Assembly (NCBI RefSeq): GCF_000022065.1
Contig: NC_011898.1
Coordinates: forward strand, 1,138,001 to 1,202,000
Direction of reading: 5' to 3'
Origin: Ruminiclostridium cellulolyticum H10
Lineage (GTDB): Bacteria > Bacillota > Clostridia > Acetivibrionales > DSM-1351
Length of the DNA stretch: 64,000 nucleotides
In this document: in pieces, positions 1-64,000 of the stretch
How positions within the stretch are numbered: position 1 is the first letter of the stretch
How the letters are laid out: each line of letters opens with the position of its first letter
Position numbers and translations under genes: made by a program
Notes under the pieces: generated by a model
What the model saw: only the letters and a program-made list of their open reading frames with translations
What the model was told of the DNA's origin: nothing
The model's database searches: none

Positions 1-7
1 ACAAAAG

Positions 8-33
8 CCTTGCTAAACAGCAAGGTTTTATTT
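8..33 (+). terminator. Rho-independent terminator of an upstream gene
   Basis: A 7-bp perfect stem (CCTTGCT, loop AAAC, AGCAAGG) is followed by TTTTATTTT. Weak A/T pairing extends the stem outward. It ends a plus-strand gene lying before the window. No gene is visible in 34-284 apart from an open frame (from about 135 into the next gene) whose residues faintly recall an AgrB C-terminus; this is too short to call. Confidence 0.75.
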
Positions 34-284
34 TAACTTTTTTAGGTGAGGGAGAATACTTTTCAGATATTTGTGATATGAGATTATTTATATTATTTTC
101 CGGTATGCCCTTTATTAAATAATCAAGAGATACATGTAAACAGCAGAATAACACCAATTTAGTTGGTCTTGTGTCGAAAAGTGTAACTATTTCATGGTTT
201 ATAGGTCTTTCTCTGATTGTATTTACTTTGGAGATTTTATGTCATAAAATGGTTATAGTAAAAAAATGTAGGAGATGCATATAT

Positions 285-1094
285 ATGGTAATGAATTTGT
301 ATATTTTATTTTTAGTATCATTGCCCGAATCGTTTTTAAATTTAATAATAGCCTTACTTATTACTACCAGAAAAGAAGATTTAAAAGTAAATAAGCGGAA
401 TGTTATTAAATTTTCTACAACCATACTTTTAATGCTCCTTTCAACATGGATCATACGACCTATATCTCCTAATATCATAACAAGTGTTACATTACATACT
501 ATTGCATACTCACTGATATTTATGCTGGTATATAAGATGAAGCTTATATATGCTTTATTCGGTATTTCATTTTTTTTACTGATAATAACTACAACTGAAA
601 TTTTATATGCACCTTATGTGATTACATATATATTTAAAGGAATGGCCAATTTTCAGAATATTTATCATTGGTACGTGTTGCTTGCAATTCCGCAGCGAAT
701 TTTTCAGGTAATAGTGATAGTATTTTTATGGAGACATGAAATCCTGTTAGCGACTAGGATAAACCGCCGGGTTCACAGATTATTTCTGGCATCATTTCTA
801 CTGTTATTGTTTGGAGAACAATTGCTCTATTTCGTATTTCTTACCGTTTTTGAAAAGATGCAGTTAGTTTGTCAAATAACATTTTCTGTTTCCGTTTTTG
901 TAATAGTATCGGTACTTAATATACTGATGTTTAAATTAATCTATACAGTAATTAATGGTTTAATAGTAAAGTCGTATAATAAATATTGCGAATTTGAGGA
1001 TGACGTAAAATTTGCTTTGGATGAAATACGTTCTTTGTTGGCAAATAACCAAGTGGATGAGGCAGTTAAGCTTATAGATTATATTACCGAGTAA
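285..1094 (+). CDS. AgrC-like membrane receptor lacking the kinase domain
   Basis: Multi-pass membrane protein of 269 residues with six to seven hydrophobic segments. The opening (MNLYILFLVSLPES) and layout resemble the sensor half of clostridial AgrC/GHKL histidine kinases. The final 40 residues align with the AgrC dimerisation helix, but the usual FRHDVKNHL box reads FEDDVKFAL, so the phosphoacceptor His is gone. The protein then stops, with no GHKL ATPase domain. A plausible role is binding or sequestering the peptide from the next gene, or signalling through a partner; both are inferences. A GTG at 171 is in frame, but the ATG at 285 has an AGGAG element 9 nt upstream and places the start at the first family-like residue. 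It lies 28 nt before the agrD-like gene and is probably co-transcribed with it. Confidence 0.7.
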   Translation: MVMNLYILFLVSLPESFLNLIIALLITTRKEDLKVNKRNVIKFSTTILLMLLSTWIIRPISPNIITSVTLHTIAYSLIFMLVYKMKLIYALFGISFFLLIITTTEILYAPYVITYIFKGMANFQNIYHWYVLLAIPQRIFQVIVIVFLWRHEILLATRINRRVHRLFLASFLLLLFGEQLLYFVFLTVFEKMQLVCQITFSVSVFVIVSVLNILMFKLIYTVINGLIVKSYNKYCEFEDDVKFALDEIRSLLANNQVDEAVKLIDYITE

Positions 1095-1122
1095 GTATCT
1101 AAACAGAGGGGAGGGAAGGATT

Positions 1123-1269
1123 ATGAAGTCAAAAATCAAATTTTTGCTTGCACCTTTGTCACTTATAATTACACAGCTTGCGTTATCAGGCGTTTGCACT
1201 GCGTGTAGCTCAACCTTTTATCAGCCAAAAGCACCAAAGCATTTGACGGCAAATAGAACGCATAGCTGA
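1123..1269 (+). CDS. agrD-like: AgrD-like cyclic lactone autoinducer prepeptide
   Basis: A 48-residue peptide with an AgrD layout: a basic start (MKSKIK), an amphipathic/hydrophobic leader to about residue 24, a Cys-containing core (CTACSSTF, residues 25-32) and the tail YQPKAPKHLT. The tail aligns with the AgrB-recognised DEVEVPKELT tail of staphylococcal AgrD. By that alignment the mature signal would be a thiolactone closed from Cys28 to Phe32, a five-residue ring (CSSTF) with a short N-terminal tail. The ribosome binding site GGGAGGGAAGG lies just upstream of the ATG. No AgrB protease is present after it; one could lie before the window or elsewhere. A strong terminator follows directly. 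Confidence 0.8.
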   Translation: MKSKIKFLLAPLSLIITQLALSGVCTACSSTFYQPKAPKHLTANRTHS

Positions 1270-1296
1270 GTTTAATCGGAACAACCATGGAGTCAA

Positions 1297-1343
1297 GACA
1301 AAAACACCTTAATTAATTTTTAAGTGTGTTTTTGTTTTTTTTC
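1297..1343. terminator. Bidirectional terminator between agrD-like and XRE genes
   Basis: The inverted repeat ACAAAAACACCTTAA / TTAAGTGTGTTTTTGT has one bulge and is followed by a T8 run on the plus strand and an A-rich flank on the other side. It ends the agrD-like transcript. It also overlaps the stop codon of the convergent XRE gene. Confidence 0.7.
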
Positions 1344-1721
1344 CTGCTTGATTAGCTTATTTAGAAGTTTTTCAAATTGGTTTATTTCGATATTTGAATC
1401 CTTTATCCTTACTGCAAGCTCAAGATAGGGTATAAAATCCTGATTCTTCAAATACTTCTCAAAAGCATATAATTCCGAACTGTATGGCTTTCTTTCGCTA
1501 GAAGGTATGTTTTCTATATGATCAGTAATTCCAAGCATATAGTCGGAGGATACATTAAAATGCTTTGAAAATTGTACAATAACATCTGGGTCTGGCTCTC
1601 TTTCACCAAGCTCATATTTTGAAATAGCTTCTCTGCTTTTACCTAAAGCTTTTGCCACTTCTTTTTGGGATTGTCTCTTAACATTACGTAAACTTTTAAT
1701 TCTCTCTGGCAATATATGCAT
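1320..1721 (-). CDS. XRE-family (Cro/cI-like) transcriptional regulator
   Basis: DNA-binding repressor of 133 residues. Residues 5-60 form a typical HTH_XRE domain (RIKSLR, then QKEVAKALGKSREAISKYELG with P-D-V downstream), followed by the common FNVSSDYMLG end. The C-terminal half is charged, alpha-helical and unassigned, and may serve oligomerisation or ligand sensing. The start is the ATG at 1721, preceded by GAGGTG at good distance. The in-frame GTG nine bases further upstream lies inside that binding site and is unlikely. The gene has its own promoter and faces a divergent promoter with a palindrome at 1878-1892, so autoregulation plus control of the divergent transcript is likely. A decayed copy of its 5 prime end lies at 2087-2131. 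Confidence 0.85.
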   Translation of the reverse strand: MHILPERIKSLRNVKRQSQKEVAKALGKSREAISKYELGEREPDPDVIVQFSKHFNVSSDYMLGITDHIENIPSSERKPYSSELYAFEKYLKNQDFIPYLELAVRIKDSNIEINQFEKLLNKLIKQEKKQKHT

Positions 1722-1741
1722 CTTAATCACCTCAAGATACT

Positions 1742-1770
1742 ATTATAAGTACTCATACCATTTTATGCAA
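1742..1770 (-). promoter_or_regulatory. Promoter of the XRE regulator gene
   Basis: On the minus strand, TTGCAT (1770-1765) and TATAAT (1747-1742) are separated by 17 nt and lie 21 bases upstream of the ATG at 1721. The spacer contains GGTATGAGTAC, a partial match to the palindrome at the divergent promoter. Confidence 0.6.
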
Positions 1771-1842
1771 TATTTTTTATTAATCGACAAATCTATTTTT
1801 ATGCGACAATTGTAATTTATTATAAAAAATAACAAAATAAGG

Positions 1843-1892
1843 TTGACTGTTTCGCAAAATGGTATTATAATAAAATCGGTACGAGGCGTACC
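1843..1892 (+). promoter_or_regulatory. Divergent promoter with palindromic operator (module 1)
   Basis: TTGACT (1843-1848) and TATAAT (1866-1871) with exactly 17 nt spacing. Seven bases later, at the expected transcription start, lies the perfect palindrome GGTACG-AGG-CGTACC (1878-1892). This is a textbook repressor site, probably bound by the adjacent XRE protein. The transcript (about 190 nt, to the hairpin at 2030-2068) holds no convincing gene; only a tiny MNINDKLS reading frame is present. It could be a small RNA. Confidence 0.65.
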
Positions 1893-2029
1893 AACTTAAA
1901 ATGAATATAAACGACAAACTATCTTAAAAAGCACTTTAATTTTATTTAAATTCGGGTTGGTACACTTCTTTTCTATTTATAATACAAAAGGTATTGGTAT
2001 AATACTAGAGGAACAGCCAATACAAGTAG

Positions 2030-2068
2030 CAGGGGGAGGGGACTGACGGCACCCCTCAACCCTGTTTT
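2030..2068 (+). terminator. Terminator-like GC-rich hairpin
   Basis: A stem of 6 bp (GAGGGG/CCCCTC) plus 5 bp (CAGGG/CCCTG), separated by a small bulge, with a 10-nt loop and followed by TTTT. It would end the transcript from the module 1 promoter. The GC-rich stem stands out in AT-rich surroundings. Confidence 0.5.
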
Positions 2069-2086
2069 CATCCTATGGAATGTCCT

Positions 2087-2131
2087 CTAACATTGAACCA
2101 AACTTTTAATTCTCTCTGGCAGAATATGCAT
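2087..2131 (-). pseudogene. Decayed second copy of the XRE regulator 5 prime end
   Basis: The minus strand from 2131 reads MHILPERIKSL, identical to the start of the intact regulator, then VQC and a stop. DNA identity to 1690-1735 is nearly complete over about 35 bases. Its promoter also survives on the minus strand: TTGCCT (2178-2173), an 18-nt spacer, and TATAAT (2154-2149). The rest of the gene is missing, so this is a truncated duplicate. Confidence 0.65.
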
Positions 2132-2272
2132 CTGCCACCTCAGTGAAAATTATATGATACCAATCATACGTTAGGCAATATCTTTTTTAGTTCACGCAGT
2201 TTTATAAGCAGAATTGGAGTTTACAGATACAATACTGCATCTGTAAGTTAATTATAATATTGGAAAATATTG

Positions 2273-2322
2273 TTGACTATTATTATATTTAATATTATAA
2301 TTAGGACGGTACAATAAGTACC
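2273..2322 (+). promoter_or_regulatory. Divergent promoter with palindromic operator (module 2)
   Basis: TTGACT (2273-2278), 17 nt, TATAAT (2296-2301), then 7 bases later the palindrome GGTAC-AATAA-GTACC (2308-2322). Geometry is identical to module 1 while the bases between differ. This points to selection on both elements and control by the same XRE protein. The transcript runs to the terminator at 2661-2702. Confidence 0.65.
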
Positions 2323-2461
2323 ATGATTTAAATTTAAACATGAATGCATAAAACCTTAAAACCCACACCAGAACAATATTAAAGCAAATTAACCCGGTAA
2401 ACATTGTAGAAATATGTATATTGGTTAGGGTAAAAACCGGAATGGAGAGGAGGTACTTAAA

Positions 2462-2557
2462 ATTTTACGAACAGTACCCAAAAATGTGTGTGTTAGATAC
2501 AAAAAGAAAGTACTTGATAATGCCCCTTTTAAAAAAGATTTAATGCTAATGATTTAA
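2462..2557 (+). CDS. Possible small basic peptide (31 residues), ATT start
   Basis: An AGGAGG at 2448-2453 sits 8 nt before an ATT that opens a 31-codon frame ending in TAA. The peptide carries CVRYKKKVLD in its middle. It is the only frame in the module 2 transcript with a well-placed ribosome binding site. The non-standard start and short length make it uncertain. I recognise no family. Confidence 0.2.
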   Translation: MLRTVPKNVCVRYKKKVLDNAPFKKDLMLMI

Positions 2558-2660
2558 AAGTTTTTGTCATTAATTATAGGAACGACAGATATTAAATATG
2601 TTTCAAGTCAATGGCAATTAATAAATATATATCATCCATTCGTTTTATGCTTTCATAAAT

Positions 2661-2702
2661 ACACTCCTGCTAATGGCACTCTATTAGGAGTGTCTTTTTT
2701 TA
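2661..2702 (+). terminator. Rho-independent terminator of the module 2 transcript
   Basis: An 8-bp perfect stem ACACTCCT/AGGAGTGT, with part of the loop also pairing (TAAT/ATTA), is followed by CTTTTTTT. It lies about 40 nt before the ferredoxin-like frame. Confidence 0.8.
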
Positions 2703-2742
2703 TAAGTTATAATTAAGATACAAGCCATCTGTATTTCATAAT

Positions 2743-2970
2743 TTGGTATGCCCGTTTGGTACGATTCAGAAATTCTTTGGCAGATTTGCTAAATTTTCAG
2801 AAAAGGTAGATAAAGAAAGCTGTATTGGGTGCAAGCTTTGTGAGAAGGATTGTCCTTCCGATGCAATAACAGTTAAAACCACAGATAAAAAGGCTGAAAT
2901 TGAAACTTCACTATGTTTGCAATGCACTAACTGCCAACAAATATGCCCTAAGGATGCCGTTCACTACTAA
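2743..2970 (+). CDS. Small 4Fe-4S dicluster ferredoxin-like protein, probably a 5 prime-truncated fragment
   Basis: The frame encodes 75 residues with two cysteine sets, CIGCKLCEKDCP (residues 27-38) and CLQCTNCQQICP (about 58-69). These are the CxxCxxCxxxCP pattern of bacterial-type 2[4Fe-4S] ferredoxins, so an electron-carrier role is likely if it is expressed. The first residues (VCPFGTIQKFFG) look like the interior of a longer iron-sulfur protein. The only start is a TTG at 2743 with no ribosome binding site. The nearby ATG at 2748 is out of frame. The frame sits just after a terminator with no visible promoter. It is therefore probably the 3 prime remnant of a longer gene. Confidence 0.55.
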   Translation: MVCPFGTIQKFFGRFAKFSEKVDKESCIGCKLCEKDCPSDAITVKTTDKKAEIETSLCLQCTNCQQICPKDAVHY

Positions 2971-3075
2971 AAGCAAAGATATCTTTTTTTGTATGGTAGC
3001 TTTACTCAGCATTAGAAACTGCACAACATTTACAACTATAGAAGAGACTGAAAATCATCGTATTTTCCGATAGAT

Positions 3076-3108
3076 ACAGCGGTTGCTTGTGCCTTCAGAA
3101 ACCGCTGT
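3076..3108. repeat. Inverted repeat (9-bp arms) in a gene-free gap
   Basis: ACAGCGGTT / AACCGCTGT with a 15-nt loop lies in the 2971-3194 gap. There is no T-run on either side, so it is a poor intrinsic terminator. It may still end or protect the 3 prime end of the convergent methyltransferase transcript. Nothing else was seen in the gap. Confidence 0.35.
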
Positions 3109-3194
3109 AGTCTTAGCCTCTAATCGAGCGGCAGCAAATCACAGGAGAGTCTGTTGGTGTTACTTATAGTGATTTATACTTTTAGAGCGAGATC

Positions 3195-3869
3195 TTAAAC
3201 CTCTCTAGATGATATCACAAGATTAATTTCCTTTGTGTTTACAATCCAGTCGTCCAAACCTGCTTCTTTAAGTAGTTGGAGAGTCTCATCCTTACTGTAT
3301 GTAGACCGGAGGTTTTTAAGAAATTCAGATTTCTCGACTTCTTTGTATAAGAGCAGCAAGTTGATAAAGGCTTGATTAATTTGTCGGTTGAGGTCTTCAA
3401 TAATAACCAGACCGTCCTTTTTGCAGATTCTGGCACATTCCTTCAGTACTGCAACAGGATTTTCCCAGAGATGCAATGTGCCGAAGGAAAAAACAATATC
3501 AGCACTGTCATCCGAAAGAGGCAGTTGTGTTAGAGAATTTTTTTTGTATTTAATGTCCGGCTTGGCTCCTGCCCAACAGCATAGATTCAGGTTAGAACTT
3601 GCTACATCATACAAAAAGGGGTTTTCTTCAAAACCTGTAATTTTTATTTGTGGAAAATTGGCACTGATATAGAGTGAAGTAAGCCCCGTACAAGCTCCAA
3701 CCTCCACAAGCTGAAAGCCTTCCTTACAGTTAGATAAAATGGTATTGGCTGCTACTTTGTGCGGTTTGACAGCTGTGCGGCGCAGTGACATATCATATGT
3801 AATTGCGGCATAATGACTGTCAAATATATTGTCCAGTGGTATACGTTCTTCTAAGTCGAACTTAGGCAT
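3195..3869 (-). CDS. Class I SAM-dependent methyltransferase
   Basis: 224-residue methyltransferase of the Methyltransf_11/25 type. The SAM-binding glycine-rich motif I is LVEVGACTGLTSLYI (about residues 54-68), followed by the acidic residue ending strand 2 (ITGFEENP). The motif IV region reads DIVFSFGTLHLWENP, and after motif IV comes KECARICKKDGLVIIED. The substrate is not evident; related proteins modify small molecules. The start ATG at 3869 has AGGAGG 7-8 nt upstream. The gene is monocistronic on the minus strand. It shares the 3870-4325 intergenic region with the divergent radical SAM gene, and that region is extremely AT-rich. It is not obviously part of the biosynthetic cluster. Confidence 0.8.
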   Translation of the reverse strand: MPKFDLEERIPLDNIFDSHYAAITYDMSLRRTAVKPHKVAANTILSNCKEGFQLVEVGACTGLTSLYISANFPQIKITGFEENPFLYDVASSNLNLCCWAGAKPDIKYKKNSLTQLPLSDDSADIVFSFGTLHLWENPVAVLKECARICKKDGLVIIEDLNRQINQAFINLLLLYKEVEKSEFLKNLRSTYSKDETLQLLKEAGLDDWIVNTKEINLVISSREV

Positions 3870-4270
3870 AATATAACCTCCTGCCTATATAAATAAAAAC
3901 ATGGTCTTAATTTAAGATTAAATATACAAACTGCAATATTTTAAGTCTACACATCATAATATATGCGATTGATAAACTAATCTTCCATTAATATGGGTTA
4001 ATACAATACGAATATGAATTATAGGGAAATTATCCTATATATTACATTAAAGTGAATATTATGACAATAAGTATAATATTTGTATAAAACATTGTCAACA
4101 TTTTTTATAGATACCATATATTTATACACTGCTTGTATTATAAAAATATGTTGAAATTTAACAATTGCCTAAGTATAATTATGATATAAGTAAAAATATT
4201 AATATTTTGTAATTAAATATATAAATCTTACAAAATATTCAAGCAAAATTAACTCTGGAATATATAATAA

Positions 4271-4298
4271 TTGACACTTGTCAAGGCTCCATTATAAA
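4271..4298 (+). promoter_or_regulatory. Promoter of the Elp3-like radical SAM gene with overlapping palindrome
   Basis: TTGACA (4271-4276) and TATAAA (4293-4298) with 16 nt spacing. The -35 box is the left arm of the palindrome TTGACA-CT-TGTCAA (4271-4284), so a regulator binding there would block RNA polymerase. The gene-free stretch 3870-4270 is AT-rich with no other clear signal. Confidence 0.6.
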
Positions 4299-4325
4299 TT
4301 AAAGAATTAGGAAAGGGAGACGGAT

Positions 4326-5636
4326 ATGTTTATAGATGATGTCATTGCAAAAATTTGGGAGCCCTCTTATATCGAATACAAAAGAATATACGATAAGGCA
4401 ATGAATACTGACACAGATAAACTGTTTCACACCCTTGCCGGACAGAAAATGAGTACTATTTACTACCCTAATGGGTTAACAATGAGTGTATTGGCGACAA
4501 GCGGATGCCCTCACAGATTCAGAGAAGACAGGATTTCGGGATGCAGTATGTGTAATTACCAGTCATATTTTTTTAACACATATGCATCAATGGCTGCGTT
4601 GAAAAAAAAAGATATAAATCTTTATGCCAAGGCTGTTCGTTTGAGCTTTGAAAATGCAAGAGGAGTTATGTCTAAACCCAACCTATTCGAGTTGATTTCG
4701 GCTAGCGATACCCTGAGCAGAGAGGAATTACCACCTCAAGCATTTGAAGAATTATTTGGCAAAAATGATCTATTTAGTAAAAAACCATTCAAATATATTA
4801 TGGAAACCAGAGCCCCCAGTGTAACTTCCGAGAGCATGGAAATGCTAAAAAAATATCTTGGAAATAAATCAAGGGTGTTACTGGAATTAGGGATAGAATC
4901 TTCTGACGAGTGGATCAGAAATCACTGGATAAATAAAGATATCACTAATAAAGACATTATAACAGCAGTTGAACTAATACATCAGGCCGGATTTAAGTTT
5001 TCTATTAATATACTATTTGGAATTCCTATGCTAACTGAACAACAGTCAATAGAAATATTCAAAAAATCGGTCGAATGGGCTGACGAACTGGGTGCTGATG
5101 AAATTTTATGTTTTCCGCTAAGTAGAAAGGAAGGAACATTACAAGGTTTTCTTTACAAGGAATTAAGGGACAGTCAAAGATTAATAGATGCAGGATTGGT
5201 AAACGGGGAGCATACTGGGTTGCCATGGCTGTTCTCAGCATTGGAAGCAGTTCATCAGGTGGCGGTAGAAAGACCGTCGGTCATTAAAAAGTTAAACTTT
5301 GCACAGCAAAGTTCTGCTCAAAGTCCCGTTGAGAACACTTCTGCCTATAACAGTTCAATAGACTGTTACTGCTCACGGAATAACATAGATGTACTTGAAC
5401 AATTTGGAAGAGATAAAAATATTGCAAAACTAGAAGAAGCACTAGAAAACTTACAGAATGACCCCTGTTACAAGGATTATGTAAACTTGATAAAAAAACA
5501 AAAAAACGCCGGAAATATCTCAGACACTATCACTATTCTTGGAGAAGAGATAGCAAAGAAGTTATGGCCTGAAAGCTGTGAGGAGAAACTGTATGGGCTT
5601 AAGAAAGAATTGACTCTTTACGGAACTAAAGAGTAG
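4326..5636 (+). CDS. Elp3-like radical SAM protein of unknown substrate
   Basis: 436-residue radical SAM protein. The cluster-binding cysteines are in GCPHRFREDRISGCSMCNY (about residues 60-78), with CX11CX2C spacing rather than the classic CX3CX2C. This is like the Elp3 / archaeosine-synthase-related branch. Further radical SAM core features are ELGIESSDEWIRNHWINK (strand 4 region) and the FSINILFGIPMLTEQQS segment. A second small cysteine pair (DCYCS) lies near residue 350. It reductively cleaves SAM to a 5 prime-deoxyadenosyl radical; the substrate is unknown. The start is the ATG at 4326 with GAAAGGGAG upstream. It is followed by a decayed B12-radical SAM remnant, so this locus may once have been a larger radical SAM operon. 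Confidence 0.7.
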   Translation: MFIDDVIAKIWEPSYIEYKRIYDKAMNTDTDKLFHTLAGQKMSTIYYPNGLTMSVLATSGCPHRFREDRISGCSMCNYQSYFFNTYASMAALKKKDINLYAKAVRLSFENARGVMSKPNLFELISASDTLSREELPPQAFEELFGKNDLFSKKPFKYIMETRAPSVTSESMEMLKKYLGNKSRVLLELGIESSDEWIRNHWINKDITNKDIITAVELIHQAGFKFSINILFGIPMLTEQQSIEIFKKSVEWADELGADEILCFPLSRKEGTLQGFLYKELRDSQRLIDAGLVNGEHTGLPWLFSALEAVHQVAVERPSVIKKLNFAQQSSAQSPVENTSAYNSSIDCYCSRNNIDVLEQFGRDKNIAKLEEALENLQNDPCYKDYVNLIKKQKNAGNISDTITILGEEIAKKLWPESCEEKLYGLKKELTLYGTKE

Positions 5637-5677
5637 TTTAGCTGTAAAAATATAAAACAGGGAGTGTGTATCAATGT

Positions 5678-5918
5678 ATGAATATAGTGCTGGTGTATAC
5701 AAATAAAAATAAAGTTTTGACACCACCGCCTATTGGCCCTGCACACCTTATTCCACCATTTTCCAAGATTCTACGTATCAAAAGAAATTGATGTACAATG
5801 GGCCTAAAATTACATTGATGAGCAATCAAAGAAATATGCCTATAGAATGGCAAAGATGATACCAGTATCTATACGCAATCTGGCTTCAGGGTTATTTGAA
5901 AATTTGATTGCAATGTAA
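5678..5918 (+). pseudogene. Remnant of a B12-binding radical SAM gene
   Basis: From the ATG at 5678 (GGGAG upstream) the frame reads MNIVLVYTNKNK then TPPPIGP. This is the characteristic N-terminus of cobalamin-binding radical SAM proteins (first beta strand, then the PPxG loop), and it stops at 5791. Another frame continues across an in-frame stop with KKYAYRMAKMIPVSIRNL and ends at 5918; that tail is not recognised. About 80 residues are recoverable from a family usually over 450 long. The rest of the gap (5919-6132) holds a weak hairpin near 5940-5967 and an AT-rich leader, the presumed promoter region of the defence operon. Confidence 0.4.
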
Positions 5919-6132
5919 TTAGGGAGGTTCTGACACAGCGTGTCCGGCAGTGCTTCTTGCCACACCTTTCAATTAAAAAGATTATGTTTATTGATTCTTT
6001 CGTCTTAGTAGGAAATTATAATCAAATTTGATTTGTTTATACATAAATGGTATATTTTATAATAATTCAAATTTATTTATGAGATAAAATGATAAAACAA
6101 ATGATTCTGTAATAAAGAGGGTAAGTGCTTAT

Positions 6133-9100
6133 ATGGTTAATGAACTATCTCCAAAATCTGTTAAATCGTGTGATGATGACTTATATCAGCTCCATCTGTG
6201 TAAATCAAGAGATAAAGTTATATTGCGGGCTTTAAAGGGAAGTACTCCGGTTAAATTATCATTATTAGCCAGTGAAATAATCTTACCTGATAAATTAAGG
6301 GGTTTACTAAAAAAAGACAAAGAGTACACAGTAGTAAATTTACAGTGGTTGGAAAACTTGAAGAAATATCTGTGTGCTCTTACAGAAAATTCTCCTGAAG
6401 GTATGGTTAAGGTAGTTATTTCTAAAGAAATAGAAGCATTAAAACGTCAAAATGTTCCACAGAGTTTTAACGTTATGTATAGTTGGTCGGAGTATAATAA
6501 GGGAATTGGAAGGCAGTTACCGGCAGAGGTTATTTACTGTGGAAAAGGTTGTTTTAAATTTAAAAATTATTACTGGATAATCAATGGTGTTGATGAAGAA
6601 GATGATCGGTGGCTTAGAAAAGAATATATCCATGGGAGTGAGATAATAGATTTCATTACTAATATTCTTCCTAAGTGGGAAAAACAATCTTTACCTTATA
6701 TTAGTAAAATTAAGTATGTTGATGAATCAATACTTGATGTCGTAGTAAAGCAGGTTTGCGAGGAGAGCATTGAACTTTTAATTAACTGGAGAGTAAACTC
6801 GGAAGAGCTAAGCTGTATTCCATCATTACCTGGTTACTTTTTTGCAGATGGTATTATTATGCCCGGAATACTTCCAAAGGAGTTAGGCATAGAGATACTT
6901 AAAAAAAGTGGTAATTACATCCTTAAGGGAGATTCGACTGCTGTATTTATGAAGGAAATTTGGCCTAAAATAAGTCAGTATACAAAGGGTGATGTGGATG
7001 CTCTATTAAGAATGCATAAGGTGGTTTCAGAACATTGTGAATTAGTTCTGTCCATAAGACGCCTTGAAAAAAACGGTATCGGAAGAATTATTGGGATTCC
7101 GAAGTTTGTATTCAATAATTTAATTGTTAAGGCAAAGGATATATTACCAAAGCTAAATAATAAAAATAGATTTATAAAAATAGATAGCAACTGGATACCG
7201 GTAGAAAATATTAAAAAAGTATGGAAATTAGGAAATAATGATGGCGAATTTATTGAAATTGAATTTTCTGAGGTTGCTGAAAAAAGAATATCGCCACTAA
7301 AAGGAACTTGGAATCGAGTAGAGTATCCAAACATAAATTTACCTTACGGTGAAGAAACTCGCAGCGTCATAGCAAGGCATATCGAATTTCTCAGAGAATG
7401 GGGTATACCTGGCGGGGTAGTGTGCAACCTAGAATTATGTAGCAAGGTATTTTTAGAAGCATTTATCCATTTTATAAGAAAAAACCCAACTGCAAGAATC
7501 CTGGTAATAGGGAAAAAAAACGAGTTGGATTTGGTTTATGAGAAGGGGCCTTATGTTGTTAATGCCATGTATGAAGGAACAAAGAGAGATCCTCAGCTTA
7601 GGAATGACATGACAGGTTTGATAATGGCCACACCTCGTGCTATTGAAGAGTATGAAGGTTTAGCAGAGGTTGAGTGGGATATAATGTGCATATTGGATGC
7701 AAATAATATAGTAAAGACCCATCATTCAAAGCTTTATAGAATACTTACAAAATACAGTGTAGGTATGGTGATTGGCCATTTTTCAAGCTCAGATTTCCTT
7801 AGCAGGCAAGTTTTGTATAATACAATATCAGATATATTCAAGGTTAAAAACGGGAAAACGGCTTGGAAGTATGGATTATATGATAGTGAGAAAATTGAGA
7901 CTAAGAATCAAAAAGTTCCGGTGGTATTAGAAAATAGCCTGCAAGAAGTAAGCGTCAATGGAATACCGGCGTCTAAGAACCTTCCGGTGACTCCCAAGCC
8001 TGAAAAGAGAGAGTTTATTAGAGATATACAGGAGTTAAACATATGTGTAACCTCAAAGCATACTGGATATATACAATCGGATTATTATGAAAAAGCATAT
8101 AGATTTCTTGAAAGAGCAAGAAGTTTTGAGCATTACAAAGCGGATAGTGCAAAGTATGTTCCTTTTTCATGTGAATGGCCTACTTACGATTCTATGTCAA
8201 TACACCAAAGGGAGTGGTATTTTTGGTGGAGAGAGCAAGTAAGAATGGGTTTATATCTTGAAACAGATCTTTCATATGTATTAGTTTATATTTATGAATT
8301 AGTGAACCTTGTAGGTGTTAGTGATCCTATTGACGGTTATGAAAAACTATATACTATATGGGAAATTTATCGGAACAAGTATCTAAAACTTGACTTCCAT
8401 TTACTGGAATGGATTATGGATTATATTATAATTAATGACTGCCCGATTGATTTCATAGAGATACTAAAGGACAACATAAGCAGGTGCCCATATTTTCATT
8501 TGCCGGACTTCCTTATACCATATTATACAGATGAAGAGCTTTCGAAAATGTCTACTACCCTAATAGCAAGATTTATTGATTATCCATTAAAAAAAAGCAA
8601 GTTTTACACAGGTATACATCAGGAATTGCTGGATAAATATATACCCCGTGCAATTGCAGAGGTGAATTTCTATTTAAAGGATAGGTTTGGAAAGGGGATA
8701 TTTGAGCTGTACAAGCCCACAAAATTCCAGAAAATTATTAGAGTACCTTTTCAGGGGGCTGTTTATGGGAGGCGTGGAGAGAAGGAACTAACAGCAACAG
8801 TTATTCCATATTCGCAGCATGGGCCTCTTAGGGAATTCCTAACATCAGTTGTAAAGCATACGGAGAATAAAATCAGAGAGTTAAAGAAATTTTCAGGTAA
8901 ACTTCAGGGCTACACTCTTGAGCGGGATATACAAAGGATAATTGATAAGTTGATACAAAAAACTGCGGTGAGTGAAATTATGACTAAAGCCAAGCCTAAG
9001 ATAAACATTGATACATCAAAGGTAAAGCAGCTTATAAAGGATTCGGATCAGGTATGTGAAAAGCTTATTTCAGGTTTGGAGGAATATGAGACTGTAAGTA

Positions 9101-9738
9101 ATAAACCGGAAGAAGTATCAGATATAGAAGAGTATACTATTGACGGAGTAATTTCTGAGGATACTCTCACAGACTCTGGAGATATATACAATATACTTAT
9201 GCTACTTACTCAAGACGAAAAAAATCTCATTAAAATATTGCTGCAGAATGGGTTTGAGGCTGAGGATGAATTAATCGTTAATCAAATGCAGGGAATATTC
9301 ATCGAAACACTAATAGATCACATTAATGAGATTTCACTAGATATAATTGGAGACATGCTAGTATCAAGTAAAGATAGCTCTAAGGTCATAGAAGAGGACT
9401 ACAGAGAGGAACTGCTCAGCTTAGAGGATTACTTGAATGTAATTAATGAAGAAAATGAGGCTGATGGACTGCCGGATGAATGGAAGGAATTTAAAACAAG
9501 ACTTACTGATTATCAAATTCAGACGTTAAAGGCAATTGTAGAAATAGAGGAACCAATGAAGGAGATTAATAAAATTTGTGAAGAAAATTTGATTATGCCG
9601 GCAATGTTAATAGATTCTGTAAATGAGGTTGCTGTCGAGACAATCGGGGACATAATTATTGATCCTGATAGGCTTCCACCTTTAATAATCGAAGGAACTG
9701 TAGAAATTCTCAGTAGATTGGTAAAAATATACTTATGA
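6133..9738 (+). CDS. sngA: TerB-domain protein of a Shango-type defence operon (SngA-like)
   Basis: 1201-residue protein. A TerB N-terminal domain lies at about 655-800 (WYFWWREQVRMGLYLETDLS is the diagnostic stretch) and a TerB C-terminal domain at about 1005-1201. These families are known from tellurite/phage-stress gene neighbourhoods. Residues about 340-580 align by eye with the SNF2 helicase-associated region and the first SNF2 RecA lobe. The Walker A position reads NLELCSK instead of DDMGLGKT, and the DEAQ box reads DANN (near 522), so ATP hydrolysis there should be lost. The gene is followed after 10 nt by a P-loop ATPase and then a helicase, matching the TerB/ATPase/helicase composition of the Shango anti-phage system. 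The start ATG has AGAGGG about 11 nt upstream. The N-terminal 330 residues are unassigned. Confidence 0.75.
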   Translation: MVNELSPKSVKSCDDDLYQLHLCKSRDKVILRALKGSTPVKLSLLASEIILPDKLRGLLKKDKEYTVVNLQWLENLKKYLCALTENSPEGMVKVVISKEIEALKRQNVPQSFNVMYSWSEYNKGIGRQLPAEVIYCGKGCFKFKNYYWIINGVDEEDDRWLRKEYIHGSEIIDFITNILPKWEKQSLPYISKIKYVDESILDVVVKQVCEESIELLINWRVNSEELSCIPSLPGYFFADGIIMPGILPKELGIEILKKSGNYILKGDSTAVFMKEIWPKISQYTKGDVDALLRMHKVVSEHCELVLSIRRLEKNGIGRIIGIPKFVFNNLIVKAKDILPKLNNKNRFIKIDSNWIPVENIKKVWKLGNNDGEFIEIEFSEVAEKRISPLKGTWNRVEYPNINLPYGEETRSVIARHIEFLREWGIPGGVVCNLELCSKVFLEAFIHFIRKNPTARILVIGKKNELDLVYEKGPYVVNAMYEGTKRDPQLRNDMTGLIMATPRAIEEYEGLAEVEWDIMCILDANNIVKTHHSKLYRILTKYSVGMVIGHFSSSDFLSRQVLYNTISDIFKVKNGKTAWKYGLYDSEKIETKNQKVPVVLENSLQEVSVNGIPASKNLPVTPKPEKREFIRDIQELNICVTSKHTGYIQSDYYEKAYRFLERARSFEHYKADSAKYVPFSCEWPTYDSMSIHQREWYFWWREQVRMGLYLETDLSYVLVYIYELVNLVGVSDPIDGYEKLYTIWEIYRNKYLKLDFHLLEWIMDYIIINDCPIDFIEILKDNISRCPYFHLPDFLIPYYTDEELSKMSTTLIARFIDYPLKKSKFYTGIHQELLDKYIPRAIAEVNFYLKDRFGKGIFELYKPTKFQKIIRVPFQGAVYGRRGEKELTATVIPYSQHGPLREFLTSVVKHTENKIRELKKFSGKLQGYTLERDIQRIIDKLIQKTAVSEIMTKAKPKINIDTSKVKQLIKDSDQVCEKLISGLEEYETVSNKPEEVSDIEEYTIDGVISEDTLTDSGDIYNILMLLTQDEKNLIKILLQNGFEAEDELIVNQMQGIFIETLIDHINEISLDIIGDMLVSSKDSSKVIEEDYREELLSLEDYLNVINEENEADGLPDEWKEFKTRLTDYQIQTLKAIVEIEEPMKEINKICEENLIMPAMLIDSVNEVAVETIGDIIIDPDRLPPLIIEGTVEILSRLVKIYL

Positions 9739-9748
9739 GGTGAGTATT

Positions 9749-11077
9749 GTGGAGAAAATAAAAATACCTAAGCGAGTGACAACAGCTTTACTTAACTCTT
9801 TGGGAGCAGGTGTTGTGCCAAGAGTAGGGCTTGAACATGTTGCAGTAGGACGTAAGGAAGAAATTAACGCCATACTGGTGGATCTTGAAAGCATAGCAGA
9901 AGGAGGTGCAGCATTTAGGTTTATTGTAGGTCGCTATGGGAGTGGTAAAAGCTTCATGCTGCAGATTATACGAAATTATGCAATGGAAAGAGGTTATGTC
10001 GTAGCTGATGCGGATTTATCCCCTGAACGCAGGTTGGTTGGTGTGAAGGGACAGGGAAGGGCAACCTACCGAGAACTGATGTACCATCTATCAACAAAAA
10101 CACGTCCTGATGGAGGTGCGTTGGCTGCTATACTAGAGAAGTGGATTTCAGGTATTCAGGCACAGGTTGTTAAGGAGAGCGGTATGCGTCCTAATGACTC
10201 TGGCTTCTACAGTACAGTAGAGGCTAAAATTATGGAAGTAATAAGTAATATGGAAGGTATGGTTCATGGGTTTGATTTTGCAACGGTTCTTACCACCTAT
10301 TGGAAGGGCCACTGCATAGGCGATGATGCAATGAAGGATGCTGCACTTAGGTGGCTTAGAGGTGAGTTCAGTACAAAACAAGAAGCACATTCATTCATAG
10401 ATGTACGTGTAATCATAGACGATGATAGCTGGTATGATTATGTTAAACTTATGGCTACATTTGTGTCGAGCATAGGTTATAAGGGTTTAGTAATTTTTAT
10501 AGATGAGGCAGTAAATCTATATAAGATTACTCATTCAACGACAAGACAAAACAACTATGAAAAAATTCTTACTATGTTTAATGATTTAATGCAAGGTAAG
10601 GTAGGAAATCTAGGTATATATATAGGAGGTACTCCGCAGTTTATGGAAGATCAGCGCAGAGGACTTTACAGCTATGAAGCTCTTAGATCCAGACTCGCGG
10701 AAAGCAGATTTGTAAAGGATGGTTTCAGAGATACCTCCGGTCCTATGATTAGACTTCAAACACTGACACATGAAGAGATATTTGTATTACTAAAGCGTCT
10801 TGTTGATATACACGCTGCCCATTATGGATACAGCCCTACGATCGGCTCTAATGAGTTGACAGAATTTATGCAGGAAGCTGTCAGCAGAATGGGGGCAGAG
10901 GAACTGTTAACCCCAAGGGACATTGTACGTGATTTTATAAGTATGCTGAATATTTTGCATCAAAATCCGGATACACCATTTAGTCAAGTAATGGGTAGTT
11001 TAGATTTTAAGATTGAACATAATAACAATGATGAAAACTTTGAGGAAGATGATGAATTTGCGGAGTTTACATTATGA
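9749..11077 (+). CDS. sngB: BREX-type P-loop ATPase of the Shango-like operon (SngB-like)
   Basis: ATP-binding protein of 442 residues in the DUF2791/BREX ATP-binding family. Walker A is GRYGSGKSF (about residue 60) and Walker B is LVIFIDEAVNLY (about 245). A sensor-like GGTPQFMED segment follows, and near the C-terminus LTPRDIVRDF. It probably couples ATP hydrolysis to loading or regulating the helicase encoded next. The GTG at 9749 is preferred because AGGTGA lies 5 nt upstream; the GTG at 9740 overlaps that site. The gene begins 10 nt after the TerB gene stop and overlaps the helicase start by 4 nt (ATGA), which argues for translational coupling and a fixed stoichiometry. Confidence 0.8.
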   Translation: MEKIKIPKRVTTALLNSLGAGVVPRVGLEHVAVGRKEEINAILVDLESIAEGGAAFRFIVGRYGSGKSFMLQIIRNYAMERGYVVADADLSPERRLVGVKGQGRATYRELMYHLSTKTRPDGGALAAILEKWISGIQAQVVKESGMRPNDSGFYSTVEAKIMEVISNMEGMVHGFDFATVLTTYWKGHCIGDDAMKDAALRWLRGEFSTKQEAHSFIDVRVIIDDDSWYDYVKLMATFVSSIGYKGLVIFIDEAVNLYKITHSTTRQNNYEKILTMFNDLMQGKVGNLGIYIGGTPQFMEDQRRGLYSYEALRSRLAESRFVKDGFRDTSGPMIRLQTLTHEEIFVLLKRLVDIHAAHYGYSPTIGSNELTEFMQEAVSRMGAEELLTPRDIVRDFISMLNILHQNPDTPFSQVMGSLDFKIEHNNNDENFEEDDEFAEFTL

Positions 11078-13299
11078 CAAATAATGATGCTTTTTACAGA
11101 CTTGCTCCATTTATAAGAGAATACATCTATACGCATGGTTGGACGGAGTTAAGAGATGTACAACTGGAAGCGTGCAAAGTAATATTCGATACAGACGACC
11201 ACCTTTTACTTGCAGCGGGTACAGCCTCAGGAAAAACTGAGGCGGCCTTCCTGCCTGTCTTGACTCAACTACATGAAAAACCTTCTTCTACAATTGGAGT
11301 GCTATATATAGGCCCGCTTAAGGCACTCATAAATGACCAGTTCCTGCGTTTGGATGATCTTTTAAAGGAAGTTGATATTCCCGTATGGCATTGGCATGGA
11401 GATGTATCGCAGAGCCATAAGAATAGGTTTATGAAAGATCCAAGAGGAATTCTACAAATAACACCTGAATCTCTGGAAAGTATGATTATCAACAGAGATA
11501 ATGAAATTTCACGTATTTTTGGAGATTTGAGGTTTATTATTATAGACGAAGTACACGTATTTATGGAGAGTGACCGTGGACGTCAAGTTTTATGTTTGCT
11601 GGAACGCTTGTCTCGCTACTTTGAAAAAGAGCCCAGAAGGATAGGCCTATCAGCTACACTTGGTGACTATTCGCTAGCTGAAAAATGGCTGGGTTCGGGT
11701 ACTAAGCGCCGGGTCGCTACACCTAAAACAGAAACTTCTCAACAAAAAATACGACTGGCTGTTGAGCATTTTTACATATCTGACCCTATAGACAGTAAAA
11801 GTAAGCTCACCATCAGCTCTAAAGATGAAGTAAAGGAACAAAACCTTACGACAGACAAGTACTATGAATATATTCATAGTAAATGTAAAGCTCAAAAATG
11901 CCTTATATTTGCAAATAACAGAACTGAAGCGGAGCAAGTAATAACGAATCTTCGGCAGATAGCGAAAGCAAAAAGCTTACCCGATATATACCATGTGCAT
12001 CACGGCAGTATATCGGCGTCATTAAGGGAAGCTGCAGAACAGGCAATGCGTGCTCAGGATCATCCGGCTGTAACAGCAGCTACTGTTACTCTTGAATTGG
12101 GAATTGACATAGGACATCTTGAAAGGGTAATTCAATTGGGAGCACCGTTTTCTGTATCAAGCTTTCTGCAAAGGCTGGGGCGTTCAGGAAGGAGAGGTTC
12201 TCCTCCAGAGATGTGGTTTGCCTGCTATGAGGAAGCTTCTATGGATAAAGGAGCACTGCCTGCTCAAATACCGTGGCAGCTTATTCAGACGATTGCAATA
12301 ATACAGTTGTACTTGGAGGAAAGGTGGATAGAGCCAATTGAGCAAAAAAAGTGTCCCTTCAGTCTTATGTATCATCAGATTATGAGTATATTGATTACTA
12401 AGGGAGAACTTTCGCCTGCTGCACTGGCACAGAAGGTATTGACTCTCTCTCCGTTTAAAGAAGTATCTCAGGAAGATTTTAAAGAATTGCTTAGACATTT
12501 GATTAAGATAGACCATATACAACTGACAGAGCGAAAGGGTTTAATAGTTGGACTGGCAGGAGAGCAGCTGGTACGAAGCTTCCGCTTCTATGCTGTATTT
12601 GCGGAAAATGTAGAATACACTGTAAAAGATGATACAAGCGAAATAGGAAGTATAATAAATCCACCGCCGCCGGGTGAAAGGTTTGCTTTGGCAGGAAATA
12701 CTTGGGTTGTTGTTGAAATTGATCCCAAAAATAAGATAGTCTATTCCAAAAAAGTAAATGGTAGGGTACGCACATATTGGTCTGGCGGTGGAGGCGGAAT
12801 ACATATAAAGCTTCTACAAAGGATGAGGAAGGTACTTTTTGAGGAAAAGGTTTATCCTTATCTCAAAGAGAAGGCTAAAGAAAGGCTACAAATAGCAAGA
12901 GATTTTGCTAGGCGGACAGAATTAGACAAGAAAAGCATATTTTATGCGGGTAATAATGAATATTATATTTTCCCATGGATGGGGACTAATGAATTCCGTA
13001 CACTTGACAGGTGGTTGCGCGTACAGTGCAGCGATGTAGCAAAAATCAGAAATATAGGAGGCTTGCCGCCTTACTACCTAACGATTCAGTCAGATGTGAG
13101 CAACAGTGAGGAGCTTCTACAGGTAATCACTAATATGGCAGAAAGAGAAATTTCACCATATGATTTAGTTGGGGAAGAGGATGCTCCGCAGCTTCAGAAG
13201 TATGATGAATTTATACCACATAATTTATTAAGAAAAGCTTTTGTTACAGATTATTTAGACATAAGGGCTATGAAAGGGCTTATAGGTGATTGGAAATAA
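11074..13299 (+). CDS. sngC: DEAD/DEAH helicase of the Shango-like operon (SngC-like)
   Basis: 741-residue superfamily 2 helicase. Motif I is GTASGKTEA (about residue 48), motif II DEVH (about 157), motif III SAT (about 192), and motif VI QRLGRSGRRG (about 366). The order and the long basic, winged-helix-like C-terminal part resemble Lhr/YprA-type DNA helicases. In Shango-type operons such a helicase is the third component, presumed to act on phage or host DNA. The ATG overlaps the stop of the ATPase gene. No terminator separates this gene from the NRPS 47 nt downstream, so read-through transcription into the biosynthetic cluster is possible. Confidence 0.8.
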   Translation: MTNNDAFYRLAPFIREYIYTHGWTELRDVQLEACKVIFDTDDHLLLAAGTASGKTEAAFLPVLTQLHEKPSSTIGVLYIGPLKALINDQFLRLDDLLKEVDIPVWHWHGDVSQSHKNRFMKDPRGILQITPESLESMIINRDNEISRIFGDLRFIIIDEVHVFMESDRGRQVLCLLERLSRYFEKEPRRIGLSATLGDYSLAEKWLGSGTKRRVATPKTETSQQKIRLAVEHFYISDPIDSKSKLTISSKDEVKEQNLTTDKYYEYIHSKCKAQKCLIFANNRTEAEQVITNLRQIAKAKSLPDIYHVHHGSISASLREAAEQAMRAQDHPAVTAATVTLELGIDIGHLERVIQLGAPFSVSSFLQRLGRSGRRGSPPEMWFACYEEASMDKGALPAQIPWQLIQTIAIIQLYLEERWIEPIEQKKCPFSLMYHQIMSILITKGELSPAALAQKVLTLSPFKEVSQEDFKELLRHLIKIDHIQLTERKGLIVGLAGEQLVRSFRFYAVFAENVEYTVKDDTSEIGSIINPPPPGERFALAGNTWVVVEIDPKNKIVYSKKVNGRVRTYWSGGGGGIHIKLLQRMRKVLFEEKVYPYLKEKAKERLQIARDFARRTELDKKSIFYAGNNEYYIFPWMGTNEFRTLDRWLRVQCSDVAKIRNIGGLPPYYLTIQSDVSNSEELLQVITNMAEREISPYDLVGEEDAPQLQKYDEFIPHNLLRKAFVTDYLDIRAMKGLIGDWK

Positions 13300-13346
13300 T
13301 ACCTTAAAAAACTAAAAAAGCTTTAATGAGAAAGGGGCTGCATAAA

Positions 13347-16300
13347 GTGTGCGAAAGAATATACTACTCTTTAACTCATCCTCAAAAAAGGATATGGTAT
13401 ATTGAAAATATATATCCGGAAATACCCATACATAATATCGGCGGAGCCGTAACAATTAACAGCCATATAGATTTCGATGCTTTAGAAGAGGCTATAAATA
13501 TATTCATTAGTAAGCATGATGGGTTAAGAATAAGGATAGTCGATAAAAATGGAGATCCCCAGCAGTATGTAAGTGAATTTAAAAGAACAAAATTAGACTA
13601 CTATGATTTGAGTTCGTATCATGAAGGAGCCAAAGCAGAGTATTATAGGATTGCTGATACAGAAATGAAAAAACCCTTTAAGTTATTGGATAATCCTTTG
13701 TTTTTCTTTGCTTTATTTAAGTTGGATAATAATGTAAGTGGGTACTTTATAAAGCTTCACCATATAATTTCAGACGGCTGGTCAATAGAGTTATTAACCC
13801 GTCAGATTATGGAAATATATACTGAGCTTATAGAAGGGAGAGAAATAAAGCAAGAAAAAGAACAATCATATATTGATTACATAAAACAAGAAAAAGTATA
13901 TTTGGGCTCAGAGAAATTCATAAAAAACAAGAATTTTTGGAATAACAAGTTCGCCGAGCTACCCGAAGAGTTCTCAATTAAAAGTTCCAACGATACAGCT
14001 GGCGAAAGACAAATATTTTACATAGGTAAGAAAAAAACGGAGCTGTTGAAAGAATTTTGTGCCCAAAATAAATGCTCTTTGTATACATTCTTCACTTCGC
14101 TTTTATTAATATATCTCAGTAAAATCACATTACAGGAAGATATAATTATAGGTACACCTGTTCTTAACAGATCCGGGAAAAAAGAAAAAAGCATATTTGG
14201 CATGTTTACAAGTACAATGCCGCTAAGGGCCAATGTAAATCAGGAATCGACAGCTGCTGAGTTTATTCGTGGAATTAACAGTGAGCTTATGGATTGTTTT
14301 TTTAATCAAAAGTACCCCTATGATCTGTTGGTAAAGGATTTAGAATTAAAGAAAAAAGGGTTGGATAGTCTGTTTCAAGTATCAATAAACTATTATAACA
14401 CAAAGATGGAGTCCAGATTATATGATGCCTCAATAGAAAATATGGAGTTTTACAGCGGACATCAGAGCTACCCTCTTCAGTTAATAATAAAGGATTGGCT
14501 TGAGGATTCAAACTTATCCCTGAGCTTTGATTACAAGTTGAGTGAATATACAACAGAGCAAATTAAATATATGTACTATAGGCTTGATGCTTTATTAGAC
14601 CAGATTGTAAGCAATCCTTCCAAGAAAATTTTTAATTTGCACTTAGTAAATGATTCTGAATGGAATTGGCTTGTTTATGGATTCAACTCAGTAAAGGGAG
14701 AGTACCCTTCACAAAGAACTATATACGAGCTTTTTGAAGAGCAGGCAGAAAGGACTCCCAATAAAACTGCTGTCATATTTGATTCTATCGAGCTTACATA
14801 TAAAGAACTAAACGAAAGATCAAACAGTCTTGCAAGATATTTGAGAGAACTGGGAGTGGGGCGTGACAGAATAGTGGGATTAATGTCAACTCATTCACAC
14901 TATATGGTTATTGGAATACTTGCAATAATAAAAGCAGGTGGAGCATACTTGCCGATAGATTCAACGTATCCCGCAGAGAGGATTGAATTTATAGTTAAAG
15001 ATTCAGGTACCTCAATTCTGCTTACAGATAATACTATCCCAAAGGAAACAAACTATAATGGACATATTATAAATCTTAAGGATGAAAACCTATATAAAGG
15101 ACAAGTGTGTAACCTTGAAAAGATCAACAAAACTACTGATTTGGTATATGTAATATATACATCAGGTTCAACAGGAGCACCTAAAGGTGTAATGGTAGAA
15201 CATAGGGGGCTTGTAAATTATATATGGTGGGCAAAAAAGATGTATGTCCGCAATGAAAAAGAAGTATTTCCGTTGTATACCTCATTATCCTTTGACTTGA
15301 CTGTAACCTCAATTTTCACTCCATTAATATCCGGAAACACAATTGTCGTCTATTACGATGATGGTACGGAGTTTATATTGCTGAGAATACTCCGGGAAAA
15401 CAAGGTGAGTATTATAAAGCTTACGCCAGTTCATCTTTCTATTATTAAGGATATGAATAACGATAACTCATCGGTTAAACGCTTTATTGTTGGGGGGGAA
15501 GATTTAAAGGTAGCTCTTGCCCACAGCATTTACAAAAGTTTTGGAGGGGATATTGAGATATTTAATGAATATGGACCTACAGAAACAGTAGTCGGTTGTA
15601 TGATACATAAATATGATGTAAAAAATGATTTAGGAGTATCTGTGCCTATTGGTATACCGGCTGACAACATCCAAATATATATTTTAGACAAAAACTTAAA
15701 TCCTGTTCCTGTAGAAACTATAGGGGAATTATATGTATCGGGAGCCGGAGTAACCAGAGGGTATTTAAACAGGGAAGAGCTTACAAAGGAAAGATTTGTA
15801 GATAACCCATTCATTAAAGGCTCTAAAATGTATAAAACCGGGGATCTGGCAAAGCATTTACATGGCGGGGAAATTGTATATATGGGAAGGTCTGATTATC
15901 AGGTCAAACTAAGGGGCTACCGGATTGAATTAGGTGAAATAGAAAACTATTTATTTAGTCACAACTCAATTACTGATGCTATAGTAATAGACAGAAATGA
16001 TGAGAAGGGAAACAAATATCTATGTGCATATATAGTTAGTACAACAGATTTAGACATTTCTGAGATACGTATGTTCCTTAGTAGTAAGCTTCCAGATTAT
16101 ATGCTTCCATCGCACTTTGTGATATTACAGAGTCTGCCTTTGACTTCAAACGGAAAAGTAGATAGAAAGTTACTTCCGGAGCCGAAACTTGAAGAAGAAA
16201 GTAAGGCATATTACTGTGAATTTGAAAATGATACTGAAGAAAAAATTATTAAGGTAATCTGTGAGGTTTTAGGCATAGACAAGATAAGTCCTACTGATAA

Positions 16301-17846
16301 TTTTTATCAGCTTGGTGGAGACTCGATAAAAGCGATACAAATTGCATCTAGATTAAAATCCGAGGCTATAAACCTAAAAGTAAAGGATATATTATTAAAT
16401 ACTATAATTGGGGAATTTGTAGAGAGGGCAAAAAAACAAATCCTGCCTCATAAAGCTGCACAGGGCCCATGTGAGGGGAGTATTCTTCCTACACCCATCA
16501 CTCAATGGTTTTTCAGACAGAAATTTAACAATGAAAATCACTATAATCAGTCTGTACTACTGGATTTAAAACAGAACATAAGTCTCGAAGTTATTGAAAC
16601 AGCTTTAGGAGTACTAGTCAAGCAGCATGATTCACTAAGAATAAACTATGATAGGAATACCGACGGGCTTTATTACAATAATAAGTATACGGAAAGGAAT
16701 TTTGAAATAAAAGTTTGTGATTTATCCTCTGTTTCGCAGGAAAAAGTACGTCATGAAATTAAAGTATTAGGTGAAGGCTTGAAATCAGGTATGGATATTG
16801 AAAAAGACATTCTATTTAAGGCATACTTTTATAAAAACGAGGAAAAAGGAAATAAACTACTGCTTACAGCACATCATCTGGTTATTGATGCTGTATCATG
16901 GAGAATACTACTTGACGATTTTTCAGCTATACTTAAATCTATAAGCATGAGTGAAACTATCAAGCTCCCTCCTAAATCAGACTCAATGCAAAAATGGGCA
17001 GAGACTCTTAAAATATTCGGAGAGAGGGAAGTCAATACAGATGAACTGAAATACTGGGAAAATACTATTGAAAACGACTTTGTATTCCCTGTTGACTTTC
17101 AACTGGGAGAGGATATTCTAGAGAATTGTGATACAATAACGGGGAATTTGTCTGAGGAAGATTCAGATAAACTTACACTGGAAGCTAATAGAGCATATAA
17201 TACTGTTACTAATGAACTTCTATTTATCGCATTGTCGCAAGTATTGAGCAACCTTACTCAAAGAAATAGAGTATTAATAGAGCTTGAAGGCCACGGACGT
17301 GAGAATATTTCTGACATAGTAGATATATCAAGGACGGTAGGTTGGTTTACCAGCATCTATCCCGTAAGCGTAAGAATGGATTCTGATGATCTTGGTACCC
17401 AGATAAGACAGGTTAAAGAACAGTTAAGAGAAGTACCCCGCAAAGGAATTGGTTTTGGAATCCTTAGCGGTTTATCTCAATCAATAAATGAAGATGGTAG
17501 AAAGCATATACGTTTTAATTTCTTAGGCGAGCTTGATACTACTTTTAATAATGATTATTTTGAATTGAGTGAAGAAGACTCAGGCTCTGAAGTTTGTAAA
17601 AAGAATAGAATGACCTGTCTAATAGATATTAATGCTATGATCATAAAGAAAAGGTTAAGTGTTGCTGTTACTTACAGTAGAAACAGCTTTAAGAAGGAAA
17701 CCATAGAGCGGCTTCTGGATAATTTCCTTGAACAAATAAGAAAGCTAATTTTACACTGTTGCAATCAGTTGCAACCAGATTATACACCTTCAGATTTTGA
17801 ACTAATTAATATCTCACAAGACCAGCTTGATGATTTGTTTGATTGA
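13347..17846 (+). CDS. NRPS-1: C-A(Asn)-T-E initiation protein, predicted N-acyl-D-Asn
   Basis: About 1499 residues, four domains. The condensation domain has LHHIISDGWS near residue 137. The adenylation domain carries YTSGSTGAPKG (about 600) and all core motifs. The T domain has LGGDSIKA (Ser about 989). The epimerisation domain has HHLVIDAVSW (about 1175) and ELEGHGRE. Specificity residues read D-L-T-K-I-G-E-V-G, matching the Asn code DLTKLGEVGK except for one conservative change. An N-terminal C domain with nothing before it, Asn and an E domain make the classic acyl-D-Asn prodrug starter module known from zwittermicin, xenocoumacin and colibactin lines. There is no thioesterase; the product is passed on. 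The start is the GTG at 13347, with AAAGGGG 9 nt upstream; an ATG at 13326 lacks a binding site. It is separated from the rest of the line by the ABC exporter pair. Confidence 0.85.
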   Translation: MCERIYYSLTHPQKRIWYIENIYPEIPIHNIGGAVTINSHIDFDALEEAINIFISKHDGLRIRIVDKNGDPQQYVSEFKRTKLDYYDLSSYHEGAKAEYYRIADTEMKKPFKLLDNPLFFFALFKLDNNVSGYFIKLHHIISDGWSIELLTRQIMEIYTELIEGREIKQEKEQSYIDYIKQEKVYLGSEKFIKNKNFWNNKFAELPEEFSIKSSNDTAGERQIFYIGKKKTELLKEFCAQNKCSLYTFFTSLLLIYLSKITLQEDIIIGTPVLNRSGKKEKSIFGMFTSTMPLRANVNQESTAAEFIRGINSELMDCFFNQKYPYDLLVKDLELKKKGLDSLFQVSINYYNTKMESRLYDASIENMEFYSGHQSYPLQLIIKDWLEDSNLSLSFDYKLSEYTTEQIKYMYYRLDALLDQIVSNPSKKIFNLHLVNDSEWNWLVYGFNSVKGEYPSQRTIYELFEEQAERTPNKTAVIFDSIELTYKELNERSNSLARYLRELGVGRDRIVGLMSTHSHYMVIGILAIIKAGGAYLPIDSTYPAERIEFIVKDSGTSILLTDNTIPKETNYNGHIINLKDENLYKGQVCNLEKINKTTDLVYVIYTSGSTGAPKGVMVEHRGLVNYIWWAKKMYVRNEKEVFPLYTSLSFDLTVTSIFTPLISGNTIVVYYDDGTEFILLRILRENKVSIIKLTPVHLSIIKDMNNDNSSVKRFIVGGEDLKVALAHSIYKSFGGDIEIFNEYGPTETVVGCMIHKYDVKNDLGVSVPIGIPADNIQIYILDKNLNPVPVETIGELYVSGAGVTRGYLNREELTKERFVDNPFIKGSKMYKTGDLAKHLHGGEIVYMGRSDYQVKLRGYRIELGEIENYLFSHNSITDAIVIDRNDEKGNKYLCAYIVSTTDLDISEIRMFLSSKLPDYMLPSHFVILQSLPLTSNGKVDRKLLPEPKLEEESKAYYCEFENDTEEKIIKVICEVLGIDKISPTDNFYQLGGDSIKAIQIASRLKSEAINLKVKDILLNTIIGEFVERAKKQILPHKAAQGPCEGSILPTPITQWFFRQKFNNENHYNQSVLLDLKQNISLEVIETALGVLVKQHDSLRINYDRNTDGLYYNNKYTERNFEIKVCDLSSVSQEKVRHEIKVLGEGLKSGMDIEKDILFKAYFYKNEEKGNKLLLTAHHLVIDAVSWRILLDDFSAILKSISMSETIKLPPKSDSMQKWAETLKIFGEREVNTDELKYWENTIENDFVFPVDFQLGEDILENCDTITGNLSEEDSDKLTLEANRAYNTVTNELLFIALSQVLSNLTQRNRVLIELEGHGRENISDIVDISRTVGWFTSIYPVSVRMDSDDLGTQIRQVKEQLREVPRKGIGFGILSGLSQSINEDGRKHIRFNFLGELDTTFNNDYFELSEEDSGSEVCKKNRMTCLIDINAMIIKKRLSVAVTYSRNSFKKETIERLLDNFLEQIRKLILHCCNQLQPDYTPSDFELINISQDQLDDLFD

Positions 17847-17854
17847 GAATAAAG

Positions 17855-17913
17855 TTAGGTACTTGAAAAACACCTTTTGGGTAAATACCAAAAGGTGTTT
17901 TTCAAGTACCTAA
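17855..17913. terminator. Bidirectional terminator, 26-bp perfect inverted repeat
   Basis: Arms 17855-17880 and 17888-17913 are perfectly complementary (starting TTAGGTACTTG) around a 7-nt loop GTAAATA. The stem contains A5/T5 stretches, giving U-rich ends in both directions. It separates the convergent NRPS-1 and ABC ATPase genes. Confidence 0.75.
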
Positions 17914-17937
17914 TTAAAGGTATATAAGTTAAATATT

Positions 17938-18870
17938 TCAAGCGGTCTTAAAAGAACTGATTTTCATTAGTAACTCTTCGATAGAAGGTTCTAAGAACTT
18001 AATTGTTTTAATTTTAAAGTTATGTTCGGATAGGAGATTTACCAGGGTTGGCAGATAGGAAAAATCTAAACTGTCAGTATAAACCCTTACTCTATTTCCC
18101 ATTACTTCACTTTTTGTGATAAAGTTCAAATTGAGTTCAATAATATATTTTAAAATTTCAAGAGCGTTTTCATCATCTACAGTCAATATATCGAGCCCAT
18201 CCTCTGAAGTATACAGCTCCTTTACTTGCTCCTTAGTCCCGGAAGTTAGCAGATTACCATTGTCAATTATAGCAATTTTATTTCCAAGCTGTTCTGCTTC
18301 ATCAAGGTAGTGGGTAGAAATGATGGCGGATATGCCTATTTCCCTTAATCCATAGATGTAGTCCCACATTTCCTTTCTAACAACAGGGTCGAGTCCAACA
18401 GTGGGCTCGTCCATAATTACCAGCTTGGGCTTGTGCATAATTGAAAACATAATGTGCATCTTTCTTAAATTTCCACCCGAAAGTGTAGAAAGATATTGAT
18501 TAGAAAATTTTGATAAACCTGATATTTCTATAAGATCGTTAAGAAGCTTAGAATCTGCATTTTTTAGCCTTGCCTGAAATTTAATATACTCCTGCACTGT
18601 CAAGGTATCTGGCATACCTTTGTATTGCTGTACAATACCTATTACTTTGTTGACCTTATTGCTTTTTTCTACAGGTATTCCATCAATAAATACCTTACCT
18701 TTGTCATATTTAATCAGTCCGGAAAGAATACGCAGAAGTGTAGTTTTACCTGCACCGTTCTTTCCTATTAGTGATACAAAATCACCATTTTCAATAGTAA
18801 GGTTAATATCTTTGAGGCTAAATTCATCAGAAACCTTCTTAAATAAATTTTTGATTTCAAGAACATACAT
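17938..18870 (-). CDS. ABC transporter ATP-binding protein (DrrA-like exporter)
   Basis: 310-residue nucleotide-binding subunit. Walker A is GKNGAGKTT (about residue 37), the Q-loop follows in VQQYKG, the signature is LSGGNLRKM, Walker B is KLVIMDEPTVGLDP, and the H-loop is in STHYLDEAEQ. The roughly 90-residue C-terminal extension is typical of drug and antibiotic exporters of the DrrA/CcmA group. It pairs with the permease encoded 18 nt upstream. The location inside the cluster suggests export of the product or self-resistance (inference). GAGGT precedes the ATG at 18870. Confidence 0.9.
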   Translation of the reverse strand: MYVLEIKNLFKKVSDEFSLKDINLTIENGDFVSLIGKNGAGKTTLLRILSGLIKYDKGKVFIDGIPVEKSNKVNKVIGIVQQYKGMPDTLTVQEYIKFQARLKNADSKLLNDLIEISGLSKFSNQYLSTLSGGNLRKMHIMFSIMHKPKLVIMDEPTVGLDPVVRKEMWDYIYGLREIGISAIISTHYLDEAEQLGNKIAIIDNGNLLTSGTKEQVKELYTSEDGLDILTVDDENALEILKYIIELNLNFITKSEVMGNRVRVYTDSLDFSYLPTLVNLLSEHNFKIKTIKFLEPSIEELLMKISSFKTA

Positions 18871-18888
18871 ATTAATCTACCTCATCAA

Positions 18889-19665
18889 TTATTTTTTTAT
18901 TGCAGATTTAAATACTAGGCTTGGTAGTATTACCATGATTAATGTGAATACTAATGCCAGTATTATCGGTAACAATATATTATTTGGCAGATCGCCTAGT
19001 ATCGAATACCTAAACAATTTAACTTGTATAGAAGATGGAAGGAATTGCAGTACTTTACCTAAACCACCGAAATTCTCTATAGGAAAAAATACACCGGAGA
19101 AGTAGAATAGAGGTACTAAAAGCATATTGCTGAGACCTGAAAATGCAATTTCATCAGTACCCGCAGCAAGCAATACACCAAATCCGGCAAAGAAGAAAGT
19201 TGTACAAGTTATTGCTAAAAGCAGCATACCTGGATATTTAACATTAAGATCAAAAAACAAAATTGCTGTAATTACGATAATTAACATCTGTAGAATAGAT
19301 TTTATAAGCATGCTAAAAAATCTACCTGAAACAAAAGCACTATAAGGTATAGATGAAGTAATAACGTCTTCTGCTATTCGTTTTCTCTTATCTACTAAAA
19401 TACCATACCCCATTGTAAAAGTTGAACTAAACATAATTCCTACAAACATTATGCCCGGTGCAACAAATTGAAAATATGAGCCTGAAGTAACAGGAGATAT
19501 GCTGGAGCTTGCCGGAACACTTGTTCCCAATCCGAATGAAGCAATCATTGTGATTGGTGTTAAAAGGGTAGTTATTAATCCTGCCGGTGAACGTAAAAAC
19601 TGAAGCAAATCCATTATAACAAAATCTAAAACAGCACGAAACCATAGTCGAACCTTATTTTCCAT
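18889..19665 (-). CDS. ABC-2 type transporter permease
   Basis: 258-residue membrane protein with six predicted transmembrane segments and the ABC-2 permease signature region near the C-terminus (PLFYFSGVFFPIENF then LPSS). It forms the membrane channel with the ATPase encoded next. It is the first gene of the two-gene minus-strand operon, and the ATG at 19665 has AAAGGAGG 8 nt upstream. Expression is probably regulated through the operator-like repeat in its promoter. Confidence 0.9.
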   Translation of the reverse strand: MENKVRLWFRAVLDFVIMDLLQFLRSPAGLITTLLTPITMIASFGLGTSVPASSSISPVTSGSYFQFVAPGIMFVGIMFSSTFTMGYGILVDKRKRIAEDVITSSIPYSAFVSGRFFSMLIKSILQMLIIVITAILFFDLNVKYPGMLLLAITCTTFFFAGFGVLLAAGTDEIAFSGLSNMLLVPLFYFSGVFFPIENFGGLGKVLQFLPSSIQVKLFRYSILGDLPNNILLPIILALVFTLIMVILPSLVFKSAIKK

Positions 19666-19713
19666 AATTCAAAAACCTCCTTTATTTTTGGGAAACATAT
19701 AACAAACATACTA

Positions 19714-19755
19714 TGGTAAATATCACACTATATTACCGTTAATTTACCACGTCAA
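19714..19755 (-). promoter_or_regulatory. Promoter of the ABC exporter operon with flanking operator arms
   Basis: On the minus strand, TTGACG (19755-19750) and TATAGT (19732-19727) are 17 nt apart. The 8-bp inverted arms TGGTAAAT / ATTTACCA (19714-19721 and 19742-19749) bracket the -10 box, a standard repressor layout. A further TTACCAT lies near 19768. The cognate regulator is not in the window. In the remainder of the 19666-20179 gap there is only a weak TATAAT (19994-19999) ahead of the plus-strand operon. Confidence 0.55.
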
Positions 19756-20179
19756 ATAGTATAAACTTACCATATATAGAATGTCAATGATTATATGGCA
19801 ATATAAGGGAGTGACAAGTTTAAAAACAGCCTTTAGCATTTTTAAAGTAATTCCCACTAAAGACCTAATTTTACTTAGATATACTAAATATCATTAAAAT
19901 GTTGCTTTTGTAAAAAAATAGTAGTAAAATATTATTTATTATATTACATTTTATGAAATTAACACATTTTATGGGATCTTATGAGTTATATGGTATAATA
20001 AGGGTACTATATAAAAAATAGTAAAAGTATTATACTAAGCCACAAAATGATAGAAAAGGACTTACGGCAAAATAATTAAAAAAAGTACTCACATCTAAAC
20101 TAATACGCTTAAAATATTAAACTCCTTTAATGTAAAGCTGCAAGCCTTACACTACTCTGCAAATTCGGAGGATGAAAAT

Positions 20180-22072
20180 ATGAAGGAAACTGCTTTAGTA
20201 TACATGCCATGGGCAACTACTACCATGCCATCGCTTGCTCTTGGATTGCTAAAAAGCGTACTTGAAAGAGAAGACATTCCAACAGATGTTTATTATTTGA
20301 ATGTTCGTTTTACTAAGTATATGGACAAGGTAATGTATGAAGAAATAAGTGAAATATGTGATGCATTTACCTTTGCAGTAGAATGGATGTTTGCACAATA
20401 TCTTTTTTCAGAAGAAAAAATGCGTGAAGGGAAAGTAAGCTATAGTAATTTAATATTACCCATTTTAAAAAGTGATCCTATATTGTACATGTATCTGAGG
20501 ACAAGAAAGGAAATAATTGAGCCGCTAATTAATAACATAATTCCCAAGTTTATAGAAGATTGTTTGAATGATATAGAATGGGGAAATTATAAGGTGGTAG
20601 GATTTAAGTGTATGATTGGGTATCAGGTATCCTCATTACTTTTATCGAAAAAAATTAAGGAACGCTACCCGGATATTAAAATAGTATTTGGTGGACCCAA
20701 TGTTAGAGAAGTTATGGGTGAAGAAATCCTAAAGTGTTTTGAATGGGTTGATTATGTAATAGATGGTGAGGGCGAAGAATCTCTTCCCGCACTCGTTAAG
20801 AATATTGCAAAAGATATACTGTACGAGGACATACCCGGAATTGTATATATGAAGGATGGAGAATGTATTCGCAGTAAGCAGTCGGCTAAAATGGCAGAGC
20901 TTGATGAGCTTCCAATACCTGATTATTCTGATTATTACATTGAGTTTCAAAATAATGATTTAAAAGAATTTTTACCTTCGATAAACAGCATTTTTGAAGG
21001 TTCTAGAGGATGCTGGTGGGGTGAAAAATGTCAATGTACTTTTTGCGGTCAATGTAACGGATATCTTAAATTCCGATCCAAGTCGACCGATAGGGTTCTA
21101 AATGAGGTTCTTGATCTTATAGAGAAGTATGATAACAAAAATTTCTGGGCAACGGACTGTATATTAAGCTTGGATTATTTTGATACCTTAATTCCTGAGT
21201 TGATAAAAAGAAAACTCGATCTGAATGTATTTTTCGAGGTAAAGCCAACACTAACACGAGAACAAATTAGTATGTTGTATGCTGCCGGAATAAGAAAATT
21301 ACAGGCAGGTATAGAAAATATAAATACAAGACTATTGAAATTGATGCATAAGGGTGTTAGTGCTATTCAAAATATTCAATTTTTAAAACTATGTACTGAA
21401 CAAGGCATATCGGTTTTCTGGATAATGCTATACAGAATCCCAGGCGAAGAAAAGCAGTGTTATGACGAAGTAATTAATCTGATACCTTCAATATCCCATT
21501 TGGAGCCACCTGCTCCAGGAAGGCTTTTTCCTATAAATTTGGATAGGTTTAGTCCTTATTTCAATGATCCTGAGAAATATGGAATAAAAGATATTAAGCC
21601 AAAAGCTATGTTTAACTTAATTTATCCAGATCCTAAAATTAATTTAAATAACATATCTTATGAATTTGATTTTACGTTTAATAAATCCGAAGAAACAGTG
21701 AAGCTCTACATAAACAATTTAAACACAGCTGTTACCAAATGGCAAAAGGCATATGAAAATAAAAAATACTACTGTTGGTACAGAGTAGAAAATGATGCGG
21801 TAGAAATAGAGGATAACCGTCCGATTGTAGCAGGTCAAGAATCGGATATCCATAGAAAATATACTTTAAAAGGTTTAGAAATGCAGGTTTTTCTCCTATG
21901 TAATGATATCTGTTCATTAGAAGATATTTATCGTGAGGTTAATAAAAACAGAGAGAAAGAGATAGGAAAAGATAAGCTGCAGGAGATTATCGGCTGGCTA
22001 AAGGATAATAAGCTGTTACTTGAGGAAACAGGAAGATATACTAACATGGCTCTCCTCAAAATATCAAAATAG
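20180..22072 (+). CDS. B12-binding radical SAM enzyme, RiPP-maturation type 1 family
   Basis: 630-residue enzyme. Residues 1-220 form a cobalamin-binding Rossmann-like domain (VFGGPNVREVMGEE, then DYVIDGEGEESLP). The radical SAM domain starts with SRGCWWGEKCQCTFCG, whose spacing CX7CX2C and GCWWG box match the RiPP maturation radical SAM protein 1 family. The C-terminal region (from about 520) is a helical PqqD-like or recognition segment. Enzymes of this type perform methyl transfers or other radical changes on peptides or carrier-bound substrates. No precursor peptide gene was found nearby, so an NRPS/PKS intermediate is the more likely substrate (inference). It opens the long plus-strand operon, with GGAGG upstream of the ATG. 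Confidence 0.8.
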   Translation: MKETALVYMPWATTTMPSLALGLLKSVLEREDIPTDVYYLNVRFTKYMDKVMYEEISEICDAFTFAVEWMFAQYLFSEEKMREGKVSYSNLILPILKSDPILYMYLRTRKEIIEPLINNIIPKFIEDCLNDIEWGNYKVVGFKCMIGYQVSSLLLSKKIKERYPDIKIVFGGPNVREVMGEEILKCFEWVDYVIDGEGEESLPALVKNIAKDILYEDIPGIVYMKDGECIRSKQSAKMAELDELPIPDYSDYYIEFQNNDLKEFLPSINSIFEGSRGCWWGEKCQCTFCGQCNGYLKFRSKSTDRVLNEVLDLIEKYDNKNFWATDCILSLDYFDTLIPELIKRKLDLNVFFEVKPTLTREQISMLYAAGIRKLQAGIENINTRLLKLMHKGVSAIQNIQFLKLCTEQGISVFWIMLYRIPGEEKQCYDEVINLIPSISHLEPPAPGRLFPINLDRFSPYFNDPEKYGIKDIKPKAMFNLIYPDPKINLNNISYEFDFTFNKSEETVKLYINNLNTAVTKWQKAYENKKYYCWYRVENDAVEIEDNRPIVAGQESDIHRKYTLKGLEMQVFLLCNDICSLEDIYREVNKNREKEIGKDKLQEIIGWLKDNKLLLEETGRYTNMALLKISK

Positions 22073-22145
22073 TGTACGTCAAAGCTCAGATAGACATTTC
22101 TCAAGGATAAATTTTTAAATATATTAAATCTTAGGGGGCGATGGT

Positions 22146-23174
22146 TTGAAAGTATTGGTTACAGGAGGTTGTGGTTTTTTAGGTTCAAATGTTTGCGAAT
22201 ATTACATAAACAAAGGTGCAAAGGTTATAAGCTACGATAACATGACTAAGCATGAGTTATTAAAGACAGGATTTGCAGTTGATAAGGCGAGAAACTACAA
22301 CTACGAATATCAACAAAAGCTTGGAGTAAAGACTGTCATCGGCGATGTAAGAAATTTAGAGGAGCTACTTGATAATGCTCAGGGCTGTGATTATATAATC
22401 CATACAGCTGCACAGCCGGCTATGACAATTAGCTGGGAAGACCCGGCTCTTGATTTCACAACAAATGCTTTAGGAACATTTAACGTCCTTGAAGCTGCAA
22501 GAAGACTTAAGATACCGGTTGCATGCTGTGCTACAGTACATGTTTATGGAAATGAGATAAATTTATCCCTGAAAGAGGGCGAAAAAAGGTATTTAAGAGA
22601 GCCAGAGGCTATAGATGAAACTTACCCGACATTAGAAGGGGTTATAACTCCTTTACACGCGTCTAAGGCATCAGGGGATATCTATGTTAAGGCCTACATT
22701 GACACATATGGATTAGAGGCTGCAAGTTTCAGGCTTACAGGAATATACGGAGAAAAGCAGTTCGGGGGAGAAGATCATGGCTGGGTTGCCAATTTTGCCA
22801 TAAGAACTGTATTGGGATGGCCTATTACTATATTCGGAGCCGGAAAGCAAGTAAGGGATATTCTCTATGTATCAGATGTATGTGCGGCTTTTGATGCCTT
22901 CTATAAGACAAGAAGCTCAGGTATATACAACATTGGTGGTGGTACGCAGACAGCTATATCGCTTCTTGATTGCATTGATATTCTTGAAGACATTAATGGC
23001 AAAAGGCCGGAAGTGAATTTTGCACCCGATAGGCATGGGGACTTAAGGTACTTTATATGTGATATATCCAAGGCAAATAAGGAACTGGGATGGAAACCAG
23101 CAGTAATGCCGCACGAGGGTATAAGGAACCTTATGAATTGGATTAAAGAAAATAAAAGTGTGTTTCAAAGCTAA
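22146..23174 (+). CDS. NAD-dependent epimerase/dehydratase (SDR), CDP-paratose 2-epimerase-like
   Basis: 342-residue extended SDR with the NAD-binding motif TGGCGFLG at the N-terminus and typical downstream segments (AAQPAMT, RDILYVSDVC, YNIGGG). It should act on a nucleotide-activated sugar. The catalytic YxxxK motif is altered: the segment reads PLHASKASGD, so Leu stands where Tyr is expected although the Lys remains. The usual Ser/Thr region reads CATVHVYG. The enzyme may use another acid or do a different step. The TTG start at 22146 has GGGGGC upstream; the ATG at 22141 is out of frame. It is followed by a sugar nucleotidyltransferase and a second SDR. Confidence 0.75.
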   Translation: MKVLVTGGCGFLGSNVCEYYINKGAKVISYDNMTKHELLKTGFAVDKARNYNYEYQQKLGVKTVIGDVRNLEELLDNAQGCDYIIHTAAQPAMTISWEDPALDFTTNALGTFNVLEAARRLKIPVACCATVHVYGNEINLSLKEGEKRYLREPEAIDETYPTLEGVITPLHASKASGDIYVKAYIDTYGLEAASFRLTGIYGEKQFGGEDHGWVANFAIRTVLGWPITIFGAGKQVRDILYVSDVCAAFDAFYKTRSSGIYNIGGGTQTAISLLDCIDILEDINGKRPEVNFAPDRHGDLRYFICDISKANKELGWKPAVMPHEGIRNLMNWIKENKSVFQS

Positions 23175-23211
23175 GATGACAATGACTAATGATTTAGGAG
23201 AGTTAAGTGAT

Positions 23212-23946
23212 ATGAAGGCGTTGGTTCTTGCAGGAGGCAGAGGGAAAAGACTTGACCAATTATCTGCGGATAAGAATAAGTGCATGGTAAAAGTTGGTGA
23301 CTATCCGGTTATTGAATATAGTCTTAACTGTGCTGCTTCAATAGATATTAACGAGATTATTATTGTAGTAGGCTATAGAGCTGAAGACATAATCAATAGG
23401 TATGGAAATAGTTTCAAAGGCAAAAAGGTATCCTATGTTATTCAGTGGGAACAAAAAGGGCTTGTTAATGCTATTGAATGTGCCAGAACAGCCATAGGTA
23501 AAGATGATTTTATACTATTTTTAGGTGACGAGGTCCTATTAAATCCCAGACATTCAAAAATGATTGAAGAATTTGAAAAGGGAAATGCATTTGTCATTTG
23601 TGGCATTGTTGAAGTGGATGATCCCAGCTTGATTCAAAAGACATATGCAGTTTTACAAAATGAAAATAATGAGGTATTCAGGCTAATAGAAAAACCACGC
23701 AAGGCATTAAACAATTTTATGGGGACTGGTGATTGTATATTCAAAAATGACATCTTCAAATATATAGATGTAACACCAATACATTACCAGAGAAATGAAA
23801 AAGAACTGCCGGATCTTATTCAATGTGCGATAGATGATGGTAAAAAAGTTAACTCCTTCATTATTTGCAGTGGTTATGCCAATATAAATCTTCAAGAAGA
23901 CATAGCTGTAGCTGAAAACTTTTATGTAAAAGAATATCAAACTTAA
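23212..23946 (+). CDS. Sugar-1-phosphate nucleotidyltransferase
   Basis: 244-residue NTP-transferase-fold enzyme. The signature LAGGRGKRLDQLSADKNKCM is at the N-terminus, and LFLGDEVL supplies the metal-binding Asp. It activates a sugar phosphate as an NDP-sugar for the two SDR enzymes and the glycosyltransferase nearby. An in-frame GTG at 23158 inside the preceding gene is possible, but the ATG at 23212 has AGGAGAG 9 nt upstream and begins the family-typical MKALVLAGG. Confidence 0.8.
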   Translation: MKALVLAGGRGKRLDQLSADKNKCMVKVGDYPVIEYSLNCAASIDINEIIIVVGYRAEDIINRYGNSFKGKKVSYVIQWEQKGLVNAIECARTAIGKDDFILFLGDEVLLNPRHSKMIEEFEKGNAFVICGIVEVDDPSLIQKTYAVLQNENNEVFRLIEKPRKALNNFMGTGDCIFKNDIFKYIDVTPIHYQRNEKELPDLIQCAIDDGKKVNSFIICSGYANINLQEDIAVAENFYVKEYQT

Positions 23947-23982
23947 CAAACGTTTCCTTAAGTGGATAAAGGAGAAAATAAT

Positions 23983-24912
23983 ATGAGATTTCTAATTACT
24001 GGTGGAGCGGGTTTTGTTGGTTGTCATATAGCCAAACAGCTTTTAGATGAAAACAAAGGTGAGGTTATTATCTATGATAATTTAAGCAGCGGAAAGCTGC
24101 AAAATATACCTACTGGATGCCGTTTCATAGAGGGAGATATAAGAGACAGCAAAAAAATAGAAGAAGTATTGGAAGGCGTTGACGTGGTGTTTCATAATGC
24201 TGCATTTGTCAGTATAAGGAACAGCTATACCATGCTCAAGGAAGAGATGGATATAAATTGCTATGGAACTCAGAATATACTTGAGGGCATGGTTAAGCAG
24301 AGAGTAAGGAAGATTGTTTTTGCATCCTCTATGGCTGCTTATGGATGGCCAAGACAGATTCCTATCACAGAAGACTGTGATTTGGCTCCAATTTCTCCAT
24401 ATGGTTTTAGTAAAGCAAGGTGTGAGCTCTACTGCAAGATATTTGCCAAGAGATTTGGTATATCGTATGTGATACTAAGATATTGCAATATATATGGGAT
24501 AAAACAAACTCTATCCCCGTATGTAGGAGTACTGACTACGTTTATAAACCAAGCTTTGAGCAGTCAACCTATTACTGTAAATGGTGATGGAGAGCAAATT
24601 AAGGATTTTGTTAATGTTGAGGATATTGCACATGCTAATTTATTAGCGATGGAATATGAAAAAAACGACATCTTTAATATAGGAAGTGGGATTAAAACCT
24701 CTGTAAATCAATTGGCTGATATGGTATTAAGCAATTTTAAGGATGGAAAGAAGATATATATGCCATTGCCGGAGGGAGAAGTGGATAGCATTTGTGCGGA
24801 TATATCCAAGGCACAAAACCTCCTTGGCTATAAAGCGGAGGGTGATCTTGAGAAGTTGCTTCCTCAAATAATAGAATGGTGGAAAAACAACTGTTATGAA
24901 AAAATTTCTTAA
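23983..24912 (+). CDS. NAD-dependent sugar epimerase (GalE-like SDR)
   Basis: 309-residue extended SDR. TGGAGFVG binds NAD, AAFVS and FASSMAAYG supply the Ser, and SPYGFSKARCE supplies the catalytic YxxxK, which is intact here. It probably epimerises an NDP-hexose such as UDP-glucose. The ATG at 23983 has AAAGGAG 8 nt upstream; the GTG at 23962 would overlap that site. It belongs to the sugar group with its two upstream neighbours. The 110-nt gap to the glycosyltransferase holds no clear signal. Confidence 0.8.
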   Translation: MRFLITGGAGFVGCHIAKQLLDENKGEVIIYDNLSSGKLQNIPTGCRFIEGDIRDSKKIEEVLEGVDVVFHNAAFVSIRNSYTMLKEEMDINCYGTQNILEGMVKQRVRKIVFASSMAAYGWPRQIPITEDCDLAPISPYGFSKARCELYCKIFAKRFGISYVILRYCNIYGIKQTLSPYVGVLTTFINQALSSQPITVNGDGEQIKDFVNVEDIAHANLLAMEYEKNDIFNIGSGIKTSVNQLADMVLSNFKDGKKIYMPLPEGEVDSICADISKAQNLLGYKAEGDLEKLLPQIIEWWKNNCYEKIS

Positions 24913-25022
24913 CGGTTTTACTTAATTAACAAATCTTATTAGACACTATTATGAAAGTTTTGGTATATGGGTTATAAATAATAGTCCAATTATATAAAAC
25001 AAAACTATGAAGGGAGGAGCCA

Positions 25023-26276
25023 ATGTCTAAGGTTATTTTTCTAGGATATTTGTTTCAGGGACACATTAATCCTACCCTTGGATTAGTAAATGAATTAGTA
25101 AATAGAGGAGAAGAAGTCATATACTATTCTGGAAAGGAATTCTGTAAAAAAATAGAAGCAACAGGTGCCAAATTCCGTGACTATGGGTTTATACAGGACC
25201 CTAGCGAATCCAACAAGACTCAAAAGGTACAGGGCAATTTAGATGCTTTTGCCCAAGTGGTTACCTGGGTGCTGAATGTAGGAAAACAGATTATAAGCAA
25301 TATCTCCAGTGAGATAGAAGCTGATAGGCCGGATTATATTATCCATGATTCGCAAGCTTTTTGGGGGAAAAGAATAGCAGGTAGCTTGGGTATACCTGCG
25401 GTGTCTTCAATAGCAAGCTTCGCCCTAACTGGTAAAATGCTGGATATAGATCCTGACTTTTTTATTGAAAACATGCTGAGAATGCCAAATGCCAGCTTGT
25501 TTGCAAAAAAGAAATCAAATATAGTGAGACTGCTTGATTTGCTTTCGAGAAGAATATCTGCGGCATATGATGAGCCAGATTTTAATATATATGATTTTGC
25601 AAATAATACAGGAAAACTTAATATTGTGTATACCTCCGAGTATTTTCAACCATATGGAGAAGTCTTTGATGACAGCTTTAAGTTTGTAGGACATTCAATC
25701 TTTAAAAGGACTGAGAATGTAGATTTTCCATTTGATAAGCTGGGTAGCCTTCCATTAATATATATTGCACTTGGAACTGTCCGTACAAATCGTTTAGATT
25801 TTTATAGGGAATGTTTTTCGGCATTTGGTGACATGGAAATACAGGTAGTTCTGTCTGTAGGAACAAATGTTGATGTATATCAACTGGGGAAAATCCCTGA
25901 TAATTTTATTGTTAGAAATTATGTTCCTCAACTTGAAATACTTAAATATGCCAGTGTATTTATAACTCATGGAGGCACAAACAGTGTAAATGAAGGACTT
26001 TACAACAATGTTCCTTTAATAGTATATCCTCAGGGAGATGATAACCATATTGTTGCAGGTAGAGTTGAAAACCTTGGAGCAGGTATATATCTCAAAAATG
26101 ATGATATTAATGCTGAGGAGCTTAAGAATGCTATAAGTCGGGTACTTTCTGATGAAAACTTTAAAATTAATAGTAAAGCAATTGGAGATACACTAAAAAC
26201 AGCAGGTGGGTATTTAAGGGCAGTTGATGAGATATTCAAATTCAAAGGGGAACTAGACTATGAAAATATGGTGTAA
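25023..26276 (+). CDS. Macrolide-family glycosyltransferase (GT1, OleD/MGT-like)
   Basis: 417-residue GT-B enzyme. The N-terminal acceptor domain begins GYLFQGHINPTLGLVNEL, with the conserved catalytic-region His. The C-terminal donor-site signature is HGGTNSVNEGLYNNVPL then PQGDDNHIVAGRVE. The family transfers a hexose from an NDP-sugar to natural products, either as tailoring or as reversible self-protection. AGGGAGGAG precedes the ATG. It overlaps the next gene, a peptidase, by 17 nt, which suggests translational coupling. Glycosylation may therefore belong to the protect-export-activate sequence, though this is an inference. Confidence 0.85.
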   Translation: MSKVIFLGYLFQGHINPTLGLVNELVNRGEEVIYYSGKEFCKKIEATGAKFRDYGFIQDPSESNKTQKVQGNLDAFAQVVTWVLNVGKQIISNISSEIEADRPDYIIHDSQAFWGKRIAGSLGIPAVSSIASFALTGKMLDIDPDFFIENMLRMPNASLFAKKKSNIVRLLDLLSRRISAAYDEPDFNIYDFANNTGKLNIVYTSEYFQPYGEVFDDSFKFVGHSIFKRTENVDFPFDKLGSLPLIYIALGTVRTNRLDFYRECFSAFGDMEIQVVLSVGTNVDVYQLGKIPDNFIVRNYVPQLEILKYASVFITHGGTNSVNEGLYNNVPLIVYPQGDDNHIVAGRVENLGAGIYLKNDDINAEELKNAISRVLSDENFKINSKAIGDTLKTAGGYLRAVDEIFKFKGELDYENMV

Positions 26277-27804
26277 ATCCGCAGGCTTGTGTTTAATTAT
26301 CACTTTCATATTATGTATGTTTTTACAGTCATTCTCAGTTGTAAAGGCAGATAATACGGGTTTTAAACTTTCTAACGACAAAATCGGCAAAATAGACGAG
26401 CTTATTCAAAAGCAAATGGACAAAAGCAAGATTCAAGGATTATCTCTAGTTATAGTGAGTGGGGATAAGGCTGTTTATAAAAAATGTTACGGGTATGCCG
26501 AAATAGAAACGAAAAAACCTGTTACCGAGGACACTCTTTTTGAGCTTGGCTCTACAAGTAAAGCTTTTACCGCTTTAGGGATTTACAAGCTGGAGGACAA
26601 GGGATTGATAAATCTGGATGATTCAGTGAGTAAGTATATCCCTTGGCTTAAGCTGAATTATAAGGGTAAATCGGCAGACTTAACATTAAATCACTTTTTA
26701 CATCACACTAGTGGAGTATCTTTCTTGACTTTAGAGGATATCAAACCTTCAACAGCCGAGAATGCACTTGAGCAGACTGTCAGAACGTTGCAGGAAATTG
26801 AACTTGATACTCCCCCAGGGAAGCAATTTCAATATGCAACAATAAATTATGATGTACTTGGACTTGTTATTGAAAAGGTAACTGGAAAATCTTTTGAGGA
26901 TTATATGCAGGATGAAGTTCTTTTGCCCTGCGGTCTAAACAATACCTTTACAACCAGAAACCAGGCTGTTGAGAGCAGAATGGCTGCTGGATACAAGGTT
27001 AGCCTAATGAGACCGGTAAAGTATAATGCTCCGGTGTTTCTCGGAAATATTCCGGCAGGTTATTTTATTACAAATATTAATGACGTTCAGCGGTGGCTTT
27101 CGCTTCACCTTGGTTCGATTAAGCTACCCTCGATAGACTATAAACTTATGGAAAAATCCCACGAAATTGACACTAGCGTAGAACCGCATGATATTGGAGT
27201 ACTTTATGATAAGGGGGAACGTTATGGGGCCGGTTGGGAGAGGGCTGAAGGACGTAATGGTTTTTTTCATGGAGGAGCTAATCCAAACTACTCTTCATAT
27301 ATGTTTATAAGGCCGGACCAAGGTATGGGCATTGGAATGCTATGTAATTTCGGATCAGACACTATTCAAATTCTCGGTAAGAACCTTGTTGACATAATTG
27401 ATGGCAATGGAGAACCTTCTTTATATATGGATGTTGCCGTTATTGGCGATAAGAATGGTACAATTCTGACAATTATATTGGCTATTGTTGATATTCTAAT
27501 CATTATATCAATGATAACCAAAATAAGAAGATATCGTCTAAAAATATCCAAATCTCCTGTTAAAAAGCCAATAGGCTTAATAATAGCATCACTTCTATTG
27601 ATAATTCTAGGATATATGTTGTATATACTTCCCAGAGTAATATGTGGAGGATTCTCTTGGAATTTTGTTTTGGTATGTGGTGGACTGGGTTTACCGCTTG
27701 GGACTTTATCAATATTTCTAACTGGATTGTTGACATATATAAACTACTGCATCAAGCTCTTTTACCCAGGTAAAAGAATACATACATCGTATATACAGAA
27801 ATAG
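26260..27804 (+). CDS. ClbP/ZmaM/XcnG-like membrane D-Asn prodrug peptidase
   Basis: 514-residue serine peptidase of the beta-lactamase (S12) fold. It has a signal peptide (residues 1-30), an extracytoplasmic catalytic domain and three C-terminal transmembrane helices (about 404-490), the topology of ClbP, ZmaM and XcnG. The nucleophile motif is S98-T-S-K101. Tyr192 sits where ClbP has the catalytic Tyr, although the usual YSN reads YAT. Glu95, His283 and Asn341 (in HGGANPNYSS) occupy places that, from memory of ClbP, bind the D-Asn side of the substrate. It should cut the acyl-D-Asn cap made by NRPS-1 outside the cytoplasm and release the active compound. GGGGAAC precedes the ATG. Confidence 0.85.
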   Translation: MKIWCKSAGLCLIITFILCMFLQSFSVVKADNTGFKLSNDKIGKIDELIQKQMDKSKIQGLSLVIVSGDKAVYKKCYGYAEIETKKPVTEDTLFELGSTSKAFTALGIYKLEDKGLINLDDSVSKYIPWLKLNYKGKSADLTLNHFLHHTSGVSFLTLEDIKPSTAENALEQTVRTLQEIELDTPPGKQFQYATINYDVLGLVIEKVTGKSFEDYMQDEVLLPCGLNNTFTTRNQAVESRMAAGYKVSLMRPVKYNAPVFLGNIPAGYFITNINDVQRWLSLHLGSIKLPSIDYKLMEKSHEIDTSVEPHDIGVLYDKGERYGAGWERAEGRNGFFHGGANPNYSSYMFIRPDQGMGIGMLCNFGSDTIQILGKNLVDIIDGNGEPSLYMDVAVIGDKNGTILTIILAIVDILIIISMITKIRRYRLKISKSPVKKPIGLIIASLLLIILGYMLYILPRVICGGFSWNFVLVCGGLGLPLGTLSIFLTGLLTYINYCIKLFYPGKRIHTSYIQK

Positions 27805-27828
27805 GATGTTGAAGGGGGAATAATCCAT

Positions 27829-30800
27829 ATGGGAAACTCAAATAAAATAAGCAGACAAAATGTTGAAGATATGCTTCCATTGACTCCAATACAGGAGGGT
27901 ATGCTCTTTTACTACCTGACTGAGCAAAATAATGGTTTGTATTTTGAACAAATAAGCTTAAGGCTCACAGGCGACATAGATATTCAAAAGGTATATGAAG
28001 CATGGAGGTTCGTAATCAGCTCAAATGAAATGTTGAGAACAGTATACAGATGGAAAAACTTGGATAAGCCTATGCAGATAGTTCAGAAGAATTGCGAAAT
28101 TCCTATAAGAGAATATGACTTTTCTATAAATAATGATGAAGATAAGGAAAAGCTTGTTGAGGATTTAAAACAAAAAGATTTGAAGGAAAAAATAGATATA
28201 AGCAGTGAACCTTTCCGTATATCTCTATATAAGCTTTCCAAAAATGAGTATGAAATGATTATCAGCAGTTACCATATCGTTTATGATGGTTGGAGTAATG
28301 GTATTATACTCAAGGAATTTATGGAGGCATATAAGGCTTATTATTCGGGTAGTCAGCCTGTTAAGACTGTAAAGAACAAATATAAGGAATTTATAAAGTG
28401 GAGTTTGAAGCAAGATACAAATAAGCAGGAGGAGTATTGGAAGGAATATTTAAGAGATTTTGTCACCAAAACACCTCTTCCGGCGGATAACAAAAAATCT
28501 GGCAACCCTGATATGGCGAAGAACTTCATTACTATTTTGCCCGATGAATTGGGAGAAAGAATAAGGAGTTATGCAAGAGAACGAAATATTACGCTTGCTA
28601 CTCTGCTTTATTGTGCATGGGGGATTCTATTACAGAAATATGCAGATACTAGGGATGTAGTCTTCGGAACTACTGTTTCAGGAAGGACTCCAGAGATAGA
28701 AGGAGTCGATGAGATAGTAGGGTTATTTATAAATACGCTTCCGCTAAGGGTAAAGGTAAATGAGGGGGAACGTGTATCCGACCTCTTAAATAGGCTTGAT
28801 AATGATTTAAAACATAGAGCCGAGTTTGAACATACTCCGCTTACCACAGTTAATAGCTGTAGTGCTGTTGAAAGTAAAGAGGGTTTATTTGACTCCATTG
28901 TGGTTATAGAAAATTATCCTCTGGAAAAGGGACTTACAGATAACGGGGACGGTCTAGAAATTAAATTATCTTCTATATTTGAGATGACCAACTATGATAT
29001 TACAGTAGTAATATCTACCTTTGAAGAAATAGGCTTAAGATTCATATATGATGATAGGCTATTTAAGGAAGATAAAATAGAAAGTATAACAAACCATTTC
29101 AAAAATATACTAAGTAATATTGTTGAAAATGAAGATATAACAGTTTTGGCAATTAACATGCTGTCCGAGGAAGAGCTGAAACATATATTATTTGACTTCA
29201 ACAATAAAGGCTTAGAGTATCCTATAAATAAAACAATCCATCAATTATTCGAAGAACAGGCAGAAAAAACGCCGGACCGTATCGCAGCTGTACTTGAAGA
29301 TAAAAGTATTACCTATAGAAACCTAAATGAGAGGGCAAACCAGCTTGGAGCGTCATTATCTAAGAAAGGCTTGGGAGTCGGTGACGTCGTGGGAGTAATG
29401 CTGGAGCGTTCTATTGATATGTTGATAAGTCTGCTGGCTATTTTGAAGACAGGCAGTGCATACCTTCCAATTGACACAGGTACTCCTGCTGAGCGTGTAC
29501 TTTATATGCTCCGGGATTCTGGAGCTAAAATGGTAATAACAAGTAGTACCGCTATGAAGGATATAACATTCACTTCAATGCAGGGATTTGAAGCTAACGA
29601 GGATATACAGATTGTTCTAACAGGTGCAAGGGGACATATAAAAGAGTTTGATGCATTGCCAATTCCAGATAGATCACTAATAGATTTAACAAAATATAAA
29701 GGCAAGATAGGAATGGCAAGTATTAACAATTGTATTTCTGTGCAGACCACAAGGGGATGCCCATATATGTGCTTATACTGCCATAAAATATGGTCCAAGC
29801 ACCATGTCCGCAGATCTGCACAAAATATATACGATGAAATAGAGTACTACTATAAGAACGGTATTACAAATTTTGCCGTAATTGATGATTGCTTTAACCT
29901 TGATATGCAAAATAGCAGTGAAGTATTTAAACTTATTATTAAAAATAAAATAAAGATTCAGATCTTTTTCCCAAATGGTCTGAGGGGGGATATACTTACT
30001 CCGGATTATATAGACCTAATGGTTGAAGCCGGTACCAGAGGGATAAATCTATCCTTGGAGACTGCCTCACCAAGGCTTCAGAAGCTTTTGATGAAAAATC
30101 TGGATCTGAACAAATTTAAGCAGGTTGTAAACTATATTGCACAAAAGCATCCGGAAGTAATATTAGAAATGGCTACAATGCACGGTTTCCCAACTGAAAC
30201 CGAAGAGGAAGCCATGATGACTCTCAATTTTATAAAAGATATAAAATGGCTGCATTTTCCGTACATACACATTCTTAAAATATTTCCTAATACCGAGATG
30301 GAGGAATTCGCACTTGCAAATGGTATTTCTAAGGAAGATATAGTCAAATCTAAGGATAGAGCGTTTCATGAGCTTCCTGAAACACTGCCGTTCCCAAAGA
30401 GCTTTACCCGTAAATACCAGGCAAGTTTTATGAATGATTACTTTCTTTCAAAAGAAAGACTTAAAAAGGTACTTCCAGTACAGCTGATGGTACTTGACGA
30501 GGAGGCACTTGTACAGAAATACAATGCTTACCTGCCAGCCGAGATAAAAAACGTAAGTGATATAGTAAAGTTTGCAAAGCTTGATGATTTTGAAATACCT
30601 GAAAGAGGTGTTGAGAAAAATCAGGAGGGCTGTACTCTGTTTGACATACCACCTGCTGTAAGACAAAGAAAGCCAAAGGCTATGAAAATCTTATTCCTTG
30701 ACTTGTCCCAGCATTTCTCATCCCACAGCATGCTCTACAAGGTAGCAGAACAACCAATTGGACATATTTATTTGCTGACCTATTTAAAGCAGCAATTCGG

Positions 30801-33800
30801 AGAAAAAATAGACGGGAGAATTTATAAGTCAGGTAATGATTTTGACAGTTATAAAGAGCTAAAGGAACTTGTAGAGGATTTTCAACCTGATTTAATAGGA
30901 ATAAGGACTCTTACCTATTTTAGGGAATTTTTCCACGAAACTGTATCTCTGCTAAGACAGTGGGGTATAGATGCACCTGTAATAGCAGGTGGACCTTATG
31001 CATCAAGTGATTACGATACTATTTTGAAGGATGAGAATATAAGTTTGACAATACAGGGAGAGGGAGAATATACCCTTGAAGAGATTGTAAGTAAAATGCT
31101 AGTCAATAACTTTAAACTGCCTTCTGCTGAAGAGCTCCGAAGTATAAAGGGTATAGCATTTGCTGAACATCAGCAGAATTATCAGAATAAATCCCGAGAG
31201 GTTATACTTCTTGATGAGATGGGGGATAGTCTTGACTCTGAGAATACCTGTAATTTAAATATAGGTAGAAATAGCATTGTAAGCAGTACATATGAGAATA
31301 GCTTGGCTTATGTAATGTACACATCAGGCTCTACAGGTAAGCCTAAAGGGGTTATGATTGGTCACCGTCAGGTTAATAACTGCATTTTCTGGATGCAGGA
31401 TGAATTTAAGCTATCACAGGATGCGGTTATTGTTCAAAGGACAAATCTTACCTTTGATCCTTCAGTTTGGGAAATATTCTGGCCTCTATATATAGGTGCG
31501 AAGGTTAAGCTTATTACAGCAGAGCAGGCTAAAGATGCCGGGTATTTACTTGATTTAATGGCAAAGGATAACGAAATTACGATGATGTACTGTCCTGCAT
31601 CTCTTGTAACTGGTATGACGTATATGCTTAATGCCAGAGATAATAAACCAAGGCTAAGACTTCCTTGGCTGCTTATAGGAGCTGAGCCGATAGGTGTGGA
31701 AACTGTGAAAGATTTCTATAGATGCTTTGAAGGCAATATAGTTAATACATATGGTCCCACAGAATGTACTATTAACAATACATATTATCATATTCACAGG
31801 GATGATGAATTGAAAATAGTACCGATAGGAAGGCCTGTTGCAAATAACAAAATTTATATTCTTTCAAAGGACTTGCAGGCTGTTCCTATAAATGTGACAG
31901 GAGAGATTTTTATTGCCGGAGATAGTGTTGGAATAGGATATATCAACAACCCGGAAAAGACTATGCAATACTTTATTGAGAACCCGTTTGAAGTCGGAAA
32001 GCTCTATAAAACGGGCGATGTTGGAAGATGGCTCGAAAATGGCTGTATAGAAATCTTAGGTAGGGTTGACGAGCAGGTAAAGATAAGAGGTTATCGTATC
32101 GAACCGGGCGATATTCAGGCTGCAATGCTGGAATACAACGATGTAAAAGAAAGTGTCGTAATAGTAAGAGACAGTAAAAAGAAAAAAACTGAAACAAAGG
32201 TTTGTAAACTTTGCGGCTTAACCGACGAATATCCCGGGGTTAACATAAGTGATGACGGCGTTTGTGATATATGTCAGAACATAAGTGTATACAAGGGATA
32301 TGCAGATAAGTACTTTAAAGGCCTTGAGCAATTGGACAAGCTTATAAAGGAAAAAAATAAGGATAAGCAGAGCAAATATGACTGTTTATTGCTCTATTCA
32401 GGGGGAAGAGGAGCAGCAAATGCACTGTATCATTTAGTAGATATGGGATATAACGTATTGACAATTACATATGACAATGGATATTTTACAAAATCGGATA
32501 TTGAAAATATAAAGAGGATAACCACAAAGTTGGGTATAGATAATATTGTTCTTACCCATAAAAATACAGATAAAATTTTAAAAGAAAGCTGCAAGCATGC
32601 CAGTACGGTGTGCAGGGGCTGCTTCCATATATCTTCATCTCTTGCAGCAGAATATGCTTATAAGAACAATATTAAGGTAGTTGTGGGTGCAACATTATCA
32701 CGTGGACAGATACTTGATAATAAACTATATATGTTCTACAGACAGGGGATTTCAGATGTGGAGCAACTAGAAAAAGAACTGTTGAATGTTCAAAAAAGCG
32801 CCCGAGATATGGATAAAGATATTTTCGATCATATGGAAATAGATGTGATAGAAGAAGGTACTGTTTATGATACTGTTAAGTTCGTTGACTTTTACCGTTT
32901 CTGTGATATGACAAATCAAGAGATTATAGATTACCTAAGCAACAGGGATGAGTATTGGAAGACACGTAAGGATTATGCCATTTACTCTACCAATTGTCCT
33001 ATTAAGCAAGTTGGAGACCGTCTGCACTTGATAGAAAAAGGCTATCATTATTATGGTGCGGCTACAAGTTGGGAAAAACGAATCGGACACATTAGTCTGG
33101 ATAACCTGAAACAAGATTTAAATTGTAATGTAAGTGAGAAGGGCTGTAAAAACTTTTTAGATAAGATTCAATATGAAATTAAAAATTCTAATGACAAACT
33201 GGATAGTAAGTACATTTGTGCTTATTATACAGCAGACAAAGATATAGAAATGGGAAAGCTTAAGGAACATCTTGAAAAGTTCCTTCCGTCATACATGCTC
33301 CCGTCCTACTTTGTTCAGGTGGACAGCATACCTTTAACCTCAAACGGTAAGCTTGATAAAGATGCGTTGCCTGTTCCTAACGTTACTATAAGTTCAGGTG
33401 TTGACTATGTTGCACCTGAAAACGAGGTTGAGGAGAAGCTTGCTGAAGTGTGGCAAAAAGTGTTGGGTATGGATAAAATCGGTACAAATGACAATTTCTT
33501 TGAAATAGGTGGAAATTCCATATTGCTTATTCAGCTCCAGACTCAAATTGAAAGGATTTACCCGGGTAAGGTGTCTATAACGGATTTATTTGCATACACA
33601 ACCGTTTCAAAATTAGCTGAATTAATAGAAACCTGTAAGGGGTCAAATGTTAAGAACATACAGCTTGAGCAGATTTTCTTACCCGATGACTTCTTCATAG
33701 AAGCAGGCGGCAAAGAAGGTGCTGTCTTTAAATTCAACATAATGGGCGAAATACTTGAAAAGTTGAAGCAACTCTCTAAGGACAATAATATTGGACTCTA

Positions 33801-34257
33801 TGAGGTTATGTTATCAGTGTATATTTACGTTCTTTCTGAGATATCAGGGTTAAAAAAGGTGACAATACAAACGGATTTTGGCAGCGGTTCAGGCCTTTAT
33901 CAGCTTGAAGCTGATTTAAGTCAAATAACCGGCTTTGAAGATTTGTTTAAGCTAATAAATACTAAGAAGAAAACTTTGCATAAAGATGAGGCATATCAGC
34001 CTGATGAAATAAAAGCCCAAAGTATACCCAGAGAAAAAAATTCAGTTATTCCTCTTATCTACTCTGAAAAATCATTAATAGAAGGTATAAAATCATCAGA
34101 GCTTTTTGATATTGCTTTCGGTATTGATGAAAGTGATAATGATGTGACAATAGCTTGTGAGTATAGGAGAGGAAAGTTTAGAAAAGATAAGATAAAAGAA
34201 CTTGTCAACCGCTATGCACAACTGCTTGATGTAATTGCAGATAGTTGCAAGGTTTAG
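27829..34257 (+). CDS. NRPS-2: C, doubly interrupted A (B12/radical SAM + PP-loop), T, half-C
   Basis: 2142 residues. The C domain (1-450, YHIVYDGWS with catalytic His149) opens like D-donor (DCL) domains, fitting an upstream D-Asn. Adenylation core A1-A2 lies at 492-545. The first insert follows: a radical SAM domain (C644, C648, C651 in RGCPYMCLYC) and then a B12-binding domain (about 951-1080). Cores A3 (YTSGSTGKPKG, about 1162) to A8 (about 1408) continue. The second insert (about 1450-1785) is a PP-loop domain with a zinc-ribbon-like CKLC...CDIC and YSGGRGAANA at 1523. A9-A10 and the T domain (GGNS, Ser1897) follow. The last 200 residues resemble only the C-terminal half of a condensation domain. 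Specificity residues read D-P-W-Y-L-G-T-I-N, with no confident match. The frame is continuous through all of this. AAGGGGG lies 10 nt upstream of the ATG. Confidence 0.85.
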   Translation: MGNSNKISRQNVEDMLPLTPIQEGMLFYYLTEQNNGLYFEQISLRLTGDIDIQKVYEAWRFVISSNEMLRTVYRWKNLDKPMQIVQKNCEIPIREYDFSINNDEDKEKLVEDLKQKDLKEKIDISSEPFRISLYKLSKNEYEMIISSYHIVYDGWSNGIILKEFMEAYKAYYSGSQPVKTVKNKYKEFIKWSLKQDTNKQEEYWKEYLRDFVTKTPLPADNKKSGNPDMAKNFITILPDELGERIRSYARERNITLATLLYCAWGILLQKYADTRDVVFGTTVSGRTPEIEGVDEIVGLFINTLPLRVKVNEGERVSDLLNRLDNDLKHRAEFEHTPLTTVNSCSAVESKEGLFDSIVVIENYPLEKGLTDNGDGLEIKLSSIFEMTNYDITVVISTFEEIGLRFIYDDRLFKEDKIESITNHFKNILSNIVENEDITVLAINMLSEEELKHILFDFNNKGLEYPINKTIHQLFEEQAEKTPDRIAAVLEDKSITYRNLNERANQLGASLSKKGLGVGDVVGVMLERSIDMLISLLAILKTGSAYLPIDTGTPAERVLYMLRDSGAKMVITSSTAMKDITFTSMQGFEANEDIQIVLTGARGHIKEFDALPIPDRSLIDLTKYKGKIGMASINNCISVQTTRGCPYMCLYCHKIWSKHHVRRSAQNIYDEIEYYYKNGITNFAVIDDCFNLDMQNSSEVFKLIIKNKIKIQIFFPNGLRGDILTPDYIDLMVEAGTRGINLSLETASPRLQKLLMKNLDLNKFKQVVNYIAQKHPEVILEMATMHGFPTETEEEAMMTLNFIKDIKWLHFPYIHILKIFPNTEMEEFALANGISKEDIVKSKDRAFHELPETLPFPKSFTRKYQASFMNDYFLSKERLKKVLPVQLMVLDEEALVQKYNAYLPAEIKNVSDIVKFAKLDDFEIPERGVEKNQEGCTLFDIPPAVRQRKPKAMKILFLDLSQHFSSHSMLYKVAEQPIGHIYLLTYLKQQFGEKIDGRIYKSGNDFDSYKELKELVEDFQPDLIGIRTLTYFREFFHETVSLLRQWGIDAPVIAGGPYASSDYDTILKDENISLTIQGEGEYTLEEIVSKMLVNNFKLPSAEELRSIKGIAFAEHQQNYQNKSREVILLDEMGDSLDSENTCNLNIGRNSIVSSTYENSLAYVMYTSGSTGKPKGVMIGHRQVNNCIFWMQDEFKLSQDAVIVQRTNLTFDPSVWEIFWPLYIGAKVKLITAEQAKDAGYLLDLMAKDNEITMMYCPASLVTGMTYMLNARDNKPRLRLPWLLIGAEPIGVETVKDFYRCFEGNIVNTYGPTECTINNTYYHIHRDDELKIVPIGRPVANNKIYILSKDLQAVPINVTGEIFIAGDSVGIGYINNPEKTMQYFIENPFEVGKLYKTGDVGRWLENGCIEILGRVDEQVKIRGYRIEPGDIQAAMLEYNDVKESVVIVRDSKKKKTETKVCKLCGLTDEYPGVNISDDGVCDICQNISVYKGYADKYFKGLEQLDKLIKEKNKDKQSKYDCLLLYSGGRGAANALYHLVDMGYNVLTITYDNGYFTKSDIENIKRITTKLGIDNIVLTHKNTDKILKESCKHASTVCRGCFHISSSLAAEYAYKNNIKVVVGATLSRGQILDNKLYMFYRQGISDVEQLEKELLNVQKSARDMDKDIFDHMEIDVIEEGTVYDTVKFVDFYRFCDMTNQEIIDYLSNRDEYWKTRKDYAIYSTNCPIKQVGDRLHLIEKGYHYYGAATSWEKRIGHISLDNLKQDLNCNVSEKGCKNFLDKIQYEIKNSNDKLDSKYICAYYTADKDIEMGKLKEHLEKFLPSYMLPSYFVQVDSIPLTSNGKLDKDALPVPNVTISSGVDYVAPENEVEEKLAEVWQKVLGMDKIGTNDNFFEIGGNSILLIQLQTQIERIYPGKVSITDLFAYTTVSKLAELIETCKGSNVKNIQLEQIFLPDDFFIEAGGKEGAVFKFNIMGEILEKLKQLSKDNNIGLYEVMLSVYIYVLSEISGLKKVTIQTDFGSGSGLYQLEADLSQITGFEDLFKLINTKKKTLHKDEAYQPDEIKAQSIPREKNSVIPLIYSEKSLIEGIKSSELFDIAFGIDESDNDVTIACEYRRGKFRKDKIKELVNRYAQLLDVIADSCKV

Positions 34258-34284
34258 AAAATTAATCAAAGATGGGGTGTCAAA

Positions 34285-35574
34285 ATGGAAAGAGTAGCAC
34301 TTTTGTTTCCTGGACAAGGGTCTCAATATGCAGGCATGGGTAAAAGCTTGTATGACGAGTTTAAGGCAGCAAGACTAACATTTGAAGAGGCAAATGACGT
34401 ACTTAAGTTTGATATAAAAAGACTTTGTTTTGATGGGCTGTTGAGCGATTTATCTAAACCAGAGAATATACAGCTTACTTTACTTACAGTTTCTGTTGCT
34501 ACCTTTAGAGCATATATGGAGCAAGTTGGTATGAATCCTGTAATTGCAGCGGGGCACAGCTTGGGCGAATATTCTGCACTAACCTGCTCTGGAGCGGTTA
34601 GTTTCCCTGATATGCTTAAAATAGTTAATGTAAGAAGCAAACTATCACAGGAATTAGCTGATAGCGGATTAGGGGGTATGACGATTATTGATGGACTTGA
34701 TCCTGATGTTGTTGAGGAATGTTGCAGCTTAGTTTCTCGTCAAGGACATATCGTTACTGTTTCCTGCTACAACTCAGCTACTCAGACAGCTATCTCAGGA
34801 CATCAGAATGCAGTTATGGAGGCTGAAGATAAGCTAATTGAGCTGGGAGCACAGATAACGCCTATAATAGGTAGTGCACCATTTCACAGTGCAGTTATGG
34901 AGACAGCAGGTGAAAGATTAAAAGAGGAGCTTGGAAAGTATACTTTTAGAAGCTTTAATTTCCCTGTTATTTCAAATTTTACAGCACTTCCTTATGAGAA
35001 GCCGAACAGATTACCTGAACTGCTTCAGCATCAGATGTCCCACCCTGTTCAATGGCAGCGCATAATGAACTATTTAAAGTATAAAGGTATAAAAATAACC
35101 ATAGAAATAGGACCGCAGAATGTACTGCGGAATTTAGTGAAATCCAGCATAAATGGAATTGAGGCATTTTCTTTTGGGCAGCAGGAGGATAGGGACAGAA
35201 TTATAAAGGATGAGAGATTTTCAAAGAGGAAGGAAAGCATCGGAGAACAGGGCTCTGAGTTTATATCAATGTGTCTTGCTATGGCTGTAAGTACAAAAAA
35301 CCGAAACGATAATGTTACAGAATACAATAAGGGTGTAATAGAGCCCTACGAACGAATTGCAGGACTACAGCAAAGATTTAAAAAAGATGGGACTCAGCCT
35401 AAAATAGAGCAAATGTATCAGGCAGTTGAAATGCTCCAAACAGTATTACTTACTAAGAAGATTGATTTATCAATGCAGAAAATGATTTTCAATAATATTT
35501 TTGACCAAACAGGTACGCACAATCTATTCAGGGATTTAATATGTTTTCAGCCTAACGAAAGTCAGGAGGGATAA
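34285..35574 (+). CDS. Free-standing (trans-acting) malonyl-CoA acyltransferase, FenF-like
   Basis: 429-residue acyltransferase. It has LFPGQGSQYAGMG at the N-terminus, the active-site GHSLGEYS (Ser92) and APFHSAVM with the second catalytic His. Residues about 300-429 are an extra C-terminal segment like that of FenF from the mycosubtilin cluster. It should load malonyl units onto the ACPs of the two AT-less modules encoded next. It sits 2 nt before the first PKS gene, with GATGGGGTG ahead of the ATG. Confidence 0.85.
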   Translation: MERVALLFPGQGSQYAGMGKSLYDEFKAARLTFEEANDVLKFDIKRLCFDGLLSDLSKPENIQLTLLTVSVATFRAYMEQVGMNPVIAAGHSLGEYSALTCSGAVSFPDMLKIVNVRSKLSQELADSGLGGMTIIDGLDPDVVEECCSLVSRQGHIVTVSCYNSATQTAISGHQNAVMEAEDKLIELGAQITPIIGSAPFHSAVMETAGERLKEELGKYTFRSFNFPVISNFTALPYEKPNRLPELLQHQMSHPVQWQRIMNYLKYKGIKITIEIGPQNVLRNLVKSSINGIEAFSFGQQEDRDRIIKDERFSKRKESIGEQGSEFISMCLAMAVSTKNRNDNVTEYNKGVIEPYERIAGLQQRFKKDGTQPKIEQMYQAVEMLQTVLLTKKIDLSMQKMIFNNIFDQTGTHNLFRDLICFQPNESQEG

Positions 35575-35576
35575 AG

Positions 35577-38500
35577 TTGCTGGATTTTAATTCTGTTAAA
35601 AAGACCAAAAGTAACAAAAAAAGAATTATTGAGATTGAAGAAATTTCTGGTGAGGATATTGCTGTAATAGGAATGTATGCTAGACTTCCTCAGGCAGATG
35701 ATATAGAAGGTTTTTGGGATAACCTTAAAAACGGCAGAGACTGTATAACTAAATTTCCTGCTTCAAGGCGGAGGGATACAGAGAGTTATCTGCATTACAA
35801 GGGGAGTACCAAAAGAAATAGATATAGTACCGGTGCGTATCTTGAGGATATAGATAAGTTTGATAACAGTTTCTTTAATATAACTCCCAAAGAAGCAAGT
35901 CTTATGAGTCCGAACCAGAGGATATTTCTGGAGGCTACCTGGAAAGCAATAGAGGATGCCGGGTATGGAGGAAAGAAATTGGTTGGAAGTAAGACAGGAG
36001 TGTACATTGGCTTTGAAGCAGATGCTCCGTTTGATTATACACGGTATATTGAGGCATTTGATCCGAAATCAGTATCAGTTGCCGTAACAGGTAATCTTAC
36101 CTCGGTAATACCCAGCCGTATTTCATATCTTCTGGATTTAAAGGGGCCCAGTATATCGATAGATACTGCATGCTCATCTGCACTTGTTGCCGTTCATATG
36201 GCATGTAAGGGGATAAAGAACAAAGATTGCGAGATGGCGATTGTAGGCAGCATACGATTGAATTTTATGCCGATGGAGGGACAGCTAAACTTTGGAATAA
36301 ACGCCTCCGATGGCAGAGCAAAGACCTTTGATGACAGTTCAGACGGTACAGGAAGTGGTGAGGGGGTTATTACTTATCTCCTAAAACCTTTAAGCAGGGC
36401 TTTAAAAGATAAGGATAATATACATGCAGTTATTAAAGGAAGTGCAATTAATCAGGATGGAAGATCAATAGGCTTATCGGCACCTAATGTCCTTGCACAG
36501 GAGGATGTAATAGTTTCTGCCTGGAAAGATGCGGGCATAGACCCCGAAACAGTGTCATATATAGAAGCACATGGTACAGGTACTAAACTTGGAGATCCCA
36601 TTGAAGTAGATGGTATCAGCAGGGCATTTAGAAGATATACAAGTAAAAAACAGTTTTGTTCCATCGGATCGGTGAAAACCAATATAGGGCATTTGGATAA
36701 TGCGGCGGGAGTGGCAGGTATGCTGAAAGCAGTTCTATCACTTAAAAATAAACAGCTTCCGGCATCACTGCATTATAAAGTTCCAAACAGGAGAATTAAT
36801 TTTAAGGATTCACCTGTATATGTTAATGATAAGCTTACTCCTTGGGAAACACACGGATTTCCAAGAAGATGTGGAGTAAGCTCATTTGGATTTAGCGGGA
36901 CAAACTGCCATATAATTCTTGAGGAAGCCCCGTCAGTAGTTAATAAAAGTATTGATAGACCCTGCTTAGAGGTTTTAACTCTATCAGCTAAAACAAACGA
37001 TGCTTTAAAAGAACTCGTGAAAAGGTATAGATTATATATACAAAAAAACGAGGATGTAGATATAGGAAATATGTGCTATACACAAAATACCGGAAGGTGG
37101 CATTTCGACTATCGTATTGCTGTAATTGCAAGGAATACCATAGAACTTAAAAACAAGCTGGATAAACTTGTAAGTATAGATTTTGAGGATATCAACGAAA
37201 AAGAAATATACTTTGGAATTCAATTGGATAATATCAAACAGAAAGGACAAAACGGACTTTTTGAAAGCAAGATAAAAGAGCTAAGCTGCGAGGCTGATAA
37301 AAAGCTTGAAGAGTTTATTTTATCGGAAAAAACAGAAGAAGATGTATTATATGATATCTGCAAGAGGTATGTAGAGGGTGCGAACATTGACTGGGATATA
37401 CTTTATAAGGGAGAAGACAGGACTAGAATCAGCCTACCAACATACCCTTTCAGAAGAACAAGGTGCTGGATTAATGCGGAGGAGGGTTTAGAGAATGACC
37501 TCTTCTATGTAACTGCATGGGAAAGTAAAATATTGAAAAAGTCTTCAACTATAAAAGGCAGTGTATTGCTTTTTAGAGATAGTATCGGTAAAGCTGAAAA
37601 GCTGGTTGCAATACTAAGGGGGATGCAGGTCAATGTTATAGAGGTTGATATAGGCAGCAAATATAAAAAGATAAATAATAGCAGGTATCAAATATCCGCC
37701 TCTGCAAAAGCAATTCAAAGCCTGTTAAATGACATAGACATAAAGGATTTAAGGTATGTTATACACATGGCCTCTATTTCAGAAAGTAGTACCGAAGATA
37801 TCAGTATTTTAAAACAGAAGCTGCAAAATGGCATATATAGCTTGTATCATCTTCTTCAAGGTACAGCCAAGTTAGGTTTAAAGGATAGGCTGAATATTGT
37901 GGTAGTTTCAGAGTATGTAAATAAAATATGCGGTGAGGAAAATACTTTGAAGCCTGAAAATGCTGCAATGTTTGGTATGGGTAAGTCGGCATTCTGGGAA
38001 TATCCCAATATAAGCATAAGATGTATTGATATTGACAGAGACACAGATATATCGGTAATTGTTCCTGAGATATCTGCGGAAGGGGTTGAATTCTGCACTG
38101 GATATCGAAATGGTAACAGATATGTGGAGATAATAAAACAAGCAAGTATTGAGAATAAGCTTTTAGATATAAAAGAAGAAGGAGTTTATGTTATAACAGG
38201 CGGTGCAGGCGGACTGGGTATTGAATTTGCCAAAAGACTTGTTTTAAGGAACAGAAGGGCTAAGCTTGCATTTATTAACCGTTCAAAGCTGCCGGAACGC
38301 AACGATTGGGATGCAATATTGGCTTCCGGTTCAGATGAAAAAATGTGCAGACTTCTCAACAATATAAAAGACATGGAAGCTAGAGGAGCTGAGATTACTC
38401 TCCTAAGTGCTGATGTTTCAGAGTTTGAAGGTATGAAGGTGGTAATATCAGAGCTAAAAAGAAGATATGGAAATATTAATGGAATAATTCACAGTGCCGG

Positions 38501-39395
38501 TATATCCAAAAGGGATGAGACTGAGGAAGATCTAAGAGCTGTATTATCTCCCAAAATTGAAGGGGCTTGGATACTGGACAGACTCACTCAAGAAGAAAAC
38601 CTTGACTTTTTCGTAATGTGTTCTTCAGCTATTACCCTTATAGGGGGGCTTGGAGGCGGAGGATACACTGCTGCTAACGCATATCTTGATTCATTCTCGG
38701 CACAAAGAAGTAGTCAGGGAAAGCGTACCCTTGCAATAAATTGGGCGGCATGGGAAAACACTGGGCTGGCTGAAGGAATGACAATAAACGAAGATAAGGA
38801 GCTATTCAGAGTACTTTTGCCTGAAAATGCATTAGATGCATTTGAAAATGCTTTGAATTCAAATCTGGATAGAGTAATTATAGGAGAACTTAATCTAAGC
38901 AGCACAATATTAAACCTTGGGGAATACTTGCCTTTCAGACTTTCTGACAACTTAAAGAAAAATACTATAGAGAAAACCGTACAAGAAGAAGAGCAGTTAA
39001 AAGATATAAAGTTAAAAGGTAAAGAAGAGCAGGATTATACAAAAACTGAGGTGTTAATAGCAAAGATATGGGGAGAGGTACTCGGATTTGAAGAATTTAA
39101 TGTTAATGATAATTTCTTCACACTGGGAGGCGACTCTATAATGATTACACGAGTTGAAACTCTTCTTGAGAAACATTACCCGGGAAGAATTACAATATCT
39201 GAGCTTTTTGCCTATCCGACAATTTCAAAGCTGTCTCAATATCTGAGTTCGTCACAAATAAGCGGTAAGGAAGCAGATACTGGCGAAACCGAGCTAAGAG
39301 ATAGTATTTTTAAGCTATTTGAGGACATTAGAGCAGGTAGCCGGAATATAAGTAGTGCAATAAAATATTATGATTCATTAGAGGTGAGACGATGA
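35577..39395 (+). CDS. AT-less PKS module KS-KR-ACP
   Basis: 1272 residues. The KS (about 20-455) has the active Cys199 in DTACSSALVAVH and the two His in EAHGTGT and NIGHLD. There is no AT domain; it is presumably served by the adjacent free AT. A KR (about 850-1130) has VITGGAGGLGIEF and GGGYTAANAYLD with the catalytic Tyr, but lacks the LDD motif (SKR there), so stereochemistry is not predicted. The ACP (about 1150-1225) carries LGGDSIMI (Ser1187). It would extend the NRPS-2 aminoacyl chain by C2 and reduce the ketone to a hydroxyl. The start is a TTG at 35577 with AGGAGGG 6 nt upstream. It overlaps the next gene by 4 nt (ATGA). Confidence 0.85.
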   Translation: MLDFNSVKKTKSNKKRIIEIEEISGEDIAVIGMYARLPQADDIEGFWDNLKNGRDCITKFPASRRRDTESYLHYKGSTKRNRYSTGAYLEDIDKFDNSFFNITPKEASLMSPNQRIFLEATWKAIEDAGYGGKKLVGSKTGVYIGFEADAPFDYTRYIEAFDPKSVSVAVTGNLTSVIPSRISYLLDLKGPSISIDTACSSALVAVHMACKGIKNKDCEMAIVGSIRLNFMPMEGQLNFGINASDGRAKTFDDSSDGTGSGEGVITYLLKPLSRALKDKDNIHAVIKGSAINQDGRSIGLSAPNVLAQEDVIVSAWKDAGIDPETVSYIEAHGTGTKLGDPIEVDGISRAFRRYTSKKQFCSIGSVKTNIGHLDNAAGVAGMLKAVLSLKNKQLPASLHYKVPNRRINFKDSPVYVNDKLTPWETHGFPRRCGVSSFGFSGTNCHIILEEAPSVVNKSIDRPCLEVLTLSAKTNDALKELVKRYRLYIQKNEDVDIGNMCYTQNTGRWHFDYRIAVIARNTIELKNKLDKLVSIDFEDINEKEIYFGIQLDNIKQKGQNGLFESKIKELSCEADKKLEEFILSEKTEEDVLYDICKRYVEGANIDWDILYKGEDRTRISLPTYPFRRTRCWINAEEGLENDLFYVTAWESKILKKSSTIKGSVLLFRDSIGKAEKLVAILRGMQVNVIEVDIGSKYKKINNSRYQISASAKAIQSLLNDIDIKDLRYVIHMASISESSTEDISILKQKLQNGIYSLYHLLQGTAKLGLKDRLNIVVVSEYVNKICGEENTLKPENAAMFGMGKSAFWEYPNISIRCIDIDRDTDISVIVPEISAEGVEFCTGYRNGNRYVEIIKQASIENKLLDIKEEGVYVITGGAGGLGIEFAKRLVLRNRRAKLAFINRSKLPERNDWDAILASGSDEKMCRLLNNIKDMEARGAEITLLSADVSEFEGMKVVISELKRRYGNINGIIHSAGISKRDETEEDLRAVLSPKIEGAWILDRLTQEENLDFFVMCSSAITLIGGLGGGGYTAANAYLDSFSAQRSSQGKRTLAINWAAWENTGLAEGMTINEDKELFRVLLPENALDAFENALNSNLDRVIIGELNLSSTILNLGEYLPFRLSDNLKKNTIEKTVQEEEQLKDIKLKGKEEQDYTKTEVLIAKIWGEVLGFEEFNVNDNFFTLGGDSIMITRVETLLEKHYPGRITISELFAYPTISKLSQYLSSSQISGKEADTGETELRDSIFKLFEDIRAGSRNISSAIKYYDSLEVRR

Positions 39396-42300
39396 GCGAG
39401 GTTACCCGTCTGGTTTTTGAAAATGTTATATCAGGGAAAATTGAAGAGGGCGTAGGGGTTGAGCTGCTAGAATCGTTAAAGATTAATGGGAACAAAAAAT
39501 ATAAAGATGTAGCTATTATAGGAATTTCTGCAAAACTACCTAACGCAAATGATATAGATGAATACTGGTCAAATCTGGAAAAAGGGGTTGACTGTATAAG
39601 ACCTTTCCCTCCATCAAGGAGAAAGGACGTAGAAGGTTTTATACTTCATTATACTAGTGCTAAAAAGGGAGAAATAAAATATAGCCATGGAGGTTTTCTG
39701 GACGAAGTAGATAAGTTTGATTACAAATTCTTCAGACTATTACCAAAAGAAGCAAATACAATGGACCCAAACCAGAGATTATTTTTGCAGACTGCCTGGG
39801 AAGCTATAGAAGATGGTGGCTATGGAGGGGGAAAGCTTACGGGCAGCAAGACCGGAGTATATTTAGGTTATGATAACTGGCCCATATACGGTCAATACAT
39901 ATCAAAAACTTCTCCCTCTCAGGTTATGACATCAGTAGCCGGTAATGTTACTTCTGTTATAGCCAGCAGAATATCTTACCTCTTGGATTTAAAAGGTCCT
40001 GCGGTAATTATGGATACAGCCTGCTCCTCCTCACTTGTAGCACTTCATATAGCCTGTCAGGCATTAAGGCAGAATGAATGCGAACAGGCAATTGTAGGAG
40101 GAGTAAAGCTAAACCTTCTCCCTGCCGAGGGAATATTAGAAATAGGGCAGGAATCAAAGAACCACAGAATAAAAACCTTTGATGAGGATTCTGATGGATT
40201 TGTCTGGGGAGAGGGTGTGGCTGCCATACTTCTTAAGCCTTTGGACAAAGCACTAAGAGATAGGGATAATATCTATGCTGTTATTAAGGGAAGTGCGATT
40301 AATCAGGATGGGAATTCAGTCGGAATAGCTGCACCTAACGTACTTGCACAGGAAGAGGTTATCTTAAATGCGTGGAAGGATGCGAATATAGACCCAGAGA
40401 CAATTTCTTGCATTGAAGCTCATGGTACAGGAACACGGATAGGAGATCCAATAGAAATTGATGCAATTCAGCGTGCATTTAAAAGATATACGGAGAAGAA
40501 GCAGTTCTGTGCTGTCGGTTCAGTCAAAACCGCAATAGGGCATTTGGATAATGTTTCAGGAATGGCTGCATTGATAAAGATGATTTTAGCTATGAAAAAT
40601 AAAAAAATACCTGCCCACTTAAACTTTAAGAGTCCAAACCATAATATTCATTTTCACAAGTCCTCTGTTTATGTAAACAGCCAATTGAGTAATTGGGAAA
40701 CAGATGGACCTATGAGGTGTGGTATAAATTCGTTCGGTATAAGCGGAACGAACTGTCATGTTATTTTAGAGGAGGCGCCTTCTTATGAGAGACAGGAGCC
40801 AATAGATAAGAAGCTTAAGGTTCTGGCAATATCAGCGAAAAGTTCGGAAGCATTACAAGAGCTTGTAGTAAGGTATGAGGATTTTCTTAATAAAGGATAC
40901 GACATTAATTTTGACGACCTTTGCTACACTGCCAATACTGGGAGAGGACACTATAATTATAGGCTGGCCTTAATATTCTACGACGAGGCTGATTTAAAGA
41001 AAAAACTGAGAAGTATAAATGTAAATTCTTTAAAAAAGTTAAATCAAAAGGGAATCCACTTTAATATCCATAAGGTAATTAATGAAAGTACCGAGCCGAA
41101 AAAAGGAGAATTGACTACCAAGGAATTACGAGAGATTACAAAGGAAGCGGATTTGGTACTTAGAAATTTCATTGAAAAAGAAGAGCAAAGTGAAGATATT
41201 TTAAATGAATTATGTACTTTGTATGTACGTGGTGCTGAAATTAAATGGGAAGATCTTTATAAAGATGAAAACCTAAGAAGGATGAGACTCCCGGTTTACC
41301 CCTTTGAAAAGAAACGGTGCTGGATAGATACTACTTTAAAGACTGATGAAGCAAATATCTCTGTAAATAACCAAAAGTCTGAAACTATTAGTGTTGCACA
41401 AGAACAAATAATCGATAAAACTGAAGTACATATGCAATTTAATCGTAAAGATGGAATTATTAAAAAGCTTAAGAATATAATTAAGAATTCTTCAGGTATG
41501 GAACTTTCTGAAATAGATATAACTGCTAATTTTTTTGAAATGGGTTTCGACTCGGTACTTCTTATTCAAGTAAGACAAGGCATCAAGGATAATTTTTTAA
41601 TAGATGTGACAATGAGGCAATTTTTAGGAGAACTATCCTCATTAGATAGTCTTGCAAACTATATAGAACAAAATTTGCCTAATGAAGTTATCATTGAGCC
41701 TATTAATAATTCTGATATATGTAATCCTCAGGAGAAGGTTACTAAGCCGGAGCCGGAGATAGCACAGAATATTGCACCTGACAATGAAATCAAGCAAATT
41801 GTAGACCAGCAACTAAAGATTATGCTTCAACAGTTGGAGCTGCTTAAGGGAGGAAATAGCCCTGCCACGACACAAAGTAAAGTTGGCGTAGCTGAAGTGG
41901 TGCAGAGAACAGAGAATCTTACTGCAGAGAAGACCCCAAATTTAAGCCAGAATACAAACAGAGAGGTTTTTGTTCCCTATAAAAAGCTTGAAATAAATAC
42001 AAGAGACTTTTTTAGCCAAAAGCAGAGTGAGCATATTAAGACTCTGATGGACAACTACTGTAAACGTACTGCACAATCCAAGAAACTTACTCAAGAAAGT
42101 AGGTATAGGCTGGCCAACAATAGAAATGTAGCCGGTTTCCGTCCTGATATTAAGGAAATGGTGTACCAGATTATCGCAGAGAGGGCATCAGGTTCCAAAA
42201 TATGGGATGTAGATGGCAGAGAATATATTGATATATCAATGGGCTTTGGTGTTTATCTTTTCGGACATAATTCAAAATTCATAACAGATTCTGTGGAAGA

Positions 42301-45300
42301 GGAATTAAAAAAGGGTACACCATTGGGGCCAATGTCAAGGCTTGCAGGAGAGGTTGCTGCTTTGGTATGTGAAATAACAGGAATGGACAGAGCAGCTTTC
42401 TATAACTCTGGAACCGAAGCAGTTATGGTAGCTCTTAGAATTGCAAGGGCAGTTACGGGAAAAAAGAAAATTGTTATATTTGCAGGATCTTATCATGGAA
42501 CCTTTGATGGTGTGCTTGCAAGAGCACATACGGCATCACAGGAACCAAAGGCTGTGCCTATTGCCCCCGGTATACCTCAGAATATGGTCGAAGATGTAAT
42601 GATACTTGACTATAATGACAAACAATCATTGGAAATAATAAGAAGACATTCTCATGAACTGGCAGCTGTACTTGTAGAGCCTGTACAAAGCCGCAGACCG
42701 GACATTCAGCCTAAAGAATTTCTGCAACAGCTTAGAAAGCTTACCTGTGAAATGGGTGTAGCTCTGATATTTGATGAAATTATCTCAGGCTTCCGCATTC
42801 AACCTGGAGGAGCACAAGCGTGGTTTGGAATTGAGGCGGATCTTGCTACCTATGGAAAGGTTGCAGGTGGAGGGATGCCTATAGGTATTGTTGCGGGAAG
42901 ATCTGAGTATATGGATGCTATTGATGGTGGAATGTGGAGATATGGAGATGACTCATACCCAGGGTATGACGATAAAAGAACTTTTGTTGCCGGAACATTT
43001 TGTCATCATCCGCTTGCAATGTCAGCGGCAAAGGCTTCACTAAACTATATTAAAGAGCAGGGAGAAGAATTACAGAATAAGCTGAATGAGCGAACCGCTT
43101 ATCTGGTAAAAAAGCTTAATAAGTATTTCGAAGATAATGAATTGCCTATTTATATGGTAAATTATGGTTCGCTATTCAGATTTGTACTTAAGGGAGATAT
43201 AGAGCTGTTATTCTATCACCTTATAAAAAGAGGGATATACGTATGGGAAGGAAGAAATTGCTTCCTCTCAACTGCACATACTGATCAGGATATAGAGTAT
43301 ATAATCAGTGCAACTATAGATAGTATAGAAGAAATGAAAGCCGATGAGTTTCTTACGAATTCTCCTGCGAAAAATGGAAGCGGAACATCTCTGAATAATA
43401 TTAGTATGCCCCTTGCAATCAGTAATGAATTCAAAAACAACATACCCTGTAAAGAAGAAAATATAGAAAAAATACCTTTAACACAGGAACAAACGCAGCT
43501 ATGGTTTCTGGTACAAAGTGATATAGATGGACAAGTGGCATACAATGAAAACTCAATAATAAAACTTCGTGGGGATTTGAATTTTGACATTATGTATGAC
43601 GCGTTTAAGCAAGTAATCAAGCGGCATGAGGCTTTGCGTACCACTATAGAAGTTGAAGGGAATAATCAGATTATTCATCCTGATATTAGTTTAGATATGC
43701 CGCTGATTGATTTTAGTAACTTGAATAGTATAGACCGCTATGAAAAAATAGGGGAATGGCTTATTGAAGAGGGAAAAAAGCCATTCGATCTGACAAAGGG
43801 ACCACTATTCCGAATCAATATCCTAAAAGAGGGACAACAGGAACATACTCTGTTTTTTGCAATACATCATATTATTGCAGACGGCTGGTCGACAGGAATT
43901 TTGGTGAATGAGCTGGGCGAGTTGTATACTTCGGGAGTCAGAAGGAGAGATAGCAAGCTTCCAAAACCAGTTCAGTTTAAGGAATATATTTCTTGGCAGG
44001 AGTCCCAAAAAACTAGTGCTTCATGGGCTTCAGCACGAGCTTTTTGGAGAGAACAGTTTGCGAAAGCAATTCCAATGACAGAACTGCCATGTGATTACCC
44101 TCGCCCGTCTGGCAGGACATACAGGGGTGCAAGATACCATTTTTCTCTGGAAAATTCATTATATACAGCTTTGAAGACAATAAGTGCAAAAGAGCATGGC
44201 ACTCTTTACATGACAATGCTTGCAGGATTCAATTTGCTTCTTCACAGGCTGTCCGGGACAGAACAGGTAGTAGTAGGGATACCATCAGCAGGTCAGTCGA
44301 TGATGGGATCGGGGAGACTGATAGGCCAGTGTGTAAAAATGCTTCCTGTTAATAGCTGTATAAATAATAGCATTACTTTTTCAGAATACCTTGGAAATAT
44401 AAAAGAACTACTTATGCAAAGCTTTGAGTACCAAAATTACTCGTTTTCAGACTTGGATGACGACCACGAAGCGGTGCATATTCCTCAAATAACTGTGATG
44501 TTTAATATGGATCGTCCTTTGGATGCCCCCGGCTTCTATGGTCTTGAGGCGGAGATACTTCCGTATCCAATCAGCTTTGTACAGTATGATTTAGGAATAA
44601 ATGTGGTTGAAATAGAAAAACAGCTCCAAATAGATTTTGATTACAATACAGACCTATTTGACGCCAAAACTGTAGAACTATGGGCAGAGTACTTTAAAGC
44701 CTTGCTTTTGGAGATATCAAAAAAACCCAACGATTTGATTTGTACCTTTTCGTTAAATAACCAAGAAAGAATAAATAATACCGTTAAGTATGAGAAATGT
44801 AGTGAATTGATACATATAATGTTTGAGAAAATAGCTGAAAACAATCCCGCAGCTATTGCTCTCGATTTTGGTACCAAAAAAGTAACTTATAGTGAATTAT
44901 ATCTCAGGGCAACCCAAATAGCATCTTTGATTACTAAAGAGGGAATAGGCAGGCTTACAGCAATATATGTTAATGATATCACTAATATGACAGCCAGCAT
45001 ACTTGCATCTATGAAAAGTGGAAATCCATATATTCTGCTGGACAAGAATTTCATAGATTACAAACTTGATGATATAGAGCTGATGATTACAGATAGTGAA
45101 ATAACAACTGGAAAAGCTGTAGAAATACGCATTGGAAAAGAGCTGTCAAACGTTGAAAGCATACATGAGCTGAATGCTGATATAAAACCGGATGATCTGA
45201 TGTGTCTGGCACATATACAGCACGAAAAAGGAGAAACGGAAAAACTGGGTATTTCCTATAAACATGCTGCAATTCGTTGCTCAGAAATGAAGGATAGGCT

Positions 45301-48300
45301 TGGACTTCAAAGCGGTGAAAGAGTTGCATGCTTTATATCTCCTATACATAATGCTGGACTTGAGGCTCTGCTGCCTGCACTAACAGCGGGATGCTGTGTT
45401 TCAATATATGATACTACGGAAATTAGGAATATGGATTTCAATGTTGCCATAATGTCTTTTGTTCAATGGAAACACTTAACGATGGAATCTGGCTGGGAAC
45501 ATGTGGAGAGCTTAAGAATTATTTCAGTTAGCGGGAGCCAGATGTTGAATGGACATGTTGAAGCGTGGAGAAAAACTGCTTTAGCTTCCACTGGAGTTAT
45601 ATATGCATATAAACCTGAAAGGTTACCTTTTACCATATCAACTTTAGATATAAGTACAATCGAACTTGAAGCTCCAATCAAAAAGCTGCCGTTAGGTTGT
45701 ATAGTGGGTGGATATGCGTACATTATGGACTCTTTTATGCAGCTAACACCTGAATGTATACCCGGATGTATTTATGTTAGTGGGTTTATACCTTTTGAAG
45801 GAAACGACAGATGTATACCTGATATTTTTAGCAATATACGCGGAGATAACCTATATAATACGTGTGAAAATGCTCGTAGACTACGAAACGGAGAAATCGA
45901 GCTACTTGGCAATAAGGAGAACACTACTAAGATAAGAAATTATTTTGTAGATTTAAAATATATAGAAGCGGTGCTTTACATGCATCCCGCAGTAAGCCAA
46001 GCTTATTTAATCAGTAAGGAAGACGGACGAATCACTGCTTATATTGCTGCAAAAGGAACAGGAATATCTTCTAGAGAACTTACAAGGTATCTGAAACATC
46101 TGCTTCCGGATTATGTTACAGGAATCACTTTCATAACAATGGAAGAGTTACCAGTAAATCCTGATGGATGCCTGAATATTTCTGCTCTCCCTACCCTCAA
46201 TGAGCAACACAGAGAAGGGTCAGATACTCCGCGTACCCCCTTGGAAAAAGAGGTATATGCTATATGGAGCGAAGTACTTGGGTTCTCTGATATAGGTATA
46301 AATGATGATTTCTTTGAAATAGGGGGCTACTCTCTACTTGCTATACGACTAGTATCACGGATGAATGAAGTGTTTAAAGTTAATCTTGGTCTTAAAACCA
46401 TCATAGATTTACCTACCATAGCAGGGATAGCAAATGAGGTTGAGAAGAAAAGAGTACTACAAGATGGAAAGGAATACACTGGAAGTACCCAGCCACAGTT
46501 AATCCCTGATGTAGAACACTGGAATGAGCCTTTCCCTCTAACGGATGTTCAGCAAGCTTACTGGGTAGGGCGAAGTGATGCCTTTGAGCTCGGTAATATA
46601 GCTACACATACATACTTTGAAGTCGAGAGTATGGAACTTGATATAAAAAGATTTAATGAGGCATGGCAAATGCTTATCCAAAGGCATGGGATGTTAAGAA
46701 CTATCATATTACCATCAGGCGAGCAGTTGACACTTAAAGAGGTACCTCCCTATGAGATAAAAGTTTTAGACCTTTGTGGCAAAGAAACTGAAGAGGCTGA
46801 AAAAGAGTTGTTGAATATACGGGAGCGTATGTCACATCAGGTTATGCAAACAGATAAATGGCCATTATTTGAGATATCTATTGCTCGTATTGACGAAAAC
46901 AGAATACGTATTTTCTTCAGTATAGATGCTCTTATTATGGACACATGGAGCTTCCAGATACTTTTAGATGAATTCTCAATGCTATATCAGGATAATACCA
47001 AATGCTTTACTCCTCTTGAAATAACATTCCGTGATTATGTTATGACAGAGCGTAAGCTTGAGGATTCACCATTGTTTAAGCAATCTTTGGACTACTGGAT
47101 GGAGCGGCTGGTAAGTCTGGCACCCGCACCAGATTTAACTTTAGCCAGAGCACCCAGCTCGCTTGTTAATCCTAAGTTTATCCGCTTAAGTGAAAAGTTA
47201 AAACCTAATACATGGGACAAGCTTAAGGCAAGAGCAACTACAGCAGGGCTGACGCCTTCAGGTATTTTACTGGCAGCGTATGCAGAAATACTGAGTATCT
47301 GGAGCAAGAATCCAAGATTCACTATTAATCTGACATTGTTTAATCCACTATTTTCACATCCTCAGGTTGAAAACATCATCGGAGATTTTACATCGCTTAC
47401 GCTGCTTGAGGTGGATAATGGGTCAGCAGACATTTTTAGTGATCGTGCTGTTCGTTTGCAGAGACAGCTGTGGGAGGATCTCGATCACCGCTTTGTGAGT
47501 GGTGTTAGAGTTATGAGAGAGCTTGGCCGTCTAAAAGGTGATATGACAGGTATGCTTATGCCTGTAGTATTTACCAGTGCATTGATAAATAACAATGCGA
47601 CAACAAACAAGTCTCCTATGGACTGGATGGGCAAGCTTGTATACAGCATAGGGCAAACACCGCAGGTATGGCTTGACCATGAGGTGTTTGAAGAGGAGGG
47701 CTCCCTTGTACTGAACTGGGATTCTGTTGAGGGTCTCTTCCCTGATGGAATGTTAGGGGATATGTTCGATGCATATTGTCTACTGCTGAACTTGCTTGCG
47801 GATAACGAGGACGTATGGGGGAAAAATCGCTCTGCACTGATAAATATACTTTTACCGGCTAAACAGCTCGAAGAGATAAGCTCTGATAATACTACAGAAC
47901 AAAAAATAACGGGTACTCTTTTACATAAGATGTTTGAGGAGAAAGTACTTGAAAACCCTGCTGCACTTGCAGTTGTTTCAAATGGAAAGAGGCTTACCTA
48001 CGGGGAACTTTATACTCTGTCCAATAAGATAGGTAACAGATTAAGAAAAGAAGGTGTATGCTGTGGTGAGCTTGTTGCTGTAATTATGGAAAAGGGCTGG
48101 GAGCAGGTTGCTGCTGTAATAGGTATATTGGCTTCTGGAGCGGCATATCTCCCAATTAGTTCAGAGCTTCCAAAAGAACGTATAGAATATATGCTCCATA
48201 ATGGAAAGGTTAAGCTGGCACTTACTCAACAAAGAATAGAAAATAGGATAACCCTCCCTGAAGGAGTAAAATATATCAGCCTTCAAGGAGTAGAAATTGA

Positions 48301-50611
48301 GAGCTCATCAGGGGAACCCCTTGAGGCTGTTCAAACTCAGAATGACCTTGCGTATGTTATATACACCTCTGGATCTACAGGAAATCCAAAGGGGGTAATG
48401 ATCAACCATATAGGAGCTGTAAATACAATAATAGACATTAATAAGCGCTTTGGGGTGACAGATTTTGATAAAGTATTTGCGTTATCATCATTAAGTTTTG
48501 ACCTTTCGGTATATGACGTTTTCGGAATGTTGGCAGCAGGTGGGGCAATTGTTATTCCAGAGGCCTCCAAAACTAAAGACCCTGCATACTGGATTGAACT
48601 TATGATTCAGGAAAAGGTAACAATGTGGAATTCTGTCCCTGCTCTTATGGAGATGCTTGTGGAATATACGGATGGAAGAAACGAAAACCTGCCAAATACC
48701 TTAAGACTTGTAATGATGAGTGGAGACTGGATTCCTGTAAGCTTGCCTGACAGACTAAGAAAAACTGTACCGGGGGTGCAGATAATTAGTTTGGGAGGTG
48801 CAACAGAAGCTTCAATATGGTCTGTTCTATACCCTGTTGAAAAGGTTGAGCCGTCATGGAAAAGCATACCTTATGGTAAGGCGATGTTAAACCAAAAAAT
48901 TTATGTACTTAATAGTATTTTGGAGATATGCCCTACATGGGTACCGGGTCAATTGTATATAGGTGGAATTGGGTTGGCTATGGGATATTGGAGAGATGAA
49001 GCAAAGACTAAAACAAGTTTTATAATTCATCCCAGAACTGGTGAACGTTTATACAGGACAGGTGATATGGGACGTTATCTTCCTGATGGAAACATTGAGT
49101 TCTTAGGAAGGGAGGATCAGCAGGTGAAAATACAGGGATACCGTATTGAGCTTGGGGAAATTGAACACGCAATAATGCAGCACCCAAAGGTAAGCACAGC
49201 TGTGGTGTCTGTATTAGACCGTAGAGAAAACGCTCGTTTGGCAGCTTATGTGGTTCCAAAATCGGAAAGTGAAGCCGGAGAAACAATGCCCAGCTCTCAA
49301 GGAAAAATACTGACAGATCCACTTGACCGCTTACAGTATAAATTGGCACAGCCGGGTGCTAGACAGTATCGTAATGAAAGCTTTATTCAGCTCAGAAAGC
49401 CTGAAATAAATGAGGAATATATTAATAAGAATTTTGTTGAGCGCCGAAGTTACCGTAAATTTTTAAAGCAGAATATTGAATTTGAACAGCTCAGTAAACT
49501 TTTAAGCAATCTAATGCAAGTGAAAATAGCGGATATTGTTTGGCCTAAATATCGTTATGGCTCTGCGGGCGGAGTTTACCCCATACAAACGTATATATAT
49601 ATAAAAGAGGGCAGCGTGGCTAATATCCCTCAAGGGGCATACTATTACCGGCCAGCGGAACATAGGTTGGAACTAATAACAAATAAGCAAATCGAAGCTG
49701 AAGATTTGGAAATTGACAAAGTTCTTTTTAACAACTCAGCATTTACAATATTCCTTGTGAGCAATATTAATGCCATTGAACCTATGTATAGTGAGGACAG
49801 CCTCCGATTTTCATCTATTGAGGCAGGCTTGATGAGTCAGTTGCTAGAAATGAGTGCCCCGGAATGTTATTTGGGATTATGTCAGGCTGGTAATTTTGAT
49901 TTATCGGGAGTTAAAAACATCCTCGGATTAGAAGATGGATATATTCCACTTAACTGCATTTTTGGCGGATGTGTGGATGAAAGCAGTCTGAAGGTTGAGG
50001 CACTTATTGAGGAATATCGAGAGTATGAACCACTTATTAAACTTATAGATGAAGGTAATGTACAGGCACATACAGCTGATATAAGCAATCAGGGGAATTA
50101 TGATATAACAAGCGAATTGAAGGAGTTTCTAAAAGAGAAGCTTCCGGAGTATATGGTACCTACACAAATTATTATACTGGATGCCTTGCCTCTTACTGCT
50201 AACGGAAAGGTAGACCGTAAGTCTCTTCCACAGCCAACAGAGATCCTGAAAGAAGAGAAAAGTGAGTACATTCCTCCAAATTCGCAACTTGAAAAAGTTC
50301 TGGCAGATAGTATTAAAGAAGTGCTCCAGATTGACAGGATAGGTGTACATGATAATTTTTTTGATCTAGGAGCGAATTCTGTAGACATCATACGTCTTCA
50401 CAATAAACTGACAGGATTTATAAATAAAAAGATTCCTATTGTTGAAATGTTCAAAAGTCCGAATGTATTTGCCCTTGCACAATATATAGGTAATCAGGAC
50501 GACGGGCAACTTCCTGAGAATGAAATTGATAGCAGAGAGAACAAGGTAAATGAAGGTAAAGCCAGACTGAAAAAACTTCTACAAAAGAAGGAGGTCAAAG
50601 TAGATGAGTAA
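39392..50611 (+). CDS. PKS/NRPS hybrid: KS-ACP-AMT-C-A(dead)-T-Cy-A(Cys)[Ox]-T
   Basis: 3739 residues. The KS has Cys211 in DTACSSSLVALH and no AT. The ACP has GFDSVLL (about 716). A GSA-type aminotransferase (about 889-1320, PLP Lys1156 in YGKVAGGGMP) turns the beta-ketone into a beta-amine, as in MycA of mycosubtilin. The C domain has HHIIADGWS (about 1491). An adenylation-like domain (1803-2270) has lost its motifs: no SGSTG loop, and YAYKPE replaces YGPTE. The T domain has GGYSLLA. The Cy domain has DALIMD (about 2511). The A domain carries code D-L-Y-N-M-S-L-I-W, one change from the Cys code. An FMN-type Ox domain (about 3313-3556, starting near ERRSYRKF) is inserted between A8 and A10. 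The last T reads LGANSVDI. The expected outcome is a beta-amino extension and a thiazole. GAGGTGAG precedes the ATG. Confidence 0.85.
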   Translation: MSEVTRLVFENVISGKIEEGVGVELLESLKINGNKKYKDVAIIGISAKLPNANDIDEYWSNLEKGVDCIRPFPPSRRKDVEGFILHYTSAKKGEIKYSHGGFLDEVDKFDYKFFRLLPKEANTMDPNQRLFLQTAWEAIEDGGYGGGKLTGSKTGVYLGYDNWPIYGQYISKTSPSQVMTSVAGNVTSVIASRISYLLDLKGPAVIMDTACSSSLVALHIACQALRQNECEQAIVGGVKLNLLPAEGILEIGQESKNHRIKTFDEDSDGFVWGEGVAAILLKPLDKALRDRDNIYAVIKGSAINQDGNSVGIAAPNVLAQEEVILNAWKDANIDPETISCIEAHGTGTRIGDPIEIDAIQRAFKRYTEKKQFCAVGSVKTAIGHLDNVSGMAALIKMILAMKNKKIPAHLNFKSPNHNIHFHKSSVYVNSQLSNWETDGPMRCGINSFGISGTNCHVILEEAPSYERQEPIDKKLKVLAISAKSSEALQELVVRYEDFLNKGYDINFDDLCYTANTGRGHYNYRLALIFYDEADLKKKLRSINVNSLKKLNQKGIHFNIHKVINESTEPKKGELTTKELREITKEADLVLRNFIEKEEQSEDILNELCTLYVRGAEIKWEDLYKDENLRRMRLPVYPFEKKRCWIDTTLKTDEANISVNNQKSETISVAQEQIIDKTEVHMQFNRKDGIIKKLKNIIKNSSGMELSEIDITANFFEMGFDSVLLIQVRQGIKDNFLIDVTMRQFLGELSSLDSLANYIEQNLPNEVIIEPINNSDICNPQEKVTKPEPEIAQNIAPDNEIKQIVDQQLKIMLQQLELLKGGNSPATTQSKVGVAEVVQRTENLTAEKTPNLSQNTNREVFVPYKKLEINTRDFFSQKQSEHIKTLMDNYCKRTAQSKKLTQESRYRLANNRNVAGFRPDIKEMVYQIIAERASGSKIWDVDGREYIDISMGFGVYLFGHNSKFITDSVEEELKKGTPLGPMSRLAGEVAALVCEITGMDRAAFYNSGTEAVMVALRIARAVTGKKKIVIFAGSYHGTFDGVLARAHTASQEPKAVPIAPGIPQNMVEDVMILDYNDKQSLEIIRRHSHELAAVLVEPVQSRRPDIQPKEFLQQLRKLTCEMGVALIFDEIISGFRIQPGGAQAWFGIEADLATYGKVAGGGMPIGIVAGRSEYMDAIDGGMWRYGDDSYPGYDDKRTFVAGTFCHHPLAMSAAKASLNYIKEQGEELQNKLNERTAYLVKKLNKYFEDNELPIYMVNYGSLFRFVLKGDIELLFYHLIKRGIYVWEGRNCFLSTAHTDQDIEYIISATIDSIEEMKADEFLTNSPAKNGSGTSLNNISMPLAISNEFKNNIPCKEENIEKIPLTQEQTQLWFLVQSDIDGQVAYNENSIIKLRGDLNFDIMYDAFKQVIKRHEALRTTIEVEGNNQIIHPDISLDMPLIDFSNLNSIDRYEKIGEWLIEEGKKPFDLTKGPLFRINILKEGQQEHTLFFAIHHIIADGWSTGILVNELGELYTSGVRRRDSKLPKPVQFKEYISWQESQKTSASWASARAFWREQFAKAIPMTELPCDYPRPSGRTYRGARYHFSLENSLYTALKTISAKEHGTLYMTMLAGFNLLLHRLSGTEQVVVGIPSAGQSMMGSGRLIGQCVKMLPVNSCINNSITFSEYLGNIKELLMQSFEYQNYSFSDLDDDHEAVHIPQITVMFNMDRPLDAPGFYGLEAEILPYPISFVQYDLGINVVEIEKQLQIDFDYNTDLFDAKTVELWAEYFKALLLEISKKPNDLICTFSLNNQERINNTVKYEKCSELIHIMFEKIAENNPAAIALDFGTKKVTYSELYLRATQIASLITKEGIGRLTAIYVNDITNMTASILASMKSGNPYILLDKNFIDYKLDDIELMITDSEITTGKAVEIRIGKELSNVESIHELNADIKPDDLMCLAHIQHEKGETEKLGISYKHAAIRCSEMKDRLGLQSGERVACFISPIHNAGLEALLPALTAGCCVSIYDTTEIRNMDFNVAIMSFVQWKHLTMESGWEHVESLRIISVSGSQMLNGHVEAWRKTALASTGVIYAYKPERLPFTISTLDISTIELEAPIKKLPLGCIVGGYAYIMDSFMQLTPECIPGCIYVSGFIPFEGNDRCIPDIFSNIRGDNLYNTCENARRLRNGEIELLGNKENTTKIRNYFVDLKYIEAVLYMHPAVSQAYLISKEDGRITAYIAAKGTGISSRELTRYLKHLLPDYVTGITFITMEELPVNPDGCLNISALPTLNEQHREGSDTPRTPLEKEVYAIWSEVLGFSDIGINDDFFEIGGYSLLAIRLVSRMNEVFKVNLGLKTIIDLPTIAGIANEVEKKRVLQDGKEYTGSTQPQLIPDVEHWNEPFPLTDVQQAYWVGRSDAFELGNIATHTYFEVESMELDIKRFNEAWQMLIQRHGMLRTIILPSGEQLTLKEVPPYEIKVLDLCGKETEEAEKELLNIRERMSHQVMQTDKWPLFEISIARIDENRIRIFFSIDALIMDTWSFQILLDEFSMLYQDNTKCFTPLEITFRDYVMTERKLEDSPLFKQSLDYWMERLVSLAPAPDLTLARAPSSLVNPKFIRLSEKLKPNTWDKLKARATTAGLTPSGILLAAYAEILSIWSKNPRFTINLTLFNPLFSHPQVENIIGDFTSLTLLEVDNGSADIFSDRAVRLQRQLWEDLDHRFVSGVRVMRELGRLKGDMTGMLMPVVFTSALINNNATTNKSPMDWMGKLVYSIGQTPQVWLDHEVFEEEGSLVLNWDSVEGLFPDGMLGDMFDAYCLLLNLLADNEDVWGKNRSALINILLPAKQLEEISSDNTTEQKITGTLLHKMFEEKVLENPAALAVVSNGKRLTYGELYTLSNKIGNRLRKEGVCCGELVAVIMEKGWEQVAAVIGILASGAAYLPISSELPKERIEYMLHNGKVKLALTQQRIENRITLPEGVKYISLQGVEIESSSGEPLEAVQTQNDLAYVIYTSGSTGNPKGVMINHIGAVNTIIDINKRFGVTDFDKVFALSSLSFDLSVYDVFGMLAAGGAIVIPEASKTKDPAYWIELMIQEKVTMWNSVPALMEMLVEYTDGRNENLPNTLRLVMMSGDWIPVSLPDRLRKTVPGVQIISLGGATEASIWSVLYPVEKVEPSWKSIPYGKAMLNQKIYVLNSILEICPTWVPGQLYIGGIGLAMGYWRDEAKTKTSFIIHPRTGERLYRTGDMGRYLPDGNIEFLGREDQQVKIQGYRIELGEIEHAIMQHPKVSTAVVSVLDRRENARLAAYVVPKSESEAGETMPSSQGKILTDPLDRLQYKLAQPGARQYRNESFIQLRKPEINEEYINKNFVERRSYRKFLKQNIEFEQLSKLLSNLMQVKIADIVWPKYRYGSAGGVYPIQTYIYIKEGSVANIPQGAYYYRPAEHRLELITNKQIEAEDLEIDKVLFNNSAFTIFLVSNINAIEPMYSEDSLRFSSIEAGLMSQLLEMSAPECYLGLCQAGNFDLSGVKNILGLEDGYIPLNCIFGGCVDESSLKVEALIEEYREYEPLIKLIDEGNVQAHTADISNQGNYDITSELKEFLKEKLPEYMVPTQIIILDALPLTANGKVDRKSLPQPTEILKEEKSEYIPPNSQLEKVLADSIKEVLQIDRIGVHDNFFDLGANSVDIIRLHNKLTGFINKKIPIVEMFKSPNVFALAQYIGNQDDGQLPENEIDSRENKVNEGKARLKKLLQKKEVKVDE

Positions 50612-53600
50612 TCCTGAATCAAAGGATAGCTATACAGGGCTAGAAACAGCTATTGTAGGTATAGCCGGACGTTTTCCGGGGGCCAAAAATATAGAAGAGT
50701 TTTGGGAAAACCTACGGGATGGTAAGGAGAGCATTAGAACTTTTACCGACGATGAGTTAATAGAATCGGGAATTGATCCTATATTGCTTAAAAATCCAAA
50801 TTATATTAGATCCGGAACTATACTAGAGGGTGCTGATATGTTTGATGCGGAGTTCTTCGGATATAATCCCAGAGAATTAGAGATAATGGATCCCCAGCAG
50901 AGAGTTTTTCTTGAATGTGCCTGGGAGGCTATGGAGAATTCCGGATATAATTCTAAAACTCTTGATGGGTCAATAGGTGTATTTGCAGGTACAAATATGA
51001 ACACATATATTTTATCAATACTATCAGCAAAGGGCAACGCAAGGCGAATGATAGACCCGGTACAGGCTGAAATAGGTAATGATAAGGATTATATTGCTAC
51101 TAGGGTATCATATAAGCTTAATTTAGATGGCCCAAGTGTTGTAGTTCAGTCTGCTTGTTCTTCTGCACTTGTAGCAGTACATACCGCGTGTAGAGCACTT
51201 CTGGGTGGAGAATGTGATATGGCACTGGCAGGTGGGGTAGGAGTAAGAGTACCCCTAAAGTCAGGATATGTTTATCAAAAAGGAGGTTTATTTTCCCATG
51301 ATGGACATTGCAGAGCATTTGATGCCAAGGCAAGTGGGACTGTATTTGGAAGCGGTGTTGGAATTGTAGTCTTAAAAAGACTCTCGGATGCAATTAACGA
51401 CAGGGATAATATATATGCAGTAATTAAGGGTTCTGCGGTAAATAACGATGGCTCCTCAAAGGTAGGATATACGGCACCTAGTGTAGACGGACAGACTAAG
51501 GTTATAAAGACTGCACAATTAGTATCGGAGGTTGAAGCACGGAGTATTAGCTATATAGAAGCACATGGTACTGGCACAAACTTGGGAGATCCGATTGAAT
51601 TATCAGCCCTTACAAATGCCTTCAGAACCAGTACTAAGGATAAAGGGTTTTGTGCAATAGGCTCGGTAAAGAGCAATATAGGACACTTGGCTGCCGCCTC
51701 TGGAGCTGCAAGCCTTATTAAAACAGCACTTGCATTAAAGAACAAAAAGCTGCCTCCCAGTATTAATTTTGAGAAACCGAACCCCAATATAGATTTTGAA
51801 AGTACGCCATTCTATGTTAATAATAAACTTTCAGAATGGGAAAGTAGTGAAATGCCAAGGCGGGCAGGCGTAAGCTCATTTGGAGTTGGAGGGACAAATG
51901 CACATATAATATTAGAGGAAGCACCGGATAGCTATCATGGATCAGCCCCAAGAAAACATAATTTACTGGTATTTTCTGCCAAAACTGAAACGGCTCTTCA
52001 AACAATGGTAAAAAATTTCGTTTTATACTTAAAGAAAAATCCAACATTAAATATATCAGATGCTGCGTATACGCTTCAAACCGGAAGAGAAGAGTTCAAA
52101 TATCGCAGAGCGGTTGTATGCTCGGATATTAATGATGCATTGGAAAAATTGGATTCACCGGACCCCAAAAGTGAATCAAATTTAAAAGAAGATGATAAAC
52201 CGGCTATAGTCTTTATGTTTACAGGTCAGGGATCACAATATGTAAATATGGCGGCAGAGCTTTATACAAGCGAGCCTATTTTTAAGGAACAGGTAGATAA
52301 GTGCTTAAATATACTAAAGCCGTATTTAGGCTTGGATTTGAAAGATATATTATATCCTGACGGCAATACTACGGAAGCGACTGAAAAATTAAAGCAAACA
52401 TTTATTACCCAGCCGGCATTGTTTGTAATAGAATATGCGATGGCTAAGTTATGGATGGAATGGGGAGTAAAGCCTAAAGCAATGATTGGACACAGTATAG
52501 GAGAGTATGTCGCGGCCTGTATTGCCGAAGTTTTGACTCTTGAAGATGCTCTCAAGCTTGTAGCAGCAAGAGGCAGGCTTATGCAATCTCTACCTGCTGG
52601 AGCGATGCTATCGGTTTCTATGTCAGAAGAAGAGGTTAAACCGTTCCTTAATGAGGGGGTTTCAGTTGCAACAATTAACGCTCCCGGGTTTTGCGTGGTT
52701 TCGGGAAACTTTGAGGCTATAAAACAACTCGAAGAAAAGCTTTCGGAGAATGGGAAGCATTGCAGAAGGCTTCAGACCTCTCATGCTTTTCACTCAGTTA
52801 TGATGGAGCCTATATTAGAGCAATATGAGGCATTGGTAAGAGAAATAAAGCTTAGTGAACCTAAAATACCTTACATATCAAATGTTACGGGTACGTGGAT
52901 TACAGCTTCAGATGCTACAAGACCGGATTACTGGTCAAAGCATCTACGCCAGCCTGTAAGATTTTCAGATGGAGTACAGGAACTTTTGAAGTCTTCTGAA
53001 TATGCATTTCTTGAGATGGGTCCCGGTAAAACACTATGCACCCTATTAGGGCAACATAAGGAAGCGGTGGGAAGAACAATACTTTCTTCTATACCTCAAC
53101 CTCACGAAGATATTAATAGTTTTGAATTTTTAACGAATACACTAGGTAAGGAATGGCTCGCCGGTGTGGATATAAACTGGAGAAAGATTTATTCAAAAGA
53201 AAAAAGATACCGTGTGTCGCTTCCGTCATATCCTTTTGAAAAACAGCGTTACTGGATTGATGTAGATGTCAGCAAGGAGCAGGAATATTCGCAAGAAGTT
53301 CTGCCCGACAAAAAGGATATTTCAAGGTGGTTCTATATGCCTGTATGGAAGGAAGTTCCTTTTTCAAACACTAAGACGGAAATTAAGGGAGAATGCTGGC
53401 TGCTGATGGACAATGGGCAGCAGATGAGTAAACTTTTAGCAAAGGATTTTGCTAGCAATAATATACATGTTATAAGTGTGACTGCAGGCGAGGATTTCAT
53501 AAGGCACGGAAATAATGAGTTTACTATTAAACCTTCCCGTAAAGAGGATTATAATACCTTATTCGAAGCAATATACGAAGAAGGATACAGTATAAAAAGA

Positions 53601-55565
53601 GTTGTCCATCTTTGGGGTCTTTACGAAAAAGAGAAGGAACTTGACCACTACAGCAAATTTATGGACTTGTGCTTTTACAGCATAATTAACGTGACCAAAG
53701 CAATCGGGCGGTACAATAATGCCTCACCTCTTACAATAGATATTGTCACAAGTAATATGGAGAGGGTAAAACAGGATGAGGAGGTATGTGCTGAAAAAGC
53801 TGTGGTACTAGGACCATGCAGGGTTATACCGCAAGAGTTTCCAAACATAACCTGTAACAGTATTGATATAGATTTAAATGGTAAGGCTGAGACAACGGCG
53901 GCAGAAATTGTACGAGAGCTTTATGCAAACTGTAGTGGAGATACTATAGCCTATCGTGAAGGTAAACGCTGGCGGCAGGATTTTGAGGAAATTGAAATTG
54001 GTGAAAATAATATTCAGCAGATTCCAAGGTTAAAGGAGAAAGGAGTTTACCTGATAACAGGAGGACTTGGAGGTATAGGACTTGTTCTTGCTCAATATCT
54101 TGCAGAGGAAACACAAGCCAAGCTTATACTTACGGGCCGTTCAGTTTTTCCTGAAAAGAGTGAGTGGGATAGGTGGCTTAGTTCTCATGATGAAAATGAT
54201 GAAATAAATAAGAAAATTTGCTTGCTTAAAACGCTAGAAGCAGCAGGGGCTGAAGTGGTTGTTGCAAGAGCAGATAGTGCGGACAAAGTACAGATGCAGG
54301 AACTTATAGCAAGTATACGTCAACGCTTTGGAGGCATTAATGGAGTTATTCATACTGCTGGAGTTCCCGGAGGCGGAATAATTCAAATGAGAAGTGCAGA
54401 TAAGATGGAAGCAGTACTTGCACCTAAGGTAAAAGGAACCCTTGTACTTGAAGAGGTGCTAAAGGGAGAAAACCTGGATTTTCTTGTACTATGCTCATCA
54501 ACATTAGCAATATTAGGTGGTATCGGACAGGTAGACTACTGTGCAGCAAATTCCTTTTTGGATGCGTTTGCACACAATTATATGTTAAAGTATGGCACAT
54601 ATGCAGTTTCAATAAACTGGGATGCATGGGAAGAGGTTGGAATGGCTGTGAATTCTGCGGCCCAATATGCTCCTTTGAAGTCGAAAAAAGAAGAAGACTT
54701 CATTGACATAACTCATCCGTTATTCAAGAGATATAAGAAGGAAACACCGGATCGAGTAGTATTTGAAAGTAAATTTGATATAGAGTCATGTTGGCTGCTA
54801 AAGGAACACAGAGTTATGGGCAAGTCAACGATACCTGGAACCGCATACCTAGAAATGGCAAGTGCTACATTTAATATTTTAACAGAAAACAGCTATGTAG
54901 AGTTGCAAGATATATTTTTCCTTAGCCCCCTTATGGTTGACGAAAAGGAAAATAAACAAGTTTATACAGTTTTTGAAAGAGAAGATGATTCTTACATACT
55001 ACGAGTTAAGAGTTTTGACGGACAAAAGACAGTGGAGCATGTCAAGGGAAAAGTATTGGCTGCTGTCTCTGAAGAGTTCGGAACCTTAGATTTAAAGGAG
55101 ATTATAGGTAAATGTAATACAAGTGTATATATTCCGGATACTTCTGACTCGGATGTGGATGGGATAGTATATTGGGGCCCCAGATGGAGTAAAAATTTAA
55201 AAAAGGTATACATAGGTGATAACGAAGCTCTCGCACTCCTTGAATTACCGGAAGAGTTTCGGGATGATTTAAGGGAGTTCAGGCTTCACCCCGCTCTATT
55301 GGATGTAGCAACAGGGTTTGCTGCTCAGTTTAAGAAGGAAGAGGGAGATTTCTTGCCTTTGGCCTATAAAAGGATACGAGTAAAAGAAGCATTGCCGGCT
55401 GAGATATATAGCTATATAAGGTACAGAGAGGACAATGATGCGAGAAAGCAAACAATTGCATTTGATATAACTTTATTAGATAAAGACGGACGTATATTGG
55501 TTGATATTAAGGTTTTTGAATTAAGAAAAGTAGGAGTTGGGAAGGGAGATGAAAGAGTTGAGTGA
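50604..55565 (+). CDS. cis-AT PKS module KS-AT-KR-DH (no ACP)
   Basis: 1653 residues. The KS active Cys185 is in QSACSSALVAVH. A cis AT has GHSIGEYV (Ser631) and SHAFHS (about 726), the malonyl-type signature. The KR (about 1140-1360) has TGGLGGIG and QVDYCAANSFLD. The DH follows the KR (about 1370-1650), with HRVMGKSTIP (the HxxxGxxxxP motif) and HPALLD. Its own ACP is at the start of the next protein. The module should add C2 and leave an alpha,beta double bond. Unlike the two preceding KS modules it carries its own AT. It overlaps the previous gene by 8 nt, with AAGGAGG before the ATG, and the next gene by 17 nt. Confidence 0.85.
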   Translation: MSNPESKDSYTGLETAIVGIAGRFPGAKNIEEFWENLRDGKESIRTFTDDELIESGIDPILLKNPNYIRSGTILEGADMFDAEFFGYNPRELEIMDPQQRVFLECAWEAMENSGYNSKTLDGSIGVFAGTNMNTYILSILSAKGNARRMIDPVQAEIGNDKDYIATRVSYKLNLDGPSVVVQSACSSALVAVHTACRALLGGECDMALAGGVGVRVPLKSGYVYQKGGLFSHDGHCRAFDAKASGTVFGSGVGIVVLKRLSDAINDRDNIYAVIKGSAVNNDGSSKVGYTAPSVDGQTKVIKTAQLVSEVEARSISYIEAHGTGTNLGDPIELSALTNAFRTSTKDKGFCAIGSVKSNIGHLAAASGAASLIKTALALKNKKLPPSINFEKPNPNIDFESTPFYVNNKLSEWESSEMPRRAGVSSFGVGGTNAHIILEEAPDSYHGSAPRKHNLLVFSAKTETALQTMVKNFVLYLKKNPTLNISDAAYTLQTGREEFKYRRAVVCSDINDALEKLDSPDPKSESNLKEDDKPAIVFMFTGQGSQYVNMAAELYTSEPIFKEQVDKCLNILKPYLGLDLKDILYPDGNTTEATEKLKQTFITQPALFVIEYAMAKLWMEWGVKPKAMIGHSIGEYVAACIAEVLTLEDALKLVAARGRLMQSLPAGAMLSVSMSEEEVKPFLNEGVSVATINAPGFCVVSGNFEAIKQLEEKLSENGKHCRRLQTSHAFHSVMMEPILEQYEALVREIKLSEPKIPYISNVTGTWITASDATRPDYWSKHLRQPVRFSDGVQELLKSSEYAFLEMGPGKTLCTLLGQHKEAVGRTILSSIPQPHEDINSFEFLTNTLGKEWLAGVDINWRKIYSKEKRYRVSLPSYPFEKQRYWIDVDVSKEQEYSQEVLPDKKDISRWFYMPVWKEVPFSNTKTEIKGECWLLMDNGQQMSKLLAKDFASNNIHVISVTAGEDFIRHGNNEFTIKPSRKEDYNTLFEAIYEEGYSIKRVVHLWGLYEKEKELDHYSKFMDLCFYSIINVTKAIGRYNNASPLTIDIVTSNMERVKQDEEVCAEKAVVLGPCRVIPQEFPNITCNSIDIDLNGKAETTAAEIVRELYANCSGDTIAYREGKRWRQDFEEIEIGENNIQQIPRLKEKGVYLITGGLGGIGLVLAQYLAEETQAKLILTGRSVFPEKSEWDRWLSSHDENDEINKKICLLKTLEAAGAEVVVARADSADKVQMQELIASIRQRFGGINGVIHTAGVPGGGIIQMRSADKMEAVLAPKVKGTLVLEEVLKGENLDFLVLCSSTLAILGGIGQVDYCAANSFLDAFAHNYMLKYGTYAVSINWDAWEEVGMAVNSAAQYAPLKSKKEEDFIDITHPLFKRYKKETPDRVVFESKFDIESCWLLKEHRVMGKSTIPGTAYLEMASATFNILTENSYVELQDIFFLSPLMVDEKENKQVYTVFEREDDSYILRVKSFDGQKTVEHVKGKVLAAVSEEFGTLDLKEIIGKCNTSVYIPDTSDSDVDGIVYWGPRWSKNLKKVYIGDNEALALLELPEEFRDDLREFRLHPALLDVATGFAAQFKKEEGDFLPLAYKRIRVKEALPAEIYSYIRYREDNDARKQTIAFDITLLDKDGRILVDIKVFELRKVGVGKGDERVE

Positions 55566-58500
55566 GAAAGGTTTTGGAAAGTTTGAGGATAACGGAATAT
55601 TGTCTAGTGAAGGAATAGATGTTTTCAAACGTATTCTTTCGGGAAACAGATTGTCTCAAGTAATAGTATCTACAAAAGATTTACATACAATGATACAGCA
55701 AGTGAATACTTATACAAAATCTGTAACTAAGAATAATGATAAAAGTAATAATGAAATTCTTAATCAAAGACATAAAAGACCCAATCTTAAAACTCCCTAT
55801 ATGTCCCCCAACACAAGTATGGAAAGCTCTATTGCCGAAATTTTCCAAAGTGTATTAGGTCTTGAACAGGTTGGTATAAATGATAACTTTTTTGAGCTTG
55901 GAGGAGAATCTCTGCTGGCTATACAGGTTATATCAAAGCTTCAGGACACTTTCAAGGTAGAACTTCCTTTGAGTAATTTATTTGAGACACCTACTGTAGC
56001 CACGTTGACTGCTGCTATATTGAGGTTTAAGGCCGAAAAGGGGGAATATGCAGGTATATCAAGTCAGTTACCTGTTATTGTTTCTGATGCTGAGCATCGT
56101 TACGAGCCATTCCCTCTTACAGAGCTTCAACAAGCCTATTGGGTGGGTCGAAACGAGTCTTTTAGCTTGGGAAATGTTGCAACACATGCGTATATTGAAT
56201 TTGATAGTACAGAGCTGGATATAGATCGTTTTAATAAATCATGGCAGAAGATAGTAAAAAGACATGATATGCTCCGGGCAATAGTTCAGCCTGATGGAAT
56301 GCAAAAAATTCTGGAAGAGGTACCTGATTATGAAGTACGGGTTACTGACATGAGAGGACGCCCGGCTGAAGAGGTGGAAAAATTTCTTGAAACCACAAGG
56401 GAATTTATGTCCCATCAAGTGCTTCCGGCAGATAAATGGCCATTGTTTGATATTTCTGCCACGATTATTAACAATGAGCTTATTCGTATTCACTTTAGCA
56501 TAGATGGACTGTTGCTTGACGGATGGAGTTATCAGATTCTCTTCCCTGAGCTTGTATATGTATATCAACATTCAGATGCTTCACTAGAACCATTAGAAAT
56601 ATCCTTCAGGGATTATGTTGTCACGGAGTTAAAGCTTAGGGAATCTAAGCTATACAAGCAATCTCTGGAATATTGGAGAAAAAGATTGCCGATGCTTCCC
56701 CCTGCTCCAGATATCCCTCTTTTAAAAACACCAAAGGAGTTAACAAATCCACGTTTTACTCGTTTAGAATCAAAAATTGAAAAAAATACTTGGGATAAGC
56801 TAAAGGCTAGAGCATCCAAAGCCGGGCTTACGCCATCTGGTTTACTGCTATCTGCATATGCTGAAGTCATTGCAACCTGGAGTAAAAGCCCAAAATTTAC
56901 TATAAATGTACCCCGTTTTAATCGTTTACCTTTGCATTCCCAAGTAAATGATCTAATAGGAGAGTTTGCATCATTTACCTTCCTTTCGGTTGATATGACA
57001 AAGAAGGAAAGCTTTGAGACGAGAGCTCGGCGTATACAGGAGCAAATGTGGAAGGATCTCGAACATATGTATGTAAGCGGAGTAAAGGTTCTAAGAGAGC
57101 TTTCACAAGTCCATGGAAATAGTTCAGCAGGAATAATGCCTATTGTTTTCACTGAGTTTCCAAAAGGAAGAGGAGGTAAAGATACTTCGTTACTAAATGC
57201 ACTCGGAGACATAGGAGATTCGGTGTATACCATTACTCAGACATCACAGGTATGGATTGATAATCAGGTTTATGATTGGGCTGATGGTTTACATTTTAAT
57301 TGGGATGTAGTTAAAGAGCTTTTCCCGGATCAAATGGTTGAGGATATGTTTGAGTCATACTGTAACCTTTTAAAATATTTGGCAAAAGATGAAGAAATGT
57401 GGAGCAAAACTACATCTAATTTACTTCCTTCACGACAGCTTGAAAGTAGAAATATGGCTAATTCCGCTACATTGGAGCTACCTCAAATACCACTTCAGAA
57501 GCTATTTGCCGATCAGGTGAAAAATGTGCCGGAGCAAAATGCTGTAGTAACATCTAAGCATAATCTAAGCTATAAAGAACTTTATAGTCTTACAAATAAG
57601 GTGGGAAGATACCTCAGGGAATTGGGAGTACAACCTAATGAACTTGTTGCAGTTGTAATGGATAAGGGGTGGGAGCAGGTTGTAGCTGTATTAGGAGTGC
57701 TTAATTCTGGTGCGGCATACATGCCTGTTGATTCAGAAGTTCCAAAAGATAGGTTGTGGTACTTGTTTGAAAATAGCGGAGCAAGAATAGTACTAACACA
57801 ATCATGGTTGGACAAGGAGTTAGACTGGCCTGAGGGTATACGCAGAATAGTTATTGACTCAGACGAGTTTGATAATATAGACGATAAGCCCCTTGAATAT
57901 GTACAAAAGCCTGAAGATATAGTTTATGTCATATATACTTCCGGCTCTACGGGTAACCCTAAAGGAGTAATGGTGACACATGCAGGTGCTCTGAACTCTG
58001 TTTTATACACAAATGAATATTTCAAAATATCTTCGGGAGACAGTGTGCTTGCTTTAACTGCATTGCACCATGATATGTCTGTTTATGATGTATTTGGAGT
58101 GCTTGGAGCAGGAGGTACAGTAGTAATACCTGATGCGGGAAAAAGGAAAGATCCTCAACACTGGATTGAATTAATTATAAATAACCGTATTACAATCTGG
58201 AACTCTGTACCGGCTATGATGGAAATGCTTTTAGAATATATAGAAAGCCATCCGGGGATAACTTTAGAATCTTTAAGATTATCCTTCTTAGGAGGAGATT
58301 GGATTCCTGTAACAATTCCTGACAGATTAAAAGCCTTCAGCAGTAGTGTAAAAACGGTCAGTGTTGGTGGACCTACTGAAACAACACTCTGGAATATCTG
58401 GTATGTTGTTGAGTCAGTAGATCCCCTATGGAAAAGTATACCGTATGGTAAGCCTATCTCAAATACAAAATATTATATTTTAAATGATAACCTTGAAGAA

Positions 58501-60093
58501 TGTCCCGAGTGGGTTCCCGGTGTATTATATTGTGCAGGAGTCGGTGTGTCAAAGGGCTACTGGCATGATGAGAAAAAAACTCAGGAAAAATTTATACATC
58601 ATCCGATTACAGGGGAGAGATTGTATTGTACAGGAGACCTTGGAAGGTATATGCCTGATGGCAATATTGAATTTATTGGCAGGGCAGATTTCCAGTTTAA
58701 TGTATTGGGTTATAGAGTTGAACCAGGTGAGATTGAAGCTGTACTGTTAAAACATTCTCTTATTCGGACAGCCATCGTATCGGCTTCAGGAGAAAAACAA
58801 GGTCATAAACGTCCAATTGCTTATGTTGTGCCAAAGCAGAGTAACTCCCTCACAAAAAGCCAGTTACAGGAATATCTTAGAGAGAAGCTGCCTGAACATA
58901 TGCTGCCGGGCGGATATGTATTCTTAGAGGCTTTGCCGCTTAATGCAAATGGCAAAGTTGATCGGTCTGCACTGCCGGAATATACAGCGGCAAAAGGGGA
59001 AGCCGCGGCTACAGTTATAAAAGCTGATTCTGACATATTCGATAGGGTGTTGAATCTTACTCAGAAGGTTGTCGACGTGGGTGAGGTCAGCAGAGAAGCA
59101 AACCTCATTGATTACGGTATGAATTCTGTGGATATCATAAGGATATTCAACCTGTTGGAAAAAGAATTCGGTGATCGTCCGGGTATGCAGGAGTTTTTTA
59201 GTAATCCTACTTTGGATTATTTATGTAATTTTTACGAGAATATCCCTCAAATATCAGAAAATATACAGACAACAGAAACGGGAAAATTAGCTGTAGAAAG
59301 TACAGAAAATATTATATCTTCCTTTAAGCTTATACTAGACCCTGACGAACGTTCACAGTTCAGAAAGAAAAGGCCGGGAATACGGCAAAATGTCCAAAGT
59401 CAAGATTCTATAGAGCTTATTAAGCCAAAGATAGACAAAGCTCTGTTAGACAGCTATATGAAACGGCGCAGTTACAGACTATACAATAAAAAACCTATAT
59501 CTTTTAAGAAATTCAGTAGTTTCCTAAGTTCTATTTACGGCATTGAAATGGATGCAAAGTACAAATATCTTTACTCTTCTGCAGGGGGATTATATCCTGT
59601 ACAGATATATGTCCATATTAAAGAGGGTGGAGTGAAGGGAGTTGAGAAGGGAATATACTATTATAACCCTGCCCAACACAGCCTCCAGCCTGTAACTGTG
59701 GGAGTAGACATTACTGAGGAAATTCATACTCCGTTTTTAAACAGGCCAATTTATGAAAAGGCAGCCTTCTCAGTATTCTTAATCGCAGAGCTTAGTGCAA
59801 TTGCACCATTGTATGGAGATATGAGTATGCACTTTGTTACGCTAGAAGCTGGTATACTATCACAGCATTTAGAAGCTTCTGCACCTAAAAGCAAAATCGG
59901 ATTATGTCAGATAGGGAATATAGAGTTTGAACAGGTAAAGCATTTATTCAAATTAGGAGAAACACAGGTATTTATTCACTCTCTGATTGGAGGAATGATA
60001 GATGAAAACACTTTGCATAACCAGCCTACATTCCAAGATGATTATTATAATACAAGTGGCAGCAAGGGGGAGTGGGTGGAGGTTGAAATATGA
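55549..60093 (+). CDS. NRPS: ACP-Cy-A(Cys-like)-T-Ox thiazole-forming protein
   Basis: About 1514 residues. The first 70 (GIDVFKRILSGNRLSQVIVS) are a typical PKS post-KR linker. The ACP with LGGESLLA (Ser about 117) serves the KS-AT-KR-DH protein before it. The Cy domain has DGLLLDGWS (the DxxxxD motif, about 319). The adenylation domain has YTSGSTGNPKG (about 795) and code D-M-Y-N-F-G-V-L-W, related to but divergent from the Cys code. The T domain has YGMNSVDI (about 1190). An Ox domain (about 1300-1485, starting near KRRSYRLY) follows the T, not inside the A domain as in the upstream Cys module. The product is a second thiazole. The ATG at 55549 (GGGAAGG close upstream) is preferred over the TTG at 55537. 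Confidence 0.8.
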   Translation: MKELSEKGFGKFEDNGILSSEGIDVFKRILSGNRLSQVIVSTKDLHTMIQQVNTYTKSVTKNNDKSNNEILNQRHKRPNLKTPYMSPNTSMESSIAEIFQSVLGLEQVGINDNFFELGGESLLAIQVISKLQDTFKVELPLSNLFETPTVATLTAAILRFKAEKGEYAGISSQLPVIVSDAEHRYEPFPLTELQQAYWVGRNESFSLGNVATHAYIEFDSTELDIDRFNKSWQKIVKRHDMLRAIVQPDGMQKILEEVPDYEVRVTDMRGRPAEEVEKFLETTREFMSHQVLPADKWPLFDISATIINNELIRIHFSIDGLLLDGWSYQILFPELVYVYQHSDASLEPLEISFRDYVVTELKLRESKLYKQSLEYWRKRLPMLPPAPDIPLLKTPKELTNPRFTRLESKIEKNTWDKLKARASKAGLTPSGLLLSAYAEVIATWSKSPKFTINVPRFNRLPLHSQVNDLIGEFASFTFLSVDMTKKESFETRARRIQEQMWKDLEHMYVSGVKVLRELSQVHGNSSAGIMPIVFTEFPKGRGGKDTSLLNALGDIGDSVYTITQTSQVWIDNQVYDWADGLHFNWDVVKELFPDQMVEDMFESYCNLLKYLAKDEEMWSKTTSNLLPSRQLESRNMANSATLELPQIPLQKLFADQVKNVPEQNAVVTSKHNLSYKELYSLTNKVGRYLRELGVQPNELVAVVMDKGWEQVVAVLGVLNSGAAYMPVDSEVPKDRLWYLFENSGARIVLTQSWLDKELDWPEGIRRIVIDSDEFDNIDDKPLEYVQKPEDIVYVIYTSGSTGNPKGVMVTHAGALNSVLYTNEYFKISSGDSVLALTALHHDMSVYDVFGVLGAGGTVVIPDAGKRKDPQHWIELIINNRITIWNSVPAMMEMLLEYIESHPGITLESLRLSFLGGDWIPVTIPDRLKAFSSSVKTVSVGGPTETTLWNIWYVVESVDPLWKSIPYGKPISNTKYYILNDNLEECPEWVPGVLYCAGVGVSKGYWHDEKKTQEKFIHHPITGERLYCTGDLGRYMPDGNIEFIGRADFQFNVLGYRVEPGEIEAVLLKHSLIRTAIVSASGEKQGHKRPIAYVVPKQSNSLTKSQLQEYLREKLPEHMLPGGYVFLEALPLNANGKVDRSALPEYTAAKGEAAATVIKADSDIFDRVLNLTQKVVDVGEVSREANLIDYGMNSVDIIRIFNLLEKEFGDRPGMQEFFSNPTLDYLCNFYENIPQISENIQTTETGKLAVESTENIISSFKLILDPDERSQFRKKRPGIRQNVQSQDSIELIKPKIDKALLDSYMKRRSYRLYNKKPISFKKFSSFLSSIYGIEMDAKYKYLYSSAGGLYPVQIYVHIKEGGVKGVEKGIYYYNPAQHSLQPVTVGVDITEEIHTPFLNRPIYEKAAFSVFLIAELSAIAPLYGDMSMHFVTLEAGILSQHLEASAPKSKIGLCQIGNIEFEQVKHLFKLGETQVFIHSLIGGMIDENTLHNQPTFQDDYYNTSGSKGEWVEVEI

Positions 60094-63000
60094 GTACAGC
60101 TGACTTGCTTTCGAAACTAAACAGGCTTGGGATAAGGATAGAGATAAATGGGGAACGTTTAAAGCTTAATGGGCCTAAAGAGGCACTAACTGACTCGTTA
60201 ATTGAGGAGTTAAAAAATAACAAGGAAGAAATTATAAAACTGCTAAGTTGCGAGAATTATGGAGACTTTGAAGGTAAATTTCCACTATCCTTTCTACAAC
60301 AGAGACTGTGGTTCTTAGAACAACTACAGCCTGATAGCTCTGCATATAATGTGGCAATACCATTAAGGCTTAAAGGAAAACTAAACGAACAGGTACTGGA
60401 ACAAAGCTTAAATAAGATTTTGGAGAGGCAAAAGATTTTTCGGACTGTTTTTTGTGAGATAGATGGTGAACCGGTACAGGTAATAAAAAGGGGCCTTACT
60501 GTTAAACTTAAAAAAATGGATATCAGTGATATACCTGAGGCTTCAAGAGAGCATAAAGCGTTTGAACTTGTAAACGAGGAAATTAGCCATCCATTCAGGC
60601 TTGCAGAGGGCCCATTAATTCGAGGATTACTAGTGCGAGTTAATGAAAATGAGTGTATATTTACCGCTGTAACACATCATTTTGTAGCCGATGGGTGGTC
60701 TCTAAAATTATTTATGGAGGAGCTTGCTATTTTATACAGCAGCTTATCTAAGGGAGTAATACCGCCATTGCCGGAACTGTCAATGCAGTATACTGATTAT
60801 TCTGTATGGGAGCGTAATGCAATGGACAGTGGACTTTTCGAAAAACAGCTGAAATATTGGAAAAACCAGCTTGCAGGAGAGCTTCCTATTCTAGAAATGC
60901 CAACTGACCATACTAGACCACTTAATCAATCTCATAATGGTTCAAGGGCATATATTGTTATACCAGAAGGATTGACTCAGAGCTTGAGAAAAATTAGTCA
61001 TCGTGAAGGTACTACGCTGTTTATGGTATTGCTTGCTGTTTTTCAAATTCTGTTGTATCACTACTCAGGACAAGACGACATTATTGTAGCTACTGCTATT
61101 TCAAATCGTGGAAAACTAGAGACAGAACGAATAATAGGACCATTTTCAAACAATTTACTTTTAAGGTGTAAATTGGAGGGAGAGGGGAGCTTTGGTGAAT
61201 TCCTCAAACATGTCCGGGACACTGTAATAGGTGCTTTCGATAATAAGGATATACCTTTTGAGAGGATTGTAGAAGAACTTAAGCCGGATAGGGATATGAG
61301 CCGTCAAACATTGTTCCAGGTGATGTTCACATTACAAAATTCCATGAAAGGGAGTATGGGTATTGAGGGCTTGACATTAGAGCCTTTGGACATAGATAGT
61401 AAAACCTCGAAGTTTGACTTAACGCTCGAACTGGATGAAGGCGAAGAACTGACAGGTTGGTTTGAGTACAGTACAGACCTGTTTGAAGAAAGTACTGTAG
61501 AGCGTATGACTGAACATTTTATAAAGCTGCTTGAGGGAATAGTCCAAAATCCCAAGGAGAAGATTTCTAAGATTTCTCTTATGGGGGAAGATGAAAAAGC
61601 ACTTGTACTAGAGGATTGGAACAGAACCGAGAGAGATTATCCCAATGAATGTATTCATACTATGTTTGAAAAGCAGGCCAAGGCTGCTCCAGATGCCTGT
61701 GCCATAATGTATCGTGGAGAACACTATACTTATGGTCAGCTTGACAGTCTATCAAGCCGTATTGCAAATTACCTTGTCAAGCAGGGGCTACATATCGGTG
61801 AACCTGTAGGTGTTTCAATAGAACGCTCACCTGAGGCGGTAGCCTGTATACTGGGAATCCTTAAAGCGGGTGGAGCGTATGTGCCAATGGATCCCTCTTA
61901 TCCTAAAGCGCGTATAGCTTTTATGCTGGAGGATTCGGGGCTAAAGCTTGTACTTACTAAAAAGGACATATTGAAGGGCGTAGAAACTAACGCCGTTATG
62001 CTATGTATAGATGAATGTATGCAGCAGATCAGTGAAGAAAGTGATGATAGTCCCGAAAACAAAGCTGATAGCGGAAGTGTTGCATATATAATTTATACTT
62101 CAGGCTCAACTGGTAGGCCAAAGGGAGTACAGGGACTACACAAGGGAATAATAAACCGTTGTAACTGGATGTGGAGGACATATCCTTATAAAGAGGAAGA
62201 AATTTGCTGCCAGAAGACTGCGTTAAGCTTTGTAGATTCAATCTGTGAAATATTCAGTCCTCTCTTAAAGGGTATCAGGCTTGTAATTATTCCGGATGAG
62301 ACATTGCTGGATGTACAGCATTTTGTAGATGAGCTTTCAGTAAGCAGAATTAGCAGAATTGTACTTGTTCCTTCGCTGCTTCAGGCGATGCTGGATACGG
62401 TACCTGATATAGGAAAAAAGCTTTCTGAGCTAAAGCTATGGGTTACAAGCGGAGAAACCCTGAGAATTGAGCTTATGAAAAGGTTCAAGCAGAGTATACC
62501 CAATGGCAGACTTATTAATATATACGGTTCTTCAGAGGTATCGGCAGATGTAACCTACTACGATACTGCTCTAGCAAGTGAAACATTGTCAAGAGTGCCC
62601 ATAGGAAGACCAATAGATAATACTGAGATATACATACTTGACAGTAACAAGCAGCCAGTCCCTATTGGGGTAGCAGGAGAATTGTATGTTGCAGGAGACG
62701 GGTTGGCAAAGGGTTACTTAAATCGTCCAGAGCTTACCGAAGAAAGGTTTGTTCCAAACCCATATGATACCTCTGGCTTGATGTATAGAATGGGAGATAT
62801 GGCAAGGTATTTGCCTGATGGCAATATAGAGTACCTGGGAAGAGGAGACAATCAAGTAAAGATAAGGGGTATACGTGTAGAATTAGGTGAAATAGAGAGT
62901 GTACTGTTAAAGTTTCCTTCTGTTAAGGAGGCAGTGGTTGTAAGCTACGGAGAGCTAAAGGGAGATGTAAGGCTAGCAGCATATATAGTTCCAGATGTAA

Positions 63001-64000
63001 CGGTACCGGAAGTTGATGAACTGAGGAGCTTTATTAGAGGATATCTGCCGGAATACATGATACCTGTAAGTATAAACTTTGTTGAACATATTCCTTTATT
63101 GCCAAACGGCAAGATTGATAAGAAGAGTTTGCCTGATCCGGAGTTATTTAATTTTAAAGAAATGAGTTATATAGCTCCTAGAAATTCTTTGGAAGAAATG
63201 GTTGCATGTATAGTTTCCGGTGTTCTTAATATAGAGAAAGTGGGTATTTACGACAACTTTTTTGATCTTGGAGGACATTCATTACTTGCAACACAAGTAA
63301 TCTCACGTATAAGAAGGGAATTCAGTATAGATATATCATTACAAAGTTTTTTTGAAAAACCAAATATTGTGAACTTAGTAGAATTAATACAAAATTCCCT
63401 TGAAATGAGTAATTATGGAAAAGGTAGAACTATACAAAGGGTATCAAGAGATACAGCTTTACCACTATCTTTTGCACAACAGAGGATATGGTTCTTGGAA
63501 CAGCTTGAACCGGCTAGCTCAACCTATAATATACCAATGGCAGTAGGGCTGCACGGGAGTCTTAACACAGAAGCACTTGAGCAAAGCTTGAATGAAATTA
63601 TAAAACGCCACGAGGTGATGCGTACCACCTTTAGAGAAGTGAATGAACAGCTTGTACAGGTTATTGCTCCTGAGCTTATTATAAAGCTGAATATAGAGAG
63701 CTTTGAACATATAGATCAAGCAATAAGAGAGGAAAAAGCATTACAGTATATTCGTGAACAAGCATGTGTACCATTTAAATTATCAGAAGGATATCTGTTC
63801 CACTTAAACTTAGTAAAAATAGACAAAGAATATTATATTTTACTATTAGTTTTACATCATGCTATTTCTGACGGTTGGTCTAAGGGAGTACTTGTAAGGG
63901 AATTGACAGATTTATACCAGTTCCATTCATCCGGAAAGCCTTCAATGTTAAAGGAGCTAAACATACAGTATGCTGACTACGCCGTTTGGCAAAGAGAGTG
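60090..64000 (+). CDS. NRPS (partial): TubC-type docking-C-A(beta-Ala-like)-T-C...
   Basis: The frame is open to the end of the window (1303 codons visible). Residues 1-50 (DLLSKLNRLGIRIEINGERL) form a TubC N-terminal docking domain. The C domain has HHFVADGWS (about 196). The adenylation domain has YTSGSTGRPKG (about 669), with specificity residues V-D-C-V-V-S-I-A-D, close to the beta-alanine code of bleomycin BlmIV (VDWVISLADK). The replaced Asp235 fits a beta-amino or non-standard substrate. The T domain has LGGHSLLA (about 1058). A second C domain begins near 1123, with HHAISDGWS, and is cut by the window edge. The ATG overlaps the previous stop (ATGA), with GGAGG upstream. Termination domains are not in view. 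Confidence 0.85.
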   Translation, partial: MSTADLLSKLNRLGIRIEINGERLKLNGPKEALTDSLIEELKNNKEEIIKLLSCENYGDFEGKFPLSFLQQRLWFLEQLQPDSSAYNVAIPLRLKGKLNEQVLEQSLNKILERQKIFRTVFCEIDGEPVQVIKRGLTVKLKKMDISDIPEASREHKAFELVNEEISHPFRLAEGPLIRGLLVRVNENECIFTAVTHHFVADGWSLKLFMEELAILYSSLSKGVIPPLPELSMQYTDYSVWERNAMDSGLFEKQLKYWKNQLAGELPILEMPTDHTRPLNQSHNGSRAYIVIPEGLTQSLRKISHREGTTLFMVLLAVFQILLYHYSGQDDIIVATAISNRGKLETERIIGPFSNNLLLRCKLEGEGSFGEFLKHVRDTVIGAFDNKDIPFERIVEELKPDRDMSRQTLFQVMFTLQNSMKGSMGIEGLTLEPLDIDSKTSKFDLTLELDEGEELTGWFEYSTDLFEESTVERMTEHFIKLLEGIVQNPKEKISKISLMGEDEKALVLEDWNRTERDYPNECIHTMFEKQAKAAPDACAIMYRGEHYTYGQLDSLSSRIANYLVKQGLHIGEPVGVSIERSPEAVACILGILKAGGAYVPMDPSYPKARIAFMLEDSGLKLVLTKKDILKGVETNAVMLCIDECMQQISEESDDSPENKADSGSVAYIIYTSGSTGRPKGVQGLHKGIINRCNWMWRTYPYKEEEICCQKTALSFVDSICEIFSPLLKGIRLVIIPDETLLDVQHFVDELSVSRISRIVLVPSLLQAMLDTVPDIGKKLSELKLWVTSGETLRIELMKRFKQSIPNGRLINIYGSSEVSADVTYYDTALASETLSRVPIGRPIDNTEIYILDSNKQPVPIGVAGELYVAGDGLAKGYLNRPELTEERFVPNPYDTSGLMYRMGDMARYLPDGNIEYLGRGDNQVKIRGIRVELGEIESVLLKFPSVKEAVVVSYGELKGDVRLAAYIVPDVTVPEVDELRSFIRGYLPEYMIPVSINFVEHIPLLPNGKIDKKSLPDPELFNFKEMSYIAPRNSLEEMVACIVSGVLNIEKVGIYDNFFDLGGHSLLATQVISRIRREFSIDISLQSFFEKPNIVNLVELIQNSLEMSNYGKGRTIQRVSRDTALPLSFAQQRIWFLEQLEPASSTYNIPMAVGLHGSLNTEALEQSLNEIIKRHEVMRTTFREVNEQLVQVIAPELIIKLNIESFEHIDQAIREEKALQYIREQACVPFKLSEGYLFHLNLVKIDKEYYILLLVLHHAISDGWSKGVLVRELTDLYQFHSSGKPSMLKELNIQYADYAVWQRE

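Follow-up and report, generated by a model that had tools for sequence, protein, structure and literature searches.

A single adenylation (A) domain interrupted twice, by a cobalamin/radical SAM unit of reversed domain order between motifs A2 and A3 and by an AANH/PP-loop domain that has lost its ATP motif between A8 and A9, is encoded within the window, the 64,000-nucleotide stretch of Ruminiclostridium cellulolyticum H10 DNA analysed here. The same pair of inserts, at the same two sites, is found in relatives that share a conserved specificity code. We propose that this domain combines loading of an amino acid, its radical modification and a partner insert that no longer uses ATP, all as part of one module of a nonribosomal peptide synthetase (NRPS) encoded in a hybrid cluster with PKS genes, an explanation that, taken jointly, we rate slightly better than an even bet.

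The gene (27829..34257, + strand, as are all features below) is an open reading frame of 2142 aa without internal stops, for which Pfam and motif positions give the order C-A-T followed by a partial condensation-like tail. The Condensation domain (Pfam, residues 12-453, 27862..29187) has the second His and the DG of its HHxxxDG motif (SYHIVYDG at residue 147). The A domain comes in three pieces: motifs A1-A2 (residues 465-584, 29221..29580), motifs A3-A8 (residues 1145-1450, 31261..32178, code DPWYLGTIN) and motifs A9-A10 (residues 1790-1850, 33196..33378), the last with the Lys of NGK present. All core motifs lie in order and in one frame, at residues 494 (A1), 539 (A2), 1164 (A3), 1209 (A4), 1306 (A5), 1358 (A6), 1393 (A7), 1411 (A8), 1819 (A9) and 1839 (A10), with auxiliary domains at both A2-A3 and A8-A9. 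The original prediction of a complete A1 to A10 series (now placed at 494-1839), an uninterrupted frame and occupancy of both known insertion sites is therefore borne out. Pfam matches AMP-binding as two stretches, and AMP-binding_C (1789-1841) scores 23.9 bits, slightly below its cut-off of 24.5. Downstream lies the T domain (Pfam PP-binding, residues 1869-1933, 33433..33627, GGNS at residue 1894). A second stretch of the protein also matches Pfam Condensation; other modules of the same genome match the C-terminal tail of about 200 aa (33646..34254) jointly with T and motifs A9-A10, and this tail is probably part of a condensation-family domain. The next genes encode a discrete acyltransferase (34285..35574) and then a KS-KR-ACP polyketide synthase (35577..39395).

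Besides the window, the same pair of inserts was found in seven further A domains that are complete and in two that are partial. The eight complete cases are the window, G036, G054, L064, L065, L067, L068 and L161; of the partial ones, L066 is 5'-cut and L162, whose contig begins inside the A domain, is inferred, being placed with the doubles and not with the rows carrying only the PP insert by its code and PP clade. In the A-domain tree (FastTree; 45 of its A domains, drawn at random, have neither insert), one row from L162, that of its downstream A domain, is not to count as a double. Two other genomes of the same order encode the complete architecture at 59-60% identity, and relatives occur in several bacterial lineages, several of these relatives being MAG contigs whose bin names may be wrong. 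A ketosynthase gene is found near eight of the ten loci. Seven relatives are identical to the window protein at 77-86% in the radical SAM core, 64-77% in the B12 domain (in L161 this domain reaches 25.9 bits, below the Pfam cut-off of 32.1), 56-67% in A3-A8 and 57-67% in the PP insert, and the latter is thus conserved to much the same degree as the A core. The unassigned code DPWYxGTxN is present in 10/10 doubles, except that F replaces W in L067. Code positions are taken from PheA, with position 278 placed by judgement against the well-known Thr and Asn codes, and amino acid assignments are presumptive.

A fusion of separate genes by assembly had been named beforehand as what could overturn the prediction. 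Nothing was found that speaks for it, though several relatives are MAG contigs. The host genome is a single contig of 4.07 Mb, and independent assemblies show this fusion again with both inserts in the same places. We reject this artefact as extremely improbable.

Insert 1 occupies about residues 588-1123 (29590..31197), limits that are estimated from free-standing relatives and give a size of ~540 residues. It contains a Radical SAM core (PF04055, residues 639-802, 29743..30234, Pfam 1.5e-18) that includes CX3CX2C as CPYMCLYC at residue 644 (29758-29781), and a B12-binding domain (PF02310, residues 976-1086, 30754..31086, Pfam 1.9e-9, 37.8 bits against a cut-off of 32.1). The unit predicted at A2-A3, put there at roughly 600 residues, thus stands with both its CX3CX2C and its B12 domain. 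The radical SAM core is N-terminal and the B12 domain C-terminal, the reverse of the class 1 order, a feature overlooked in the earlier description. In BLAST, a canonical free-standing relative (L037:2789-4291) matches P0001 950-1131 with its residues 8-192 and P0001 580-878 with its residues 162-460. A branch with 100/100 support splits 50 permuted from 20 canonical rows, so the permuted ones form one clade, and CX3CX2C is kept in 8/8 aligned rows, window included.

The linker of that canonical relative (residues 162-192) matches both ends of insert 1 in BLAST, which fits a permutation by tandem duplication while the enzyme was being captured into an A domain. This reading was not adopted, however: permuted radical SAM/B12 enzymes also occur free-standing, and the data do not reject a tree with all inserts as one clade and the free-standing permuted enzymes outside it (p-AU 0.321), so that transfer may have gone in either direction.

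Insert 2, about residues 1457-1789 (~330 aa, 32197..33195), has no Pfam match at 1e-3 in a scan of the whole protein. By itself, the insert is recognised along almost all of its length by the NCBIfam profile TIGR03573 (N-acetyl sugar amidotransferase; 8.5e-21), although its 74.7 bits fall below the curated cut-off of 203.2 and leave it outside the family; Pfam QueC (1.7e-4, slightly below cut-off) and the solved relative 8wex (1.9e-5, profile positions 15-103) are also matched. The SGGxDS that marks AANH/PP-loop ATP pyrophosphatases is replaced by a degenerate SGGRGA (residues 1524-1529, 32398..32415). A cysteine triad, C1595, C1598 and C1723 (CxxC...C, spacing 3 and 125, 32611..32997), is preceded by the zinc-finger-like C1459, C1462, C1479 and C1482.

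This pattern is shared: SGGxDS is absent in 10/10 double-insert rows, L161 lacking even the GG (ACERVA), and the seven Zn/FeS-type cysteines are retained in 10/10. By comparison, SGGKDS is retained in 12/12 PP inserts sited at A8-A9 alone and [ST]GGxDS is present in 17/17 free-standing or C-terminal relatives. An equivalent of C1723 is present in L163 and L167, whose profile matches are split and which enter the PP tree with the first parts of the domain only. Host A domains of the A8-A9-only inserts are Asn- or Gln-coded in nine of ten complete codes (excluding L059, whose code is incomplete, and L166, whose A3-A8 region is off the contig; L090 and L167 are one locus), compared with 9/107 A domains without either insert in the same loci, in rows that are related and do not make an independent comparison. 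One Asn-coded module with this insert alone is that of Desulfosediminicola flagellatus (L092:17617-21633). Of the predicted PP-loop domain, the ~330-residue block at A8-A9 was right, and the change of its motif to SGGRGA had been overlooked. Insert 2 as an ordinary ATP enzyme is rejected here on the lost SGGxDS. Likewise, of the radical and ATP-dependent alteration originally envisaged for the amino acid, the radical step is well supported, with an intact CX3CX2C, while the ATP-dependent step is not supported for this protein because SGGxDS is gone from every one of the ten doubles, this one included.

In the mechanism that we propose, the A domain would adenylate one particular amino acid, read by DPWYxGTxN, and load it onto its own T domain. 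The embedded radical SAM unit, presumably with its cofactors bound, would then turn an unactivated carbon of the tethered residue into a radical; methyl transfer, or another cobalamin radical reaction, would follow before the residue is passed on. A T-bound substrate would have precedent in the embedded M domains described in passages of PMC11355689. The intact CX3CX2C of the unit makes it most likely that the loaded residue is altered by radical chemistry; methylation, the commonest reaction among cobalamin radical SAM enzymes according to parts of PMC11659888, is a default and not a result, since non-methylating enzymes (BchE, AprD4) rank with methylases of the PhpK type among the families closest by score. 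No relative of the permuted unit with studied biochemistry was found. Insert 2 would descend from an ATP-using AANH enzyme that gave up its own ATP chemistry, and may be kept because its fold and metal centre still serve the module, either structurally or by supplying metal, electrons or sulfur. The relatives may make a peptide building block not yet known.

Other chemistry at insert 1 overlaps partly with this proposal: the unit could dehydrate, rearrange or couple in an AprD4- or BchE-like manner, or act on an upstream intermediate and not on the loaded residue. The best solved-structure match to the insert 1 profile is 6fd2 (1.1e-11), which we take to be apramycin oxidoreductase AprD4, BchE-type and PhpK-type families score similarly, and inserts with only the radical SAM unit sit in A domains coded for Thr, Asn, Pro, Leu, Ile and others, as would suit a unit not tied to one particular side chain. 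With a B12-binding Pfam domain present and methylation so common among such enzymes, we regard this as a possible but doubtful reading.

As for insert 2, the lost ATP motif, and the 19 of 43 A2-A3 radical SAM rows that do without an A8-A9 PP insert (two further rows end before A9), would suit a purely structural remnant beside a radical SAM unit that alone matters. In a remnant, sequence identity and cysteines should both decay, yet 57-67% identity and all seven cysteines are kept, making this unlikely. That both inserts are catalytic, pairing radical methylation with ATP-dependent thioamidation or amidination, seems very unlikely. The AANH enzyme CtaC does thioamidate a peptidyl-T substrate, using ATP together with an Fe-S centre (PMC6772006, in part), insert 2 keeps its metal-type cysteines, and the related single-insert cousins combine SGGKDS with mostly Asn/Gln codes; but the motif is gone from every double, and CtaC D77A and S78A are inactive in the same account. 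A long shot is that the insert dispenses with the motif since the A domain (as adenylate or thioester) or the radical SAM unit (as carbon radical) does the activating, and an Fe-S centre sited on the AANH cysteines delivers sulfur or electrons. Cyclodipeptide synthases offer a HUP-fold precedent, having lost HIGH and being predicted users of pre-activated aminoacyl-tRNA (passages of PMC2922099). If this were true, one A domain would select, activate and radically functionalise a residue, for example by C-H thiolation or methylthiolation.

No description of a radical SAM/B12 and AANH pair in one A domain was found in the open-licence PMC literature (the 2020 census of Lundy et al. lies outside this coverage), in agreement with the original remark that no described enzyme with this pair was known. 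If the proposal is right, radical cobalamin and AANH chemistry would be added to the functions found inserted into A domains in nature, cobalamin radical SAM enzymes would prove able to work with their domains reversed, and peptide assembly lines would gain a portable unit with which to functionalise C-H bonds of chosen residues. For the single-insert cousins, the prediction is side-chain amide editing of carrier-bound Asn or Gln. The tag DPWYxGTxN plus both inserts now finds clusters of one building block.

Compared with known systems, insert 1 shares PF02310-type B12 and PF04055 with CX3CX2C with class 1 cobalamin radical SAM enzymes (OxsB, TsrM, TokK; BchE and PhpK families), but unlike them has the opposite domain order and lies inside an A domain. 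Its C-terminal B12 domain is placed as in Mmp10/DUF512 (class 2), whose own B12 domain is four-stranded and of another type (PMC13331322, in part), whereas insert 1 matches PF02310. Insert 2 resembles TIGR03573 (WbuX) over nearly its full length, but differs in its below-cut-off score and lost ATP motif. With CtaC, the closthioamide AANH thioamide synthetase, it shares the superfamily and a CxxC plus distant Cys, spaced 3 and 125 here and 3 and 127 in CtaC (C154, C157, C284); as described in parts of PMC6772006, CtaC acts on a T-bound substrate and is free-standing, and changing the Asp or Ser of its ATP motif abolishes activity, while insert 2 is embedded and its motif lost. Methyltransferase inserts are known at a2-a3 in TioN and MarQ and at a8-a9 in TioS and KtzH (passages of PMC11355689 and PMC8949500), the same two sites with an auxiliary enzyme inside one A domain. 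The interrupted A domains described there carry MT, Ox, KR or monooxygenase; here cobalamin radical SAM and AANH domains take their place, and both sites are filled, a combination of a2-a3 and a8-a9 that passages of PMC11355689 describe as engineered only.

The original prediction, which placed two inserts within a single adenylation (A) domain, was borne out more strongly than claimed, since the module type recurs, with a patchy distribution. The gene at 27829-34257 encodes 2142 aa (protein P0001) with no internal stop, in a genome assembled as one contig of 4,068,724 bases. Pfam and motif searches order its parts as C domain (residues 12-453), A1-A2 (494-549), radical SAM (639-802), B12-binding (976-1086), A3-A8 (1164-1425), PP-loop block (about 1457-1789), A9-A10 (1819-1844) and T domain (1869-1933), followed by a C-terminal tail. 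The A domain of gene 13326, in the same window, carries neither insert: A2 runs directly into A3 and A8 into A9, and the loops joining them are the sites of both P0001 inserts.

Full-length relatives were found in two of 60 related genomes searched, G036 and G054 (2150 and 2137 aa counted between stops), with 60% and 59% overall identity to P0001 and 74% and 72% in the first insert; a third, in G037, is cut by a contig end. Across 58 genomes of the order, G000, G036 (two loci), G054, G008 and G035 have PP-loop inserts at A8-A9, and an NRPS protein of G040 ends with a PP domain. A set of 398 genomes drawn from the phylum returned no match besides the window's own at a 1e-30 cut-off, 4 of 297 sampled from the phylum to which G461 (an Aminicenantes MAG) belongs matched at 1e-25, and there were matches in 7 of 12 genomes of named loci. 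At least eight complete double-insert A domains are known from this work: the window, G036, G054, L064 (Acidobacteriota MAG), L065 and L068 (Halothermothrix MAG), L067 (Bacteroidales MAG) and L161 (Aminicenantes MAG, same genome as L071), MAG labels throughout being bin names and possibly wrong. L066 (Aminicenantes MAG) is a cut double, and L162 is a double by inference, sharing its genome with L069, whose insert falls in the group of the doubles.

Scanning genome contigs with the first insert confirmed at least 529 places, of which the best 80 were kept (79 loci, not a census); 43 places in these loci have radical SAM followed by B12 (permuted order) in one ORF and form our placement sample. 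Within it, 19 places have the unit at A2-A3 in an A domain lacking the PP insert, and 2 further ones have it at A2-A3 with the later part of the domain cut; 4 are doubly interrupted (plus 1 cut at the 5′ end), 4 are cut after the unit, 3 have it between A10 and T, 2 after a stray A1-A2 piece and before T, and 8 are free-standing. The A10-T placements are seen in L076, L077, L079, L082 and L098, the stray piece preceding the unit in L077 and L098.

The free-standing permuted proteins (L093-L097, L102 and L105; eight among the best 80 of at least 529 places; 545-628 aa stop to stop) start at most 76 residues from the radical SAM match and end at most 32 from the B12 match, with ends near the limits of the P0001 first insert. 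Relatives in canonical order, B12 part first, also stand free (L037:2789-4291 and L037:6447-8006); residues 8-192 of the former match P0001 950-1131 (B12 part) and residues 162-460 match 580-878 (radical SAM part). When 70 radical SAM cores are placed on a tree, whose bootstrap is not fully settled, a 100/100 branch parts the 50 permuted ones from the rest and the eight double-insert rows group at 98/77; a tree with all inserts in one clade and free-standing permuted enzymes apart was not rejected (p-AU 0.321). The free-standing protein of L105 ([Clostridium] polysaccharolyticum) adjoins A-nitroreductase and A-T proteins and that of L102 an AMP-binding protein and LuxE, while no AMP-binding-type neighbour was found among genes tested beside those of L093 and L096. 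L093-L097 and L102 are marine alphaproteobacterial, Pelagibacter and SAR324 records.

Scanned alone, the second insert matches TIGR03573 at 8.5e-21, below the family cut-off, and QueC weakly. In the PP-domain tree (rows L163 and L167 partial), a 100/100 branch separates the 22 A8-A9 inserts from the rest, and another such branch sets off the 10 doubles. The motif column reads SGGKDS in 12/12 single PP inserts and [ST]GGxDS in 17/17 free-standing or C-terminal relatives; in the doubles it is SGGRGA (P0001, L064, L066, L162), SGGKGS (G036, G054), NGGRGA (L065), AGGRGA (L067, L068) or ACERVA (L161). All 10 doubles retain cysteines 1459, 1462, 1479, 1482, 1595, 1598 and 1723, as well as C1519. The triad C1595/C1598/C1723 is also present in 12/12 single inserts and 4/4 aligned free-standing relatives, and C1459/C1462/C1479/C1482 in 11/12 (L166 begins after the first pair) and 3/4 (the exception being L025). 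For CtaC, cysteines C154, C157 and C284 are reported, as are loss of activity in D77A and S78A and homologues of which many lie near NRPS genes and most in anaerobes (PMC6772006). The original prediction had an ATP-dependent step beside a radical one; our best reading, from these sequences, is that a specific loaded residue would be radically modified by the permuted cobalamin radical SAM unit, with ATP chemistry lost from the AANH (PP-loop) domain.

Code positions follow PheA, and the amino acid types named are presumptive ones throughout. All 10 doubles share the code DPWYxGTxN (F for W in L067). The 10 complete codes of single PP inserts (that of L059 is incomplete) comprise seven Asn-type (DLTKxGEVG), two Gln-type (DAQDIGVVD) and one other (L060), compared with Asn/Gln-type codes in 9 of 107 A domains with neither insert at the same loci, a contrast to which no probability is attached because the rows share ancestry. 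Of the 20 A domains with only the radical SAM insert, the codes are of Thr (6), Asn (3), Pro (3) and Ile-like (2) type, and six are of other kinds. On a FastTree of A3-A8 parts, the PP-only label changes 6 times (2 forced by starred branches) and the radical SAM-only label 15 times (7 forced), so repeated transfer of the inserts between A domains, or repeated loss, is probable.

Upstream, the NRPS gene 13326, with a presumed Asn-type code, encodes C-A-T and a second condensation-family stretch and is conserved in G054 (51%) and G036 (49%). Also upstream are a radical SAM C-methyltransferase of RiPP type (TIGR03975, 7.3e-236; 20180-22072) inside the PKS/NRPS cluster, sugar-nucleotide and glycosyltransferase genes, and a beta-lactamase-fold gene that also adjoins the G036 and G054 relatives. 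AT and KS modules lie downstream, where the gene at 39392-50611 has a nitroreductase-type (Ox) domain at A8-A9 of another A domain. Beyond the window follow genes for an Asp decarboxylase (PanP), another NRPS, a RaSEA-like radical SAM protein and a free PP-loop protein, and then genes for hydroxyacyl-CoA dehydrogenase, acyl-CoA dehydrogenase and FkbH, reminiscent as a set of methoxymalonyl supply. A KS gene comes directly after the double-insert gene or a few genes on in 8/10 loci (L065 and L067 scored by similarity) and was not seen at L068 and L162.

Elsewhere in the window, the radical SAM protein at 4326-5636 is 65% like that of L025:10377-11747, which a free PP-loop gene follows; both are nearest RaSEA (archaeosine, i.e. 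amidine, biosynthesis), below cut-off, and a 42%-alike relative (L059:9143-10474) adjoins the single PP insert of G008. A row of TerB-domain protein, BrxC/BrxD-type ATPase and DEAD helicase (6133-13299), directly upstream of gene 13326, resembles phage-defence genes.

Other A domains are also interrupted. At L026:4558-10239 (minus strand), which lies at 2.854-2.860 Mb of the window's own genome, a second A domain of that genome carries a canonically ordered B12/radical SAM unit. It is inserted immediately ahead of A1, with ...TPDSIAVCF on one side and FTYRELNEKANQLA on the other, and the available portions of reviews of interrupted A domains do not name this position; L172 (same-genus relative, 809 aa) has the insert at the identical place, its A domain ending soon after A2. 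L165:3330-8051 (G460), with a presumed Asn-type code, is a natural double interruption by a PF08242 methyltransferase (Pfam 1.8e-13) at A2-A3 and a PP-loop at A8-A9.

As far as the available text of three sources goes (PMC11355689, PMC8949500, PMC8097286), known inserts are MT, Ox, KR and monooxygenase domains, mostly at a8-a9 and sometimes at a2-a3 or a4-a5, the a2-a3 plus a8-a9 double interruption is an engineered example, and neither radical SAM nor PP-loop inserts are named; possible prior mention in the census of interrupted A domains by Lundy et al. 2020 (cited via PMC8341994) is the chief reservation as to novelty. According to the accessible part of a 2025 review (PMC13331322), Mmp10 is the only characterised enzyme with its B12 domain after the radical SAM core, the order of the P0001 insert, and there the B12 fold is a different one.
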